Under the pieces are notes generated by a model. That model was not told the origin of the DNA, searched no databases, and was given only the letters and a program-made list of their open reading frames with translations. From Desulfatibacillum sp. (GTDB lineage Bacteria > Desulfobacterota > Desulfobacteria > Desulfobacterales > SpSt-501), in assembly GCA_020725555.1 (NCBI GenBank), contig DYEU01000023.1, forward strand, positions 62,001 to 126,000: a stretch of DNA of 64,000 bases. Reading direction: 5' to 3'. This document shows, one piece after another, positions 1-64,000 of this stretch. Numbering within the stretch: position 1 is the stretch's first letter; the number at the start of each line of letters is the position of its first letter. Both the position numbers and the translations under genes were made by a program.

Positions 1-260
1 TTTTCCGCGGCGGCGGCCTCGGCGGGGGCCGGGGACACCGCGGCCGGCCCCCCGGGCCCCGGCGCGGAGACGAGGCTCACGGTGATCGCCCCGCCCGGCG
101 GGATGCGCGGCGCCGAACCCAGGGAGGGTGCGCTCAGGATGAGCAGCACGACGGCGGCGTGCAACAGGAGGGAGGCCGCAACCCCCGGCAGCAGCGGGGG
201 CTGCGGCACATCGGGAACCCCCCGTTCCCTCCCGCTCTGGCGAAGCCGCGAGGCGTTCAT
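1..260 (-). CDS. TonB/TolA-like energy transducer, N-terminal part (cut by window edge)
   Basis: An open frame starts at ATG 260-258 and runs off the left edge, so only the first 86 residues are visible. A short basic N-terminus is followed by one hydrophobic segment (about residues 28-46, including LLLHAAVVLLILSA). A Pro/Ala/Gly-rich stretch follows, the usual start of TonB or TolA, which sits in the inner membrane and spans the periplasm. The ATG overlaps the stop of the preceding exbD/tolR gene (ATGA), so translation is probably coupled. Its place after an ExbB/ExbD-type pair supports the call. The C-terminal domain that would separate TonB from TolA lies outside the window. Confidence 0.7.
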   Translation of the reverse strand, partial: MNASRLRQSGRERGVPDVPQPPLLPGVAASLLLHAAVVLLILSAPSLGSAPRIPPGGAITVSLVSAPGPGGPAAVSPAPAEAAAAE

Positions 261-700
261 CCCCGTTTCGGTTTTCCCTTGCGCGGGTCCTTCTCCGCGG
301 CCGGCGGCTCGGTGACCATGCCGAGCTTCTCCACGCCCGCCTCCCGGATCTGGGCCATGACCGCGGCCACGACCCCGTAGGGGACCTCGCGGTCGGCCTT
401 GAGAAAGACCTCGGCCTTCGGCCGCCCCTGGACGATCTTGCCGAGCTTGTCCCCCAGGGTCTCGAGATCCACGGCGAAATCGTTGATGAAGATCTGCCGC
501 TCGCGGTTCACCGTCACCATGAGCTGCTCCTCTTTGGTTTCGAGCGGCTTGGCCGTCACCTGCGGCAGGGCCACGTCGAGTCCCTGGCTCATCATGGGGG
601 CCGTCACCATGAAGATGATCAGCAACACGAGCATCACGTCCACGAAGGGCGTGACGTTGATCTCGGAGAGGAACCCGTCAGAGTTGCCGGCGGCCTTCAT
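257..700 (-). CDS. Biopolymer transporter ExbD/TolR family protein
   Basis: A 147-residue protein with the ExbD/TolR layout: a short cytoplasmic N-terminus ending in SEINVTPFVDVMLVLLIIFM, one membrane helix (about residues 20-40) holding the conserved proton-carrying Asp (VDVML), then a periplasmic domain with the family LP...V...KADREVPYG pattern. ExbD/TolR works with ExbB/TolQ as a proton-driven motor in the inner membrane. The gene overlaps the upstream tolQ/exbB by 23 nt and the downstream tonB-like gene by 4 nt. The C-terminus is Lys/Arg-rich. No Pal or TolB gene is visible, so Tol versus Ton is not decided. Confidence 0.9.
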   Translation of the reverse strand: MKAAGNSDGFLSEINVTPFVDVMLVLLIIFMVTAPMMSQGLDVALPQVTAKPLETKEEQLMVTVNRERQIFINDFAVDLETLGDKLGKIVQGRPKAEVFLKADREVPYGVVAAVMAQIREAGVEKLGMVTEPPAAEKDPRKGKPKRG

Positions 701-1433
701 CGCGCCTCCTTTCGACCCGCAGGATGTCGCGCTCGACGATGTTCAGGAAATCGGCCGCGAAGCTCTGGAACTCCGTCTCCACGATGCGGATCTTGCTCAT
801 GAAGTAGTTGTAGGCGATCACCGCGGGAATGGCGGCCGCCAGCCCGGCCGCGGTGGCGACGAGGGCCTCGGAGATGCCCGGGGCGACGACCGCGAGGTTG
901 GCCGACCCCTTGAGGCCGATGCCGTGAAAGGAGTTCATGATCCCCCAGACCGTGCCGAAGAGCCCGATGAAGGGGGTCGTGTTCCCCGTGGTGGCGAGAA
1001 AGGGGACGAGCTGGGTCATGCGCGTCATCTCGGTGTTGATCGCGCGGCGCAGGGCGCGCTTGACGTTGTCGGTCGCCGCCAGCCGCGCGCTGACGCTGAA
1101 CTGGGGCGAGGGCCCGGGCTCGGTGGCGGATTCGGGGACCTCGCCGAGCTGGCTCGTCTTCTTGAGCTCGAGGTAGGCCATGCGGAAAATCCGCGCCAGC
1201 GGGCTCGCCGGCAGGCTCTTCGCCCGGGCGAAGGCGCTCGAGAAATCGCGGCTCTTCCAGAAGTACTCGCTGAACTCGGCCGACTCGCGGAACGCCCGCC
1301 GGATGTAGCGGAACTTGACGATGATGATCGCCCAGGTGGCGACGGAAAAGAAAAGCAGAATCGCCATCACGAGCTGGACGACGACGCCCGCGTTGCGGAT
1401 CATCAGGATCAGGTCGAGGGATGAAGCGTCCAT
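678..1433 (-). CDS. MotA/TolQ/ExbB proton channel family protein
   Basis: A 251-residue inner-membrane protein. The start is placed at ATG 1433, giving MDASSLDLILMIRNAG; a longer in-frame extension exists but is Pro/Arg-rich low-complexity sequence. A first membrane segment lies near residues 14-36. The TolQ/ExbB signature helices follow: LATTGNTTPFIGLFGTVWGI and the AISEAL-type segment ISEALVATAAGLAAAIPAV. TolQ/ExbB forms the pentameric stator of the Tol/Ton motor with ExbD/TolR. It is the first gene of a three-gene minus-strand operon with a recognisable promoter upstream. Confidence 0.92.
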   Translation of the reverse strand: MDASSLDLILMIRNAGVVVQLVMAILLFFSVATWAIIIVKFRYIRRAFRESAEFSEYFWKSRDFSSAFARAKSLPASPLARIFRMAYLELKKTSQLGEVPESATEPGPSPQFSVSARLAATDNVKRALRRAINTEMTRMTQLVPFLATTGNTTPFIGLFGTVWGIMNSFHGIGLKGSANLAVVAPGISEALVATAAGLAAAIPAVIAYNYFMSKIRIVETEFQSFAADFLNIVERDILRVERRRDEGRRQL

Positions 1434-1604
1434 GCGTAGCCTTCGATCCTCCTTGGCATGTGGTCCGGCTGTCGGGACGTGGGGTCGCGCAAGACGGGGG
1501 AGCGCTGCGGCCGGTTTCCGCCCGGTCTCTGCCGCGGCCGACGCCCGCGGGGGGATGCCTCCCGCAGGCGGCCGCACCGGCGGCGGATCCCTTGAAAACG
1601 CATT

Positions 1605-1632
1605 ATTTTAACGAAAAAAGAAAAAAAGTCAA
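1605..1632 (-). promoter_or_regulatory. Sigma-70 type promoter candidate for the tolQ-tolR-tonB operon
   Basis: On the minus strand TTGACT (1632-1627) is followed after 16 bp by TAAAAT (1610-1605), inside an A/T-rich tract that stands out from the GC-rich surroundings. Transcription would start near 1598 and leave a leader of about 165 nt before tolQ. The rest of the 1434-1795 gap is GC-rich and holds nothing else I recognise. Confidence 0.55.
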
Positions 1633-1795
1633 AAGGCCCGGACGGTGCGGTTGCATTTTCCCCCGTTCCGGCATAGCAGGCGGTGGGCCCACGGCCTCTT
1701 AGGCCTTGACCCTGCGGCCGGCGGCCCGGGGGACGGCTCGGGCGGCCGACCCGCGGCTGCCCGTCCCCATCGCCGCGCCCCCTGAAGGAGGACCC

Positions 1796-2392
1796 ATGAA
1801 ACGCATCGCCGAGTTTCTCTTCGAAGCGCGCATGCTCAAGCAGATTCCCCGCTCGGGGTTTCCCTTCCTGGGATCCGGCCGGGAAACGGTCGCCGAGCAT
1901 GTCTACATGACCGCCCTGATCGGCTGGAGCTTGGCGCGGACGACCCCGGGCGTGGACGCGGGCCGGGTCGTGGCGCTCTGCCTGCTCCACGACCTGCCCG
2001 AGGCGCGCACCGGGGACCTGAACTCGGTGCACAAGCACTACGTCCGCGCCGAGGAGGAGCGGGCCGCGGCCGATCTCGCACGCGGGCTCCCGTTCGGGGC
2101 GGAGCTGGAGGGGCTCCTCGCCGAGTTCCGCTCCGGCAAGACCCCCGAGGCGGCCCTGGCCCGGGACGCCGACCAGATCAGCCTGCTCCTCGATCTCAAG
2201 GACCTCCAGGACATCGGTTTCGCGGGGCCCCGCGAGTGGCTGCCTTATGTGCTCGGCCGCCTGCAGACCGAGGCCGGGAAAACCCTCGCCCGCGCGGTGC
2301 TCGAAACCCGCCGCGACGCCTGGTGGCGGCCGGCCGCGGACGCCCACGAAGCCCTCCGCGGCCGCGACGGCGGCTCCTCCGCCGACGGTTGA
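1796..2392 (+). CDS. HD-domain hydrolase, YfbR-like 5'-deoxynucleotidase family
   Basis: A 198-residue cytosolic protein. The start at ATG 1796 is chosen because AAGGAGG lies 6-12 nt upstream. Metal-binding residues of the HD superfamily are in order: H35 (AEHVYM), H65-D66 (LLHDLPEA) and D124/D126 (RDADQIS). The small single-domain form resembles YfbR/HDDC2 proteins, which dephosphorylate deoxynucleoside 5'-monophosphates. The gene ends just before sdhC, and its stop codon lies inside the presumed sdhC promoter. Substrate is inferred from family only. Confidence 0.8.
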   Translation: MKRIAEFLFEARMLKQIPRSGFPFLGSGRETVAEHVYMTALIGWSLARTTPGVDAGRVVALCLLHDLPEARTGDLNSVHKHYVRAEEERAAADLARGLPFGAELEGLLAEFRSGKTPEAALARDADQISLLLDLKDLQDIGFAGPREWLPYVLGRLQTEAGKTLARAVLETRRDAWWRPAADAHEALRGRDGGSSADG

Positions 2393-2416
2393 CAAATCCC
2401 CGAACGCGGATTTAGA
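2389..2416 (+). promoter_or_regulatory. Promoter candidate for sdhCAB
   Basis: A perfect TTGACA (2389-2394) overlaps the stop of the HD gene. After a 16-bp spacer comes TTTAGA (2411-2416), a weak -10. The following A-rich stretch (TTTAGAAGAAG) and the 67-nt distance to sdhC fit a promoter. The weak -10 keeps confidence moderate. Confidence 0.45.
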
Positions 2417-2456
2417 AGAAGTTCTTTCCCCATATCCCCTTCAGGGAGCACGCACG

Positions 2457-3098
2457 ATGGGCTGGCTCGTTTCGCTTCTCGGCTCTTCCGTCGGCAAGAA
2501 ATGGATGATGGCCGTGACCGGCTTCGCCTTTCTCGGCTTCCTCGCCGCCCACTTCGCGGGGAACCTGACCGTGTTCGGCGGCCGCGAGTCCTTCAACGGG
2601 TACGCCCAGAAGCTGCAATCCCTGGGCCCGATCCTGCACCTCTTCCGCGCCGGCCTGATCGCCTGCGCCCTGGTCCACATCACGACGGGGCTGTTGCTCT
2701 TCCTCCAGAACCGCCGGGCGCGGCCGGTCGGCTACCAGGTCGCCGCGAGCGCCGGGGGCCGCACCCTGAGTTCGCGCACCATGCCCTACACGGGCTTGCT
2801 GATCCTCGCGTTCGTCGTCTTTCACCTCTTTCATTTCACCTTCGTCCCGCCCGCCCCGCTCACGATCTTCGACCGGGTCGCCGCCGCCTTCCGGCGCCCG
2901 GAACTCGTGGCCCTCTACACGGCGATGATGGTCGTCGTCGCCCTGCACGTGCGGCACGGTTTCTGGAGCGCCTTCCAGACGATCGGCGCCCATCACCCCA
3001 AGTACATGCCCTGGATTTTCGCCCTGAGCCTGGCGGCCGCCTTCGCGACGGCGATCGGGTTCGGTTCGCTGCCGATTCTCGTCGCCGCGCTGGTGTAG
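2457..3098 (+). CDS. sdhC: Succinate dehydrogenase/fumarate reductase cytochrome b558-type membrane subunit
   Basis: A 213-residue membrane protein with five hydrophobic helices (near residues 17-37, 62-84, 111-131, 151-171 and 186-210). Histidines suited to bind two b hemes are seen at H32, H74, H123/H126 and H164/H167. This matches the single-subunit di-heme anchor of the SdhC b558 family found in Bacteroidetes, Desulfobacterota and Bacillus types, not the SdhC+SdhD pair of enterics. It anchors SdhAB and exchanges electrons with the quinone pool. It is the first gene of sdhCAB. Start ATG 2457 gives [16 protein letters not shown], a typical family N-terminus. Confidence 0.9.
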
Positions 3099-3126
3099 GC
3101 CGGGCGGCACCGAAGGGAGACCCCCC

Positions 3127-5040
3127 ATGCGTCTCGACGCCAAGATCCCCGGCGGCCCGCTGCCCCAGAAATGGGACCGCCACCGCTTCGAGCTCAAGTT
3201 GGTCAACCCCGCCAACAAGCGCAAATTCGAAATCCTCGTCGTGGGGACGGGGCTGGCCGGCGCTTCGGCCTCGGCCAGCCTGGCGGAGCTGGGCTACCAG
3301 GTCAAAACCTTCTGCATCCACGACTCGCCCCGCCGCGCCCACAGCATCGCCGCCCAGGGCGGCATCAACGCCGCCAAGAACTACCCGAACGACGGCGACA
3401 GCATCTGGCGCCTCTTCTACGACACGGTGAAGGGCGGGGACTTTCGCGCCCGGGAGGCCAACGTCTACCGCCTCGCGCAGATCAGCAACGCGATCATCGA
3501 CCACTGCGTGGCCCAGGGCGTCCCCTTCGCGCGCGAGTACGGCGGGCTCCTCGCCAACCGTTCCTTCGGCGGCGCCCAGCTCTCGCGGACCTTCTACGCG
3601 CGGGGGCAGACCGGACAGCAGCTCCTGCTCGGCGCCTACGGCGCCCTGATGCGCCAGGCGGCCGCCGGCCGGGTGCGGCTGTTTCCCCGGCGCGAGATCC
3701 TCGACATCGTCGTCGTCCGAGGCAAGGCCCGCGGCGTCGTCGCCCGCAACCTCCTGAACGGCGAGATCGAGTGCCACGAGGGGCACGCCGTGGTCCTCTG
3801 CACCGGAGGCTACGGCAACGCCTACTACCTTTCGACCAACGCCAAGGCAAGCAACGTGACCGCCGCCTTCCGCGCCTACAAGCGGGGCGCCCTGTTCGCC
3901 AACCCCTGCTTCACCCAAATCCACCCGACCTGCATCCCGGTCCACGGCACCTACCAGTCGAAGCTCACCCTCATGAGCGAGAGCCTGCGCAACGACGGCC
4001 GCGTGTGGGTGCCGAAAACCCCCGGCGACAAGCGCCCCCCGCACCAGATCCCGGAAGCCGAGCGGGACTACTTCCTGGAACGCAAGTACCCGAGCTTCGG
4101 CAACCTCGTGCCGCGCGACGTCGCCTCGCGCAACGTCAAGGAACAGTGCGACCAGGGCAAGGGGGTCGGCGAGACGGGCCTGGCGGTCTATCTCGATTTC
4201 GCCGACGCCATCCGCCGCGACGGCCGGGCGGTGATCGAGCGCAAGTACGGGAACCTCTTCCAGATGTACGAGAAGATCACCGGCGACGACCCCTACGAGA
4301 CGCCGATGAAGATCTACCCGGCCGTCCATTACACGATGGGCGGGCTCTGGGTCGACTACAACCTGATGAGCACCCTCGAGGGGCTCTTCGTGCTCGGGGA
4401 GGCGAACTTCTCCGACCACGGGGCCAACCGGCTCGGCGCGAGCGCCCTCATGCAGGGGCTGGCGGACGGCTACTTCATCATCCCCTACACCCTGGGCGGC
4501 TACCTCGCGGGAACCCCGCTCGAGCCGGTCTCCGCCTCCGACCCGGCCTTCGCCGAAACCGCCCGGCAGGCCGCAGAGCGCCTCCGCCGGCTGCTCGCCG
4601 TCAACGGGCGCCGGACCCCGGACGATCTGCACCGCGAGCTCGGCATGGTTCTCTGGAATTTCTGCGGCATGTCCCGGAACAACGAGGGCCTGCGCAAGGC
4701 GCGCGGCCGCGTGCAGGAGCTGCGCGAGGAGTTCTGGCGCAACGTGCGCGTTCCCGGCTCCGAGCAGGACCTCAACCAGAGCCTCGAAAAGGCCGGCCGG
4801 GTGGCCGACTTCATGGAGTTCGCCGAACTGATGATCCTCGATGCGCTCGAGCGGCAGGAGTCCTGCGGCGGCCACTTCAACGAGGCCTACCAGACCGAGG
4901 ACAACGAGGCCCGGCGCGACGACGAGCGCTTCTGCCACGTCGCCGCCTGGGAGTTCCGGGGCGAGGACCGCGACCCCGTGCGGCACGTGGAGCCGCTCAG
5001 CTTCGAACACGTGCCCCTGACGCAAAGGAGCTACAAGTGA
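3127..5040 (+). CDS. sdhA: Succinate dehydrogenase/fumarate reductase flavoprotein subunit
   Basis: A 637-residue protein, the size of the b558-associated SdhA/FrdA type. The dinucleotide fold [13 protein letters not shown] is at residues 38-50. The FAD-linking histidine is H72 in [16 protein letters not shown]. Further signatures are [17 protein letters not shown] and the catalytic region [17 protein letters not shown]. It interconverts succinate and fumarate at the cytoplasmic face of the membrane. GGAG lies just before ATG 3127. Its stop overlaps the GTG of sdhB. Sequence alone does not decide which direction dominates. Confidence 0.95.
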
Positions 5041-5801
5041 GCCAAACCATCCGTCTGACCCTGAAGATCTGGCGCCAGAAGGGGCCCGCGGATCCGGGTC
5101 GCTTCGAGACCGTGGCGGTCGATGGCGTCTCGACCGACATGTCCTTCCTCGAGATGCTCGACGTGGTGAACGAGAAGCGGATCCTCGAGGGAGGCGAGCC
5201 GATCGCCTTCGATCACGACTGCCGGGAGGGCATCTGCGGCTCCTGCGGTGCGGTGGTGAACGGACGGCCGCACGGCCACCTGCGGGGGACGACGCTCTGC
5301 CAACTCCACATGCGCCATTTCCGCGACGGGGACACGATCGTGATCGAACCCTTCCGCGCCCGGGCCTTCCCGGTCATCAAGGACCTGGTGGTGGACCGCA
5401 GCGCGCTCGACCGCCTCATCCAGGCCGGCGGGTACGTTTCCGTGAACACCGGCAGCGCGCCCGAGGCGAACACGCTTCCCGTGCCCCCCGACCGCGCCGA
5501 GCGGGCCATGGACGCCGCGGCCTGCATCGGCTGCGGGGCCTGCGTCGCCGCCTGCCCGAACGCCTCGGCCATGCTCTTCACCAGCGCCAAGGTCTCCCAC
5601 CTCGCCCTGCTGCCCCAGGGCCGCCCCGAGGCCGCGCGCCGCGTGCTGGCGATGGTCCGCGCCATGGACGCCTGCGGCTTCGGCAACTGCTCCAACCACC
5701 GCGAGTGCGAAATGACCTGCCCCAAGGAGATCTCCATCGTGCACATCGCCCGCCTGAACCGCGAAGCCCTGAAAGCGGGGTTCCTCTCCCCGGAAGCGTG
5801 A
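5037..5801 (+). CDS. sdhB: Succinate dehydrogenase/fumarate reductase iron-sulfur subunit
   Basis: A 254-residue protein with a GTG start overlapping the sdhA stop (GTGA) and preceded by AAAGGAG. Cysteines for three clusters are present: C62-C67-C70 with C88 for [2Fe-2S]; C163-C166-C169-C173 and C213-C218-C224-C228 for the [4Fe-4S] and [3Fe-4S] clusters, arranged as crossed ligands in this family. It passes electrons from the flavin to the heme/quinone site. The last codon and stop lie in a perfect palindrome shared with the convergent kinase gene. Confidence 0.95.
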
Positions 5802-5815
5802 CCCGGCCGGGTCAC
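5798..5815. repeat. Perfect 18-bp palindrome between convergent genes, containing both stop codons
   Basis: GTGACCCGGCCGGGTCAC is self-complementary over all 18 bases. The TGA of sdhB (5799-5801) and the TGA of the opposite-strand histidine kinase gene (5814-5812) occupy symmetrical places in it. As RNA it would fold on either strand, but no U-tract follows on either side. Confidence 0.8.
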
Positions 5816-7080
5816 TGCCCGAGCAACTCGCGCACCTTGCCCAGGAGAACGGGGAGGTCGAAGGGCTTGGGAATAACGTGGGTGAAGCCGAGCGCGGCGA
5901 GCTCGGCGAGCTTGGGGTGCCCGGGGAAACCCGTCGTGAGGACAACCTTCATGCCGGCGAGCGCGGGTTCGTCGCGGATGTGGCGGCAGACCTCCAGGCC
6001 GTCCATCTCCGGCATCAACACGTCGAGCAGGAGCAGCGCGGGCCGCCAGGTGCCCAAGCGGATCAGGGCCTCGATGCCGTTGGCGGCCTCCTCGAGCAGG
6101 TAGCGCCGCGGCATCGAGAGGGCCTCGATGAGGATCTGGCGCACCAGCGGGTCGTCGTCGACCACGAGGATGCGCGGCGCCTGTTTCTGCATCGGGGTGG
6201 GCAGCTTCAGGCGGAAAACCGCCCCACCGCCGGGGCGGTTTTCGAAATCGATCGTCCCGCCGTGGGCGCGCGCCAGCCGTTCGCTGACCGAGAGGCCGAG
6301 CCCCGTGCCGCCCTGGGCCTGCTTGTCGGTCACGAAGGGGAGAAAGATGCGGTCCGCGAGTTCCGCGGGGACGCCGCGCCCGTTGTCCGCCACCTGCACC
6401 TGCACGCAGCCGTCCCGCAGCGAAAAGGCGGTGCGCACCTCGATTTCCCCCCGGTCGTGCTCGATCGCCTGGGCGGCGTTGACCAGGAGGTTGACGACGA
6501 TCTGCTCGAGGTTCTGGAGGTTCGCTTCGATCTCGGGCAGGTCGGCCGCAAGCTCCAGGCGCACCCGGAGGCCGGCGCGGTGGAGGGTGCTCTGGCAGAG
6601 CCGCAGCGCGTTTTTCACGGCCACGTTCAGGTCGAGGGGCTCCCGCTCGGCGGGGTCGCTCTGGCGCGAAAAGCGCTTGAGCTCGCCCACGATGCGCGCC
6701 ACCCGCTGGGCCGCGAGCTCCATGTCGGCGATCAGCTGCGGCAGCCGCTCCTCGAGAAAGGCGGCCGGCAGTCCCCCGAAGCGCCGGCCGGGGTTGCGGC
6801 GGCCCTCCTCGCGCAAAAGCGGCAGGAGATCGGCCCAGGCCTTGCGCAGGAGCGGCAGGTTGTAGAGGATGAGGTTGAGGGGGTTGTTGACCTCGTGGGC
6901 GATGCCGGCCACCAAGGTGCCCAGGGTCTCCATCTTCTGGGCCTGCTCGAGCTGGCGTTCGATGTCGATCAGCTGCCGCTCGCGCTGCCGCAGCAGGCCC
7001 TCCAGCCGGCGGCATTCCTCGCGGGCCTCCTCGGCGGCGGGCCGCGGGGCATCGCTTCCGCGAAGAGGGGGGTCGCTCAT
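5812..7080 (-). CDS. Cytosolic hybrid sensor histidine kinase with C-terminal receiver
   Basis: A 422-residue protein without signal peptide or membrane segment. Order: Arg/Glu-rich coiled coil (about 12-50); HisKA with phospho-acceptor H62 (GIAHEVNNPLN); HATPase_c with N box (NLLVNAAQAI), G1 (DNGRGVP) and G2 (GGTGLGLSVSERL); and from about 303 a REC domain with acidic pocket VVDDD and phospho-acceptor D353 (LLLDVLMPEMDG). There is no recognisable sensory domain apart from the coiled coil, so its input is probably a partner protein. ATG 7080 overlaps the ykgJ stop (ATGA). No output regulator is encoded nearby. Confidence 0.88.
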   Translation of the reverse strand: MSDPPLRGSDAPRPAAEEAREECRRLEGLLRQRERQLIDIERQLEQAQKMETLGTLVAGIAHEVNNPLNLILYNLPLLRKAWADLLPLLREEGRRNPGRRFGGLPAAFLEERLPQLIADMELAAQRVARIVGELKRFSRQSDPAEREPLDLNVAVKNALRLCQSTLHRAGLRVRLELAADLPEIEANLQNLEQIVVNLLVNAAQAIEHDRGEIEVRTAFSLRDGCVQVQVADNGRGVPAELADRIFLPFVTDKQAQGGTGLGLSVSERLARAHGGTIDFENRPGGGAVFRLKLPTPMQKQAPRILVVDDDPLVRQILIEALSMPRRYLLEEAANGIEALIRLGTWRPALLLLDVLMPEMDGLEVCRHIRDEPALAGMKVVLTTGFPGHPKLAELAALGFTHVIPKPFDLPVLLGKVRELLGQ

Positions 7081-7517
7081 GGGTCCGACGGCGGCCCGGC
7101 GCAAGCGAGAGCCTTGCGCCGCTCGGCCTCAAGCCGCGCCGCGGTGACGCTCAGCACCCGCGCCAGCGGCGCATCGGCGCGCATGCCGGGGCAGACGGAG
7201 GCCATGGCCCGCCAGTTGCCCGGGTCGCGGAGGAGCCCTTCGATGAAGGGCCAGCGGCGGCACATGCGCGGCTTGACCGGGTGGATGCGGCAGATGCCGT
7301 CCCAGAAGACGCAGTAGCCGTCTTCCCGCTGGCCGAGGAGAAAGCCCTTGCCCGCGGGCAGGCAGTAGCGGGCGCGCACCTCGCCGGGGCTGCGGTTGAG
7401 GTGGCGGGCGATCGCGGCGATGTCGTCCTCGTCGACGGCGGTCCCGCCGTAGCCCTTGCAGCAGTCGCCGCAGCGCCGGCAGACGAAGAGATCGGGGGCT
7501 TCCTCATCCCAGGGCAC
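7077..7517 (-). CDS. YkgJ-family cysteine-cluster protein
   Basis: A 146-residue protein. The N-terminal cluster C13-x2-C16-x2-C19-C20 and later cysteines (GYCVFWDGICRIHPVKPRMC) match the YkgJ/CxxCxxCC family, which is predicted to bind zinc or an Fe-S cluster. No enzymatic role is established. It overlaps recR upstream by 14 nt and the kinase gene downstream by 4 nt, so it is probably translated as part of the dnaX operon. Confidence 0.85.
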   Translation of the reverse strand: MPWDEEAPDLFVCRRCGDCCKGYGGTAVDEDDIAAIARHLNRSPGEVRARYCLPAGKGFLLGQREDGYCVFWDGICRIHPVKPRMCRRWPFIEGLLRDPGNWRAMASVCPGMRADAPLARVLSVTAARLEAERRKALACAGPPSDP

Positions 7518-8106
7518 GGCGCGCCTCCAGGGCTTTTTTCAGGGTGACCGGGTCCACGTACTTGAGATCCCCCCCCACCGGCACGCCGGAGGCGATCCGC
7601 GTCACGGCCACCGGAAACGAGGCCAGCCGGCCGGCGAGATAGGCCGCGGTCGCCTCCCCCTCGACGCCGGTCGAGGTGGCGATCACCACCTCGCGCACCC
7701 CGCCGGCGGCGACCCGCTCGATCAGCTCCGCGATGCGCAGGTTTTCCGGGCCGACCCCGCTCAGGGGGGAGATGGCCCCGAGCAACACGTGGTAGAGGCC
7801 GCGGAAGGCGCCCGAGCGCTCCAGGACGGCGAGGTCGGAGGGCTGCTCGACCACGCAGAGGATCGCGGCGTCGCGGCCGGGGTCGGAGCAGATCGGGCAG
7901 AGCTCGGAGGCGCTCAGCCCGAAACAGCGGGTGCAGAGCCGGACGTTGCGCCGGGCCTCGAGCAGCCCGCGGGAGAGCTCCTCGACCCAGGCCTCCGGGG
8001 CCGAGAGGACGTATTGCGCGAGCCGCTCCGCCGTTTTCTCCCCCACCCCGGGAAGGCGGGTCAGCAGCGTGATCAGCCGCCTGAGAGGCGCCGGATGCGG
8101 ATCCAT
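7504..8106 (-). CDS. recR: Recombination mediator protein RecR
   Basis: About 200 residues. RecR forms a ring clamp and works with RecO/RecF to load RecA on gapped DNA. Visible parts: helix-hairpin-helix (LTRLPGVGEKTAERLA), a C4 zinc finger (CTRCFGLSASELCPIC) and the Toprim domain (ILCVVEQPSDLAVLE). I placed the start at ATG 8106. A GTG two codons earlier (8112), which overlaps the ybaB stop, is an equal alternative. The dnaX-ybaB-recR order is classical. Confidence 0.93.
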   Translation of the reverse strand: MDPHPAPLRRLITLLTRLPGVGEKTAERLAQYVLSAPEAWVEELSRGLLEARRNVRLCTRCFGLSASELCPICSDPGRDAAILCVVEQPSDLAVLERSGAFRGLYHVLLGAISPLSGVGPENLRIAELIERVAAGGVREVVIATSTGVEGEATAAYLAGRLASFPVAVTRIASGVPVGGDLKYVDPVTLKKALEARRALG

Positions 8107-8108
8107 GG

Positions 8109-8420
8109 TCACATCATCCCCGGCAGCGAAACGCCGCCGGTCAGTTTGCCCATCTCCGCCGCGGCCATCTCCCGCGCGCGGCCGAGGGCGTCGTTCACCG
8201 CGGCGAGCACGAGATCCTGGAGCATCTCCACGTCCTGGGGGTCGACCACCTCGGGCTCGATGCGCAGCGCGAGGATTTCCTGGCGTCCGTTGGCGACGGC
8301 CCGGACCATGCCGCCGCCGGCGGTCCCCTCGACCGTGCGCGCCGCGAGCTCCTCCTGCAGCTGGATCATGCGCGCCTGGAGCTTCTGCGCTTCGCGGAGC
8401 ATCTGGCCCATCGATTTCAT
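8109..8420 (-). CDS. YbaB/EbfC family nucleoid-associated protein
   Basis: A 103-residue protein with the family N-terminal helix ([19 protein letters not shown]), central [16 protein letters not shown] and C-terminal [14 protein letters not shown]. YbaB dimers bind DNA like tweezers and compact the nucleoid. Start ATG 8420 overlaps the dnaX stop (ATGA), and its own stop overlaps recR. Confidence 0.93.
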
Positions 8421-10048
8421 GCGTCCTCCTCGGGGTTCACGGCGACGTCGATCAGCCGGCCGTTGAAGAGCTGAATCGCCTCGGCGATCAGGGGGTGGTT
8501 CATGGTTTCCTGCACCGCCGCCCTCCGGTCGCGGCGGGGCCGGGAAGGTGCGGGCGCGGGCGAGGCCCCCCCGGCGATCACGATTTCGGGGGCGCCGCCG
8601 AAGACCTCGGCACACACCCGCCGGAGGGCGGCGAGGGGTTTTTCGCGAACGAGGCTCTGCCGCAGGAAATCGCTTTCCCCCGGGTCGATCTCGACCCGTT
8701 CGGGGCCGGCGGCGACGAGCCGGGCGCGCCGCAAGGCGGCGGCCATGCTGGGAAATTCCTCCGCAAGCCGTGCGATCACCTCCTGCCAGGCCTCTATCCC
8801 GCGGGCCGGCGGGGCGGCGGGCCGGGCGGTCGGGGAGGATGCGGGCGGCGTTGCGGGCGCGGGGCCGCTTGCGCCGCCGTCGCGCACCGGCTCCCCGTCC
8901 CCGGCCAGGGAAGCCCGCAGCGCCTCGAGGTGTTCCATCAGCCGCTCGATCGAAAGCACCCCGCGGCTTCGGCGCCAGCGGAAAAAGGCCATCTCCACGG
9001 CGAGCCGCGGGCTTGCGGAGAGCCGCACGGAGGCCTCCTCGCGAAAGAAGGCCTCGAGGGCGCTTTCCACCGTCTCTTCCGGAAACCGCGCCGCCAGCGC
9101 CTCCAGCTCCCGGCGCTCCGCGGGGAGGCGGTCGACGAGGCGGTCGCCCTCCCGGCTGCCGCGCAACACCCAGAGGTCCCGCAGGAGGGCGAGCAGCTCG
9201 GCATAGAGTTTCTTGAGGTCGTGTCCCCGCCCGTAGAGATCCTCGATGGCGGAGAGAAAAGACGCGGTCTCCCCCGCCAAGCAAGCGGAGAGGAGCTCGT
9301 GCAGCCGGCGGCGGTCGACGAGGCCCAGGGTTTCGAGCACCTGCTCGGCGCCCACCTCCGGCTCTCCGCCGGAGAGGACCTGGTCGAGCAGGCTCAGGGC
9401 GTCGCGCACGCTGCCCTCGGCCTCCCGGGCGATCGCCTCGAGCCCCTGCGGATCGACCCGGACCCCCTCGGAGCGGCAGACGGACCCGAGATGCTCGACC
9501 AGCGCGGCGACGGGGATGCGCCGCAGGTCGAAGCGCTGGCAGCGGGAGAGGATCGTCGCCGGAATTTTGTGCGCCTCGGTGGTCGCAAAGAAGAAGAGCA
9601 CGTGCGCTGGGGGTTCCTCGAGCGTCTTCAACAGGGCGTTGAAGGCCGAGGCGCTCAGCATGTGCACCTCGTCGATGATGTAGATCTTGTAGCGGCTGTG
9701 CGCCGGGAGGTACTTCAGGTTTTCGCGCAGCTCCCGGATCTGGTCCACGTTGTTGTTGGAGGCGCCGTCGATTTCGTAGACGTCCGCCCCCCGGCCGGCG
9801 AGCAGATCGAGGCAGGAGCGGCAGCGGTTGCAGGGGTCGGGCCCCGGGCCCGCCTCGCAGTTCAGGGCGCGGGCCAGGATGCGGGCGATGGTGGTCTTGC
9901 CCGTGCCGCGGGGTCCGGCGAAGAGCATCGCGTGCGCCACCCGCCCCGAGGAGAGGGCGTTGCGCAGGGTCTGGGTCACGTGGCCCTGCTCGACGACGTC
10001 GGCGAAGCTCCGGGGGCGGTACTTGCGGGCGAGAACGAGGTACGGCAT
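8417..10048 (-). CDS. dnaX: DNA polymerase III subunits gamma/tau
   Basis: A 543-residue clamp-loader ATPase. Start at ATG 10048 gives [19 protein letters not shown], the usual DnaX N-terminus. Walker A is GPRGTGKT (K51). Zinc ligands are C64, C73, C76 and C79. The DEVHMLS box and the SRC sensor motif ([13 protein letters not shown]) follow. The C-terminal third has a Pro/Ala linker and a tau-like tail. I saw no A-AAA-AAG slippery site, so a programmed gamma form is not evident. It is the first gene of the overlapping dnaX-ybaB-recR-ykgJ-kinase run. Confidence 0.95.
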
Positions 10049-10102
10049 CGACGTCAGGCGCGGATCGGCTCCGGAGGGGTGAACGGGGAGCGAAGCGGGA
10101 AG

Positions 10103-10196
10103 TGGCGGAGAGAGTGGGATTCGAACCCACGGTGCCGTTTTAAGCGGCACACACGATTTCCAGTCGTGTTCCTTCGGCCAGCTCGGACATCTCTCC
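10103..10196 (-). tRNA. tRNA-Ser(GGA)
   Basis: The minus strand folds as a class II tRNA. Acceptor GGAGAGA pairs with TCTCTCC, G discriminator, and encoded CCA at 10105-10103. The anticodon loop CTGGAAA gives anticodon GGA (codon UCC). A long variable arm (GTGCCGCTTAAAACGGCAC) and T arm GTGGGTTCGAATCCCAC are present. Serine identity follows from the anticodon and long variable arm. Confidence 0.96.
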
Positions 10197-10263
10197 GCGG
10201 ACCCATCGTCGACCAAGCCCCCCGCCCCGCCGCCGGTCCTCGGAGCGGGCCGCCGGCGGCGTG

Positions 10264-10355
<92 letters not shown>

Positions 10356-10391
10356 CCGCAACCGGCTGAGCAATGCATGAATCTTTGAAAA

Positions 10392-11165
10392 TTACCGGGT
10401 TTCGTGCTCGAAGTCAACCTCCGGGTCCCCGGCGAAACGGGGCTCGAGATCGAAAAAGGATTGCACCTCCGGGGTGTAGCGCCCGGGCGCCGCAAAGAGA
10501 AACAGCGGCGGCTCGACCCGCAGGCCGGGGCGGCCGCCGCGGATCCCCTCGACCAGCAAAAGCCGCGCCGCGTGGCGCGGGGTCCCGTGCACGCCGCGCA
10601 GGCGCTTGGGCTCCAGCCCCGCCGCGCGCATCCCGGAGAGCAGATCGGCCGCACGGCCGGCGTCGTAGACGAGGCTCACGCGCCCTCCGGGATCGAGCAG
10701 GCGGCGGGCCGCCTGGAGGACATCCTCGAGGACGACGCTGATTTCGTGGCGCGCAAGCGCCCGGCTGTCGTTGCCCGCGAGGCGTCCGCTGCCCCGGTGG
10801 CGGAAGGGCGGGTTGGAGACGACCCAGTCGAAGGCCCCGCCCAGGTCCCGGCGCTCGAGCCGGCGCAGGTCGCCGCAGACGACCTCGACCCGGGAGGAGA
10901 GGCCGTTGGCCGCGGCGTTTTCGCGCGCCAGGCGCGCGAGCTCTTCCTGGATCTCGACCGCCACCACGCTCGTCCCCGGGCGGCGGGCGGCGATGAGCAG
11001 GGCGACGATGCCGCAGCCGGCCCCGAGGTCGACGATGCGTGTCCCGGGCGCGGGACGGACCGCACCCGCCAGAATCACCGCGTCGATCGAGAAGCGGTAC
11101 CCCTGGCGGGGCTGGCTGATCCGCAGCCGGCCGCCGCAGAGGAGATCGCAGGTGGTTTGCGTCAT
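10392..11165 (-). CDS. tRNA1(Val) (adenine(37)-N6)-methyltransferase-like protein (TrmN6/YfiC)
   Basis: A 257-residue class I SAM-dependent methyltransferase. The N-terminal GYRFSIDAVILAGAV segment is typical of YfiC/TrmN6. The SAM-binding loop is VDLGAGCGIVALLIA, and the amino-methyltransferase motif is SNPPF. E. coli TrmN6 methylates A37 of tRNA-Val. Location beside tRNA genes is suggestive only. Its start overlaps the stop of dciA by 4 nt. Confidence 0.82.
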   Translation of the reverse strand: MTQTTCDLLCGGRLRISQPRQGYRFSIDAVILAGAVRPAPGTRIVDLGAGCGIVALLIAARRPGTSVVAVEIQEELARLARENAAANGLSSRVEVVCGDLRRLERRDLGGAFDWVVSNPPFRHRGSGRLAGNDSRALARHEISVVLEDVLQAARRLLDPGGRVSLVYDAGRAADLLSGMRAAGLEPKRLRGVHGTPRHAARLLLVEGIRGGRPGLRVEPPLFLFAAPGRYTPEVQSFFDLEPRFAGDPEVDFEHETR

Positions 11166-11485
11166 GTCCCGCAGGGGCCGATCCGCAGGATGATCTCGCG
11201 GATCGCGCGTTTCCCAAGGCAGCGGTTGACCGCCTCGATCAGCTCCGCGCGGCGCAGGTGGAGGTGGTGGAGCCAGCTCGAGCTCGAGACATGCACCACG
11301 AGCCGTGACCCGCGAAAGGCCGCGGGGCGGGCGTGGCGGGCGGTCTCGGCCCCGACCGCGGCCTCCCAGAGGCCCAAAAGCCTCACCGTGTCCTCCTCGC
11401 CGGAAGGCCGCAGGCGCCGGATTAGGCCGGGAAGGATCTCGCCCACCGCCTGCGCGCCGGCCGGCGGTTGTTTCCCAGGGTCCAT
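11162..11485 (-). CDS. DUF721/DciA family protein
   Basis: A 107-residue protein with the DUF721 pattern: basic helix, then W near the middle (LWEAAVG), HARPAAFRGSRLVVHVSSSSW, and a C-terminal RI-containing strand. DciA is the ancestral replicative helicase loader in bacteria lacking DnaC/DnaI, where it helps DnaB onto the origin. Start ATG 11485. It overlaps trmN6 downstream and diverges from hflK. Confidence 0.82.
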   Translation of the reverse strand: MDPGKQPPAGAQAVGEILPGLIRRLRPSGEEDTVRLLGLWEAAVGAETARHARPAAFRGSRLVVHVSSSSWLHHLHLRRAELIEAVNRCLGKRAIREIILRIGPCGT

Positions 11486-11555
11486 GGCATCCCGATTATG
11501 GCGCGGCGGGCAGGCTCCGTCAATCGGCGCCCTTGCGGCCGCGCTCCGATTTCGC

Positions 11556-11583
11556 TTGACTTGGGCCGGCTCCTACCTTATCA
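11556..11583 (+). promoter_or_regulatory. Promoter candidate for hflKC
   Basis: TTGACT (11556-11561) is followed after 16 bp by TTATCA (11578-11583). The -35 is good and the -10 weak. The first codon of hflK is at 11679, leaving a leader of about 90 nt. Confidence 0.35.
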
Positions 11584-11678
11584 GGAGGGATCCTCATTTC
11601 AGTCAGCATCGCACGGATCGTCTTCTTTCGCTACGCCCGCCGCCTGTCCGGTCACTTCCGGAGAAAAGGATTTGCGCC

Positions 11679-12713
11679 ATGAGTTGGGACTGGGAAAAAC
11701 TGAAGCAACAGCAGCAGGGCCCGCGCGGTGTTCCGCCGCAGATGAGCCAGGCGCTGAACCAGCTCAAGAAATTCCGCCTCCCCGGCGGGCCGACGGCCAT
11801 CCTGCTCCTCGTCCTCGCCGCCGCCGTCTTTTCCTCGTTCTACACCGTCAACCAGGATGAGGTCGGCGTCGTGCAGCGCTTCGGCCGCTACATCGAGACG
11901 ACCCAGCCGGGCCTGAATTTCAAGCTCCCCTTCGGCATCGACACGGTGACCAAGGTCAACGTGAAGCGGGTGCAGACCGAGGAGTTCGGCGGAGGCCCCG
12001 GCGAGGAGACCTTCCGGCCGCGGACGCGTCCCGGCGCCGAGCCGGCCAACGTCACCCTGATGCTCACGGGGGATCTGAACGTCGCCCTGGTCCCCTGGAT
12101 CGTGCAGTTCCGCGTCAAGGACCCCTACAACTACCTCTTCAAGGTCGCCAACGTCCGCCGGCTGCTGACCGACATGTCCGAGGCGGTGATGCGGCTTGTG
12201 GTCGGCGACCGCAGCATCAACGAGGTGATCAGCAAGCGCAGCGAAATCGCCAACGAGGCCCGCGACCTCCTCCAGCGTGAGCTCGACCAGGCCGAGACCG
12301 GCATCCACATCGTCACCATCGAGCTCAAGCGCACCAACGTGCCGCTTCCGGTACAGCCCTCGTTCAACGAGGTGAACCAGGCGACCCAGGAAAAGGAGCA
12401 GCTGATCTACCAGGCGAACGAGGAATACAACAAGGCGATCCCTGCGGCGCGCGGCTCGGCCGAACGCACCATCCGCGAGGCCGAAGGCTACGCCTTGAAC
12501 CGCGTCAACCGCGCCCAGGGCGATGTCGCCCGCTTCCGCCAGATCTACGAGGAATACCGCAAGGCCAAGGACGTGACCGAGCGCCGGCTCTACCTCGAGA
12601 AGATGCGGAGCGTGGTGCGGAACATGGGGCCGATTTACATCGTCGATCCGGATCAGAAAAGCGCGCTGCCGCTGCTCAACCTCATGCCGCCCATGCCGGG
12701 GAAGGAAAAATGA
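11679..12713 (+). CDS. hflK: FtsH protease regulator HflK (SPFH domain)
   Basis: A 344-residue membrane protein. The N-terminus is Gln/Pro-rich and cytoplasmic. One membrane helix lies near residues 44-63 (AILLLVLAAAVFSSF), then an SPFH/band-7 domain starts at VNQDEVGVVQRFGRY. A long Glu/Arg-rich helix follows. HflK and HflC form a periplasm-facing cage around FtsH and modulate its proteolysis. The ATG is preceded by AAAAGGA. It overlaps hflC by ATGA. A shorter N-terminus than E. coli HflK (which is Gly-rich) is normal in many phyla. Confidence 0.92.
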   Translation: MSWDWEKLKQQQQGPRGVPPQMSQALNQLKKFRLPGGPTAILLLVLAAAVFSSFYTVNQDEVGVVQRFGRYIETTQPGLNFKLPFGIDTVTKVNVKRVQTEEFGGGPGEETFRPRTRPGAEPANVTLMLTGDLNVALVPWIVQFRVKDPYNYLFKVANVRRLLTDMSEAVMRLVVGDRSINEVISKRSEIANEARDLLQRELDQAETGIHIVTIELKRTNVPLPVQPSFNEVNQATQEKEQLIYQANEEYNKAIPAARGSAERTIREAEGYALNRVNRAQGDVARFRQIYEEYRKAKDVTERRLYLEKMRSVVRNMGPIYIVDPDQKSALPLLNLMPPMPGKEK

Positions 12714-13657
12714 AACTCAAGTCCTCGCTGATCGTCGTCGTGCTGCTGGTCGCGGCCGTGGCCTGGGATGCCTTCTTCGTCGTCTCCGAAACCGAGCAGG
12801 TGGTCATCACCCAGTTCGGGCGGATCACGGGGGAGGCGATCACCGAACCGGGGCTCAAGGTGAAGCTGCCCTTCATCCAGAAGGTGCACGTCTTCAACAA
12901 GAACATCCTCGACTGGGACGGGGACCCGGGCCAGATCCCCACGCTGGACAAGACCTTCATCTGGGTGGACGCCTTCGCCCGCTGGCGCATCGTGGACCCG
13001 GTCAAATTCTTCCAGACGGTGAACAACCGCTTCAACGCCATCAACCGCTTGAACGACATCATCGACCCCGCGGTGCGCAACTTCATCACCTCGCACCGGC
13101 TGATCGACGCCGTGCGGCGCTCGAACCGGGAGCTCGACGTCTCCGAGGAAGGGCTCGAGGACCAGGAGAAAAAGCCCCAGTCGCTCTACCAGATCACGGT
13201 CGGCCGGGAAAAGATCACCCAGGGGATTCTCGAGGAGGCCCAACCCAAGCTCAACCAGTTCGGCATCGAGTTGGTGGACGTGAAGATCAAGAGCATCAAC
13301 TACGTGGAAGAGGTGCGCAAATCGGTCTACGACCGCATGATCGCCGAGCGCAAGCAGATCGCGGAGAAGTTCCGCTCCGAGGGGCGCGGCGAGGCCCAGA
13401 AGATCCTGGGGCAGAAAGACCGCGACCTGCAGCGCATCTCCTCGGAAGCCTACCGTATCGCCGAGGAGATCAAGGGCAAGGCCGACAGCGAGGCGACCCG
13501 AATCTACGCCGCCGTCTACGGCCAGGACCCGGAATTCTACAGCTTCCTGGAAACCCTCGAGCTCTACGCCGAGGTCCTCGACAAGCAGAGCTCGGCGATC
13601 CTGTCCACCCAGTCGGACCTGATGCGCCTGTTCAAGACCGGCCGCCCCGCGCGCTGA
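12710..13657 (+). CDS. hflC: FtsH protease regulator HflC (SPFH domain)
   Basis: A 315-residue partner of HflK. An N-terminal signal-anchor (residues 5-25) is followed by SETEQVVITQFGRITGEAI, the start of the SPFH domain. IKSINYVEEVRKSVYDRMIAER-type sequence and a C-terminal FYSFLETLELYAEVL segment are typical of HflC. The start is coupled to hflK. A bidirectional terminator follows directly. Confidence 0.93.
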   Translation: MKLKSSLIVVVLLVAAVAWDAFFVVSETEQVVITQFGRITGEAITEPGLKVKLPFIQKVHVFNKNILDWDGDPGQIPTLDKTFIWVDAFARWRIVDPVKFFQTVNNRFNAINRLNDIIDPAVRNFITSHRLIDAVRRSNRELDVSEEGLEDQEKKPQSLYQITVGREKITQGILEEAQPKLNQFGIELVDVKIKSINYVEEVRKSVYDRMIAERKQIAEKFRSEGRGEAQKILGQKDRDLQRISSEAYRIAEEIKGKADSEATRIYAAVYGQDPEFYSFLETLELYAEVLDKQSSAILSTQSDLMRLFKTGRPAR

Positions 13658-13675
13658 GCCCCTTTAGGGCGGAAG

Positions 13676-13720
13676 AAAAAGGCGGCCGTTTCCCGCGGGG
13701 GAAACGGCCGCCTTTGTTCT
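13676..13720. terminator. Bidirectional Rho-independent terminator
   Basis: A perfect 14-bp stem, GGCGGCCGTTTCCC (13681-13694) with GGGAAACGGCCGCC (13699-13712), carries T-rich sequence after it and A-rich sequence before it. It can therefore stop hflKC from the left and the bS22-like gene from the right. Confidence 0.92.
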
Positions 13721-13742
13721 TTTGAAATTCCTCTTCCGGGGG

Positions 13743-13838
13743 TTATTTGCTCCGCCGTTGGTGGCGCGTGCGGGCGAGAAGCTTTTTGTGCTTGTGCTTG
13801 CGCATTTTCTTGCGCCGCTTCTTGATGACGCTGCCCAA
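13743..13838 (-). CDS. Small basic ribosomal protein bS22 / AURKAIP1-COX24 domain protein
   Basis: A 31-residue, very basic protein: about half its residues are Lys, Arg or His. Key run KKRRKKMRKHKHKKLL at residues 6-21, ending QRRSK. This is the AURKAIP1/COX24 signature shared with mitochondrial mS38 and with the small bacterial 30S protein now called bS22. The start is a TTG at 13838, placed by a near-perfect Shine-Dalgarno GGAGGTGAGG ending 3 nt upstream. An ATG further in would cut into the conserved part. It lies alone between a terminator and the divergent PilZ gene. It is easily missed because of its size and start codon. Confidence 0.88.
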   Translation of the reverse strand: MGSVIKKRRKKMRKHKHKKLLARTRHQRRSK

Positions 13839-13967
13839 CTCCTCACCTCCCCTCGTTTGAGCCGCAGGCGATCGACGAGCGGGTTTTCTACCGCAGCGGC
13901 GGGTTTCTGTCCACCTTTTTTTTTCAACCCCTGGAATTCCAGGACGGCCTGTCCTATAAGAACGCCC

Positions 13968-14474
13968 ATGAGCTCGTTTTCGACCCTGGTCGGGATCGGT
14001 GTCGCCTTCGGCGCGGCCGCCTTCACGCTGATCGTGCTGCTCCGTTTTCTGCGCGGCAGCCGCCGCCGCGAACGCCCCGTGCACCTCGCGGTAGCCGGCG
14101 CGGCGAGTCCGGTCCCGCCGAGCTGGGAGGAAAAGCGCCGCCATCCCCGCGTGGCCGTCTCCTGGCAGACCGAAATCGAGGAGGCCGGGGTGAGCCGCGC
14201 CGCGCGCCTGAGGGACATCAGCCTGGGAGGCGCCTTCGTCGTCGTCTCCGCGCCGCCCGCCGCGGGGTGCGAGCTGCGCCTCACGATCTTCCCGCCCCAC
14301 GCGGCGCCTCTCGCCTTGAACGCCGCCGTCGCCTGGTCGAACGCCGCCGTCCCCGAGGAACGGGTGGTCCACCGCGGCATGGGCGTCACCTTCCGCGCCA
14401 ATTCGGCCGAGGACCTCCGGCGTCTGCACGAAGTGATCCTCGGGCTTCTTTCCCGGCAGGAGGAGGCGCCGTGA
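13968..14474 (+). CDS. Membrane-anchored PilZ-domain protein
   Basis: A 168-residue protein with one N-terminal membrane helix (about residues 5-27) and a cytoplasmic PilZ domain. The c-di-GMP binding motifs RRHPR (RxxxR, about residue 57) and DISLGGAF (DxSxxG) are both intact, so binding is likely. Start ATG 13968 gives MSSFSTLVG. The stop overlaps the GTG of the next gene. A target is not shown by the context. Confidence 0.85.
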   Translation: MSSFSTLVGIGVAFGAAAFTLIVLLRFLRGSRRRERPVHLAVAGAASPVPPSWEEKRRHPRVAVSWQTEIEEAGVSRAARLRDISLGGAFVVVSAPPAAGCELRLTIFPPHAAPLALNAAVAWSNAAVPEERVVHRGMGVTFRANSAEDLRRLHEVILGLLSRQEEAP

Positions 14475-15055
14475 AGGCCGAAGGCGGCCCCGAGGCCGCT
14501 CCGCCCTCCCCCCCGCCCGGCGAGCGTCTCTTCCGCCCCGAGCAGATGCCGCTTGTGGACCAGGCCGTGGTCATGGCCGAGGAGCTGGTCGGCAACCACT
14601 ACAAGATGACCACCAGTCGCTGGCAGCGCCCGCGCTACGACGTCCGCACCTACGGCGACCTCGAGCCCGCCGAGCGGGTGGACGGCCCGTTTGCGCAGAT
14701 CATCCGCTACCAGGCACGCCCGAAGCGCACCGAGCTCGGCTCGGCCGGCTTCGATTTCTACAAGATCTGCCTGCAGGACCCGGCCATCCTGGAGGCGCTC
14801 GAGCGGCGGCCGGGCCTCAGGCTGCTGCCGTTTCTGCTCTACATCCTGGTCCACGAGCTGATCCACGTCGTGCGCTTCAGCCGCTTCCAGCAGGGGTTCG
14901 AGGCTTCCTCCGAGGAGCGCCTGGCCGAGGAAAGGCGCGTCCACGAACTCACCCACGCCATCCTGCGCGACCTCAGGCTCGAGGGAATGCGCGAGGTTCT
15001 CGAGTTCTACGCCGACTGGAGAACGGCCTGGGATCGCGTGGGCGCCCCTGCTTGA
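14471..15055 (+). CDS. Uncharacterised protein with an HExxH zinc-site motif
   Basis: A 194-residue protein without signal peptide, starting at GTG 14471 (GTGA overlap with the PilZ gene). The centre holds VHELIHVVRF (about residues 132-141), an HExxH motif typical of zinc metallopeptidases. About 30 residues on, after the acidic EERLAEERRV, comes a second HELTH. Between them Glu residues could supply a third ligand. I do not recognise the family, and peptidase activity is inferred from the motif only. Translational coupling to a c-di-GMP receptor suggests a joint role. Confidence 0.7.
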   Translation: MKAEGGPEAAPPSPPPGERLFRPEQMPLVDQAVVMAEELVGNHYKMTTSRWQRPRYDVRTYGDLEPAERVDGPFAQIIRYQARPKRTELGSAGFDFYKICLQDPAILEALERRPGLRLLPFLLYILVHELIHVVRFSRFQQGFEASSEERLAEERRVHELTHAILRDLRLEGMREVLEFYADWRTAWDRVGAPA

Positions 15056-15079
15056 CAGGGGCGGCCGCATGTTTATATT
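15052..15079 (+). promoter_or_regulatory. Sigma-70 promoter for the fmdB-like gene
   Basis: Consensus TTGACA (15052-15057, covering the stop of the upstream gene) is followed after 16 bp by TATATT (15074-15079). Start of transcription is expected near 15086, about 40 nt before the FmdB ATG. Confidence 0.7.
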
Positions 15080-15127
15080 TGCGCGCAAACTTGAGATCGA
15101 CCACCATGTGGAGGGAGGCGAACCGGC

Positions 15128-15403
15128 ATGCCGATCTACGAGTACGAATGTGAACAGTGCGGTGCCGTGGAAGAGGTTTTTCAGAAGTTCTCCGACAAAC
15201 CCCTGACCCGCTGCCGCCAGTGCTCCGGCAAAATGCACAAACTGATCTCCCAGAGCACGTTTCATCTCAAGGGCTCCGGCTGGTACGTGACGGATTACGC
15301 CCGCACGTCCCGGGGTTCCTCGTCCGCGAAAAGCGATTCCGCCGGGTCGGACTCCGGCGATTCCAAGAAGAAAAGCACCACCTCGGCCGCTTCCGAATCC
15401 TGA
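15128..15403 (+). CDS. FmdB-family zinc ribbon protein
   Basis: A 91-residue protein beginning MPIYEYECEQCG, with a CxxC...CxxC ribbon (CEQC, CRQC) in the first 40 residues and a Ser/Lys-rich low-complexity tail. FmdB/CxxC_CXXC_SSSS proteins are named after a putative regulator of formamidase, but most have no known role. GGAGG lies just before the ATG. Confidence 0.88.
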   Translation: MPIYEYECEQCGAVEEVFQKFSDKPLTRCRQCSGKMHKLISQSTFHLKGSGWYVTDYARTSRGSSSAKSDSAGSDSGDSKKKSTTSAASES

Positions 15404-15521
15404 CATCGGCTGAACCCGCGCAAGCGGGACTCCCCCCGGACCTTGGATGGACGACGATCGGGGAGGGATGCGTTGCGCGCCGCGGGATGGATGCATAACC
15501 TTCCGAAAATTCTTTGTTTTG

Positions 15522-15527
15522 TATCAT
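15522..15527 (+). promoter_or_regulatory. Possible -10 element for groESL
   Basis: The A/T-rich patch 15495-15530 stands out in a GC-rich gap of 237 bp and holds TATCAT, a 5/6 match to a -10. No good -35 is 16-18 bp upstream. No CIRCE element (TTAGCACTC inverted repeat) is present. A CTTGAAA resembling a heat-shock -35 occurs at 15593 without a matching -10. Confidence 0.3.
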
Positions 15528-15640
15528 AGGGGGTGGTTCGCTGCAGCACCTGTTGACGCGGCCGGCAAGCGGGCCCGCCTGCCGGGGCCGGCCTTGAAAC
15601 CGCAAGCGCTTCGAGAACTTCAAGCAAAGGAGATCACCGC

Positions 15641-17580
<1,940 letters not shown>

Positions 17581-17615
17581 TTCGGCCTGCAGGCCGGATT
17601 CGTTGACGGTCGCTG

Positions 17616-17654
17616 GACCCCGGTGACGGGTTGTTGTCACCGGGGTCTTTTTTT
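17616..17654 (+). terminator. Rho-independent terminator of groESL
   Basis: Stem GACCCCGGTGAC (17616-17627) pairs perfectly with GTCACCGGGGTC (17636-17647) around an 8-nt loop and is followed by seven T residues. Confidence 0.95.
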
Positions 17655-17858
17655 CCCCGCCGCCCCGCCTCCCCCCGGCGTCCGCGATCCAAAAAAAAAT
17701 AACCAATTCGATGGGTTGTACAATTCCTGGGCCAGGGGTGGAAGGCCGGCTTTAGGGCGTTGAGGGCACATTTTTTGCTTTTCTTCCCTGTTCAGCCGAA
17801 CCGGAGCGATTGCGGCGCCGGCGGTGCACCCAATTCAACGAGGGACGGAGAAAAGGCC

Positions 17859-18896
17859 ATGAAATCGTGGGCGAAACGGGGGGGAAAGGCGTTGGTTGCG
17901 GGGTTCCTGGCGATCCTGACGGGAATCGGCCTTGCGGCCACGGCGGCCGCCGAGGGGCCGCTTCAGGAAACCGAGAACGGCTGGTATTACACGGTCCAGC
18001 CGGGCGACACGCTCTGGGGGCTCTCGCAGCGTTTCGCGCGCGCCCCCTGGGTCTGGCCGGAGCTCTGGCAGGAAAACAGCCGCATCATCGCCAACCCGCA
18101 TCTCATCTACCCGGGGCAGAAACTGAAGCTCGCGCGCGTGACCTCCCCCGCAAGGCAACCCTCCTCCCCCGCCGCCGCGGGCGAAGAGTCCGCGGGGATC
18201 CACTACTATCTCGCCACCGCCGACCAGGTGGGCTTCATCCGCAAGGAGCCCGTCGCCCCACGGGGGGTGATCCTCCGCGGCCGAGACGAAGCCCGGAGGC
18301 TCCTGAGCGAGGGGGAGCTCCTGTTCGTGAAGCCGGCGGGCTCATCGGCCCTCGCCCCCGGAAGCCGGATGACGGTGTACCGCACCTTCGAGCCGGTCTA
18401 CACCCCCGACAAGAGCCGGCTGCTCGGCACCCAGCACCTGCTTTGCGGGGTTGCCGAGATCCTCGAGCTTGGGCCCGAACACGCCACCGCCCGGCTGCTC
18501 AAGTCCTACCGGCCGGTGCGCGCCGGCGACAAGCTGATGCCCTACGAAAAGCGTCCCCATCGCATCCCGATCCTCGCCGCCGCACCCGGGATCGACGGAA
18601 CCCTCATCCGCGCCGAGGAAGAGCATGGCATGTTCGCCGAGACGAACTTCGCCTTCATCGACCGCGGCCGACGCCACGGGCTCCAGGCCGGCCAGATCTA
18701 CGCCGTCTACGAGCCGATCGAGATCGCCCAAGGATCCACGGCGGCGCGGAAGACAGCCGGCCCGGCCCAGGACTACGGCGAGCTCCTCGTCCTGCATGTC
18801 GAGGAGGAAACGGCGACGGTGCTGGTCACCGATTCGACCAAGGAGTTCCACGCCGGAGGCCGCGTGCGCACCCCCATGGCGGCGGCCGCCCGTTAG
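17859..18896 (+). CDS. Secreted LysM peptidoglycan-binding protein
   Basis: A 345-residue protein. A basic start and hydrophobic stretch to about residue 31 (ending ATAAAEG) form a signal peptide. One LysM domain follows (residues 43-92, YYTVQPGDTLWGLSQRF ... NPHLIYPGQKLKL). The remaining 240 residues have no family I can name but have repeated short beta-like segments. LysM proteins of this shape are common in Desulfobacterota and bind the cell wall in the periplasm. Monocistronic. A long inverted repeat separates it from the convergent pilin operon. Confidence 0.85.
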   Translation: MKSWAKRGGKALVAGFLAILTGIGLAATAAAEGPLQETENGWYYTVQPGDTLWGLSQRFARAPWVWPELWQENSRIIANPHLIYPGQKLKLARVTSPARQPSSPAAAGEESAGIHYYLATADQVGFIRKEPVAPRGVILRGRDEARRLLSEGELLFVKPAGSSALAPGSRMTVYRTFEPVYTPDKSRLLGTQHLLCGVAEILELGPEHATARLLKSYRPVRAGDKLMPYEKRPHRIPILAAAPGIDGTLIRAEEEHGMFAETNFAFIDRGRRHGLQAGQIYAVYEPIEIAQGSTAARKTAGPAQDYGELLVLHVEEETATVLVTDSTKEFHAGGRVRTPMAAAAR

Positions 18897-19001
18897 GCGG
18901 CTCGCGAAGGCTACAGGGCACGGCCCCCAAAGGGCCCTTCGTCCGCCGGTCGAAAAGAAGCCCGCTGCGGCGCCCCCCCTCCGGCCAAGGCCTCTCCTAC
19001 G

Positions 19002-19040
19002 CGAGGCGCCCTCCCCGGCCCGTCCGGGAAGGGCGCCTCG
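19002..19040. terminator. Long GC-rich hairpin between convergent genes
   Basis: CGAGGCGCCCTCCCCGG (19002-19018) pairs with CCGGGAAGGGCGCCTCG (19024-19040) with one mismatch and a 5-nt loop. It sits between the LysM gene and the last pilin gene. It lacks a T-tract, so intrinsic termination is likely weak, though it could protect 3' ends. Confidence 0.55.
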
Positions 19041-19064
19041 GATCTTCGCGGGAAGAGCGCCGCC

Positions 19065-19595
19065 TCAGTTGTATCCGACCTTGAAGATCTTGGACACCCG
19101 GACCTCGATCTGCTGGGTCGTGTTCGCGTTGGAGAGGATCTCGTAATAAAAGCGCTCGAATCCCTTTTCGTTCCCCTCGGCGAAGCTGGAGGCCCCGCTC
19201 AGGGCCGCCGGGTCCAGATAGTCCACGCGGTACCAGTACGGGATGCCGTAGCTGCTGAGGAAATTGTTGTCCGGGCTGACGGCGGCCAGTTCGCCGCCAT
19301 CGCCGACCGGCTGCGTGCCGGAGCCGAAGTTTTTCACCGTGAGATCGCCGGCCGCGTCGTTCACCCAGTCGGGCGGGGAGCCCCGGTTTTCCAGCCACAG
19401 GGCCCCCTGCCGCCAGCCTGAATCGGCGAGGTAGAACTCCACTTGGTAGTTCTGGTTGTGGGTGGCGATCTGCACCTCGGTCGTGCTCGTGCGCGAGCTG
19501 GAGATCCCGATCAGGGTGAGAAGCACCAGCATGATCATCGCCACCACGATGACCGAGCCTTTCTGGTTGCCGAGGATCCGCCCTGCCTGGGTCAT
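19065..19595 (-). CDS. PilX-like type IV pilus assembly protein (set 1)
   Basis: A 176-residue protein. Start at ATG 19595. The N-terminus GNQKGSVIVVAMIMLVLLTLIG lacks the +5 Glu of true prepilins but has the PilX_N pattern: Gly, then a long hydrophobic helix, then SSSRTSTTEVQIATHN. PilX-type proteins join the minor pilin complex with PilV/PilW/PilY1 at the pilus tip. It is the last gene of minor pilin set 1. Confidence 0.82.
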   Translation of the reverse strand: MTQAGRILGNQKGSVIVVAMIMLVLLTLIGISSSRTSTTEVQIATHNQNYQVEFYLADSGWRQGALWLENRGSPPDWVNDAAGDLTVKNFGSGTQPVGDGGELAAVSPDNNFLSSYGIPYWYRVDYLDPAALSGASSFAEGNEKGFERFYYEILSNANTTQQIEVRVSKIFKVGYN

Positions 19596-19618
19596 CGCCC
19601 TGCCCCCCCGTTCTTGGC

Positions 19619-20095
19619 CTACAGCCTTTCGGTCTTGATGAAATTGATGCGGATGTCCCGGGTCCGCGAGGCGTTCACGACCGAGGTCACTTCCAAGCGC
19701 ACGCACTTGTGGCCCTGGAAATCGACCCCGAGGCAGTCTTGCTGCACGACCCAGCGCAGGTTGAGGTGCCCCCGTTCCCCGTCCTCGTCGATCCGGCCGT
19801 CCAGGTTGTTGTCGATCCCGTCCTCTTCCGGTCCCGGTTCATGCAGCCCGGCGTCGAGCTGGGGGTCGTCGTAGGCGAGGGCAAGCAATTGCTCGGCCTT
19901 GGCCGCGGCCGCGGTCACGTTTTCGGTCACCCCCCGGGCCACCGTGTTCGTCCGCAGCGACGAGACGTGCATGCTGAAGATGGCGAGCAGCCCCACGGAA
20001 AAGATCGCCAGCGCGACCATGACCTCGAGCAGCGTGAACCCCGCCGAAGGTTCCGGCCGGGGGGTTGAAGGGCCGATTTGCCGCCGGCTGTTCAT
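19619..20095 (-). CDS. PilV-like prepilin (set 1)
   Basis: A 158-residue prepilin. The leader ends at G19, with cleavage before F20 in SAGFTLLEVMVALAIF; the conserved Glu is at +5. A hydrophobic helix of 22 residues follows. In the middle DGIDNNLDGRIDED (residues 92-105) resembles an acidic calcium-binding loop of the kind in thrombospondin-3 or EF-hand motifs. It is a minor pilin for type IV pilus priming. It sits 23 nt before the PilX gene and 9 nt after pilW. Confidence 0.85.
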   Translation of the reverse strand: MNSRRQIGPSTPRPEPSAGFTLLEVMVALAIFSVGLLAIFSMHVSSLRTNTVARGVTENVTAAAAKAEQLLALAYDDPQLDAGLHEPGPEEDGIDNNLDGRIDEDGERGHLNLRWVVQQDCLGVDFQGHKCVRLEVTSVVNASRTRDIRINFIKTERL

Positions 20096-20104
20096 GACGC
20101 CGTC

Positions 20105-20938
20105 CTATCGGATGCCCAGATTGCGGATGCGCACCTGGGCGGTGAAGGTCCGCGGTTTCTGGAAATCGGATTTCCGGGCGTTCACGAGGGGACTTCCGTG
20201 ATCGGCGACCGGCCGGGCCCGGATGGTGATCCCGACCGTGCGCAGGTTCTCGTTGAAGACCCTCCAGGCGTCCTCATCCCCGGGGTCCTCGGGAAGCGTG
20301 AGCGGCTGGAGGTCGTCGTCGAGGTACTCGAAGGCGAGCGACTCGATGTTTTCGGCGATCGCCTGCCAGCCGGACTGGCCGCCCCAGCGCTGCAGGAGCC
20401 CCTCATGCAGCCGGAAGGCCACAAGCTCGCTGTCGAGGGCCTCGAGCTGAATGCAGCTCAGGTCGTTCGCCGGGTATTGCGGCACCGCCTCGGCGGAGGG
20501 GTTGCGGCACTGAACGCCGTTGTAACGGGAGGCCGTCTCGTTGCTCGTGAAGGCGATCGCCGTCTGGCCGGTCTGGGCCTGGGGGTAGCCCGCGGCGCAG
20601 GCCCCGGTGACCCGCCCGTCCTCGCAGAGCTCGGTGAAGCGGCCGAAGAACCCGCGGCGGCGCTTTCCGTCCGCCCCCTCGGCGGAACGCAGGTGCAGGG
20701 TTGGGTCGAACCCGGCCATGCGCAGGGAGCGCTGCAGGATGTAAAAGGCGTTGCGCAGGTTCTGCTGGGTATCGACCACGATGTTCTGGGTCACGTGGGA
20801 CTCGAGCTGCGCCTTGTATGCGCCGTAGATCCCGGCGAGCGCAAGCGAGGAGACGGCGAGGGTCACCATCAGCTCGACCAACGTGAATCCGCGGCAGTCG
20901 CTTCTCGGGTTCGCCATCGCTTGACTTTCGCGCCTCAT
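20105..20938 (-). CDS. PilW-like prepilin (set 1)
   Basis: A 277-residue prepilin with cleavage motif RGFTLVELMVTLAVSSLALAG and the PilW feature NLRNAFYILQRSLRMAGFDP after the helix. PilW is a large minor pilin. ATG 20938 overlaps the upstream gene's stop (ATGA). A second ATG seven codons in (20917) would give a shorter leader and is equally possible. Confidence 0.85.
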   Translation of the reverse strand: MRRESQAMANPRSDCRGFTLVELMVTLAVSSLALAGIYGAYKAQLESHVTQNIVVDTQQNLRNAFYILQRSLRMAGFDPTLHLRSAEGADGKRRRGFFGRFTELCEDGRVTGACAAGYPQAQTGQTAIAFTSNETASRYNGVQCRNPSAEAVPQYPANDLSCIQLEALDSELVAFRLHEGLLQRWGGQSGWQAIAENIESLAFEYLDDDLQPLTLPEDPGDEDAWRVFNENLRTVGITIRARPVADHGSPLVNARKSDFQKPRTFTAQVRIRNLGIR

Positions 20939-21378
20939 TCGATGCGAACCGTCCCGCCGGCCCCCAGGCGGACGCTGCGCTCGAGGTCGGCGCCGCCGCT
21001 GCGGCCGATCACCACCCGGCCGGCCTTGTTCGGAAGGCCCTGGTTGTTGAACAGGACCGCGGTCCCGAGCGAGCCCTGGCCGGGCTCGCGCAGGTCCACG
21101 CCGGCGGGCATCCGCACCGCGCGCACCGGCTCCCCGGCGGCCGCAACCCGAAGCGTCTCCTGGGCGTAGTCGATCTCCACGGTGACGGCCGCGTTGCGCT
21201 TGACGGCCGTGTGCCGCGCGAGCTCCAGGGCGCCGAGAACCTCGCGGGCGGCCGATCCGATCTTGTATTTCGGGACCCAGCCGATCACCGCCGGGAGCGC
21301 CATGGCGCAGAGCAGGGCGATGATCCCGATGATCACCATCAACTCCTGGAGGCTGAACCCCTTCTGCCCTTTGAGCAT
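20935..21378 (-). CDS. FimT/GspH-like prepilin (set 1)
   Basis: A 147-residue prepilin. The start is at ATG 21378, backed by GGAGGG 5 nt upstream. The leader MLKGQKG is cleaved before FSLQELMVIIGIIALL (the +5 residue is Glu). Downstream ALELARHTAVKRNAAVTVEI is the usual FimT/FimU/GspH segment. It is the first gene of set 1, 50 nt after a sigma-54 promoter element. Confidence 0.85.
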   Translation of the reverse strand: MLKGQKGFSLQELMVIIGIIALLCAMALPAVIGWVPKYKIGSAAREVLGALELARHTAVKRNAAVTVEIDYAQETLRVAAAGEPVRAVRMPAGVDLREPGQGSLGTAVLFNNQGLPNKAGRVVIGRSGGADLERSVRLGAGGTVRIE

Positions 21379-21427
21379 CGATCCCTCCACGAACCCTCGA
21401 GCGGCCTCGGGGCTGCCGGATAGATCA

Positions 21428-21443
21428 AGCAAAGCATGTGCCA
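21428..21443 (-). promoter_or_regulatory. Sigma-54 (-24/-12) promoter of minor pilin set 1
   Basis: On the minus strand TGGCAC-ATGCT-TTGCT matches the -24/-12 consensus at every conserved base, including the GG and GC pairs. Transcription would start near 21416, about 38 nt before the FimT-like gene. Confidence 0.88.
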
Positions 21444-21631
21444 GCGCCGCATACCTTCCGAGGCGCTCACGGGGAGAGCGCCGGAACACGGGCCGATTTT
21501 TTTAACCTACTGATTTCATATTTGAATTCTATTCTCGGCATCCCGGCGCGCCTCCGGCGCCGCGGGTCTCTCCGGACCGGAGAGCCTCACAAGGTTTAAT
21601 GCGCTCTTAAGCGATTTAATAAAAGGGGGGC

Positions 21632-22132
21632 TCAGCGGGCGGGCGTGCCAGCGGCCCCGGCCGCGGGAGGGCGGCGCGGCGACTTGCGGCGCGCCTCCTC
21701 GACGGGCTGGAAGGAAGCCCGGGGTTGCGGGGGCCTCTTCTCCAGTTTCTGCAGCCGCGTGGCGGCGACGAAGCCCTCGGGGTGACGGAAGCCCTCCACG
21801 GCCACCGTCTCGCCCTTGCGGAAAAATGCCCGCGGCCGCGGTTTCCCGGCCTCGTCGAGGTACTGTGTCTTGAGCGCCCTGCCCCCGACCCAGGCGTTCA
21901 AGCCCCGGATCTCGCGCTCGGCGACGACGATCACCCCGCGCTCGGGGTCCGCTTCCATGACGACCCCGACGATCTCGATGGGGGCGCACTCCTCGGGGTC
22001 GAGCTGCTCGACGACGGCGGCGGGGGAAGCCTCCCCCGCCCCGGGGGCGGGGGTCGCGGCTTGCGTCCCTGAGAAAGCGGCCAGGAGGGCCGCGGTCACG
22101 ATGGCGGCAAGCGGCAGGGGGCGCAAGGTCAT
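21632..22132 (-). CDS. Secreted protein of unknown function following pilY1
   Basis: A 166-residue protein with a signal peptide (residues 1-25, cleavage after SGTQA likely). An Ala/Pro stretch is followed by a compact region (about 48-130) with alternating beta-like segments: IEIVGVVMEADPERGVIVVAE, then FFRKGETVAVEGFRHPEGFVAAT. This looks like a small beta-barrel, perhaps an OB fold. The tail is basic and Pro-rich. It lies 17 nt after pilY1 and is probably the last gene of that operon. I do not recognise the family. Confidence 0.65.
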   Translation of the reverse strand: MTLRPLPLAAIVTAALLAAFSGTQAATPAPGAGEASPAAVVEQLDPEECAPIEIVGVVMEADPERGVIVVAEREIRGLNAWVGGRALKTQYLDEAGKPRPRAFFRKGETVAVEGFRHPEGFVAATRLQKLEKRPPQPRASFQPVEEARRKSPRRPPAAGAAGTPAR

Positions 22133-22149
22133 GGCCCTTCTCCTTCGCG

Positions 22150-25100
22150 TCAGAAGATCTGCTTCCAGTAATAGCGGATCATGTCCTGGGAGGCGACCGT
22201 GGGCAGGCTCACGATGCCGCTCTCGACGCCGATGAACAGCCTCGCCCCGCCGGCGAGAATGGCGATCACCGGCGCCGAGGGGATCGCCGTCCCGATCGCC
22301 AGCGACCGGTCGAGCTTCCCCAAGGCCACGGCATTGCCGGCGCGGTCGGTCTCCGGGGTCGCGCTGAAATCGTGCACGGCGCTCCCGTCCAAATAATTCA
22401 CGGCGTAAAGGCGCGCGACCCCGCGCACGGTGGAAGCGGCGCAGGGGTCGTTCGGGTTGACGCCCGAGTCTTGCGAAGGCGTGTAGGTGGTGAAGTAGAC
22501 GACCCCGCCGTAGACCCGCGGCGAGGAGACGACCTTCTCGCCCGCGTTTTCGAGGCGGATGAACCAGCCTTTCCGGTTCTGGAGCAGCGCCTTGACCTGG
22601 GCCTTTTCCTCGGCCGTGCCGAGCTGGACGAGGTTGTCGGTCACGTCGACCAGGTCGGCCTCGGTGAGCGGCGCGGTCAGGGTCCAGTCGTTTTTCACGG
22701 CGTAGAAGCGATTGACCACCTGGGTTTCGCTCGGCCGCTCGCGGTCCCCGGTGCCGAAGAAGACGTACTCGCCGTGGATGCCGGGCGGGTATTTCTCGGC
22801 CACCGCGTCCGGGGCGTAGAGGATCTTGAGCCGCCTGCCGTTCACGAGCGGGGCCTGGAAGATCTTCTTCGCGCTCCAGGAGCCGTCGGCGATGCTGCGG
22901 GCGATCTGCCGCGTGCCCACGGTGAAGCTCTGCACCTCGTCGTCCTTTACGCCGAAGAGGTTTCCGCCGAGGTCGCCGAAATAGATGCGGCTGGTGATCC
23001 CGTCGCCGTCGTGGTCGAAGCCCGCGACGTCGACGACGGAATGGGTGAGGCCGAGCGCGGGGTGCGTGGCCGGGGTCACCTTGAGGGAAGAAAGCACCTG
23101 CCCGGTCGCCCGGTTCACGGCGAAGATGCCGCGGCCCACGGTGTCCTCGGGGTCGGGGGCGGCCTGGTCCTGGTTCGTGTCGTAGCCCCCGGCGATGAGA
23201 AAGACGTCCGCGGGGGTCACGGTCACCTCGACCCCGTCTGGCGTGGTGACGGCCTCGGCGCCGGTCGACACGGTGACGCGGTCGGGCCGGCTCCAGGACT
23301 GGCCCAGCCGCTCGTAATTCGTGGGTGAAGGCCCGAGAGCGTCCACGCCCAGGCTGTACAGGAAACGCGGGGCGGCGTAATCGGTGACATCGAGGGCGAC
23401 ATAGGCCTCCCCGCCGCGCCGCGAGCCGATCACGAGGATCTTCTGCGCATCCCCGCCGTACACCGCGGGCGAGCCGTCGACGAAATAGTCGTGGTCGGCG
23501 TCGGAGAGGCGCGTGAGCCGCCCGAGGTGCTCAGGCGGGATGAAGCTCCAGAGTTCCTGCCCCGTGTCGTCGTCGATCGCGTGGAGCATGCCGTCGTTTG
23601 CGCCGACATAGATCACGGTCTTGTCGGGGTAGTGGACGATCGCGGGCTCGGAGTGGATGACGTCGCCGAAGACGCCGTTGCGCACCGTATCGAAGAGCTG
23701 GTCGCGGGCGGCGGCGTCGGCGACCCCCAGCATGGCGTTGGTGATCGCCGTGTTGGCAGTGACGAAAGCGTTCGAGGAATCGGTGAGCAGCGGGTTCGTC
23801 CCCGTCCAGGTGTAGACCCGCCGCGGCTCCGTCGACTCGATCTGGAGACTCAAGGCCTCGGCCGCCCCGCCCCTTTCGACCGCCGGGCCGTCGTTTCCAA
23901 GAACCGTCCACCAGGAGAGCGCGTTGTCCTTGATCAGCCCCTCGGGGGTCGTAACCGGGTCGCCCTTGGCGTCGATCAGCGCCCCGTCGGGCTCGAGCTT
24001 GTAGCGCTTGATGTTTCCGATCCAGCGGCCGCTCTGCTGCGGCTTGAAGAAGCCGAGGTAGATCTTGTCGCCGGCGAAGACGCGGTTCATGCGGCTGATG
24101 GGGACGACCGGGGCGACGTAGCAGGCGTTCTTCTCGATGATGCTCGACATGATCTGGAAGAAGGCCTCGCGCAGCGTCGAGTAGTTCTCGGCCGTGTAGT
24201 AGGAGCCGCCGCCGGCCGCGGCCGTGCGCTGCAGCAGCGCCTGCTCGATGCGTAAGCCGATGGTGAAGGTCGTGATGTTCTGCTTGTCGAAGGCGGTCCC
24301 GTCGCCCATCGCGGGGTTGCAGTCGTTTTCATAGAGATAGCGGGCCACGTCCTCGAGATAACCCGACCCGTCGTAAGGATAGTCGAATTTCGCCGGGTCG
24401 TTTGCGGGGGTCGAGGTCCCGATGAAATCGCCGTTGATGTAGGGGGCCGACCAGAGCCGGCTGTCCCGGTCCTTGGTGGGCTCGCCGTCGGTCATGAGGA
24501 TGATGTAGTTCTTCTGGCAGCGCTCGAGCATGGGCGAGACGTAGCGCCCGCCGGAATAGGACCCGGCGGGGAACTCGCTCGTGTTGAACCAGCTCGGCAT
24601 GCCCGCGTAGTAGAGGCCCGCCTCGGCGAGGGTCTCGGCAAGCGGCGTCCAGGTCGAGGGAGTGAGTTCGTTCACCGCGTTTAAGAGCGCGCTGCGGTGG
24701 GCCGGGTCGTTTACGCTTTTCACCGGGATCCGCAGCCGCCCGCCCTGCTCGTAGTTGAAGATCATCAGGCCGAAGCGTACGTTGTCGGTCGTCGCAATCA
24801 GGTCGGAGACGACCTGCTTGGCGACGTCGATCCGGCGCAGGTAGGGGCCGATCCCGGTCGCGATGTAGTTCAGGTAGTTTCCCAGGCGGAGGTAGCGCTT
24901 GGTGCTTCCGCCGCAGTTGAAGGGCGAGCTCCTGCGGATGTAGCCCTCGGCGTAGCCCTGCTCGAGGAGCGCCTCCCGGAGGGTGGAGCAGCCGAGGCTG
25001 CCGACGTTTGACGCGAAAAGATCCCACCAGTAGGTCCCGGTGGAGGAGTTGTAGCGGCGGTAGTAGACGGCGTTCCGCGTGTAGGTGCAGCTTGCGCAGC

Positions 25101-25296
25101 TGTAGGTCTGGTTCGGGTCGTAGGGGACCCCGGGGACGTCGGCCTCGTCCATGCTGCCCGAGTTGTCGAAGATGATGAGGACGTTCGGCTCGATGTCCGG
25201 GTTGGTCACCGTGCCGTAGATCTCGGTGTCGTCGGCGCGGAGGATCCCCGCCAGCCCGAGAACGACCATCACCCCCATCAACAGCCTGCGGCTCAT
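22150..25296 (-). CDS. pilY1: PilY1-like type IV pilus tip adhesin
   Basis: A 1048-residue secreted protein. Signal peptide residues 1-21. A von Willebrand A domain (about 36-390) has the MIDAS motif DNSGS (D44, S46, S48) and MTDGEPT near 268. The C-terminal beta-propeller (about 540-1048) starts HSEPAIVHYPDKTVIYVGAN. The PilY1 calcium loop is present as D761-x-D763-x-D765-G followed by IYFGDLGGN. The N-terminal domain has paired cysteines (CASC). PilY1 sits on the minor pilin complex and mediates adhesion, mechanosensing and extension/retraction control. The start ATG 25296 has GGAG 11 nt upstream. Confidence 0.92.
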   Translation of the reverse strand: MSRRLLMGVMVVLGLAGILRADDTEIYGTVTNPDIEPNVLIIFDNSGSMDEADVPGVPYDPNQTYSCASCTYTRNAVYYRRYNSSTGTYWWDLFASNVGSLGCSTLREALLEQGYAEGYIRRSSPFNCGGSTKRYLRLGNYLNYIATGIGPYLRRIDVAKQVVSDLIATTDNVRFGLMIFNYEQGGRLRIPVKSVNDPAHRSALLNAVNELTPSTWTPLAETLAEAGLYYAGMPSWFNTSEFPAGSYSGGRYVSPMLERCQKNYIILMTDGEPTKDRDSRLWSAPYINGDFIGTSTPANDPAKFDYPYDGSGYLEDVARYLYENDCNPAMGDGTAFDKQNITTFTIGLRIEQALLQRTAAAGGGSYYTAENYSTLREAFFQIMSSIIEKNACYVAPVVPISRMNRVFAGDKIYLGFFKPQQSGRWIGNIKRYKLEPDGALIDAKGDPVTTPEGLIKDNALSWWTVLGNDGPAVERGGAAEALSLQIESTEPRRVYTWTGTNPLLTDSSNAFVTANTAITNAMLGVADAAARDQLFDTVRNGVFGDVIHSEPAIVHYPDKTVIYVGANDGMLHAIDDDTGQELWSFIPPEHLGRLTRLSDADHDYFVDGSPAVYGGDAQKILVIGSRRGGEAYVALDVTDYAAPRFLYSLGVDALGPSPTNYERLGQSWSRPDRVTVSTGAEAVTTPDGVEVTVTPADVFLIAGGYDTNQDQAAPDPEDTVGRGIFAVNRATGQVLSSLKVTPATHPALGLTHSVVDVAGFDHDGDGITSRIYFGDLGGNLFGVKDDEVQSFTVGTRQIARSIADGSWSAKKIFQAPLVNGRRLKILYAPDAVAEKYPPGIHGEYVFFGTGDRERPSETQVVNRFYAVKNDWTLTAPLTEADLVDVTDNLVQLGTAEEKAQVKALLQNRKGWFIRLENAGEKVVSSPRVYGGVVYFTTYTPSQDSGVNPNDPCAASTVRGVARLYAVNYLDGSAVHDFSATPETDRAGNAVALGKLDRSLAIGTAIPSAPVIAILAGGARLFIGVESGIVSLPTVASQDMIRYYWKQIF

Positions 25297-25342
25297 GCCG
25301 GAGTCTCCTTTGGTTTCATGTCGCGGGAAGGCCCCCGCGCGC

Positions 25343-25927
25343 TCATTGGTACTTGTTGAACACCTTGTAGGCGCCCACCTGGACGCGCGTGTTCCCCGTG
25401 AGCGAGGTCGCCGTGATCCCGTAGCGGCGGATCTCGAAATACTTGAGGCTGAAGCCCGAGCCCGGCGGCGGGGCGGAAATGTGCCGCTGCCGCGGCAGGT
25501 CGTTCGCCGCGGTCTCGGCCGGCCCCGCCTGCCCGTCCTCGTCGAAATCGATGGCGACCGCGGCATCGGTGATGCAGCGCACCCGGACTTCGGCGATCGG
25601 CCGGCTCTGGGCGTCGAGGGCAAAGAAGCGGTAATTGGCGGCCAGCGGCCCGTCGAGCAGGAACTGGTCGGTCAGCCAGTGCGTCGCGCCGGCCTCCCCC
25701 TTGCCGGTCGTGCCGCGGTCGTAATTCTCGAGGGCGTCGATGACGGCCGCCTCCGAGGCGTAGAACTCGCGCGTGAGATCCCCTTCGTTGCGCACGACGT
25801 GCATCTCGGTCGTCGAGGTCCACAGCGCAAGCACCCCCGCGAGCAGGAGCACGGCCGAAATGAGAATCGAGGCCCCGAGGATGAAGCCCCGCTCGTCTCT
25901 CAGGATATCGAGGGGTCTACCGCACAT
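25343..25927 (-). CDS. PilX-like type IV pilus assembly protein (set 2)
   Basis: A 194-residue protein. The N-terminal DERGFILGASILISAVLLLAG has the hydrophobic helix and the STTEMHVVRNEGDLTREFYASEA segment of PilX-like proteins. The sequence D127-F-D-E-D-G-Q-A-G-P-A-E138 fits a 12-residue EF-hand loop at its calcium positions 1, 3, 5 and 12. It lies between pilW and pilY1 in the second minor pilin set. Confidence 0.8.
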   Translation of the reverse strand: MCGRPLDILRDERGFILGASILISAVLLLAGVLALWTSTTEMHVVRNEGDLTREFYASEAAVIDALENYDRGTTGKGEAGATHWLTDQFLLDGPLAANYRFFALDAQSRPIAEVRVRCITDAAVAIDFDEDGQAGPAETAANDLPRQRHISAPPPGSGFSLKYFEIRRYGITATSLTGNTRVQVGAYKVFNKYQ

Positions 25928-25944
25928 CGCCGGGTTTCCCTCCC

Positions 25945-26553
25945 TTAGAGGTTGCGGCAGCGCACCCGTGTGGCGTAGGTGCGCGAAACGGCCGGGTTGC
26001 GGCCGGCTGGCCGGTTGACGGTCAGGGTGATCTCGACGGCGCGGATGTCGGCCCGCCGCGCGGCGAGCTCGGCCTCCGGGATCGCCGCCCCGGTCGCGTC
26101 GAGGTAGGCGAACTGCATCTGGCTCACGTCCTCGAGCAGCACCTCGGTCCCCAGATGGCTGGTCTGCTCGAGCCGCGTGCCGTTCAGGGCGTAGGTGACG
26201 TTTTCGAAAGGACCGTCGAGCAGCCCGTCGTTGTTCATGTCGGCGGTGAACCGCAGCCGGGTGGGGGTCGCCTCCACGATGCCGGCGCCCGCGCTCCCCA
26301 GCGGGTCAAGGCCCGCAAGCCGGATGTCCTGCACCATCATCTCGACCCCGATGCGCGCGCTCTGCTGGGTCGCCGCCTTCACGTTTTCAGCCGTGTAGGA
26401 GCGGTTCAGGCGCTCGAAGCCCGTGTAGATCGCCCCGAAGAGAATCGAGAGCGCGGCGAGCACAAGAAGCATCTCCACCATGGAGAAACCGCCCTGCGGG
26501 CCGAGCGCCCTCCGGCCCGCGCCGTGCACCGGCCGTTTTGCCCTGCGTCTCAT
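25945..26553 (-). CDS. PilW-like prepilin (set 2)
   Basis: A 202-residue prepilin. ATG 26553 overlaps the stop of the preceding pilV (ATGA). The leader of about 22 residues ends GG, then FSMVEMLLVLAALSILFGAIY (+5 Glu). TQQSARIGVEMMVQDIRLAGLDP is the PilW signature. TADMNNDGLLDGPFE (residues 103-117) is an acidic, probably calcium-binding loop. It is shorter than the set 1 PilW (277 residues). Confidence 0.85.
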   Translation of the reverse strand: MRRRAKRPVHGAGRRALGPQGGFSMVEMLLVLAALSILFGAIYTGFERLNRSYTAENVKAATQQSARIGVEMMVQDIRLAGLDPLGSAGAGIVEATPTRLRFTADMNNDGLLDGPFENVTYALNGTRLEQTSHLGTEVLLEDVSQMQFAYLDATGAAIPEAELAARRADIRAVEITLTVNRPAGRNPAVSRTYATRVRCRNL

Positions 26554-26954
26554 ACGCCGTTCCCTTGGGTGTTGGACGAGACCACGACACTCGCCTGCCG
26601 GCCGAGCCGCGTCCACTCCACCCGCACCGTGATGCGCCGCGCGCCATCGCCCAGGGTCTCGATGGTCCAGGTGCGGGTGAAGATGCCGCCCGAGCGGCCC
26701 TCGGCGTCGACCGGGTTGTTGGGGTCGGCATAGGGCCCTCCGGCGGCGAGCGCGGCGACCTCCCGGTTCTTCAGGTCCTCGAGCTGCGCCTTGGCCAGCA
26801 TGTTCGCCTGGGTGTAGAGGTTGCCCTTGGTGTTGTTTCTGGCCGATCCGAAATGCATCGACACCGCGGCGAGCATCCCGAGCGAGAGGATGCCCATGGC
26901 AATCAGGAGTTCGATGAAGGAAAACCCGCGCGCGTCGTGAAAACGCAAAACCAT
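26550..26954 (-). CDS. PilV-like prepilin (set 2)
   Basis: A 134-residue prepilin starting at ATG 26954. The leader MVLRFHDARG is cleaved before FSFIELLIAMGILSLGMLA (+5 Glu). SARNNTKGNLYTQANMLAKAQLEDL is the conserved PilV part after the helix. Overlaps pilW by 4 nt and follows the FimT gene after 14 nt. Confidence 0.85.
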   Translation of the reverse strand: MVLRFHDARGFSFIELLIAMGILSLGMLAAVSMHFGSARNNTKGNLYTQANMLAKAQLEDLKNREVAALAAGGPYADPNNPVDAEGRSGGIFTRTWTIETLGDGARRITVRVEWTRLGRQASVVVSSNTQGNGV

Positions 26955-26968
26955 CTCGCGCTCTCCTC

Positions 26969-27451
26969 CTATAGGCTGCGGATGTTCCCCAGCCGGTTCA
27001 CCCGGATGCGGCGCTCGCCGGTGCCGTTGACGAGCGGGATCGACCCCGCCGAGGTCAACGCCGGGGCGAGCCCCCGGCTGTCGAAACTGAGCCGCTGGTC
27101 GGGCAGCGTCATCTCCGCAAGCACGATCCGGACCCCCGCGGGGAGCTGGCGGTAAAGGACCAGGGGTTCTGCGCCGTTGCGGATCCCGTCCCCCGCCTCC
27201 CCGCCCCCGGCGCCGTTGTCCAGAAACAGGGTGTACTCGTTTTCGGCGAAAACGACGGTGACGGCGGCCCCCTCGCGGATCGAGCGCACCTTGGCCATCT
27301 CCAAATCCGACGTCAGGTTGATCGCCGCCCCGCGCAGCCGGTGCACTTGCAGCCAGCGCAAAAACGAGGGCATGCTGACCGAGGCGAGCAGAGCGACCAC
27401 GGCCAGGGTGACGGCCACCTCGAAAGCGCTGAATCCCGATTCCCGTCGCAT
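26969..27451 (-). CDS. FimT/GspH-like prepilin (set 2)
   Basis: A 160-residue prepilin. A very short leader (MRRESG) is cleaved before FSAFEVAVTLAVVALLASV (+5 Glu). INLTSDLEMAKVRSIREGAAVTVVF is the FimT/GspH segment. It is the first gene of set 2, with a -24/-12 element about 37 nt upstream. Confidence 0.85.
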   Translation of the reverse strand: MRRESGFSAFEVAVTLAVVALLASVSMPSFLRWLQVHRLRGAAINLTSDLEMAKVRSIREGAAVTVVFAENEYTLFLDNGAGGGEAGDGIRNGAEPLVLYRQLPAGVRIVLAEMTLPDQRLSFDSRGLAPALTSAGSIPLVNGTGERRIRVNRLGNIRSL

Positions 27452-27487
27452 GGCATCGGCTCCTTGTGGAAACTCCGGGAGCGGTTC

Positions 27488-27503
27488 TACAAAAGCCGTG
27501 CCA
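27488..27503 (-). promoter_or_regulatory. Sigma-54-like (-24/-12) promoter of minor pilin set 2
   Basis: The minus strand reads TGGCAC-GGCTT-TTGTA. The -24 half is perfect and the spacing exact, but the -12 GC is GT. Expected transcription start is near 27476, 25 nt before the FimT gene. The same position relative to the gene as in set 1 supports it. Confidence 0.65.
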
Positions 27504-27600
27504 CGCCGGGTGGAGGAACGGTTCGGGATGGCCGCCGGGCGGCCTCCGGCCGGAGCGACCGAAGTATCTAACCCGATGAATTCGAGCGAAAACCCGCCGG

Positions 27601-27635
27601 CCCCGGCCGGGGAAGAGCGCCCTCCCCGGCCGGGG
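27601..27635. repeat. Tandem self-complementary GC element
   Basis: CCCCGGCCGGGGA (27601-27613) and TCCCCGGCCGGGG (27623-27635) are each palindromic and also complementary to one another, so the stretch can form one 13-bp hairpin or two small ones. It lies upstream of the set 2 promoter. The rest of the 27452-27903 gap holds that promoter and nothing else I recognise. Confidence 0.6.
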
Positions 27636-27903
27636 CGCGGGAAAGCGGCGCGCGCTTCCGCGAACGGCCACGAACCTTAAAGTCTCTTCAAGGGGGTTGA
27701 AAAAATTTGCGGCCTCCGGCCTTGAGCCGACGGTTTTCGCGGGTCCGCAATTACAGGGAGGAAACGGAAATTGCGCGCTTGTACTCGGAGACCCCGGCGA
27801 TCGTTTTCCCCTCGCGGTCACGGCCGGGGAGCGGGCTGCACGCCGAGAGTGGCTTCGGCCCGCGGGAGGCTTTTCCCGGGGCTGTCTTGCGGGATGGGGT
27901 TTT

Positions 27904-28725
27904 TTAGGACCCTTGGAAGTGGCGAACGGCGTTTTCGAAGATGCGCAGGCCCACCGGCGGCTCAGTGCCGAAGGGCCTCCCGGCGCGGCGCGCGTGTTCC
28001 TTCAGCCGCGGCCAGTCGGGGTGATTCGTCCAGTCGTTGAAGGCCTCGGGGTGCGGCATGAGGCCGAAGATGCGGCCGGTCGCATCGCAGATGCCGGCGA
28101 TGTCCTCGACCGACCCGTTGGGGTTGTCCGGGAAACGGCCGCCCGCGGGGCTGCCCTCCGGCAGGGCGTAGCGCAGGACGATCTGCCGCCGCGCCCGCAG
28201 CCTGGCGATCACCTCCGGGGCGGCGTAGAACTTGCCCTCCCCGTGGCGCACGGGGAGCTCCGCCGCCTCCAGCCCGCGGGTGAACACGCAGGGGGAGCCG
28301 GGATCGACGACGAGCCGCACCCACTGATCCCGGAACATCCCGCAGTCGTTGGGCAGAAGCGCAACCGAGCGCGTGCGGTAGTCGCCGTCGAACCCCGGCA
28401 GCAGCCCCAGGTTGACCAGCGCCTGAAAGCCGTTGCAGATCCCGATGACCAGGCCGCCGCGCTCGATGAAGGCCTCGAGCTCCTCCCCCAGGTGGGTGCG
28501 GAAGCGCACCGCCTGGATGACCCCGGCGCCGTGGTCGTCCCCCCAGCCGAAGCCCCCCATCAGCACCAGGATCTGGTGATCCCCCAGGGCCACCTCCCCC
28601 CGGAAGAGAAGGTTCATGGGCACGCGGTGCACGGCGGCGCCGGCGCGCTCGAAGGCGTAGATCGTCTCGGCGTCGCAGTTGAGGCCGTAGCCTGCGGGAA
28701 GAAGAACGCGGACCTTGGGCTTCAT
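27904..28725 (-). CDS. purQ: Phosphoribosylformylglycinamidine synthase, glutaminase subunit
   Basis: A 273-residue class I glutamine amidotransferase that supplies ammonia to PurL in purine synthesis. The nucleophile cysteine lies in VIGICNGFQAL and the His/Glu pair in MPHPEAF. The ATG 28725 overlaps the purL stop (ATGA). The protein is longer than the roughly 230-residue PurQ of Bacillus and has an extra C-terminal segment. Confidence 0.92.
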   Translation of the reverse strand: MKPKVRVLLPAGYGLNCDAETIYAFERAGAAVHRVPMNLLFRGEVALGDHQILVLMGGFGWGDDHGAGVIQAVRFRTHLGEELEAFIERGGLVIGICNGFQALVNLGLLPGFDGDYRTRSVALLPNDCGMFRDQWVRLVVDPGSPCVFTRGLEAAELPVRHGEGKFYAAPEVIARLRARRQIVLRYALPEGSPAGGRFPDNPNGSVEDIAGICDATGRIFGLMPHPEAFNDWTNHPDWPRLKEHARRAGRPFGTEPPVGLRIFENAVRHFQGS

Positions 28726-31700
28726 CGCTCCCCCACCCCCCCTTGGGCGAGATGGCCGAAAGGCCGTTTCCAGGCGGCGGCCAGCTCCTCCAGGTTCGCC
28801 GCGAGCGCGACCCGGCCGTCCAGGCCGAGGATTTCGAGCCGGGGATCGGAAACGACCTCGCCGATGCAACAGACGGGGAACCCCTGCAGCCGCGCCTCGA
28901 TGTCCGGCCGCCGCGCCGGATCCGCGGTGAAGAGGAAGCGGCCGGCCGACTCCGAGAAGAGAAGCGTGTCCAGGCGCCGGACCCCCTCGGCCGGAACCCG
29001 GCGCGCGTCCACGCGCAACCCGAGCCCCCCGGCGACGGCGATCAGCGCGAGGTGGACGGCAAGCCCCCCGCGGTAGACGCCGTGGAGCGAGGCGAGTTGC
29101 TCCTCGCGGACCAGCGCCGCGATCGCCCGGTAGAGGGGGAGAAAATCGGCACAGCGCACCTGCGGGACCTTCAAACCGGTGTAGCCGAGATGGCGGTAGT
29201 ATTCGGAGCCGCCCAGCTCGTCGCGGGTCAGCCCGGCCGCGAACAGCAGGTCGCCCGCGACCTTGATCTCGGGGCTGACGCAGCGCCGCACGTCCTCGAC
29301 CAGCGAGATCGTCGAAAACTGGATCGTCTCCAGGGCGGAGACCTTGTGGGTCTCCCCGTAGCTTCCGGGGAGGTGGCCGTCGACGTACATGCTGTCCTTG
29401 CCGGAAAGCAGCGGGATCCCGTAGGCGAGGCAGGTCTCCTTGAGGGCGCGGCAGGCGCGCACGAGCTGGGCGGCCTTGAACCGGCCGTCGGGGTTCAGGA
29501 CCGGGTCGTATTGAACGCTCGGCCAGCAGAAGTTGTCGACCCCGCCCACGTGATCGGGGTCCCCGCCCACGGCGAGCACGCGGCGGAAGGCCTCGTCGAT
29601 CGTGCAGGCGGTCATCGCGTAGGCGTCGATGCGCGAATAGAAGGGCAGGATCGCCTGGGCGTAGGCGAGCCCCCTGCGGGAGGAGAGAAGCGGCCGGAGA
29701 ACGGCGGCGTCGGCCGGCACGTCCCGGCCGACGCCGAGGAGCGGCTTGAGGACGCTGCCCCCTTGCACCTCGTGGTCGTACTGCCGCGCGATCCACTCCG
29801 TCGAGGCGAGGTTCGGGCTCGAGAGCAGATCGAGCAGCAGCCGCGTGCAGTCCCCGGGCTCCCCCAGGACCGGCTCCGTCAGGCCGCGCCGCTCGGGCGG
29901 GATCCACTCCGCCTCGAACTCCCATTGCGGGAACCCGGCCCGGAGCAGGTCGAGATCGACGAAGGCGCAGGTCTCGCCCGCGTAGGTGAGGTGGAGCTTG
30001 CCGCTGTTGGTGTAGCGCCCGATGACCGTGCTCTCGACCCCGTGGAGGCGCGAGAGTTCCAGGAAGCGGGAGACGTCCTCGGGCCGCACCGCGACGGTCA
30101 TCCGCTCCTGGGATTCCGAGACCCAGATCTCCCAGGGGTCGAGCCCCTCGTATTTGAGAGGGACCTTCTCGAGGGCGACCTCGGCGCCACCGGAGAACCG
30201 GGCCGACTCCCCGATCGACGAGGAGAGCCCCCCGCCGCCGTTGTCGGTGATGAAGCGGATGAGCCCCTCGTCGCGCGCCGCAAGGAGAAAGTCGTGCATC
30301 TTCTTCTGGGTGTAGGGATCCCCGATCTGCACGTGCCCGGCCGGGGTGTGCTCGGAGAAGACCTCCGAGGAGGCCGTCACCCCGTGGATGCCGTCCTTGC
30401 CCACCCGGCCGCCGCACATGACGATCAGGTCCCCGGCGGTGGTCGTCTTCTGCTCGGAGGGCTCCCCCGCGACGCGGGCCGGCATGATGCCGACGGCGGT
30501 CACGAAGACCAGGCATTTGCCCATGTAGCCCGGGTCGAAGAGGAGCTGGCCGAAGACGGTGGGGATGCCGCTTTTGTTGCCGCCGTCGCGCACGCCTTCG
30601 ACGACCCCGTCCAGCAGGCGCCGGGGGTGGAGGCGCGGCCGCAAGGGGCCGGCATAGTCCCTCGGACCCACGCAGAACCCCCAGCCGCCCAGGATGAGCT
30701 TCGCCCCGCGGCCGGTGCCGAGGGGATCGCGGTAGACCCCCACGATGCCCGTGATCGCCCCGCCGTAGGCCTCCATGTTCGAGGGCGAATTGTGCGTCTC
30801 GCCGGTGATGACGTAGTGGTGGCCCTCGTCCAGGCGCCCCGCCCCGGCGTTGTCCCAGAGGACGGAGACGACCCAGGGTTTTTGGCGGGCGATCGCGAGG
30901 GTGGGCTCTTCGATGAAGGTCGCAAAGAGGTTGTCGATCGTCTCGACCGCCTCGGCCCCCGCCTCGCGGTAATGGAACCGGCCGCGGAAGGTGTTGTGGT
31001 TGCAGTGGTCGCTTCGCGCCTGGGAGACGTACTCGAGCTCGACGTCCGTCGGGTCGCCGAGCCCGACGGCCCGGCGCGCCTGCCGGACGCGCGGGTCCTG
31101 GAAGTAGGCGCGGATGACGGGAATGTCGCGGGGGTGGAGCGCCAGGCCCCGTTCGCGGCTGATCCGCAAGAGCTCCTCGTCCGCGGCGACGGGGATCGGG
31201 GTGACCCGCGGGCGCCGGTCGAGCCTCACCTTGGGGAGCACCCAACCGATCCCCTCCCGCGGGTCCCACTCCGCGGCGGACCAGAGGCGCCACTGCTGGA
31301 TCAGGTCGTTGGCCAGGAGCTCGGCGGCGATCCGCTCCAGTTCGCGGCGCGAGGCCTGCGGGGCCTCGATGCAGTAGCGCTTCGAGGTGTAGGCCGCCTC
31401 GCCGGGCGCGAGGGCGCGGCCGAGGAGGTCCTCGATCGCCTCGATCGCCGTGGCGCCCGCGTTGTCGCGCACCCCGGGCCGGAGCCCCACCCACAGCACC
31501 CAATCCGCCGGCAGATCGAGGGTTCCCCAGGCGGAGCGCTGGGTCACGGGGTTGGTGAAGATCTCCCGCCGGATGCGCTCGAGCTCCTCCGCGTCGAGCG
31601 CCGCATCGAGCATGAGGATCTGCACCGTGCGGATCCGCCGCGTTTCGATCCCGAAGTACTCGCGCGCCTTGCGCCGCAGGGCCTCGCCCTCGGCGTCGAC

Positions 31701-31739
31701 CAGGGCGGGCTGCAGGGCGATCTCCAGTCGGGCGGGCAT
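28722..31739 (-). CDS. purL: Phosphoribosylformylglycinamidine synthase, synthetase subunit with N-terminal PurS-like part
   Basis: A 1005-residue protein that makes FGAM from FGAR, ATP and glutamine-derived ammonia. The first about 180 residues (MPARLEIALQPALVDAEGEA...) look like PurS-type small domains. The synthetase core follows, with TGETHNSPS, GGWGFCVGPRDY, NGGGGLSSSIGESARF and GVDNFCWPSVQYDP. The glutaminase is separate (purQ, next gene). This is between the short PurL plus PurS plus PurQ of Bacillus and the 1300-residue enteric PurL. The start gives a family-like N-terminus. Confidence 0.93.
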   Translation of the reverse strand: MPARLEIALQPALVDAEGEALRRKAREYFGIETRRIRTVQILMLDAALDAEELERIRREIFTNPVTQRSAWGTLDLPADWVLWVGLRPGVRDNAGATAIEAIEDLLGRALAPGEAAYTSKRYCIEAPQASRRELERIAAELLANDLIQQWRLWSAAEWDPREGIGWVLPKVRLDRRPRVTPIPVAADEELLRISRERGLALHPRDIPVIRAYFQDPRVRQARRAVGLGDPTDVELEYVSQARSDHCNHNTFRGRFHYREAGAEAVETIDNLFATFIEEPTLAIARQKPWVVSVLWDNAGAGRLDEGHHYVITGETHNSPSNMEAYGGAITGIVGVYRDPLGTGRGAKLILGGWGFCVGPRDYAGPLRPRLHPRRLLDGVVEGVRDGGNKSGIPTVFGQLLFDPGYMGKCLVFVTAVGIMPARVAGEPSEQKTTTAGDLIVMCGGRVGKDGIHGVTASSEVFSEHTPAGHVQIGDPYTQKKMHDFLLAARDEGLIRFITDNGGGGLSSSIGESARFSGGAEVALEKVPLKYEGLDPWEIWVSESQERMTVAVRPEDVSRFLELSRLHGVESTVIGRYTNSGKLHLTYAGETCAFVDLDLLRAGFPQWEFEAEWIPPERRGLTEPVLGEPGDCTRLLLDLLSSPNLASTEWIARQYDHEVQGGSVLKPLLGVGRDVPADAAVLRPLLSSRRGLAYAQAILPFYSRIDAYAMTACTIDEAFRRVLAVGGDPDHVGGVDNFCWPSVQYDPVLNPDGRFKAAQLVRACRALKETCLAYGIPLLSGKDSMYVDGHLPGSYGETHKVSALETIQFSTISLVEDVRRCVSPEIKVAGDLLFAAGLTRDELGGSEYYRHLGYTGLKVPQVRCADFLPLYRAIAALVREEQLASLHGVYRGGLAVHLALIAVAGGLGLRVDARRVPAEGVRRLDTLLFSESAGRFLFTADPARRPDIEARLQGFPVCCIGEVVSDPRLEILGLDGRVALAANLEELAAAWKRPFGHLAQGGVGER

Positions 31740-31752
31740 GGGGCGACCCCTT

Positions 31753-32823
31753 TCAGGAGCTGAAGAACAGCCGGGTGATGTCGTTGTAGAAGACGAGGAT
31801 CATGAGCATGATGAGAAGCACCATGCCCACCTGCTGGGCGATCTCGCGCACCTTGAGCCGGACCGGCCGGCCGCGCACGGCCTCGATGGCGAAGAACAGG
31901 AGATGGCCGCCGTCGAGCACCGGGATCGGCAGCAGGTTGATGACGGCGAGGTTCACGCTGATGACGGCGATGAACTGGAAGAGGCTCGCGATCCCCGCGC
32001 GCGCCTGATCGCCCGCCATCTGGGCGATCATGAGCGGGCCGCCGACGGTGTCCACGGAAATGCCGCCCGTGAGCAGCTTGGCCACGATGCGGACCATGAG
32101 GCCCACGATGCCCGCGGTCTGCCGCAGGCTCTCGGAGGCCGCCTCGAAGAACCCGAGCGGGCGGGTTTCGACCGCGCCCGCGCTGCCGATGCCGATGATG
32201 TAGCGCGGCGCCTCCTCGCCGAGGAGGTTGCGGGTCACCGCCGGCTCGGGCGCCACGCGCAGCACGAACCGCTCCCCGTCCCGCTCGACGGTAACCGCGA
32301 TCTCGCGGCCGAGGCTGGCGTGGATGCGGTCGGCCATCGCCTCCCAGCCCTCCACGGGAACCCCGTCGATCGCCACCACGCGGTCGCCGGGGAGAAACCC
32401 CGCGCGCTGGGCCGGCGAAGGCTCCTTCACCGCGCCGATCACGGGTTGGAGAACCGTGACCCCCGCGGCCAGGGCGATCCCCCAGAAGATCAGGATCGCG
32501 AGCAGGATGTTGAAAAAGGGCCCGGCGAAGACGATCAGCATCCGCTGCAGCACGGGCTTGTGGGTGAAGGAGAGCGGGATCTGCTCCGGGGGGAGCTCCT
32601 CGTCGGGCTCCTCGCCCACCATCTTCACGTACCCGCCGAGCGGCAGCAGCGAGAGCCGGTAATCGGTCAGGCCGATCTTTTTGCCGAAAAGCCGCGGGCC
32701 GAAGCCCAGGGAGAATTTCTCGACCCCGACGCCGAAGAGCCGCGCGATGAAGAAATGGCCGAACTCGTGGAAAAAGATGAGGATGCCCAGTACGATCAGA
32801 AAGGCAAAGACGCTGTGTCCCAT
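31753..32823 (-). CDS. rseP: Site-2 protease RseP
   Basis: A 356-residue intramembrane zinc protease. Active site HEFGH lies in the first helix (about residue 19), the third ligand in LDGGHLLFF (about residue 300), and one PDZ domain (about 110-200, GFLPGDRVVAIDGVPVEGW) lies in between. It cuts anti-sigma factors in the envelope stress response and remnant signal peptides. It has one PDZ rather than the two in E. coli. It sits in the usual place after dxr. Confidence 0.92.
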   Translation of the reverse strand: MGHSVFAFLIVLGILIFFHEFGHFFIARLFGVGVEKFSLGFGPRLFGKKIGLTDYRLSLLPLGGYVKMVGEEPDEELPPEQIPLSFTHKPVLQRMLIVFAGPFFNILLAILIFWGIALAAGVTVLQPVIGAVKEPSPAQRAGFLPGDRVVAIDGVPVEGWEAMADRIHASLGREIAVTVERDGERFVLRVAPEPAVTRNLLGEEAPRYIIGIGSAGAVETRPLGFFEAASESLRQTAGIVGLMVRIVAKLLTGGISVDTVGGPLMIAQMAGDQARAGIASLFQFIAVISVNLAVINLLPIPVLDGGHLLFFAIEAVRGRPVRLKVREIAQQVGMVLLIMLMILVFYNDITRLFFSS

Positions 32824-32890
32824 GACGTTCCCCGCTCTCGGGCCTCAAGAGGGCCGCTTGCGGATCTATAGGGTCCGGGCCGCGCCGCGG

Positions 32891-34054
32891 TCAAGCCCGG
32901 TTTCGGACGATCCATTCCCGCGCCGCGGCGCGCGCCTCCCGGTCGGCTTCGAGCACCGCCTCCAGGGACTCCTCGGCTTCCGCGGCGTGCCGCCGGAGGG
33001 CGTGGGCGACGACCCGCGGGATGTCCCCGAAGCCGATCCGCCGTTCCAGGAACGCCCCCACCGCCTCCTCGTTGGCGGCGTTCAGCGCGGCCGGGGCGGT
33101 CCCGCCGGCCCGGGCGGCCTCGAGGGCGAGTGCGAGACACGGGAAGCGGACCGGGTCCGGCGCGCGGAAGGAAAGCGTGAGCCCTGCGGCGAACGCGGGC
33201 AGCTCCTGACCGAGCGGCAGCCGCTCGGGGTAAGAGAGCGCGTAGCCGATGGCCGCGGCCATGTCGGGAACGCCCATCTGGGCGAGCACCGTCCCGTCCC
33301 GGAGGGCGACCATCGAGTGCACGATGCTCTGCGGGTGGACGACGACCTCGATCCGCTCGGGGGGGACGGAAAAGAGCCGCATGGCCTCGATCACCTCGAG
33401 CCCCTTGTTCATCAGGGTCGCCGAGTCCACGGTGATCTTGGCGCCCATGGACCAGTTCGGGTGGCGCAGCGCCTCCTCGGGGGTGACCTCCGCCAGGGTC
33501 TCGACGGGGCGCTCGAGGAAGGGGCCGCCCGAGGCGGTGAGCAGGATCCGCTCCAGCTCCGCGGGGGAGCGGCCTTCCAGGCACTGGAAGACGGCGCTGT
33601 GCTCGCTGTCGACCGGCAACAGCGATGCCCCGCAGGCGGCGGCCCGCCGGGTGACGAGCCCGCCGGCCATGACCAGGGTCTCCTTGTTGGCGATCGCGAC
33701 GGTCTTGCCCGCCTCGACCGCGGCCAGCGTGGGCAAAAGCCCCGCGGCGCCCACGATGGCATTCAACGTGAGGTCCGCCGAGGGCCAGGAAGCCGCCCGG
33801 CGGTAGCCCTCCTCCCCGCAGAGGATCTCCGGCCGCGACGCCGGTGGAAGGCTCGCGGCCAGATCGCGGGCGGCCCGGGCGTCGGCGACCACGACCGCCT
33901 CCGGCCGGAAGCGGCGGATCTGGTCGGCGAGCACCTCGAGCCGCCGGTGCGCGGCGAGGGCCTTGACGGCGAAACGCTCGGGAAAGCGGGCGACGATCCG
34001 CAGGGCGCCCTGCCCGATCGATCCCGTCGATCCAAGGATGGAGAGCCGTTTCAT
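32891..34054 (-). CDS. dxr: 1-deoxy-D-xylulose 5-phosphate reductoisomerase
   Basis: A 387-residue enzyme of the MEP isoprenoid pathway. The start at ATG 34054 gives MKRLSILGSTGSIGQGAL, the NADPH site. IANKETLVMAG, PVDSEHSAVFQCL, TASGGPF and HPNWSMGAKITVDSATLMNKGLE (read in two parts) are all intact family signatures. It lies between cdsA and rseP in the classical order. The Shine-Dalgarno is weak. Confidence 0.95.
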   Translation of the reverse strand: MKRLSILGSTGSIGQGALRIVARFPERFAVKALAAHRRLEVLADQIRRFRPEAVVVADARAARDLAASLPPASRPEILCGEEGYRRAASWPSADLTLNAIVGAAGLLPTLAAVEAGKTVAIANKETLVMAGGLVTRRAAACGASLLPVDSEHSAVFQCLEGRSPAELERILLTASGGPFLERPVETLAEVTPEEALRHPNWSMGAKITVDSATLMNKGLEVIEAMRLFSVPPERIEVVVHPQSIVHSMVALRDGTVLAQMGVPDMAAAIGYALSYPERLPLGQELPAFAAGLTLSFRAPDPVRFPCLALALEAARAGGTAPAALNAANEEAVGAFLERRIGFGDIPRVVAHALRRHAAEAEESLEAVLEADREARAAAREWIVRNRA

Positions 34055-34095
34055 CGGCGACCGAGGGGAAGCTTCCGCCGCGCGGGGTCCTGCCC

Positions 34096-34950
34096 TCAGG
34101 GCGGGCCGAGCCCGAGGCGCAGCCCGAAGGCGACCGGGGCGGCGAACAAGAGGGCATCCAAGCGGTCGAGAAACCCGCCGTGCCCCGGGAGCAGCGATCC
34201 CGAGTCCTTGACCCCCGCCGCCCGTTTCCAGCAGGACTCGAACAGATCCCCCGCCTGCCCCGCGAGCCCGACCAGCAGCCCGAAGGCCGCGCCCCCGGCG
34301 GCGGAGAGCCCCGACAGGAATCCGGCCGCCCCCAGCGCCCCCGTGAGGAGGCTCGCCGCAAGGCCGGCGATCGCCCCTTCCACGGTCTTGCCGGGGCTGA
34401 TCGCCGGCGCGAGCTTGTGCCGGCCCCGGAGGGTGCCGACGTAAAAGGCGGCCGAGTCCCCGGCGAACACCACGGCGCAGGTGAGCAGCACCCAGGCCAC
34501 CCCCTCGGGCATGGAACGCAGGGCGATGAAGAGCGCGATCGGCAGCGCGCAGTAGACGAGCCCGAGGACCTGCCGCGCGACCCCGGCCAGCACGAGACGG
34601 TCGGCGGGAAAGCGCCTGAGGCCGAGCGCCCCGCAGCAGACGAGGTGGAGGGCCATAACGGCGGGCAGGGCCGCCCACGCGCCCGCGTGGGCGACGAGAA
34701 CGAGGGCGACGGCCGCGGCATAGCCGACCCACGCCAGTTCGCCCGCCTCGCCGCGGCCGTCGGGTGCGCGGGCGAGTTTCTGGAATTCCCTCAGGCAACC
34801 CAGGGCGCCGAGCAGGCCGAGGGCGGAAAAGGCGACCCCGCCGGCGGCGACGCAGGCGACCAGCACCGCCAGCGCGACGAGCGCGGTGACCCAGCGGCGG
34901 CCGTGGTCCGCCGCCTGCCACTTCCCGGCCCTCGGGTCCGGATCCTGCAC
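34096..34950 (-). CDS. cdsA: Phosphatidate cytidylyltransferase
   Basis: A 284-residue membrane enzyme that forms CDP-diacylglycerol from phosphatidate and CTP. It has about eight hydrophobic segments. The C-terminal signature SPGKTVEGAIAG ... GVKDSGSLLPGHGGFLDRLD identifies it. It is 12 nt downstream of uppS. Confidence 0.93.
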   Translation of the reverse strand: MQDPDPRAGKWQAADHGRRWVTALVALAVLVACVAAGGVAFSALGLLGALGCLREFQKLARAPDGRGEAGELAWVGYAAAVALVLVAHAGAWAALPAVMALHLVCCGALGLRRFPADRLVLAGVARQVLGLVYCALPIALFIALRSMPEGVAWVLLTCAVVFAGDSAAFYVGTLRGRHKLAPAISPGKTVEGAIAGLAASLLTGALGAAGFLSGLSAAGGAAFGLLVGLAGQAGDLFESCWKRAAGVKDSGSLLPGHGGFLDRLDALLFAAPVAFGLRLGLGPP

Positions 34951-34962
34951 CGTTGCCTCCCG

Positions 34963-35706
34963 CTAGAGATGCCCGAAGCGCCGCTCGCGGCGGCCGAAGT
35001 CGGCAAGGATGGCTTCGAACTCGCGGCGGCTGAAATCGGGCCAGAGGGTGGGGGTGACGAAGATCTCCGTGTAGGCGATCTGCCACAACAGGAAGTTGCT
35101 GACCCGCAGTTCGCCGCCGGTGCGGATCAAAAGGTCCGGGTCGGGGACCCCCGCGGTGTCGAGCGCGGCCGCGAGGGCCGCTTCGTCGATCTTCTCGGGC
35201 CGCATCCTCCCGGCCTGTACCGCCTCGGCGATCCGCCGTGCCGCGCGCGCGATCTCGTCCCGGCCGCCGTAGCTCAGGGCGAGGTGGAGCCGGAGGCCCG
35301 CGTTATCGCGGGTTTCGTCCACGACACGGCCGAGCGCCTCGCGCACGTCGTCCGGCAGCCGCTCGAGCCTGCCGATGGGATGCAGGCGGATGCCGTTGCG
35401 CACGAGCTCGGCGCGCTCCTGGTCGATGAACCGGCGCAGCAGCCCCATCAGCGCGTTCACCTCGGATGCGGGCCGCTGCCAGTTTTCCGTGGAGAAGGCG
35501 TAGAGCGTGAGGTGGGCGATGCCCAGCTCGCGGCAGGCGCGCACCACCATGCGCACGGTCTCCGCGCCCTTTTCGTGCCCCGTGACGCGCGACATCAGCC
35601 GCCGGCTCGCCCAGCGGCCGTTTCCGTCCATGATGATCGCGACATGGACGGGCAGGGCGGGGGCGGGGGGGGGCTCCAGGGCGCGGGAGGCGGTCTCAGA
35701 ACTCAA
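34963..35706 (-). CDS. uppS: Isoprenyl transferase (undecaprenyl diphosphate synthase)
   Basis: A 247-residue cis-prenyltransferase making the C55 carrier lipid for cell-wall synthesis. HVAIIMDGNGRWASRR holds the catalytic Asp; GAETVRMVVRAC, TLYAFSTENWQRP and DLLIRTGGELRVSNFLLWQ are diagnostic. A Pro-rich N-terminal 18 residues precede the fold. The start overlaps the frr stop by 11 nt. Confidence 0.95.
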   Translation of the reverse strand: MSSETASRALEPPPAPALPVHVAIIMDGNGRWASRRLMSRVTGHEKGAETVRMVVRACRELGIAHLTLYAFSTENWQRPASEVNALMGLLRRFIDQERAELVRNGIRLHPIGRLERLPDDVREALGRVVDETRDNAGLRLHLALSYGGRDEIARAARRIAEAVQAGRMRPEKIDEAALAAALDTAGVPDPDLLIRTGGELRVSNFLLWQIAYTEIFVTPTLWPDFSRREFEAILADFGRRERRFGHL

Positions 35707-36253
35707 GGATCTCTTTCTCTTTTTCCTTGAAGCAGCGATCGACGAGCTCGATGTGCTCGTCGGTCATCTTCTGGATCTTCTCCTGCGCCTTGAAGGCCTC
35801 GTCCTCGGAGATCCCGCCGTCTTTCTTGAGCGCCTTGATCCGTTCGTTCGCCTCGCGGCGGATGTTGCGGATCGAGACCTTGTGCTCCTCGCAGATCTTG
35901 TTGACGAGCTTGACGAGCTCCTTGCGGCGCTGCTCGGTGAGCGGGGGGACGGCGATGCGCATGATCTTGCCGTCGCTGGTCGGCGTGAGGCCCAGGTCGG
36001 CCTTGAGGATCGCCTTCTCGATCTCCTTGATGACCGAGGCGTCCCAGGGTTGGATGGTGATCAGGCGGCTTTCGGGCACGGCGAGGGTGGCGAGCTGCTG
36101 CAGCGGCGTCAGGCTGCCGTAGTAGTCGACCTTGACCCCGTCGAGCAGCGAAAGCGAGGCCCGCCCCGTGCGCACGCGCTTCAGGTCGCGCTTGAGATCC
36201 TCGATCGCCTTCTCCATGCCCTGCCGCGTCTCGCGCTGGATGTCTTCGATCAT
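35696..36253 (-). CDS. frr: Ribosome recycling factor
   Basis: A 185-residue tRNA-mimic that splits post-termination ribosomes with EF-G. The long three-helix bundle is recognisable from GMEKAIEDLKRDLKRVRTGR and the C-terminal DEHIELVDRCFKEKEKEILEF end. It lies after pyrH and before uppS in the standard order. Confidence 0.96.
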   Translation of the reverse strand: MIEDIQRETRQGMEKAIEDLKRDLKRVRTGRASLSLLDGVKVDYYGSLTPLQQLATLAVPESRLITIQPWDASVIKEIEKAILKADLGLTPTSDGKIMRIAVPPLTEQRRKELVKLVNKICEEHKVSIRNIRREANERIKALKKDGGISEDEAFKAQEKIQKMTDEHIELVDRCFKEKEKEILEF

Positions 36254-36277
36254 GGCTTGCGTTCTCCCTCCCGGTCC

Positions 36278-36994
36278 TCAGGGGTGGATGCGGGTCCCGA
36301 CCTCTTCGCCGCAGACGACCCGGCGGATGTTCCCCGGCGTCTTCAGCCGGAAGACGGCGAGCGGCAGCTCGTTGTCCATGGCGAGCGAGATGGCCGTCAT
36401 GTCCATGATTTTCAGCTGCCGCTCCAGCACCTCCATGAAGCTCACCGACGGCAAAAGCCGCGCATCGGGGTGGGCGGCCGGATCGCGGTCGTAGACCCCC
36501 TCCACCTTGGTCGCCTTGAGCAGGATTTCGGCATGGATCTCCTGGCCCCGCAGCACGGCGGCCGTGTCGGTGGTGAAGTAGGGGTTGCCGGTCCCGGCGG
36601 CGAAGATCACGACCCGCCCCTTCTCCAGGTGCCGGATGGCCCGCCTCAGGATGTAGGGCTCGGCCACCTGGTGCATGCCGATGGCGGTCTGGACCCGGGT
36701 CGGCACGCCTTTCTTTTCGAGCGCGTCCTGGAGCGCCAGGCTGTTGATCACCGTCGCCAGCATGCCCATGTGGTCGGCCGAGGTCCGGTCCATCCCGTAG
36801 GAGCTCGCGGCGATGCCGCGGAAGATGTTCCCGCCGCCGACGACGACGGCGGTCTGCACCCCCAGCCGCACGATGCCGCGCAGCTCCTCGGCGACGAAGC
36901 GGATCATCTCGGGGTGGATGCCGAATTCCTGGTCCCCCATCAGGGCTTCGCCGCTGATCTTGACGATGACCCGCCGGTAGCGAGGCTGCTCCAC
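36278..36994 (-). CDS. pyrH: UMP kinase
   Basis: A 238-residue hexameric amino acid kinase-fold enzyme that phosphorylates UMP. Start at GTG 36994, two nt after the tsf stop, giving (M)[30 protein letters not shown], the [16 protein letters not shown] loop and [12 protein letters not shown] are diagnostic. A longer reading into tsf gives a non-family N-terminus. Confidence 0.94.
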
Positions 36995-36996
36995 GC

Positions 36997-37589
36997 TCAA
37001 TCCCCCACCTGCATGCGGACGAAACGCCGGACGGTGATGTTCTCGCCGATCTTGGCGATGAGCTCGTTCAAGCAATCGGCGATCGTGAGGTCGGGGTTGC
37101 GGACGTAGCGCTGCTGCAGGAGGCAGTTGTCTTCGTAGAACTTCTTGAGCTTGCCCTCGACGATCTTTTCGATCACCTTGTCGGGCTTGCCGGTCTCCTT
37201 CGCCTGGGCGGCGTAGATTTCACGCTCCTTGGCGACGACCTCGGGGGGGATGTCCTCCGGCCGCACCCCGAGGGGGTTGGCGGCGGCGATGTGCATCGCG
37301 AGGTTGCGGGCGAATTCCTGAAACTGCTCGTTCTTGGCGACGAAATCGGTCTCGCAGTCGACCTCCACGAGAACCCCGAGCTTGCCGCCGTGGTGAATGT
37401 AGGCGGCGATCGTCCCCTCCCCGGTCGCCCGGCCCGCCCGTTTCTGGGCGGTCGCGAGCCCCTTCTTGCGCAGCACCTCGACCGCCCGCGCGAGATCCCC
37501 GCCGGCGGCGGCGAGCGCCTCCTTGCAGTCCATCATCCCGGCCCCGGTCTTCTCCCGGAGCTCCTTGACCAGTTTCGCGCTGATCTCCG

Positions 37590-37593
<4 letters not shown>
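36997..37593 (-). CDS. tsf: Elongation factor Ts
   Basis: A 198-residue nucleotide exchange factor for EF-Tu. UBA-like start ([20 protein letters not shown]) and core [16 protein letters not shown] are canonical. It is the short form of about 200 residues, without the second core repeat of the 280-residue E. coli protein. ATG 37593 overlaps the rpsB stop. Confidence 0.96.
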
Positions 37594-38492
<899 letters not shown>

Positions 38493-38620
38493 GCGGATCT
38501 CCTTTCGGTTGGTTTCCTCCGCCGCCCTCGGGCATGCCTCCACCCCGCGGCGGCGGGGCACCGGGAGGCAGGAAGGGGCGGCGTGTGGGATGAAAAACGC
38601 CGTGATTTCGTAAACTCCTG

Positions 38621-38650
38621 CTTATAATCGATCGGTCGTCTTTCTGGCAA
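38621..38650 (-). promoter_or_regulatory. Sigma-70 promoter candidate for rpsB
   Basis: On the minus strand TTGCCA (38650-38645) is followed after 18 bp by TATAAG (38626-38621), in the last codons of prmC. The leader down to rpsB (38493-38614) has GC-rich inverted sequence around 38540-38565 (CCCCGC...GCGGGG) that could fold, as expected for an autoregulated S2 leader. Confidence 0.55.
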
Positions 38651-39551
38651 GATCTTTTTTTAGGACTCGCAGCACCCGGTCCCGGCCGGAGAGGTCCGGA
38701 AGGCAGCTCACCTGCGCCGGAAGCCCCGCCGCGGCGATCAGCCGCTCGAGGGCGGGGCGCTGGTCGTGGCCGATTTCGAGCAGCAGGACGCCCCCCGGCG
38801 CGAGAAGCCCCCATACGCCGCCCAGGATCGCGCGGTAGGCGTCGAGCCCGTCCTCCCCCCCGTCGAGGGCCGCCCGCGGCTCGAAGCGTGCGATCTCGGG
38901 CTGCAGGGTCTCGATCCGGCCGCTGGGGATGTAGGGCGGGTTGGAGACGATCAGGTCGAAGGGGGCCGCCCCGGGCCGCAGGGCCGCAGCCCAGTCGGCG
39001 ACGAAGAAGCGGATCCGCCCCCTGCAGCCGTGGCCGGCCGCGTTGCGCCGGGCGAGCCGCACCGCGGCGGCGGAGCGGTCGCCGGCGAAGTAGCGGTGGC
39101 CGGGGGCCTCGCAGGCGAGCGCGATCACGACGGCCCCCGAGCCGCAGCCGAGGTCGAGGACCCGGAGGGCGCATCCCGCCGGAGCCCGGCCGATGACCTC
39201 GAGGGCGGCCTCGACCAGGCGCTCGGTTTCGGGCCGCGGGATGAGGACCTCGGGGGTGACCTCGAGATCCAGGGTCCAGAACCCGCGCCTGCCGGTCAGG
39301 TAGGCGGTCGGCTCGCGGCCGAGCCGGCGCGCGAGCAGCCCCTGGAACGCGGCCTCCTCCTGGGGCGAGAGCGCGCGCCCGAGGTGCCGGAAGAGCTCGC
39401 CGCGCGGGCAGCCCAGGACGAAGGCGAGCAGGATCTCGGCCGTCGACCGCGGGCTGTCGATCCCGTGGGCGGCGAGCCGGCGGGCGGCTTCGCGGAGTCG
39501 GGCGGCCGCGCTGTTGTCCCGGGGGTCAGGCGGGGGGGGCGGCGTCGGCAT
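38622..39551 (-). CDS. prmC: Peptide chain release factor N5-glutamine methyltransferase
   Basis: A 309-residue SAM-dependent enzyme that methylates the GGQ glutamine of release factors. The SAM loop is [16 protein letters not shown], and the amide methyltransferase motif is SNPPYIPSG. The start overlaps prfA by 26 nt. prfA-prmC is the normal pair. Confidence 0.94.
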
Positions 39552-40605
39552 GCTGCAGGGCCTGGGCCTGGAAATGAACGACCAGGGCGTCGATCAGCTC
39601 CTGGATCGCCCCTTCCAGGATGCTCTCCAGCCGGTAGAGGGTCAGCCCGATGCGGTGGTCGGTCACGCGGTTCTGGGGGAAGTTGTAGGTGCGGATGCGG
39701 CCGCTGCGGTCGCCGGTGCCCACCTGGTTCTTGCGCTCCTCGGCGCGCCGCCGCTCCTGCTCCTGGATCTTGAGGTCGAGCAGCCGGGAGCGCAGCACCT
39801 TGAGCGCCTTGTTCTTGTTCTTGAGCTGGGACTTCTCGTCCTGGCAGATGACCACCAGGCCCGTGGGCAGGTGGGTGACCCGCACGGCGGAGTCCGTGGT
39901 GTTGACGCTCTGGCCGCCGGGGCCGCCGGAGCGGAAGACGTCGATCCGCAGCTCCGCGGGGTCGATGGCGACGTCGACCTCGTCGGCCTCCGGCAAGACG
40001 GCCACGGTGACGGCCGAGGTGTGGATGCGCCCCTGGGTTTCGGTGATCGGCACGCGCTGCACGCGGTGGATGCCGCTTTCGTACTTGAGCAGGCTGTAGG
40101 CGCCGCGGCCCTGCAGCCGGGCGATGATTTCCTTGAACCCGCCGACCCCCGTCGCGTGGGCGGAAAGGACGTCCACCTTCCAGCCGCGGTCCTCCGCGTA
40201 GCGGCTGTACATCCGGAAGAGGTCGCCCGCGAAGAGCGCGGCCTCCTCCCCGCCGGTCCCGGCGCGGATCTCGAGGATCACGTTCTTCTCGTCGTTGGGG
40301 TCCCGGGGCAGGAGCATGCGGCGCAGTTCCTGCTCGAGCTCGCCGCGGCGGGCGGTCAGCGCCGCGACCTCCTCGCGCGCCAGGGCCCGGATCTCGGGGT
40401 CGCCGTCCTCGGCGAGCGCCCGCGCCTCGGCCAGGCGCGTCTCGGTCTCCCGGAAGGCGCGGAAGGCGCCCACGATGCGGCCGATGTCCGCGTGCTCGCG
40501 CACCGCTTTCGCGTAGGCCTCGCGGTCCGCGAGAAAGGCCGGGTCGCTCAGCCTGCGTTCCAGCTCGAGGTAGCGGGCTTCAACCCCTTGCAGTTTCTCC
40601 AGCAT
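39526..40605 (-). CDS. prfA: Peptide chain release factor 1
   Basis: A 359-residue RF1 that ends translation at UAA and UAG. The catalytic loop [16 protein letters not shown] is intact. The stop-codon reading element typical of RF1 (P-x-T near residues 185-190) is present as [16 protein letters not shown]. It is followed in overlap by prmC. Confidence 0.96.
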
Positions 40606-40722
40606 GGTCGGTTTCCCGCCCGCGGCGGCGCGGGCCCGCCGGCGGGGGTCGAACGGGTTCGAGAGGGATGTCCTGCGGGGCGCCGGCGGGTGCCGGGCCC
40701 CGCTTCAGGGGGGCGGCGGAAT

Positions 40723-40947
40723 CTAGGCGTTCTTGGGCGGGGACTGGAATTTTTCGTACTTCTTGCGGAAGCGCTCGATGCGGCCGGCCGTGTCCACGAG
40801 CTTCTGCTTGCCGGTGAAGAAGGGGTGGCAGCTCGAGCAGATCTCCACCGTGATGCTCGCCTTGGTGGATCCCGCCTCGATCACGTTGCCGCAGGCGCAG
40901 CGGATCTTCACGTCCGGGTGGTATTGGGGGTGAATCTTCTCTTTCAT
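40723..40947 (-). CDS. rpmE: 50S ribosomal protein L31, zinc-binding type
   Basis: A 74-residue bL31. [20 protein letters not shown] starts it. Cysteines C17, C19 and the later pair in [24 protein letters not shown] make it the C+ zinc form. It sits between rho and prfA, the usual place. Confidence 0.96.
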
Positions 40948-40982
40948 GGTTCGGGCCCTTTCCGGGATGGGAACGCCCCGCC

Positions 40983-42230
40983 TCAGGCGTTCATGGAATT
41001 CAGAAATTCGCGATTGTTGCGCGTTCCCTTCATTTTTTCAAGCAGAAATTCCATGCTGTCGACGGTGTTGAGCGTGGTGAGGAGTTTTCTCAGGATCCAG
41101 ACGCGGTTGAGCACGTCCTCGGGCAGGAGGAGCTCTTCTTTCCGCGTTCCGGAGCGCTTGATGTCGATCGCCGGGAAGACCCGCTTGTCGGCGAGCTTGC
41201 GGTCGAGCTGGATTTCGGCGTTGCCCGTGCCCTTGAACTCCTCGAAAATCACCTCGTCCATGCGGCTTCCGGTGTCGATCAGGGCCGTGGCGATGATCGT
41301 CAGGCTGCCGCCCTCCTCGATGTTGCGCGCGGCGCCGAAGAAGCGTTTGGGCCGCTGCAGGGCGTTCGAATCGACACCGCCCGAGAGGATCTTGCCGCTC
41401 GGCGGGACCACCGCGTTGTGGGCGCGGGCAAGCCGCGTGATGCTGTCGAGCAGGATGACGACGTCTTTTTTGTGCTCGACGAGGCGCTTGGCCTTTTCGA
41501 TCACCATCTCCGCGACCTGCACGTGGCGCTCGGCCGGCTCGTCGAAGGTCGAGCTGATGACCTCGGCGTCGACCGTGCGCTCCATGTCGGTCACCTCCTC
41601 CGGCCGCTCGTCGATCAGCAGCACGAAGGGCACGACGTCCTTGTGGCTCTTGATGATCGCGTTGGCGATCGCCTGCAGCAGCATGGTCTTGCCGGAGCGC
41701 GGCGGGGAGACGATCAGGCAGCGCTGGCCGAACCCGATGGGCACCATGAGATCGAGGATCCGGGTGGAGTAGTTCTCCGGGTCGGTCTCGAGGTTCATCT
41801 TGCGCATCGGGTAGAGCGGCGTGAGGTTGTCGAAGAGGATCTTGTCGCGGGCCGCGTCGGGGTCTTCGTAGTTGATCGCCTCCACCTTGAGCAGGGCGAA
41901 GTAGCGCTCCGAATCCTTCGGCTGCCGGATCTGGCCCGAAATCGTGTCCCCGGTGCGCAGGTTGAAACGGCGGATCTGGGAGGGCGAGACGTAGATGTCG
42001 TCCGGGCCGGGGAGGTAGTTCGAGGCCGGGGAGCGCAGGAACCCGAAACCGTCCGGCAGGATTTCCAGGGTCCCCTCGCCGTAGATCTGCCCGTTCTTCT
42101 CGATCTGCCCCTGGAGCAGGGCGAACATGAGCTCCTGCTTGCGCATGTTGGATGCGCCCTCGATGCCGAACTCCTTCGCCATCTGCATCAGCTCGTTGAT
42201 CTTTTTCTGTTTCAGCTCTGCGATGTTCAT
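40983..42230 (-). CDS. rho: Transcription termination factor Rho
   Basis: A 415-residue hexameric RNA helicase. The start at ATG 42230 gives [18 protein letters not shown]. The OB-fold RNA-binding region ([17 protein letters not shown]), Walker A ([15 protein letters not shown]), Walker B ([14 protein letters not shown]) and Q/R loops are intact. A potential in-frame extension upstream is Arg/Pro-rich and not family-like. A leader of about 370 nt precedes it. Confidence 0.96.
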
Positions 42231-42607
42231 TCCACCGTTTCCCCTTGCATGCGGTTCTTCCCGGCCCTCACCGCCTGGAGCGCTCCGGATCGGTCGTGGC
42301 TCCCTCTCGGTTTCTTCCCCCGGCGGCATGCCGGCGGCGGCGCGATTCGTGTGCGGCACCCTTCCCCGCCCGGGGACGCGAAGGGCTACCCGGGGAGCTT
42401 GCGCGTCCGTCGAGCGCTTGGGATCCAACCGGACGTCCTTTTCCGCGCGGGGGCGGGCTCCTGAATTCAGGACTGTCTCAACCGACGAACCTGATGCGGC
42501 GGCTGCTGGATAGGGTCGAGGTCGGTTGTCCAGGAGGATGATTCGGATTTCAGAAGTAAATCTCTTTTCACGAACCGGCGGGTTGCGCGGTCGTTGTGAA
42601 TATGGAA
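42231..42607 (-). promoter_or_regulatory. Long untranslated leader of rho
   Basis: About 370 nt between the rho start and its best promoter holds no convincing gene on either strand. Rho is known in several bacteria to limit its own transcription in its leader. Read as minus-strand RNA this leader is G-rich rather than C-rich, so an obvious rut-like C-rich tract is not seen. Confidence 0.4.
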
Positions 42608-42636
42608 AAATTAACGGAAAACGAAGCCGGTGTCAA
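42608..42636 (-). promoter_or_regulatory. Promoter candidate for rho
   Basis: Minus strand: a perfect TTGACA (42636-42631), a 17-bp spacer, then TAATTT (42613-42608), in the only A/T-rich patch of this 509-bp gap. The -10 is weak. Confidence 0.5.
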
Positions 42637-42739
42637 GGGCAAAGACCCGCAAATTTCATGCAGGCCGGCGCGGGAACTCCCCGGGGGCCCTTGCGAATCC
42701 CGCGCCGCGAGCCTCAAACCCGCCGGAGCCCACCCCCCC

Positions 42740-44020
42740 ATGATGCCCGCGATCCCCTCCTCGTTTCGCCCCCCCTGGCTTCCCGCGGCGGAAGGGGTCT
42801 TCCTCGTCGGCGGCTGCGTGCGCGACCTCCTGCTGGGGCGCACCCCCCACGATTTCGATCTCGTCACCCTGGGCGAGGCCCGGCCGCTTGCGGAAGGGAT
42901 CGCCCGGGCCCTCGGGGGCCGTCCGGTCCTGATCGGCAAGGCCCCCTTCGCCGTCTACCGCGTGGCCGCCGGCCAAACGACGGTCGATGTCCTGAAGGCC
43001 GCGGGGGAACGCATCGAGGAGGACCTGCGGCGCAGGGACTTCACCGTCAACGCGCTCGCGCTCGAGGCCTCGGGCGGGCGGCTGATCGATCCCGCCGGGG
43101 GGATGCGCGATCTCGCGGGGAGAAGGCTCGCCGCCGTCTCCCCGGAGGCCTTCGAGCACGACCCGCTCCGGTTGCTCAGGGCGTATCGCCTCGCGGCCCA
43201 GCTCGACTTCACGATCGCCCCGGAAACGCAGGCGGCGATCGCCGCCCGCGCGGCCCTTCTCTCGCAGCCCGCGGGCGAGCGGGTGCGCGAGGAGCTCTAT
43301 GGCCTGCTCGCCTGCCGCCGCTCGCACCCCCGGGTCGCCGCCTGCGCGGCCGCGGGGTTGCTTCCGGGAATGCTGGGGGCGGTCGGATCTTCCGCCGCGG
43401 CCGCGGCGGAGAGCCGCCTGCGGACGCTCGCCCGGCTCGAAGCCCTCCTGGAAGAGGATGGCGGCCTTCTCGACCCGCCGGGGGGGAAAGCCGTGGCCGA
43501 GCTCCCCGCCGGAGAGCTGATCCGGCTCAAGCTCGCGGCCCTGCTCCGCGGTGAGGCCGAAGCCGCCGCGGCCGCGGCGCGGCTTCGCCTCTCCCGCAAG
43601 GACGCCGCGATCCTGGATGGGCTTTCGCGCCTTGCCCCCGCCGCAGGCGAACTCCTGGCCCGTTTTCCCGCGACCTCGCCGCGCGAGCGGTACGCGTTCC
43701 TGAGGGAGGCGGCCCCGGTGCTCCCCGGGGCGGTCTTCCTTGCGCTTGCCCTGAAGGAAGCCGAGCACCCCGAGGCCGCGCCGGGTTTGCACAAGGCGGC
43801 CTTTCGTCTGCTTTCGGACTTCCGCGAAGGGGTTCTTGCCGAACGCCGGCGGCCGCCGCTTCTCCGCGGCGACGAGCTGCAACGCGAGCTCGGGATCCCC
43901 CCCTCCCGCCTCGTGGGCCGGATCCTCGACGAGATCGCCCTCGAGCGCCTCCTCCGCCCCGGGCTCTCGCGGCAGGAGGCGCTCGCCGTCGCGCGGGCGA
44001 TCGCCCGCAAGGAAGCTTAG
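42740..44020 (+). CDS. CCA-adding enzyme / poly(A) polymerase family nucleotidyltransferase
   Basis: A 426-residue class II nucleotidyltransferase. GGCVRDLLLGRTPHDFDLVT has the GGxxRD loop (24-29) and metal-binding D38-x-D40. RRDFTVNALALE and DPLRLLRAYRLAAQL are the next family blocks. The start is uncertain (ATG 42740 or 42743; neither has a clear Shine-Dalgarno). No HD domain is evident at the C-terminus. It could be a CCA-adding, A-adding or poly(A) enzyme. The CCA ends encoded in all three tRNA genes here would make it a repair enzyme in the first case. Confidence 0.85.
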   Translation: MMPAIPSSFRPPWLPAAEGVFLVGGCVRDLLLGRTPHDFDLVTLGEARPLAEGIARALGGRPVLIGKAPFAVYRVAAGQTTVDVLKAAGERIEEDLRRRDFTVNALALEASGGRLIDPAGGMRDLAGRRLAAVSPEAFEHDPLRLLRAYRLAAQLDFTIAPETQAAIAARAALLSQPAGERVREELYGLLACRRSHPRVAACAAAGLLPGMLGAVGSSAAAAAESRLRTLARLEALLEEDGGLLDPPGGKAVAELPAGELIRLKLAALLRGEAEAAAAAARLRLSRKDAAILDGLSRLAPAAGELLARFPATSPRERYAFLREAAPVLPGAVFLALALKEAEHPEAAPGLHKAAFRLLSDFREGVLAERRRPPLLRGDELQRELGIPPSRLVGRILDEIALERLLRPGLSRQEALAVARAIARKEA

Positions 44021-44024
44021 CCCG

Positions 44025-44857
<833 letters not shown>

Positions 44858-44928
44858 GCGACCCTGCACGCATCCGGCGGCGATTTTCCGCCGCCCGTCC
44901 CGTAAGGCGCGGGGCGGACGGCGGCACG

Positions 44929-45150
44929 ATGGGGGGGATACGGTTGAAGGAGATCGAGGTCCGCGTCGTCGACAACGACGTCGAAAAGGCCATCCGCCTG
45001 CTGAAGAAGAAGATCCAGAACGATGGCCTGTTCAAGCGCCTGAAGCTCAAGAAGAGCTATGAAAAACCGAGCGAATTCCGCAGGCGCAAGAAGCGCGAAG
45101 CCAAGCGGCGCGAGCGCATCGCGGCGGCCCGGGCGGCCCGCAGGCGCTGA
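44929..45150 (+). CDS. rpsU: 30S ribosomal protein S21
   Basis: A 73-residue bS21: VDNDVEKAIRLLKKKIQNDGL, KKSYEKPSEFRRRKKREAKRR and a basic tail. bS21 sits on the 30S platform near the anti-Shine-Dalgarno. The ATG at 44929 lies in a run of G. A TTG five codons later (44944) may be the true start, since the family N-terminus is usually shorter. A terminator follows. Confidence 0.93.
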   Translation: MGGIRLKEIEVRVVDNDVEKAIRLLKKKIQNDGLFKRLKLKKSYEKPSEFRRRKKREAKRRERIAAARAARRR

Positions 45151-45172
45151 CCCCCGCAGAGACCCTTTCCCG

Positions 45173-45200
45173 ACCCGGTGGCGACCCCACCGGGTTTTTT
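45173..45200 (+). terminator. Rho-independent terminator of rpsU
   Basis: Stem ACCCGGTGG (45173-45181) with CCACCGGGT (45187-45195), then TTTTTT. It ends 7 nt before the folC start codon. Confidence 0.92.
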
Positions 45201-45207
45201 CGTTTCC

Positions 45208-46500
45208 ATGGCCTCGGACGACCTCGACCGCTGCCTGAACCGCCTCTTCGGGCTGCGCCGCTTCGGCATCCGGCTCGGCCTCGGGACGATCCGCACCCTG
45301 CTCGGGCGGCTGGGCGACCCCCAGCGGCGCTACGAGACGATCCACATCGCCGGCACCAACGGCAAGGGGTCGGTCGCCGCGGGCATCGCCGCGGTGCTGC
45401 GCTGCGCGGGCTACCGCGTCGGCCTCTACACCTCGCCGCATCTCGTGCGCTTCAACGAGCGGATCCAGGTGGACGGGGCGCCCCTGGGCGACGGGGAGAT
45501 CCTCGCCCTCTACCGGCGGGTGGAAAGGGCGCTTCCCGCCCTCTCCCGCGAGCCCACCTTCTTTGAGTTCGCCACCGCCATGGCCTTCGACGCCTTCGCC
45601 CGCGCCGGGGTGGAGTGGGCCGTGATCGAGACCGGGATGGGCGGCCGCCTCGACGCGACAAACGTGCTCACCCCGCGCCTCGCCGTCGTCACCAACGTCT
45701 CGCTCGAGCACCGCGAGTATTTAGGAAAGACGCTTGCGCAGATCGCGGCCGAGAAGGCGGGGATCGTCAAGCGGGGCCGGCCCGTCGTCACCGGCATCCG
45801 CCAGGCCTCGGCCTGGGAGGTGCTCTGCCGGACCGCGGCAAGACGGGCGGCGCCGGTCTACCGGCTGGGCCGCGACTTCCGCGTGCGGCGGGCCGGCGCG
45901 GGCCGTTTCGACTACCGGGGGATCCGGCACCGCTTCCGCGGCCTCCAGGCCGGCCTCGCCGGCGAACACCAGATCGTGAACGCCGCGCTCGTCGCGGCCG
46001 CCTGCGAACTCCTCATGCCCCGCGCCGGCCGGATCACCGAGGAGAGCCTGCGGGCGGGCCTCGCCGCGACCCGCTGGCCCGGGAGGCTCGAGCAGGCCTG
46101 CGCGCGGCCGCTCGTCCTCCTCGACGGCGCGCACAACCTGGACGCAAGCCGCGCGCTCGCCCGGCATCTCAAAGAAGCCTTCCCGGGGCGTCCGCTCACG
46201 CTCGTCGTGGGCATCCTCGACGACAAGCCATACGGCGCCATGCTCCGGCATCTCGCCCCGCTCGCCGCCCGCGTGATCGCCACCCGGGCGGCCACCCCGC
46301 GGGCGCTGCCCGCGGAGACGATCGCCGCGGCGGCCTCGCGCCTCGCCCCGCGGGTCGACGTGCGGCCGACCGTCGCGGAGGCCCTGCAGGAGGCCCTGCG
46401 CACCGTCCCCGAAGAAGGCCTCGTCCTCGTCGCGGGCTCGCTCTACGTCGTGGGCGAGGCCAAGGCCGCCCTCGAGGGAAGCCTCGTTCAGCCCGGCTGA
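45208..46500 (+). CDS. folC: Folylpolyglutamate synthase / dihydrofolate synthase
   Basis: A 430-residue Mur-ligase-family enzyme that adds glutamate to folates. The P-loop HIAGTNGKGSVAAGIA is near residue 47. TSPHLVRFNERIQVDG, ETGMGGRLDATNV and LDGAHNLDASRAL are diagnostic. ATG 45208 starts right after the rpsU terminator, with no room for a promoter of its own and no clear Shine-Dalgarno. Expression probably depends on read-through or a promoter inside rpsU. Confidence 0.93.
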   Translation: MASDDLDRCLNRLFGLRRFGIRLGLGTIRTLLGRLGDPQRRYETIHIAGTNGKGSVAAGIAAVLRCAGYRVGLYTSPHLVRFNERIQVDGAPLGDGEILALYRRVERALPALSREPTFFEFATAMAFDAFARAGVEWAVIETGMGGRLDATNVLTPRLAVVTNVSLEHREYLGKTLAQIAAEKAGIVKRGRPVVTGIRQASAWEVLCRTAARRAAPVYRLGRDFRVRRAGAGRFDYRGIRHRFRGLQAGLAGEHQIVNAALVAAACELLMPRAGRITEESLRAGLAATRWPGRLEQACARPLVLLDGAHNLDASRALARHLKEAFPGRPLTLVVGILDDKPYGAMLRHLAPLAARVIATRAATPRALPAETIAAAASRLAPRVDVRPTVAEALQEALRTVPEEGLVLVAGSLYVVGEAKAALEGSLVQPG

Positions 46501-46528
46501 GGCGAAAGGCACCCATCTCGGCCGCGTC

Positions 46529-46557
46529 TTGACTCCCCTTCGCGGCTCGGCTATGGT
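46529..46557 (+). promoter_or_regulatory. Sigma-70 promoter for tRNA-Arg
   Basis: TTGACT (46529-46534), 17-bp spacer, TATGGT (46552-46557). The tRNA begins 31 nt after the -10. Confidence 0.65.
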
Positions 46558-46587
46558 GACCATGTTTTCCTGGCCTTAGCGGCCTTT

Positions 46588-46663
46588 GCGCCCGTAGCTC
46601 AGGGGATAGAGCGTCAGCCTCCGGAGCTGAAAGCCGCTGGTTCAAGTCCAGCCGGGCGCACCA
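46588..46663 (+). tRNA. tRNA-Arg(CCG)
   Basis: A 76-nt tRNA: acceptor GCGCCCG pairs with CGGGCGC, A discriminator and encoded CCA. The anticodon stem-loop TCAGC-CTCCGGA-GCTGA gives CCG (codon CGG). The T loop TTCAAGT is normal. A terminator follows after 10 nt. Confidence 0.96.
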
Positions 46664-46673
46664 TCGAATTTAG

Positions 46674-46707
46674 GGACCTGGGTGAAGACCCGGGTCCTTC
46701 CTTTTTT
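46674..46707 (+). terminator. Rho-independent terminator of tRNA-Arg
   Basis: Stem GGACCTGGGT (46674-46683), loop GAAG, ACCCGGGTCC (46688-46697, one G-T pair), then TTCCTTTTTT. Confidence 0.9.
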
Positions 46708-46730
46708 ATGGGCCCGCGGGCGACGGCGGT

Positions 46731-47639
46731 TCACGCCGGGGAGCGGGGAGGCCCGGAGAGGATGCCCTTGCTCGCTTCCATTTCGGCGGCGATGAAGTCG
46801 ATCGTCGCCCGCACGCGCGCGATCCGCCGCGAATCCGGGTTGAACTGGATCCAGAAGGTCCGCTCCAGGCTGACCTCCGGCAGGACGTTGACCAGGGTGC
46901 TCTCGGAGCAGGCCATGAAGTAAGGCAGGATGCCGATCCCGTGGTCGGCCAGCATCGCGTTCATCTGCCCGACGATGGTCGAGCTCCGCAACCGGGGCCG
47001 CAGCCCGGGCAGGATCTCGTCCATGAAGTGAAGCTCCTCGTCGTAGAGCAGGTCCTCGATGTAGCCGATCATCCGGTGCCGCCTCAGGTCCTCGCGGCTG
47101 CGGATCGGGGGGTGGCCCTGGAGGTAGCGTTGGGTGGCAAAGAGCCCGAAGCGGTAACTCGGCAGCTTCTTGGCGATGATGTGGCCGCCCGCCGGTTTGC
47201 GGATCGTAATCAGGAGGTCGATTTCCCGCCGGGCGAGGCTGTAGTACATCGGCACGGCCACCAGCTCGATCTCCAGCTCCGGGTGCAGCCGCTGGAATTT
47301 CCCCAGCCGCGGGGCGAGGAAACAATTGCCGAACCCGTCCGGCGCCCCGATGCGGATGGAGCCGGAGAGCTGCTTGTCCCTGCCGGAGACCTCCTCCTCC
47401 AGGTAGGCGATGGTCGATTCGAGCTGCTCCGCGCGGGGAAGCATCTTTTCCCCGGCCGGCGTCAGGCGGCAGCCCCTCTCCGTGCGCAAGAAAAGCCTCG
47501 TCTGCAGGGCGGCCTCGAGCGACGCGAGACGCCGGGCGACCGTGCTGTGGGTGACCTTGAGTTCCGCGGCGGCGGCCACGAACGATCCCGTCCGGGAAAG
47601 CACGAGGAAATAGCGGAGATCGTCCCAATTCACCTTCAT
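46731..47639 (-). CDS. LysR-family transcriptional regulator
   Basis: A 302-residue LTTR. The N-terminal winged helix-turn-helix is MKVNWDDLRYFLVLSRTGSF ... LKVTHSTVARRLASLE (residues 1-65). A linker helix and substrate-binding domain follow (GSIRIGAPDGFGNCFLAP ... DHGIGILPYF). It resembles LTTRs that keep HTH with S-TVARR instead of the common S-AVSRQ. It diverges from a 69-residue ORF and may control it, but no ligand can be named. Confidence 0.9.
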   Translation of the reverse strand: MKVNWDDLRYFLVLSRTGSFVAAAAELKVTHSTVARRLASLEAALQTRLFLRTERGCRLTPAGEKMLPRAEQLESTIAYLEEEVSGRDKQLSGSIRIGAPDGFGNCFLAPRLGKFQRLHPELEIELVAVPMYYSLARREIDLLITIRKPAGGHIIAKKLPSYRFGLFATQRYLQGHPPIRSREDLRRHRMIGYIEDLLYDEELHFMDEILPGLRPRLRSSTIVGQMNAMLADHGIGILPYFMACSESTLVNVLPEVSLERTFWIQFNPDSRRIARVRATIDFIAAEMEASKGILSGPPRSPA

Positions 47640-47723
47640 GAGCGCCCCTCTCCCCCGCCGGCGGTCTTCCTTGGCCTATGGCGAGCTGCTTATTTTTGCA
47701 CAGCAAGTTCCCATTTTTGCCTG

Positions 47724-47752
47724 TAGACTGTTCAATAATCAAGACCCATAAT
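47724..47752 (+). promoter_or_regulatory. Promoter candidate for the small ORF divergent from lysR
   Basis: TAGACT (47724-47729), 17-bp spacer, CATAAT (47747-47752; 5/6 match). It lies in a relatively A/T-rich stretch (47690-47755) where a LysR dimer could bind. Confidence 0.55.
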
Positions 47753-47804
47753 CGGCCCGGAGAACATCCGGTCAACCCCACGCCAACCCTGGAGGAGGTG
47801 CCCC

Positions 47805-48014
47805 ATGAAAGAAAACGCTCCGCTCAAACCGGCGACGGAGGGCTATCTGGACCGATGGGCGCTGATGGAGGAGGGGCGAAAACTGCACGACCGGGCCGTC
47901 TTCGAGATCTTCGCCCGCTGTTTCGCGCGCCTTGGCCTCGGTCAGCGGAACAAGCGGCGGGAGAGGCGGCCCCCGGCGCTCACCCCCACGCTGGCGACGC
48001 CCCACGCCCGTTGA
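47805..48014 (+). CDS. Small uncharacterised protein
   Basis: A 69-residue ORF starting MKENAPLKPATEGYLDRWAL. The start is supported by GGAGGAGG 9-16 nt upstream and by an upstream promoter. The middle (about residues 13-48) is likely helical: RWALMEEGRKLHDRAVFEIF, then ARCFARLGLG. The tail is Arg/Pro-rich. No family recognised. It diverges from the LysR gene. It precedes the decarboxylase set by 500 bp and could be unrelated to it. Confidence 0.55.
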   Translation: MKENAPLKPATEGYLDRWALMEEGRKLHDRAVFEIFARCFARLGLGQRNKRRERRPPALTPTLATPHAR

Positions 48015-48518
48015 GACAGGGAGACCGCACGCGCCACGCGGCGGGAGATCCCCCTTGCGGGGAGAGCCGCTTTCCCTGCCCCGCACAAACCGGGCCTTGC
48101 GGGAAGCGGACCCTAAAAGGCGGTTCCCCGCCGCCTGGGACCCTCTCACGGGGCGGTGCGGCCGACCCCTGACCCGACAAGCCCCCGGGGCGCATTGACC
48201 CGGCGTGCGCGTCTTTTGCCCTTCCCTTCTATCTATCACGGAAATCAACCTGCCTCCGTGACCGCAGCGCAGCCGGCTGAACCCGGGGTTCTTCCTCACC
48301 CATCCTTCTTTGGCCTTTCGCAGACGATCGCCTCCCCGGTGCCTTTGCCGCCCCCCGCTTTTCCCCGCAGGGCCCGGGGGGCGATCCCTGTGGCCGCCGG
48401 GGGCTCAATTTCCAGTTGAAAGCCGCGGTCAAGGATGATAAGCGGGTTCTCTTTATCTCCATTGACCCGCTTTGCATCGGTCCGCAAAAGGAAATCCCAC
48501 CGCAGGGGGGTGTACGGC
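48015..48518 (+). other. Apparently non-coding gap before mmdA
   Basis: About 500 bp with no gene I can support: short open frames here have low-complexity Pro/Arg/Ala composition and no Shine-Dalgarno. The A/T-rich patch 48420-48475 just upstream of mmdA is the likeliest place for its promoter, but I could not find a -35/-10 pair that I trust. Confidence 0.4.
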
Positions 48519-50066
48519 ATGACCGCAGAGAAGATCCAGGAACTCACCGCCCGGCGCGGCGCGATCCTCGCCGGCGGCGGCGAGAAGGCCGTGGCCAAAC
48601 AGCACGAGTCGGGGAAACTCACCGCGCGCGAGCGGATCGGCCTCTTGCTCGACCCGGACAGCTTCGTCGAACTCGATGCCTTCGTCCGCCACCGCTGCAG
48701 CGAATTCGGGATGGAGAAGACCGAGATCCCGGCGGAGGGGGTCGTGACCGGCTACGGCACGATCGAGGGCCGCACGGTCTACGTCTATGCCCAGGATTTC
48801 ACAGTCATGGGCGGCTCTTTAGGCGAGATGCACGCCAAGAAAATCTGCAAGGTGCTCGATCTCGCGCTCAAGACCGGCGCGCCGGTCGTGGGCCTCAACG
48901 ACTCCGGCGGGGCCCGCATCCAGGAAGGGGTCGATGCGCTCTCCGGGTACGGGCAGATTTTCTTCCGCAACACGCGCGCCTCCGGGGTGATCCCCCAGAT
49001 CGCGGCGATCCTGGGGCCGAGCGCCGGGGGGGCGGTCTATTCGCCCGCGCTCATGGACTTCACCTTCATGGTCGACCGCACCAGCCAGATGTTCATCACC
49101 GGGCCCCAGGTGATCAAGGCCGTGACCGGCGAGGAGGTCTCGGCCGAGGATCTGGGCGGGGCCATGACCCACAACCGCACCAGCGGGGTCGCCCACTTCT
49201 TCGCCAAGGACGATCGCGTCTGCCTCGCCGAAATCCGGCGGCTGCTCGGGTACCTGCCCTCGAACAACCTCGAATCGCCGCCCCGCCTCGAGCCCACCGA
49301 CGACCCCGAGCGCCGCGACGAGACGATGAACGCGATCCTGCCGGCCTCGCCCAACCGCTCCTACGACATGCGCAAGGTCATCCGCGGGCTGGTCGATCAC
49401 GGGGAGTTCCTCGAAGTCCACGCGCACTACGCGGTCAACATCATCGTCTGCTTCGCGCGCCTGAACGGCCGCAGCATCGGCATCATCGCCAACCAGCCCG
49501 CCCATCTCGCGGGCTGCCTCGACATCAACGCCTCCGACAAGGCGGCGCGCTTCATCCGCACCTGCGACGCCTTCGGCATCCCGCTGTTGAACCTCGTGGA
49601 CGTCCCCGGCTTCCTCCCCGGCACCCACCAGGAATACGGCGGGATCATCCGCCACGGGGCGAAAATGCTCTACGCCTACTCCGAGGCGACGGTGCCCAAG
49701 GTGACCCTGATCCTGCGCAAGGCCTACGGGGGCGCCTACCTGGCGATGTGCAGCCGGGACCTGGGGGCCGACATCGTCTACGCCTGGCCAACGGCCGAAA
49801 TCGCCGTCATGGGGCCGGAGGGCGCAGCGAACATCATCTTCCGGCGCGAGATCGCCGCCGCGGCCGACCCGGAGGCGGCGCGCAACGAAAAGATCGCCGA
49901 GTACCGCGACCGCTTCGCCACCCCCTACATCGCCGCGGCCCGCGGCTACGTGGACGACGTCATCGAACCCGCCTCCTCGCGCCGCGCCCTCATCCGCGCC
50001 TTCGAGGCCCTGCAGGGAAAACGGGACGTGCTTCCGCCCAAGAAGCACGGCAACCTGCCGGTGTAG
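48519..50066 (+). CDS. mmdA: Acyl-CoA carboxylase/decarboxylase carboxyltransferase subunit (MmdA-like)
   Basis: A 515-residue carboxyltransferase of the propionyl-CoA carboxylase beta / methylmalonyl-CoA decarboxylase alpha family. The acyl-CoA site is GVVTGYGTIEGRTVYVYAQDF and LNDSGGARIQEGVDAL. The carboxybiotin site is LVDVPGFLPGTHQEYGGIIRHGAKMLYA (quoted only in outline: GFLPG and GIIRHGAK), followed by RKAYGGAYLAM. The start at ATG 48519 gives MTAEKIQELTARRG. OadG-like and beta-subunit genes downstream point to the sodium-pumping methylmalonyl-CoA decarboxylase rather than an ATP-driven carboxylase. Confidence 0.88.
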   Translation: MTAEKIQELTARRGAILAGGGEKAVAKQHESGKLTARERIGLLLDPDSFVELDAFVRHRCSEFGMEKTEIPAEGVVTGYGTIEGRTVYVYAQDFTVMGGSLGEMHAKKICKVLDLALKTGAPVVGLNDSGGARIQEGVDALSGYGQIFFRNTRASGVIPQIAAILGPSAGGAVYSPALMDFTFMVDRTSQMFITGPQVIKAVTGEEVSAEDLGGAMTHNRTSGVAHFFAKDDRVCLAEIRRLLGYLPSNNLESPPRLEPTDDPERRDETMNAILPASPNRSYDMRKVIRGLVDHGEFLEVHAHYAVNIIVCFARLNGRSIGIIANQPAHLAGCLDINASDKAARFIRTCDAFGIPLLNLVDVPGFLPGTHQEYGGIIRHGAKMLYAYSEATVPKVTLILRKAYGGAYLAMCSRDLGADIVYAWPTAEIAVMGPEGAANIIFRREIAAAADPEAARNEKIAEYRDRFATPYIAAARGYVDDVIEPASSRRALIRAFEALQGKRDVLPPKKHGNLPV

Positions 50067-50081
50067 GGGAAAGGCCCGCCG

Positions 50082-50534
50082 ATGGACACCTGGGAAAAGC
50101 TCGATCTCGGACTCGTGATGACGGTTCTCGGCATGGGGATCGTGTTTCTGGTCCTCATCTTTCTCACCCAGCTGATCGGCCTTTTCGAACGCTTCTTCGG
50201 GGCCCGGAAAGGCCCGGCGGCCGGGGAACAAAAGGCGCTCCCCCCGGAGACGGCGCGGGAACGCGCGGCTCCCGCACCGAGGCCTTCGCCGGCGCCGGCC
50301 GCCGCCCCCGCCGCACCCGCCGCCCCGCAGCAGGCCCCCCCGGCCCCGCAGCCGGCGGCCGCCGCCGCACCCGCGGTGCGGCCGGCCGTCGTCGCCGCGG
50401 TGATGGCCGCGGTTTCGGCCTACCTCCAGTCCGAGGCCCTGGCCCTTGCGCCGCCCGTGCGGCGGCTCCCCGACGACCTTTCCTTCTGGGGCCGCGCCGC
50501 CCGCCTGGAGCAGATGATGTCGCGCCGGCTCTGA
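50082..50534 (+). CDS. OadG-like small membrane subunit of a sodium-pump decarboxylase
   Basis: A 150-residue protein. One N-terminal membrane helix (residues 10-35, LVMTVLGMGIVFLVLIFLTQ) is typical of OadG/MmdD. About 60 residues of Pro/Ala linker follow, then a short helical domain (PAVVAAVMAAVSAYLQSE). It lacks the biotin-attachment motif (M-K-M). It assembles the decarboxylase on the membrane. It lies between mmdA and the beta subunit. Confidence 0.8.
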   Translation: MDTWEKLDLGLVMTVLGMGIVFLVLIFLTQLIGLFERFFGARKGPAAGEQKALPPETARERAAPAPRPSPAPAAAPAAPAAPQQAPPAPQPAAAAAPAVRPAVVAAVMAAVSAYLQSEALALAPPVRRLPDDLSFWGRAARLEQMMSRRL

Positions 50535-50599
50535 GCCGGGGGCCGAAAACGCCCACCCTGCCTCCCGCCGCACGCAACGCTGGAAGAGGAGACCTCGGC

Positions 50600-51811
50600 A
50601 TGTCGATCGGGCAGTCGATCCTCAAGTTCCTGGAGACGATGGGCTTTGCCGCCATGACCTGGCAGGAGGGGGTCATGATCGGCGTCGCCTGCGTCCTCAT
50701 CTATCTCGCCCTCAAGAAAGGCTTCGAGCCGCTTCTTCTTCTGCCGATCGGCTTCGGGGTGCTTCTCGGGAACCTCCCGCTCGCCGGCCTCATGGCCCCC
50801 CCGGTCTACGAGACGGTGATCGACCCGCGCACGGGCCAGGCGGTCCAGGAGATGAAGGAGGTGGGGGGCCTGATCTACTACATCTACCAGGGGGTCAAGC
50901 TGGGGATCTACCCGCCGCTCATTTTTCTCGGGGTGGGCGCGATGACCGATTTCGGCCCGCTCATCGCCAACCCCCGCAGCCTCCTCCTCGGCGCGGCGGC
51001 GCAGTTCGGGATCTTCACCACCTTCCTGGGGGCGCTCCTGCTCGATTTCCTGCCGGGCATCGCCTTCAGCCCCCAGGAGGCGGCCTCGATCGGCATCATC
51101 GGCGGGGCGGACGGCCCGACGGCGATCTACCTGACCGCCCGGCTCGCCCCGCATCTCCTGGGCCCCGTCGCCGTCGCGGCCTATTCCTACATGGCGCTCG
51201 TCCCGCTCATCCAGCCGCCGATCATGAGGCTGCTCACCACGAAAAAAGAGCGCGAGGTCGTGATGGAGGAGCTGCGCGAGGTGTCGCGCACGGAGCGGAT
51301 CGTCTTCCCTCTGGTCGTGACCGCCGTCGTCTCCCTCATCCTGCCCGCGGCCGCACCGCTCGTCGGCATGCTCATGCTGGGGAATCTCCTGCGGGAGGCC
51401 GTCTCCATGCAGCCGATCATGAACCGCCTGCTCAAGACCGCGCAGAACGAGCTCATCAACATCGTGACCATCCTGCTCGGCGTCTCGGTCGGCGCCACCG
51501 CCAGCGGGCCGCTCTTCCTCAACCCGAAGACGCTCGGGATCATCCTGCTCGGCGTTTTCGCCTTCGCCGTCGGCACGGCGGGCGGGGTGCTGCTCGGGAA
51601 GGTCATGTACCGCACCTCGGGCGGCAAGGTGAACCCGCTGATCGGCTCGGCGGGCGTTTCGGCCGTGCCGATGGCCGCGCGGGTTTCCCAGACCGTGGGC
51701 CAGCAGTACAACCCCTCGAACTTCCTGCTCATGCACGCGATGGGGCCGAACGTGGCGGGCGTCATCGGCTCCGCCGTGGCCGCGGGGGTTCTGCTCGCCA
51801 TGCTGGGCTGA
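50600..51811 (+). CDS. mmdB: Sodium ion-translocating decarboxylase subunit beta
   Basis: A 403-residue membrane protein with about ten helices. The conserved IGADGPT-type helix is seen as IIGGADGPTAIYLT, which holds the Asp that carries sodium. The C-terminal GVSAVPMAARVSQ and the NFLLMHAMGPNVAGVIGSA segment are the second conserved block. It couples decarboxylation of the carboxybiotin carrier to Na+ export. Start ATG 50600 after GGAAGAGGAG. Confidence 0.93.
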   Translation: MSIGQSILKFLETMGFAAMTWQEGVMIGVACVLIYLALKKGFEPLLLLPIGFGVLLGNLPLAGLMAPPVYETVIDPRTGQAVQEMKEVGGLIYYIYQGVKLGIYPPLIFLGVGAMTDFGPLIANPRSLLLGAAAQFGIFTTFLGALLLDFLPGIAFSPQEAASIGIIGGADGPTAIYLTARLAPHLLGPVAVAAYSYMALVPLIQPPIMRLLTTKKEREVVMEELREVSRTERIVFPLVVTAVVSLILPAAAPLVGMLMLGNLLREAVSMQPIMNRLLKTAQNELINIVTILLGVSVGATASGPLFLNPKTLGIILLGVFAFAVGTAGGVLLGKVMYRTSGGKVNPLIGSAGVSAVPMAARVSQTVGQQYNPSNFLLMHAMGPNVAGVIGSAVAAGVLLAMLG

Positions 51812-51980
51812 GGGGGTCTCGGCCGGGCGGCGTCGCCCCGACCCGGATCCGGAAAACCACGCTTCACGACGGCGGTCCCGGCACGCGCTGCGCCGGCGGG
51901 CGCCGCCGCCTCAGGGATCGGCCGCAGTCCGCCCCCACCCCCGGCCGCAGCCGGAGAATCCGCCCGCCCGGCAGCCGCTT

Positions 51981-52997
51981 TTATACCCCGTAGTAGCTTC
52001 GGTACCAGGAGACGAAGCGCGCGATTCCCGTCTCGAGGGGGGTCGCCGGCCGGAAGCCGACGTCGGCCGCCAGATCCTCCACGTCCGCGTAGGTCGCCGG
52101 CACATCGCCCGCCTGGAGCGGCAGGTACTCCCGAAGCGCCTTCTTTCCCAGCGCCTCCTCGATCACGGCGATGAAGCGGTCGAGCTCCACGGGCCGGTTG
52201 TTGCCGATGTTGTAGATCCGGTAGGGGGCGTAGGAGGAGCCGGGGTCGGGCCGGTCGCCGCGCCAGGCCGGGTCCGGGGCCGGCGGCCGGGCCATGACGC
52301 GCACAACCCCCTCGATGATGTCGTCGATGTAGGTGAAGTCCCGTTGCATGCGGCCGTAGTTGAAGACCCGGATGGGGCGGCCCTCGAGAATCGCCTGCGT
52401 GAAGAGAAAAAGCGCCATGTCGGGACGCCCCCAGGGGCCGTAGACGGTGAAAAAACGCAATCCCGTGCAGGGCAGGCCGAAGAGGTGGCTGTAGGCATGG
52501 GCCATGAGCTCGTTGGCCTTTTTGCTCGCCGCGTAGAGCGACACGGGGTGATCGACGTTGTGGTGCACGGAAAAGGGCATGAGCGTGTTCGCCCCGTAGA
52601 CCGAGCTCGAGGAGGCGAACACGAGGTGCCGGACACCGCCGCGGCGGCAGCCCTCGAGCACGTTCACAAAGCCCGCGAGGTTCGCTTCCACGTAGGCGTG
52701 CGGGTTCTCGAGCGAGTAGCGCACCCCCGCCTGCGCCGCGAGGTGGACGACGACCCCGAAGCGCCCCTCGGCAAAGAGCCGGCCCATGCCGTCGCGATCG
52801 GCGAGGTCGAGCCGGTGAAAGGAAAAGCGCGGGTACCCGGCAAGGATGGCCAGGCGGTCTTCCTTGAGCCGGACGCTGTAATAGGGGTTCAGATTGTCGA
52901 GGCCGGCCACGGGACGGCCCTCCTCGAGCAGCCGGCGGCAGAGGTGGAAGCCGATGAACCCCGCCGCCCCCGTGACCAGAACGTGTTCTTCTTCCAT
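51981..52997 (-). CDS. NAD-dependent sugar epimerase, UDP-glucuronate 4-epimerase-like
   Basis: A 338-residue extended [24 protein letters not shown] is the NAD site and [10 protein letters not shown] the catalytic Yxxx[19 protein letters not shown] and [20 protein letters not shown] are typical of UDP-glucuronate 4-epimerases that supply galacturonate to surface polysaccharides. The start is ATG 52997; a GTG three codons earlier is possible. Paired with a second epimerase upstream, but no glycosyltransferase is present. Confidence 0.87.
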
Positions 52998-53040
52998 CAC
53001 CGGCACCTTTCCAAGATTGAGTTAGCGGGCCGGGAGCGGC

Positions 53041-53979
53041 TCAGCTCCCGGCCGGCGCCCGGCGATACCAGGCGAGGGTCCGGGAGAGCCCCTCCTCGAA
53101 GGGGACCTGCGGCACGAACCCCAGGCGCCCGGCCGCCTCGTCGATCGCCGCCACCGAGCGCCGGATGTCACCGGGCCGCGGCGGAAGATGCCGCGGGCTG
53201 CGGCCGCAGCCGGTGAGCGCCGCGATTTCCCGCCAGAGGGTGAGGATGTCGACCTCGCGTCCCGTGCCCACGTTGAAGACCCCGACCTCCGTCGAGCGGG
53301 AGGCCCGCAACAGCGCCTCGACCACGTCGGCGACGTAGATGAAATCCCGCGTCTGGCCCCCGTCCCCGTAAATGAGCGGGGCCTCGTCGGCGAGGGCCCG
53401 GGTGAGGAAGATCGAGATCACCCCCGAGTAGGGCGAGGAGGGGTCCTGCCGCGGCCCGAAGACGTTGAAGAAGCGCAGGCTCGCCGTGCTCAGCCCGAAG
53501 AGGCCCTCGTAGACCGAAAGGTAGTGCTCGGCGGCGAGCTTCTGGACGGCGTAGGGCGAGCGCGGCCGCACCGCGTGGTCCTCGCGCTTGGGAAGCCGCG
53601 GGTCGTCGCCGTAGACCGCGCTCGAGCTGGCGAAAACGACCCTCCGGACGCCCGCCGCGCGCGCGGCCTCGAGCAGCGAAAGCGAGCCCATCTCGTTGAC
53701 GGCCGCCGACCCCAGCGGGTCCTCGACCGTCTTCTGCACCGAGACCACGGCGGCGAGGTGGAAGACCCGCGTGCAGCCGGCCACCGCCCGCCGCACGTCG
53801 TCCCCGTCGCGGATGTCGCCCTCGAGGAACTCGATCCGCCCGCGCACGGCCGCAAGGTGTTCGACCCGTCCGCTGGAGAGGTCGTCGAGCACCCGCACGG
53901 CGAACCCCTCGGCGACAAGCCGCTCGACCAGATGCGAGCCGATGAACCCCGCCCCTCCCGTCACGAGCACCGTTTCCAC
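53041..53979 (-). CDS. NAD-dependent sugar epimerase, UDP-GlcNAc/UDP-Glc 4-epimerase-like
   Basis: A 312-residue extended SDR. NAD site VTGGAGFIGSHLVERLVAEG, then FASSSAVYG and catalytic SPYAVQKLAAEHY. FFNVFGPRQDPSSPYSGVIS resembles the WbpP/TviC-type UDP-GlcNAc 4-epimerases. It is probably cotranscribed with the next epimerase gene (43 bp apart) and provides precursors for envelope polysaccharide. Confidence 0.87.
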   Translation of the reverse strand: METVLVTGGAGFIGSHLVERLVAEGFAVRVLDDLSSGRVEHLAAVRGRIEFLEGDIRDGDDVRRAVAGCTRVFHLAAVVSVQKTVEDPLGSAAVNEMGSLSLLEAARAAGVRRVVFASSSAVYGDDPRLPKREDHAVRPRSPYAVQKLAAEHYLSVYEGLFGLSTASLRFFNVFGPRQDPSSPYSGVISIFLTRALADEAPLIYGDGGQTRDFIYVADVVEALLRASRSTEVGVFNVGTGREVDILTLWREIAALTGCGRSPRHLPPRPGDIRRSVAAIDEAAGRLGFVPQVPFEEGLSRTLAWYRRAPAGS

Positions 53980-54079
53980 CTTCGCAGATCCTCCGGACGC
54001 GGCGGCCGAACGCGCGTTTCCTTATCTCGACAGCATAGCCCGGGCGATCCTTCCGCTCAAGGCCGCCGCCGCGGCGGCC

Positions 54080-55006
54080 TCAGAGCCGGGCCCCGAGGGC
54101 GAGCCAGCCCGTGTAGGTGAACGCCGAGAGAAGCGTGCTGAAGGAGATCGCCGCGGCGGCGAACTCGTGGTCGGCCCCCATCTGGCGGGCGAGCACGTAG
54201 GCCACGGTCGCCGTGGGCGTTGCGAGCAGAATCAGGGCCGGGAGGAAATCCTCGGGCGCGGCCCCCAGCGCGAGAAAGGCGGCCAGGCCGATCGCCGGCA
54301 TGAGCAGGAGCTTGATCAGGCTGCAGCCGAACACCGCGGCCAGCCGCGAGCGCATGAGTTCGAAGGATAGCGAGGCGCCGATGATGAGCAGCGCCAGCGG
54401 GAGGGCCATGCCGGCCAAGATGGCGAGGCTGCGCTCGAGGACGGGGTGCAGCCCGACGCCGGCCGCGGAGACGAGCAGCCCGCCGAGCGCGGAGAGAATG
54501 ACCGGGTTTTTCGCCATCCGGGCCGCGGCCGCAAGCCCGCCCGGACCCCGGACCCCGCCTGCGGCGTGGAGCTGCAAGACGACCACGCTCAACGCGTTGT
54601 TGAGGATCATCATGAAGCCGGTGAGAATGCTCGCCCGCGCCAGCCCCTCGGGCCCGAGAAAGTAGAGGGCGACGGCCAGGCCGATGTAGCCCTGGTTGCC
54701 GTGGAAGGAATCCTCGATGAAGGCCCCCCGGAGCCGGGGCTCCATGCCCACGGCCAGGGCCGCAAGCCACGCCGCGCCGCAGGCGGCGAGCATCGACCCC
54801 AGGGTCACGGCGGCGACGAGGGGCTTGAAATGGACTTCGAGCGAGGCCCGGGCGACCGCCGAAAAGACCATCGCCGGAATGGCGAGGTAGAAGACCAGCC
54901 GGTTGGCGGCGGCGAGGAACTCCGGGGGGAGAAGCCCCCGGCCCCGGGCCGCCCAGCCGATCGCGATCACGGCGAAGATGGGGACGATGGTCGCCAGAAT
55001 GGGCAT
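54080..55006 (-). CDS. AEC (auxin efflux carrier) family transporter
   Basis: A 308-residue protein with about ten membrane helices. MPILATIVPIFAVIAIGWAA starts it. FIEDSFHGNQGYIGLAVALY holds the conserved GN-G motif of the family; the ATPTATVAYVLARQMG segment is near the C-terminus. AEC proteins export or import organic acids, including malate and malonate. Its place beside the hydroxyacid gene block may be relevant. Substrate unknown. Confidence 0.87.
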   Translation of the reverse strand: MPILATIVPIFAVIAIGWAARGRGLLPPEFLAAANRLVFYLAIPAMVFSAVARASLEVHFKPLVAAVTLGSMLAACGAAWLAALAVGMEPRLRGAFIEDSFHGNQGYIGLAVALYFLGPEGLARASILTGFMMILNNALSVVVLQLHAAGGVRGPGGLAAAARMAKNPVILSALGGLLVSAAGVGLHPVLERSLAILAGMALPLALLIIGASLSFELMRSRLAAVFGCSLIKLLLMPAIGLAAFLALGAAPEDFLPALILLATPTATVAYVLARQMGADHEFAAAAISFSTLLSAFTYTGWLALGARL

Positions 55007-55114
55007 GCCGTCGCTTCGTCTCCGTCCTTGACGCGCCGCGGTGCCGGAAGTAAGGTTTGTGCGGTGCAGCGCCGCGGTGTTAGAGCACCCCTTCCCTGCT
55101 CTGGCAAGAGAAAA

Positions 55115-55354
55115 ATGACCGCCACCGCCGCCATTCGCCTTTACCTCTACGCCGGCCTGAAGGGGCTCGTCCCCGATTGCCCGGAGGAGATCCCGATCTC
55201 ATCCGGCACCACGGTGGCCGATCTCCTTGCACGGCTGGGAATCCCACCGGAAAAGATCCATCTCGTCTTCGTGGACGGAAAACGAAGCGACCTGAGAGAG
55301 GCCCTGCAGGGCGGCGAGCGGGTCGGCGTCTTTCCCCCCGTGGGCGGAGGCTGA
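55115..55354 (+). CDS. MoaD/ThiS-family beta-grasp protein
   Basis: A 79-residue ubiquitin-like protein with a Gly-Gly-type C-terminus (VGVFPPVGGG). YAGLKGLVPD, SGTTVADLLARLGIP and VFVDGKRSDL follow the MoaD/ThiS layout. Such proteins carry sulfur as a C-terminal thiocarboxylate, for molybdopterin, thiamine or tungstopterin enzyme systems. It ends in three glycines rather than two. No activating enzyme is next to it. It lies directly before the tctC regulatory region. Confidence 0.78.
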   Translation: MTATAAIRLYLYAGLKGLVPDCPEEIPISSGTTVADLLARLGIPPEKIHLVFVDGKRSDLREALQGGERVGVFPPVGGG

Positions 55355-55385
55355 AAACGGGGACGACTTTCCGACCGGTTTTCAG
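55351..55385. promoter_or_regulatory. Inverted repeat upstream of the tctC promoter (possible activator site)
   Basis: CTGAAAAC (55351-55358) and GTTTTCAG (55378-55385) form a perfect 8-bp inverted repeat with a 19-bp spacer. Its inner end is 85 bp upstream of the sigma-54 -24 element. That is close to the 92 bp between the first inverted repeat and the larA promoter. The left arm covers the stop of the MoaD-like gene. Confidence 0.4.
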
Positions 55386-55469
55386 CACGGCGCCCAAAAT
55401 TGGTCATAGAGCCCGGACGGGGAGCTGCGTGGTTCGCGAGGATTGCTCGTGTTTTCGGCACCCCGCAGA

Positions 55470-55485
55470 TGGCAGCGCTTTTGCA
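55470..55485 (+). promoter_or_regulatory. Sigma-54 (-24/-12) promoter of tctC-tctB-tctA
   Basis: TGGCAG-CGCTT-TTGCA matches the -24/-12 consensus at GG and GC with exact spacing. Transcription would start near 55496 and leave about 54 nt to tctC. TTTCGGCA, identical to a half-site before larA, lies at 55453-55460. Confidence 0.8.
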
Positions 55486-55549
55486 AAGGGTTTCAGGCCC
55501 GGATGAAAGACACCCCCAACCCCCAGCGCAACACGTCAGGAGGTACGGC

Positions 55550-56515
55550 ATGAAGCGGATGACCCAGCGGTTGGTTTTCTTTCTGATCGTCGGCGTGACC
55601 TTCTCGCTCGCCCTCGGGGGCTACGCCGCCGCTCAGGACAAGTACCCCTCGAAGCCGATCACCTATCTCGTCACCTTCAACCCCGGCGGGCAGTCCGACC
55701 GCGAGGCCAGACGGCAGCAGCCGCTGCTCGAGAAGATTCTCGGCCAGAAAATCCTCGTCGACTACAAGGTCGGCGGCGGCGGGGCCCTGGGCTGGAGCGA
55801 GCTTGTGCGCTCCAAGCCCGACGGCTACCTGATCTGCGGCATCAACATCCCGCACATCATCCTGCAGCCCATGCAGCAGGAGACCGGCTACAAGACCGAG
55901 CAGATCGTCCCTGTCGCCCTCTTCCAGCGCACCCCTCTCGCCCTCGCCGTGTTGAAAGACAGCCCCTACAAAAATCTCAAGGAACTGGTCGAGGCGGCGA
56001 AGGCCAAGCCCGGGGAGATCAGCATCGGCGGCTCCGGCACCTTCTCCGGACACCACATCGCGACGCTCCGGCTGCAAAAGCTCGCCGGGGTGAAGTTCAA
56101 TTACGTCCCCTTCACCGGTGCCGCCCCGCAGATGACGGCCTTCCTGGGCGGCCACGTGAACGCCATCTTCGGCAACTCCGACGACCTGGTCAAGCATGCC
56201 GACACGATCCGCGTTCTCGGGACAGCGGATGAGACGCGCTTTTTCGGGTTCCCCGACGCCCCGACCTTCAAGGAAGGGGGCTACGATCTCGTCGAGGCGA
56301 TCGACCGCGGGATCGCCGTGCCGCCGAACACGCCCGAGCCCGTTCTCAAAAAGCTCGAGGCGGCCTTCCTGCAGATCGCCAAGGACCCCGAGATCCAGGG
56401 GCAGATGAAAAAGGAGGGCTTCGTGCCGCTCGCCATGGGCCATGCCGAGAGCAAGGCCCACATCGCGAAGATGACGGAGATCTATCGCGAGATCGCCAAG
56501 GACATCAAGAAATAG
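55550..56515 (+). CDS. tctC: Tripartite tricarboxylate transporter substrate-binding protein (TctC family)
   Basis: A 321-residue periplasmic binding protein. The signal peptide ends about residue 28 (GGYAAAQ). The mature start YPSKPITYLVTFNPGGQSD contains the family ligand loop. GGGGALGWSELVRSKPDGYL and GSGTFSGHHIATLRLQKLAG are further family segments. It captures a carboxylate and delivers it to TctAB. GGAGG 7 nt before the ATG. It is the first gene of the TTT operon, under a sigma-54 promoter. Confidence 0.92.
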   Translation: MKRMTQRLVFFLIVGVTFSLALGGYAAAQDKYPSKPITYLVTFNPGGQSDREARRQQPLLEKILGQKILVDYKVGGGGALGWSELVRSKPDGYLICGINIPHIILQPMQQETGYKTEQIVPVALFQRTPLALAVLKDSPYKNLKELVEAAKAKPGEISIGGSGTFSGHHIATLRLQKLAGVKFNYVPFTGAAPQMTAFLGGHVNAIFGNSDDLVKHADTIRVLGTADETRFFGFPDAPTFKEGGYDLVEAIDRGIAVPPNTPEPVLKKLEAAFLQIAKDPEIQGQMKKEGFVPLAMGHAESKAHIAKMTEIYREIAKDIKK

Positions 56516-56537
56516 ATCGCGAAAGGAACCGGCACCG

Positions 56538-57011
56538 GTGGTCGCGAACCGACGTTCCGCAGACATCGCCTCGGGCGTGTTCCTCGCGCTCCTGGGCGTG
56601 GTGGTCTTTGCGGCATCCACGACGATCGACGAGGGTGCGGGGGGGCAGCTCCACCCCCGCACCTTTCCCATGATCCTCGGGGCGATGCTCGTGCTGGGGG
56701 GCGGGGCGCTCGCCGTGCGCACGGCGCTTTCGCGCCCCGGCAGCGCCAAAGCCGTGCCCTGGCCGGACCGCAACGGCGCACGGCTTTTGTTCATCGCCCT
56801 GGCGGGCCTGTGCGGCTACGTGCTGCTCTCCCAGTTGCTGGGTTTTCTGGTAAGCTCTTTTCTCTTCGTCCCCTGGTTCATCCGCACCTTCGGCCGTTAC
56901 GGGCATTTCCTCGCCTGGTCGTGCGCGGTGGGGGTCGTCCTCTTTTTGTATGTCGTGTTCATCCGGCTGCTGCAGCTCAGCCTCCCGACCGGCCCATTTC
57001 CCTTTTTCTGA
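56538..57011 (+). CDS. tctB: Tripartite tricarboxylate transporter small membrane subunit (TctB family)
   Basis: A 157-residue membrane protein with four hydrophobic segments (about 11-28, 42-60, 83-100, 122-148). GTG start at 56538, with AAAGGA upstream. QLHPRTFPMILGAMLVLGG is a typical TctB feature. It partners TctA. Confidence 0.88.
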   Translation: MVANRRSADIASGVFLALLGVVVFAASTTIDEGAGGQLHPRTFPMILGAMLVLGGGALAVRTALSRPGSAKAVPWPDRNGARLLFIALAGLCGYVLLSQLLGFLVSSFLFVPWFIRTFGRYGHFLAWSCAVGVVLFLYVVFIRLLQLSLPTGPFPFF

Positions 57012-57062
57012 TCCCGCCGCCGGAGGCCGCCGCACGACCGGATCCCCTGGGGAGACCGCTCG

Positions 57063-58571
57063 ATGGACGCCTGGTCTTTTCTGCTCGACGGCTTCGCTGC
57101 GGCGATCCGTCCCTACAATCTCCTCTTCGCTCTGATCGGCTGCATCGCGGGAACCCTGGTCGGCGTGCTTCCCGGCCTGGGGCCGACGGCGGCCATCGCC
57201 ATGCTCCTGCCGCTGACGACCCTGCTCGACCCGGCGCCCGCGATCATCATGATGGCGGCGATCTACTACGGGGCGATGTACGGCGGCTCGACCACCTCGA
57301 TCCTGGTGAACATCCCGGGGGAGGCTTCCTCGGTGCCGACGGCGATGGAGGGGTACCAGTTGACCCTCCAGGGCCGAGGCGGGCCGGCGCTCGGCATCTC
57401 GGCCATCGCCAGTTTCGTGGCGGGGACCCTCGGCGTCGTCGGCCTCACCTTCTTCGCCCCCACCCTCGCCCGCGCCGCCCTGGCCTTCGGCCCGCCCGAG
57501 TACTTCGCCCTCACGCTCCTCGGGATCAGCCTGGTGATCAGCCTCTCGGGCCGCTCGATCGGCAAGGGGCTGCTCTCTGCCCTTCTCGGGCTGCTGACGG
57601 CGATGATCGGGCTCGACCCCCTTTCGGGTGTGGCGCGCCTCACGTTCGGATCCTACCAGCTCATGGCCGGGATCGATTTCGTCCCCATCATCATGGGCCT
57701 CTTCGCCGTGAGCGAAATCCTGACCAATGTCGAGGCGAAGGCCGACCTGCTGTTGCGGGAGAAGAAAATCGAGTGGCTGCCGAGCTGGCGGGATATCAAG
57801 GAAACCTGGGGGGCGACGATCCGCTCGGGGTTTCTCGGTTTCTTCTTCGGGCTCATCCCCGGTTGCAGCCCGGCCGTGACCTCGTTCATGGCCTACGACA
57901 TGGAAAAACGCTTCTCCAAGCACCCCGAGCGCTTCGGCAAGGGCGCGATGGACGCCGTGGCGGCGGTGGAGGGCTCGAACAACGCGACCGCCAGCGGCGG
58001 GTTCGTCCCCCTGTTCGCCTTCGGGATCCCCTCGGGGCCGGCGCTCGCCGTGCTTCTCGGCGGCTTCATCATGTTCGGCCTGCAGCCCGGCCCGCGCTTG
58101 ATGCAGGAGCAGCCCCAGCTCCTCTGGACGATCATCGCCAGCATGTACATCGGCAACGTGATCCTCCTGATCCTCAACCTCCCGCTCGTCGGCCTCTGGG
58201 CGCGCATGGCCCTCGTCCCCTTTCCCATCCTCGGCTCGATGATCACGGTCTTCACCCTGATCGGCGCCTACAGCCTGCGGTACTCCTTCTTCGACCTCTG
58301 GATGGCCCTCCTCTTCGGCGGGGTCGGCTACCTCATGCGCAAGCTCGAATTCCCCGTCGCCCCCATGGTCCTCGCCGTCGTGCTGGCGAGCATGATGGAG
58401 ACCTCCTTCATGCAGTCGATCACGATGTCCCGGGGGTCGCTCGTGATCTTCTTCACCCGGCCGATTTCGGCGGTCTTCATGGCGCTCACGCTGCTTTCCG
58501 TCGTGACCGGGATCCTGCTGCTCCGCAAAGCGCGAAGCAAAAACATCGAGCTGGAGGAAAGCGACGCCTGA
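57063..58571 (+). CDS. tctA: Tripartite tricarboxylate transporter large membrane subunit (TctA family)
   Basis: A 502-residue permease of about twelve helices. LVGVLPGLGPTAAIAMLLPL and VNIPGEASSVPTAMEGYQL are the conserved TctA blocks, repeated in the second half as GFFFGLIPGCSPAVTSFMAY. It imports the carboxylate with a cation gradient. Convergent with the sigma-54 activator gene, which starts beyond it. Confidence 0.94.
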   Translation: MDAWSFLLDGFAAAIRPYNLLFALIGCIAGTLVGVLPGLGPTAAIAMLLPLTTLLDPAPAIIMMAAIYYGAMYGGSTTSILVNIPGEASSVPTAMEGYQLTLQGRGGPALGISAIASFVAGTLGVVGLTFFAPTLARAALAFGPPEYFALTLLGISLVISLSGRSIGKGLLSALLGLLTAMIGLDPLSGVARLTFGSYQLMAGIDFVPIIMGLFAVSEILTNVEAKADLLLREKKIEWLPSWRDIKETWGATIRSGFLGFFFGLIPGCSPAVTSFMAYDMEKRFSKHPERFGKGAMDAVAAVEGSNNATASGGFVPLFAFGIPSGPALAVLLGGFIMFGLQPGPRLMQEQPQLLWTIIASMYIGNVILLILNLPLVGLWARMALVPFPILGSMITVFTLIGAYSLRYSFFDLWMALLFGGVGYLMRKLEFPVAPMVLAVVLASMMETSFMQSITMSRGSLVIFFTRPISAVFMALTLLSVVTGILLLRKARSKNIELEESDA

Positions 58572-58595
58572 AGAGGCCCCGGCACGCGGGCCGCT

Positions 58596-60152
58596 TCAGG
58601 GAAAGGCCTTTCCCAGGTAGTCTTCCGGGGTGATCCGCAGTTTGCGGATGCGGTACTGGAGGGTCGAGCGGGGGAGCCCGAGCAGGCGCGCCGCACCCTT
58701 CTCCCCGCCCAAGACCCCGCGGGTCCGGGCGAGCGCGCGCAGGATGTGCTCGCGCTCGGCGTCGCGCAGGCGGACGACGGGCTCGGCCGGCTGCCGGCGC
58801 AGGCCGGGCTGGGAGGCCTCGAGCAGCTGCGCGATCTCCTCGGCCCGGATGCGCTCGCCCGCCCGCAGGATCACCAGACGCTTGACGAGGTTCTTGAGCT
58901 CGCGCACGTTTCCCGGCCAGTCGTAGGCGATCAGCCGCTCCATGGCCCGCGGGGAGTAGACCGGCTCCGGCCGGTTCATGCGCCGCGCCTGGATGCGGGT
59001 CAGCTCCTTGATCAAGAGGCCGATGTCCTCCCGCCGTTCGCGCAAGGGGGGGACGTGGATCGAGACGATGTTCAGGCGGTAGTAGAGGTCTTCGCGGAAG
59101 CTGCCGGCGCGGACGCAGGCGCGCAGGTCCTTGTTCGTCGCCGCGATCACGCGGCAGTCGATCTGGATCGGCCGGCTCTCGCCGACGCGCTCGAACTGCC
59201 CGTCCTGCAGGATGTGGAGCAGCTTCGCCTGCAGGCCGATCGGCAGCTCGGCGATCTCGTCGAGAAAGATCGTCCCGCCGTGGGCGAGCTCGAAGCGGCC
59301 GAGGCGCCGCTCGTGGGCGCCGGTGAACGCCCCCTTGGCGTGGCCGAAGAGCTCGCTTTCGAAAATCGAGGAGGCGAGCGCGGGGCAGTTGGTCTTCACG
59401 AAGAGGTGGTGGCGCCGCGAACTGATGTTGTGGATGCAGCGGGCGAGATAGTCCTTCCCCGTCCCGGTCTCGCCGGTGATCAGGACCGTCGCGTCGGTGT
59501 CCGCGGCCTGCCGGATCGTCTGCAGAATCGCCTCCATCGCCGCCGAGGCGTGGAAAAACTCCTCCTGGGAGTAGTCCTCGGAGTTCTGCAGCAGGTATTC
59601 CTTCTCCCGCTCGAGGCTGCGGTTCAACCGCTCGAGCTCCGTGTAGGAGAGCATGTTGTCGACGGCGATCGCTACCTGGCGGCTGACCTCGGTCAGAAAC
59701 CCCGTGAGCTCGGAGACGTCCTCGGGGGGCTCGCGGAAGGAGAAATGGATGGAGCCCAGGATGCGGTTGCGCACGAGCATCGGGAAGGCCATCGTGGCCG
59801 TGAGCCCGGCGTTCACCATGGCGCCGATGGAGGAGAGGTCGCGGTAGCGCCGCAGGTCGTCGATGACCGTCGGCTGCCGGGACTGGATCACCATGCGCGC
59901 GATTGCGCCGTCGGCAAGCGGCCGGCTCGGCCGCATCAGCACCCCTCCGGGCTGGATGCCGTCGGCGGCGGCGAAATAGCTGATCGACTGCGTCCGGGGG
60001 TCATAGAGGTTGATCGCCAGGCGGTCGTAGCGGATGTGCCGGCGCAACTCCGCGGCGAGCGCCTGGAAAAGATCTTCGCGGTTGGTCCGGGTGATGACGG
60101 CGTTGTTGATCTCGAGCAGAATCTTGTAGCGGGTCTCGGCGTTCCAGCGCAT
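58596..60152 (-). CDS. Sigma-54-dependent activator with GAF sensor domain
   Basis: A 518-residue bacterial enhancer-binding protein. Domains: GAF (about 25-165), coiled linker (172-190), AAA+ (about 200-430) with Walker A GETGTGKD (227-234), the sigma-54 contact loop GAFTGA (274-279) and FLDEIAEL (296-303), and a Fis-type HTH at the C-terminus (GAARLLGLPRSTLQYRIRKL). The start is placed at ATG 60152. A TTG start 22 codons upstream is possible but the extra part is Pro/Arg-rich. It lies between the transporter and the larA-suyAB genes, both with sigma-54 promoters, and is the obvious candidate to activate them. Confidence 0.93.
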   Translation of the reverse strand: MRWNAETRYKILLEINNAVITRTNREDLFQALAAELRRHIRYDRLAINLYDPRTQSISYFAAADGIQPGGVLMRPSRPLADGAIARMVIQSRQPTVIDDLRRYRDLSSIGAMVNAGLTATMAFPMLVRNRILGSIHFSFREPPEDVSELTGFLTEVSRQVAIAVDNMLSYTELERLNRSLEREKEYLLQNSEDYSQEEFFHASAAMEAILQTIRQAADTDATVLITGETGTGKDYLARCIHNISSRRHHLFVKTNCPALASSIFESELFGHAKGAFTGAHERRLGRFELAHGGTIFLDEIAELPIGLQAKLLHILQDGQFERVGESRPIQIDCRVIAATNKDLRACVRAGSFREDLYYRLNIVSIHVPPLRERREDIGLLIKELTRIQARRMNRPEPVYSPRAMERLIAYDWPGNVRELKNLVKRLVILRAGERIRAEEIAQLLEASQPGLRRQPAEPVVRLRDAEREHILRALARTRGVLGGEKGAARLLGLPRSTLQYRIRKLRITPEDYLGKAFP

Positions 60153-60203
60153 CGGACGGCGTGCCCCCGGCGGATCGAATGGCTTTCTCCCGTTACCCGC
60201 AGT

Positions 60204-60273
60204 CTGCCGAAAGATCAAGAACTTTTTTCGGCACTATGACCATATTTCGGCAGAGTGTTCCTGTCTGCCGGCG
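60204..60273. promoter_or_regulatory. Repeated TGCCGAAA/TTTCGGCA half-sites upstream of larA (putative activator sites)
   Basis: CTGCCGAAA (60204-60212) faces TTTCGGCA (60226-60233), an 8-bp perfect inverted repeat. A second facing pair is TTTCGGCAG (60245-60253) and CTGCCGgcg (60265-60273). The block lies 52 to 121 bp upstream of the larA -24 element, the usual range for an enhancer-binding protein. It is also just outside the start of the activator gene, so autoregulation is possible. Confidence 0.6.
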
Positions 60274-60324
60274 CGGCTTAAAATAATTTCATGAAAATTC
60301 AATGTGTTTAAAACAACCTTGCCC

Positions 60325-60340
60325 TGGCCTGCGTTTTGCT
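60325..60340 (+). promoter_or_regulatory. Sigma-54 (-24/-12) promoter of larA-suyAB
   Basis: TGGCCT-GCGTT-TTGCT has the essential GG and GC with correct spacing; the AC of the -24 box is CT. The expected start near 60351 gives a leader of 16 nt with GGAGGG before the GTG of the larA homologue. Confidence 0.72.
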
Positions 60341-60366
60341 CGGTTCGTGGACGGAGGGCTCGGCCC

Positions 60367-61632
60367 GTGGACGTCCAGCTGAAATACGGATCCGGCAAGA
60401 TCACGATTTCCATCCCCCCGCGGGCCGAGGTGACGCTCCTGGAACCCGCGCGGGTGCCGCCGCTCGCCGACCTCGAGGCCTCCCTCGCCCAGGCGCTCGA
60501 CCGACCCCGGGGCTGCCCATCCCTGGACGAGCTGCTCCGCTCCCGCAGGCCGCGCACGATCGCCGTGGTCGTGCCGGATGAAACCCGGCCGGCGCCGCTG
60601 AGAGAGATCCTGCCCCCCCTGGTCCGCCGTCTCGAGCAAGGGCTCGGCCCGCGGGCCGAGGGGGGCCTCACGGTCTTCGTCGGCGGCGGGCTCCACCCCC
60701 CCGCAGACGCCCAGGCGCTCGCGCGGATCCTGCCCGCCGAGGTCCTGGCCCGCTTTCCGGTCATCGCCCACGACGCCCGCCGGGCGCCCTTCCGCGACTA
60801 CGGCACAACCCGCCGCGGGACCCCGGTGCGCATCCATGAGGCCTTCGCCGCTGCGGAGCTCAAGATCGTGATCGGGCAGGTGGACCCCCACCAGTTCGTG
60901 GGGTTCACCGGCGGCGCCAAAGGGGTCGTGATCGGGCTCGGGTCCCCCGAGACCATCGAGAAAAACCACAGCCTGATGGCCGAACCCCACGCCTGGGTGG
61001 GGCTGCTCGAGGAAAACCCCGTGCGGCAGGACCTCGATGAGGCCGGCCGCAGGATCGGCATCGATTTCGCGGTGAACTTCGTCCTCGACGCCGACCGCCG
61101 CGCGGTCGCCCTCGAGGCCGGGCTCCCCGAGGAGGTCCTCCGACGGCTCGCCGGCGTCTGCGCCCGCGTCTACGGGGTCGGCCTCCGCGAGAAATTCGAC
61201 ATCGTCGTCGCCTCCTGCGGCGGCTACCCCAAGGACATCTGCCTCTACCAGGCGCAGAAAGGCCTGAACCTCGCCTCCCAGGCGCTCAAGCCGGGGGGGC
61301 ACATCCTGCTGCTCGCCGCCTCGCCCCAGGGGGTGGGCGACGACATCTACTTCGATTACGTCTCGCAGTTCACCTCGCCCGAGGAGGTGATCCGCGATTT
61401 CCAGGCCGGCGGCTTCCGCATGGGGGCGCACAAGGCCTACCTGTTCGGCAGAACGCTCGTCAACTACGATGTCGCCGTCTGCTCGGAGCTCGACCCGGGC
61501 ATCCTGCGCACCTGCCACCTGCGGGCGGCGGACCCGACCCGCGTGCTCGCGGAGTGGGTCGAGGCCCTGCCCGGCACCCCGCGGGTGGCGATCATCCCCA
61601 ACGCCAACACCACCTACTTTTACCCGGCGTGA
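60367..61632 (+). CDS. LarA-family nickel-pincer 2-hydroxyacid racemase homologue
   Basis: A 421-residue protein. The start is GTG 60367 with GGAGGG upstream. Residues known to bind or act with the NPN (nickel-pincer nucleotide) cofactor in Lactobacillus LarA are conserved in place: D71 and R74 (PDETRP), H110 (GLH), H175 and the covalent-anchor lysine K185 (PHQFVGFTGGAKG), H201 (EKNH) and the YQAQKG segment near 295-300. This implies a true NPN enzyme. LarA relatives racemise or epimerise lactate and other 2-hydroxyacids. No larB, larC or larE is in the window. Its substrate is probably that of the neighbouring lyase. Confidence 0.88.
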   Translation: MDVQLKYGSGKITISIPPRAEVTLLEPARVPPLADLEASLAQALDRPRGCPSLDELLRSRRPRTIAVVVPDETRPAPLREILPPLVRRLEQGLGPRAEGGLTVFVGGGLHPPADAQALARILPAEVLARFPVIAHDARRAPFRDYGTTRRGTPVRIHEAFAAAELKIVIGQVDPHQFVGFTGGAKGVVIGLGSPETIEKNHSLMAEPHAWVGLLEENPVRQDLDEAGRRIGIDFAVNFVLDADRRAVALEAGLPEEVLRRLAGVCARVYGVGLREKFDIVVASCGGYPKDICLYQAQKGLNLASQALKPGGHILLLAASPQGVGDDIYFDYVSQFTSPEEVIRDFQAGGFRMGAHKAYLFGRTLVNYDVAVCSELDPGILRTCHLRAADPTRVLAEWVEALPGTPRVAIIPNANTTYFYPA

Positions 61633-61801
61633 GACCCGTGGCGCACAGGCGGAGAGGACCCCCCCCCGGCAGGCTTCAGAACGGCGGCAGCGCAACCGGG
61701 CGGCTGCGCTCAAAGTCCGCCTCCCCCGCGGCGATCGACACCGAAACGCGGGCGGCGGCCTTTCGGCGCAGGCGCCCAAAAACCACAAGGAGGAAAGGCA
61801 G

Positions 61802-62080
61802 ATGATCCATTTCCTGGTCCACGAGGAAGCCGACAACGTCGGCGTGGCCACCGTCGACATCAAGGCGGGCGAGACGGCCACGGGGCTGTACATGGACAGC
61901 CAGAAGAAAATCAAGGTGAAGGCCCAGCAGGACATCCCCCTGGGGCACAAGATCGCGCTCGCCAAACTCAAGGTGAACGACAGCGTGATCAAGTACGGGC
62001 ATGACATCGGACGCGTGGTGGCCGACATCAAGGTGGGCGAACACGTGCACATTCACAATCTGAAGACGAGGAGGTGGTAA
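61802..62080 (+). CDS. suyA: SAF-domain small lyase subunit, SuyA-like
   Basis: A 92-residue protein with one SAF domain: [20 protein letters not shown], then [20 protein letters not shown] and [14 protein letters not shown]. It corresponds to the N-terminal domain of altronate dehydratase (UxaA) made as a separate subunit, as in (2R)-sulfolactate sulfo-lyase SuyA. AAGGAGG precedes the ATG. It ends 2 nt before the large subunit. The split form alone does not exclude an altronate- or galactarate-type dehydratase. Confidence 0.75.
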
Positions 62081-62082
62081 CC

Positions 62083-63255
62083 ATGGCCAAAACGAAAAAC
62101 CCCAAGGTCTTCGCCTACCGCCGCGAGAACGGCCGCGTCGGCATCCGCAACCACGTGATCATCCTGCCCCTCGACGACTTGAGCAACGCCGCCTGCGAGA
62201 AGGTGGCCTTCAACGTCAAGGGCTGCAAGGCCATCCCGCACGCCTACGGCCGGCTGCAGTTCGGAAAGGACCTTGAGCTCTTCTTCCGCACGATCATCGG
62301 CACCGGCTCCAACCCCAACGTGGCCGCGGTGGTGGTGATCGGCATCGAGCCCGAGTGGACCCAGCGCGTCGTGGACGGGATCGCCAAGACCGGGAAACCC
62401 GTCGCGGGCTTCAGCATCGAGCGCCACGGCGAGTTCAAGACGGTCGAGATGGCGAGCTGGAAGGCCAAGGAATACGTCCACTGGGCGAGCGAGCTGCGCC
62501 GCGAGCCGGTCGACCTGAAGGACATCTGGGTGAGCGTGAAATGCGGCGAAAGCGACACGACGAGCGGGCTGGCCTCCAACCCGACCGTCGGCAACGCCCT
62601 CGAGAAGCTCGTCGCCATGGGCGGCACCTGCTCCTTCGGCGAAACAAGCGAGATCACCGGCGCGGAGATGGTCTGCAAGGAGCGCGCGATCAACGCCAAG
62701 GTCGGCGAGCAGTTCATGGCCGTCTTCAACGCCTACCAGAAGATGATCGAGGCCAACAAGACCGATGACCTCTCCGGCTCCCAGCCGACCAAGGGCAACA
62801 TCCGCGGTGGGCTGACGACCATCGAGGAGAAGGCCTTCGGCAACCTGCAGAAGATCGGAAAGAAGATCCGATACGTCGGCGTGCTCGACAAGGCCGAGTC
62901 CCCGACCAAGCCGGGCCTGTGGTACATGGACACCTCGAGCGCCGCGGCCGAGGCCGTGACCCTCTGGGCGGCGGCGGGCTTCGTCGCCCATTTCTTCCCC
63001 ACCGGCCAGGGCAACATCATCGGCAACCCGATCGAGCCCGTGATCAAGCTCACCGCCAACCCCCTCACCGCCAAGACCATGGCCGAGCACATCGACTACG
63101 ACTGCTCGGCGATCCTGAGAGGCGAAATGACGCTCGACGAGTCGGGCGACAACCTGATCGAGATGCTGATCCGCACCTGCAACGGCAGGCTCACGGCCCA
63201 GGAAGTCCTCGGCCACGAGGAGTTCGTGCTGACCAAGCTCTACGAGAGCGCCTGA
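62083..63255 (+). CDS. suyB: UxaA-family large lyase subunit, probably (2R)-sulfolactate sulfo-lyase SuyB
   Basis: A 390-residue protein starting [60 protein letters not shown] and [20 protein letters not shown] are the blocks of the UxaA large domain, which binds Fe(II). The segment [17 protein letters not shown], where sugar-acid dehydratases usually have a P-T-V-x-C-[SA]-N-like sequence, agrees with my recollection of SuyB. SuyAB cleaves (R)-3-sulfolactate to pyruvate and sulfite. The assignment is by resemblance and context, and a hydroxyacid dehydratase remains possible. GGAGG 7 nt before ATG 62083. Confidence 0.7.
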
Positions 63256-63355
63256 AGCCCGGGCCGCGGGCGGGGGAGAGGCGCTGCTCTCCCCCGCCCG
63301 CGGGGACCCGGATCGGCGGGGAAACGGCCCTCGCCCCCCAAGGAGGAGAGAGACC

Positions 63356-64000
63356 ATGAAGATCGGATTCATCGGCGTCGGCCAGATGGGCGGCGGGCTC
63401 GCCCGCAACCTCATCCGCGCCGGCAGGACCGTCTGGGTGTACGACCTCAACGCCGAGGCGGTGAAGAAGACCCTCGCCGCCGGCTCGACCGGGCACGCCG
63501 CCCGGGGGCCGGCCGAGCTGGCGGACGCGGAGGTTCTCTTCACCAGCCTGCCGCTCCCCCGCCATCTCGAGGAGGTGATGCTCGGGCCGGAGGGCCTGCT
63601 CGGCCGCATGAAGGCGGGCAGCGTCTACATCGACGTGAGCACGATCGACCCCGGGACGGCGCGCAGGCTCGAGGCTGCGGCCGGGGAGCGGGGAATCGGC
63701 TTTCTCGCCTGCCCGCTCGGGAAAACCCCGGCGCACGCCGAAAAGGCCGAGGAGCCGATTTTCGCCGGCGGGGACAAGGCCCTCTTCGAGAAAATGCGGC
63801 CGCTGCTGGAGATCATCGGCAAACCCGTCTATTACCTGGGCGGGGTCGACGCCTCCTGCGCCCTCAAGCTGATCAGCAACCTGATCGGCATGACCAACCT
63901 CGCGGTCCTCGCCGAGGGGATCCGCATCGGCGAAAAGGCCGGGATCGAAACCCGCTTTCTGCTCGAGCTGCTGAGCGACACGGGCGCCCGGAGTTTTCAA
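63356..64000 (+). CDS. Beta-hydroxyacid dehydrogenase family protein (cut by window edge)
   Basis: The first 215 residues of a 6-phosphogluconate/3-hydroxyisobutyrate dehydrogenase-type enzyme, running off the right edge. The NAD(P) site is GFIGVGQMGGGLARNLIRAG (residues 4-23). The catalytic lysine region is ALKLISNLIG near 178. The usual substrate motif DAPVSGG is replaced by ACPLGKTPA, so the substrate may differ from that of typical members. Relatives include sulfolactaldehyde reductase (YihU), 3-hydroxyisobutyrate dehydrogenase and tartronate semialdehyde reductase. AAGGAGGAG precedes the ATG. It follows suyB by 100 bp. Confidence 0.85.
   Translation, partial: MKIGFIGVGQMGGGLARNLIRAGRTVWVYDLNAEAVKKTLAAGSTGHAARGPAELADAEVLFTSLPLPRHLEEVMLGPEGLLGRMKAGSVYIDVSTIDPGTARRLEAAAGERGIGFLACPLGKTPAHAEKAEEPIFAGGDKALFEKMRPLLEIIGKPVYYLGGVDASCALKLISNLIGMTNLAVLAEGIRIGEKAGIETRFLLELLSDTGARSFQ

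Follow-up and report, generated by a model that had tools for sequence, protein, structure and literature searches.

A LarAH5-family protein encoded beside the sulfolactate lyase SuyAB is a probable NPN-dependent 3-sulfolactate racemase

The gene at positions 60367 to 61632 (+ strand) of the window, the whole 64-kb stretch of Desulfatibacillum sp. DNA analysed here, encodes a LarA homologue of the LarAH5 family and is followed by suyA and suyB, which encode a sulfolactate sulfo-lyase. The genomic context, rather than chemistry, leads us to predict with good confidence that the physiological substrate of this protein is 3-sulfolactate. An NPN-dependent 3-sulfolactate racemase is likely because SuyAB is encoded next door, because this synteny is conserved, because a promoter element is shared and because slcC and comC are found in the place of the LarAH5 gene in a relative.

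The open reading frame is open and complete, starts with GTG and encodes 421 aa. Both LarA domains are present (Pfam Lar_N, E=2.3e-46; LarA_C, E=2.3e-13) and the NCBIfam model NF052595, 'nickel-dependent malate racemase, LarAH5 family', matches the protein with 540 bits (E=3e-162; curated cut-off 462 bits), outscoring the other LarA models by far. The best solved relative is Mar2 (E=3e-66). The residues D71, R74, H110, H175, K185 and H201, and likewise Q295 and K298, align with their equivalents in Mar2 (6D6Z) and in the lactate racemase 2YJG. All eight NPN-binding and catalytic positions of LarA (D72, R75, H108, H174, K184, H200, Q295 and K298) are filled, and the eight residues are invariant or nearly so across LarAH5. 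The original prediction had claimed an intact LarA homologue with a complete NPN site; Pfam, NCBIfam and the residue alignment agree with this, and the first six residues are found at exactly the numbers it gave. The AlphaFold2 model has a pLDDT of 90.5, and when it was compared with the PDB using Foldseek all 19 of the 19 matches at E<=0.001 were LarA-family structures, with TM values of 0.8-0.9. The assignment of the protein to the LarA homologues is far beyond chance. A sulfite adduct with the LarA cofactor is named in the titles of matched structures, and sulfite is a product of the pathway proposed below, which tells somewhat against the proposal.

The genes for cofactor synthesis were expected elsewhere in the genome, and their complete absence had been named as a finding that would refute the prediction. 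All three are present outside the window: larE is on the window's own contig, approximately 22 kb before the window, larC is on contig C33 and larB is on contig C26, and each product scores above its family cut-off. The complete site, together with larBCE in the genome, supports the prediction that the LarAH5 protein uses NPN. There are two further LarA homologues in this genome (G000), at C4:18016-19260 and C20:69912-71177 (L016 and L015). The C20 protein is over the LarAH10 cut-off and the C4 protein reaches no curated cut-off; both have other substrate-site residues, and there is no suyAB nearby. The three LarA homologues could thus all depend on LarBCE for their cofactor.

The lyase that had been noted beside the LarA homologue is real. 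It consists of SuyA, the small subunit of sulfolactate sulfo-lyase (61802 to 62080, + strand), which has a SAF domain (Pfam), and SuyB, the catalytic subunit of (R)-3-sulfolactate sulfo-lyase (62083 to 63255, + strand). The window SuyB is 66-67% identical to Cupriavidus pinatubonensis proteins adjoining hpsN and hpsO and, to the same degree, to Paracoccus proteins, some of which adjoin a sulfate exporter; other Paracoccus SuyB genes lie with TTT (tripartite tricarboxylate transporter) genes, a sulfate exporter gene and genes for a hydroxyacid dehydrogenase and an Ldh-family oxidoreductase. These close relatives of the window SuyB are linked to hps or slcC-comC genes. Rhodococcus matches follow at 62%, and the remaining UxaA-family proteins come next at 39%. 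A maximum-likelihood tree places the window SuyB within a 100/100 clade with the Paracoccus and Cupriavidus sequences. The SuyA proteins of relatives are 57-60% identical to that of C. pinatubonensis and 73-93% identical among window-type loci, and in the window the separate gene for this SAF-domain protein lies directly before suyB. An altronate or galactarate dehydratase is ruled out by the tree and by the identity gap (66-67% versus 39%). Judged by sequence, then, the lyase next to the window LarAH5 is a bona fide SuyAB. SuyAB converts sulfolactate to pyruvate and sulfite, as shown with the recombinant enzyme of Desulfovibrio DF1 (PMC6278857), and it is specific for (R)-sulfolactate (PMC9594981, PMC10507020).

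The linkage between LarAH5 and suyAB is conserved. We counted 28 distinct LarAH5 loci including that of the window, using a GTDB contig scan (18 loci; the scan returned Desulfobacterota and a few other MAGs, and no Bacillota) and genome searches of relatives, the phylum and the class. In three the contig ends at LarAH5, leaving 25 informative loci. Counting species and not independent events, suyA and/or suyB lie no more than about 12 kb from LarAH5 in 21 of the 25 (one of these shows suyA only before the contig ends) and suyA is the very next gene in 17 of the 25. In one genome (G129) there is a suyAB-hpsN-hpsO cluster with LarAH5 approximately 11 kb further on. The neighbourhoods of 10 other LarA homologues in this phylum, some of them short, contain no suyAB, and the suyAB-linked proteins cluster apart from other LarA homologues in the LarA tree. 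In a sample of 395 genomes of the phylum, again counted as species, SuyB is encoded in 18 genomes and in six of the nine genomes with LarAH5 (P=2.8e-7; P=4e-6 without the window's own genome), where G487 was counted as LarAH5 though its contig-truncated match (457 bits) is just under the cut-off. All LarA homologues encoded on the plasmids searched are distant, with identities of no more than 34%. On one of them, the Sporomusa termitida plasmid pSPTER (L178, 4338 to 7164), the gene for a distant LarA-domain protein adjoins a pair of UxaA genes distinct from suyAB (35%). TTT genes and a gene of the mandelate racemase family are also there, and this is another pairing of a LarA protein with a lyase.

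SlcC and ComC form the known system for isomerizing (S)- to (R)-sulfolactate (PMC10507020, PMC12421959). This pair is known from Chromohalobacter salexigens, Taurinivorans muris and Paracoccus. LarAH5 is proposed to work like it in supplying (R)-sulfolactate to SuyAB, and the two systems share the operon slot and the predicted sigma-54 control. SlcC and ComC are unrelated to LarAH5, however, and are two NAD(P)-dependent enzymes acting via sulfopyruvate, as against one nickel enzyme with no net redox change. In one relative (G387) slcC-comC-suyA-suyB comes after the orthologous sigma-54 regulator, in the position that larAH5-suyA-suyB has in the window. In two others (G424 and G249) SlcC and ComC are likewise encoded next to suyAB, and LarAH5 is absent. 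Among 15 genomes tested, SlcC orthologues (59-61%) were found in these three only, all of them free of LarAH5, and no match above 44% was found in the LarAH5 genomes. Neither SlcC nor a ComC-family protein was found in the window's genome, which is 100% complete by the given estimate. A ComC homologue coexists with LarAH5 in two loci (L061 and L063), and in a third (L052, G002) a protein weakly related to ComC (31%) is encoded about 8 kb upstream. In seven of the SuyB genomes in the phylum sample, neither LarAH5 nor SlcC/ComC is encoded near suyAB. Taken together, the gene content suggests that LarAH5 takes the place of SlcC and ComC, although the exclusion is imperfect (L061, L063 and L052).

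The other genes of the region fit into the same arrangement. Upstream of larAH5 there is a divergent gene for a GAF-type sigma-54 activator (58596 to 60218, - strand), which from its Pfam domains and conserved position is the probable operon regulator. It is conserved beside LarAH5 in most loci and is also present beside suyAB without LarAH5. Before it are the genes for the TTT subunits (Pfam, all + strand): TctC, the solute-binding subunit (55547 to 56515), TctB, the small membrane subunit (56538 to 57011), and TctA, the large subunit (57063 to 58571). LarAH5-suyAB loci repeatedly contain TTT genes. On the downstream side, suyB is followed by a 3-hydroxyisobutyrate-dehydrogenase-family gene of the DhpA group (63356 to 64000, + strand, cut by the window end and running on to 64216; Pfam, NCBIfam) and the TRAP genes dctPQM. 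DhpA of Desulfovibrio DF1, which belongs to the same family, oxidizes DHPS (PMC6278857). The suyAB operons of Desulfovibrio DF1, C. pinatubonensis and Paracoccus similarly combine SuyA and SuyB with TTT or TRAP transporters or with DHPS dehydrogenases (HIBADH family or Hps). The window operon differs from them in having a LarA homologue as a member; we found no such description, and no paper linking LarA-type enzymes to sulfolactate, in the open-licence papers searched.

A sigma-54 (-24/-12) promoter-like element, TGGCCTGCGTTTTGCT, is located at 60325 to 60340 (+ strand), before larAH5. It is the only match in the 64-kb window, but 18 of 100 shuffles gave a match too. A comparable element precedes LarAH5 in 20 of the 21 loci scanned, the exception (L058) also being without the regulator, and a score as high is reached by approximately 1.3% of 330-bp stretches taken at random from the window. 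In G277 the search before LarAH5 gave no such element. The element also precedes slcC in G387 and suyA in G424, G473, G275, G189 and G129. There is no terminator-like site between larAH5 and suyA; the number of such sites in the region equals the chance expectation. Further upstream in the window, at 48435 to 51811, a carboxyltransferase gene, an OadG-like gene and an OadB/GcdB-like gene lie in a row, and from their translations, judged by eye, they probably encode a sodium-pumping biotin-dependent decarboxylase.

We propose that larAH5 is the first gene of a sigma-54-controlled operon, followed by suyA, suyB and the 3-hydroxyisobutyrate-dehydrogenase-like and TRAP genes, and that (S)-3-sulfolactate would be imported or made from DHPS. 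In LarAH5 it would be oxidized transiently at C2, with transfer of a hydride to the NPN cofactor; H110 and H175 would act as acid and base, and re-reduction from the opposite face would give (R)-3-sulfolactate. SuyAB would then release pyruvate and sulfite, the latter to be respired by Dsr; the window's genome has dsrA and with it the means to respire sulfite. LarAH5 would thus do in one step what the SlcC and ComC pair does in other bacteria. The family, the residues, the cofactor genes, the identity of SuyAB, the synteny, the exchange in G387 and the lack of SlcC and ComC here can all be read from the sequence. The substrate, the (S) to (R) direction and the sigma-54 control are inferred, and the mechanism is the one described for LarA, in which hydride transfer on NPN is proton-coupled.

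The family name favours a different substrate. Mar1 of Desulfitobacterium hafniense, the only LarAH5 enzyme to have been assayed, racemizes malate (PMC7583248), as do the related Mar2 and LarAH62, and malate racemase is the NCBIfam equivalog name of the window protein. Mar1, which we know from its published description, belongs to the same curated family (NF052595) and has the same cofactor and catalytic residues, the H-K motif and the group-5 Gln that follows the catalytic His. The window protein has G-A-H-K on helix 14 (H355 and K356) and R220; H355, K356 and R220 are common to Mar2 (LarAH6; PDB 6D6Z and 7S91), so the residues indicate no more than a LarA site whose substrate carries a second negative group. 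Mar2 also has the same fold and catalytic residues, but it is approximately 31-32% identical by fold alignment, belongs to another curated group and differs after the catalytic His, which is followed by Y-K in Mar2 and by Q-F in LarAH5. Q176-F177, directly after H175, is specific to LarAH5 in the alignment and provides candidate pocket residues. Q176 is invariant in 26 LarAH5 proteins and may correspond to the Gln of group 5, which has Gln or His where group 6 has Phe (PMC7583248). A pocket fitted only for lactate had been named as an argument against the original prediction; the residues follow the malate-type pattern (H-K, helix 14) and not that of lactate. Lactate, 2-hydroxyglutarate and gluconate racemases were rejected, since Q-F after H175 and the helix-14 H-K do not fit the published patterns of those groups and the LarAH5 model scores best. 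Pocket residues alone, as aligned here, do not discriminate between malate and sulfolactate. Carboxylates are common substrates of TTT transporters, and suyAB could adjoin a malate racemase through shared transport or regulation of dicarboxylate-like acids. The operon points to sulfolactate, however: no malate-metabolism gene was seen in it, suyAB is conserved there across families, and slcC-comC replace LarAH5 in G387. The KM of Mar1 for L-malate is 55 mM in comparison with 0.38 mM for Mar2 (Table 2 of PMC7583248, where the kcat/KM listed for Mar1 is inconsistent with the separate kcat and KM values), and its authors considered that malate may not be the native substrate (PMC7583248). We therefore consider malate an unlikely physiological substrate.

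Four informative LarAH5 loci have no suyAB (L058, L062, G277 and G206). In L058 (8255 to 11918) and L062 (9962 to 12284) class II aldolase genes adjoin LarAH5 instead, and LarA homologues can be promiscuous, so that another sulfonated or anionic 2-hydroxyacid, such as a sugar-derived acid, might be the substrate, or sulfolactate one of several. This we regard as quite improbable, as suyA and suyB, with a known substrate, come next in most loci, whereas the aldolase loci are a minority and L058 has neither the regulator nor the promoter element. A related aldolase gene is present upstream in L055, which has suyAB. A sulfoquinovose locus was rejected for L058, where the best matches of the GH31 and kinase genes are alpha-xylosidase and xylulokinase, both below cut-off. 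It is very improbable that the window protein is non-catalytic or independent of NPN: some LarAH groups have lost catalytic residues (PMC7583248), but here all eight residues and larBCE are present. Racemization of 3-sulfolactate thus remains the preferred reading. Of the sulfonated or dicarboxylic substrate originally suggested from the neighbours, the sulfonated option is strongly supported by the SuyAB that follows, the conserved pairing and the slcC-comC exchange in a relative. The wider claim of a 2-hydroxyacid racemase with a new substrate narrows to 3-sulfolactate, and its family proved to be already named (LarAH5, 'malate racemase').

Two other loci found in these searches have a different arrangement. 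A locus of G277 (L094, approximately 2223 to 13317), a genome in which the phylum search found no SuyB, has LarAH5 followed directly by a homologue of ComA, by family a phosphosulfolactate synthase, together with TTT genes and no SuyAB; this is a further link between LarAH5 and sulfonates. Sulfite-reductase-domain and CbiA-like genes lie beside LarAH5. The sulfite-reductase-domain genes are divergent, as is a second ComA gene (6389 to 7234, opposite strand), whose product is 60% identical to the first. ComA may possibly run in reverse here as a desulfonating step. In G128 (L164, 7865 to 9142) a LarA homologue that is only distantly related, and outside LarAH5 by score and tree, is encoded directly before suyAB, and it has G-D-H-K at the anion-binding site where LarAH5 has G-A-H-K. 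Here a LarA enzyme may have been recruited to sulfolactate for a second time.

Also in favour of sulfolactate, the host species of Mar1, D. hafniense, carries candidate suyAB genes (PMC6278857), and sulfolactate is reported to serve it as an electron acceptor (PMC12890257). There is about an even chance that all LarAH5 proteins, Mar1 included, are 3-sulfolactate racemases named for a weak side activity and that members of the LarA superfamily became part of sulfonate respiration on two or more occasions, G128 being the second case.

Sulfoquinovose, an organosulfur compound of high abundance, gives rise to sulfolactate and DHPS, and sulfite respirers that break these two down make H2S. If the prediction is correct, it would provide a native substrate for an enzyme group whose discoverers left this open, and it would correct the database name 'malate racemase', which is now spreading through genome annotation. 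A one-step nickel enzyme would join organosulfonate respiration, in which the racemization of sulfolactate has so far been credited only to two dehydrogenases, and both mirror-image forms of 3-sulfolactate would be usable by sulfate-reducing bacteria.
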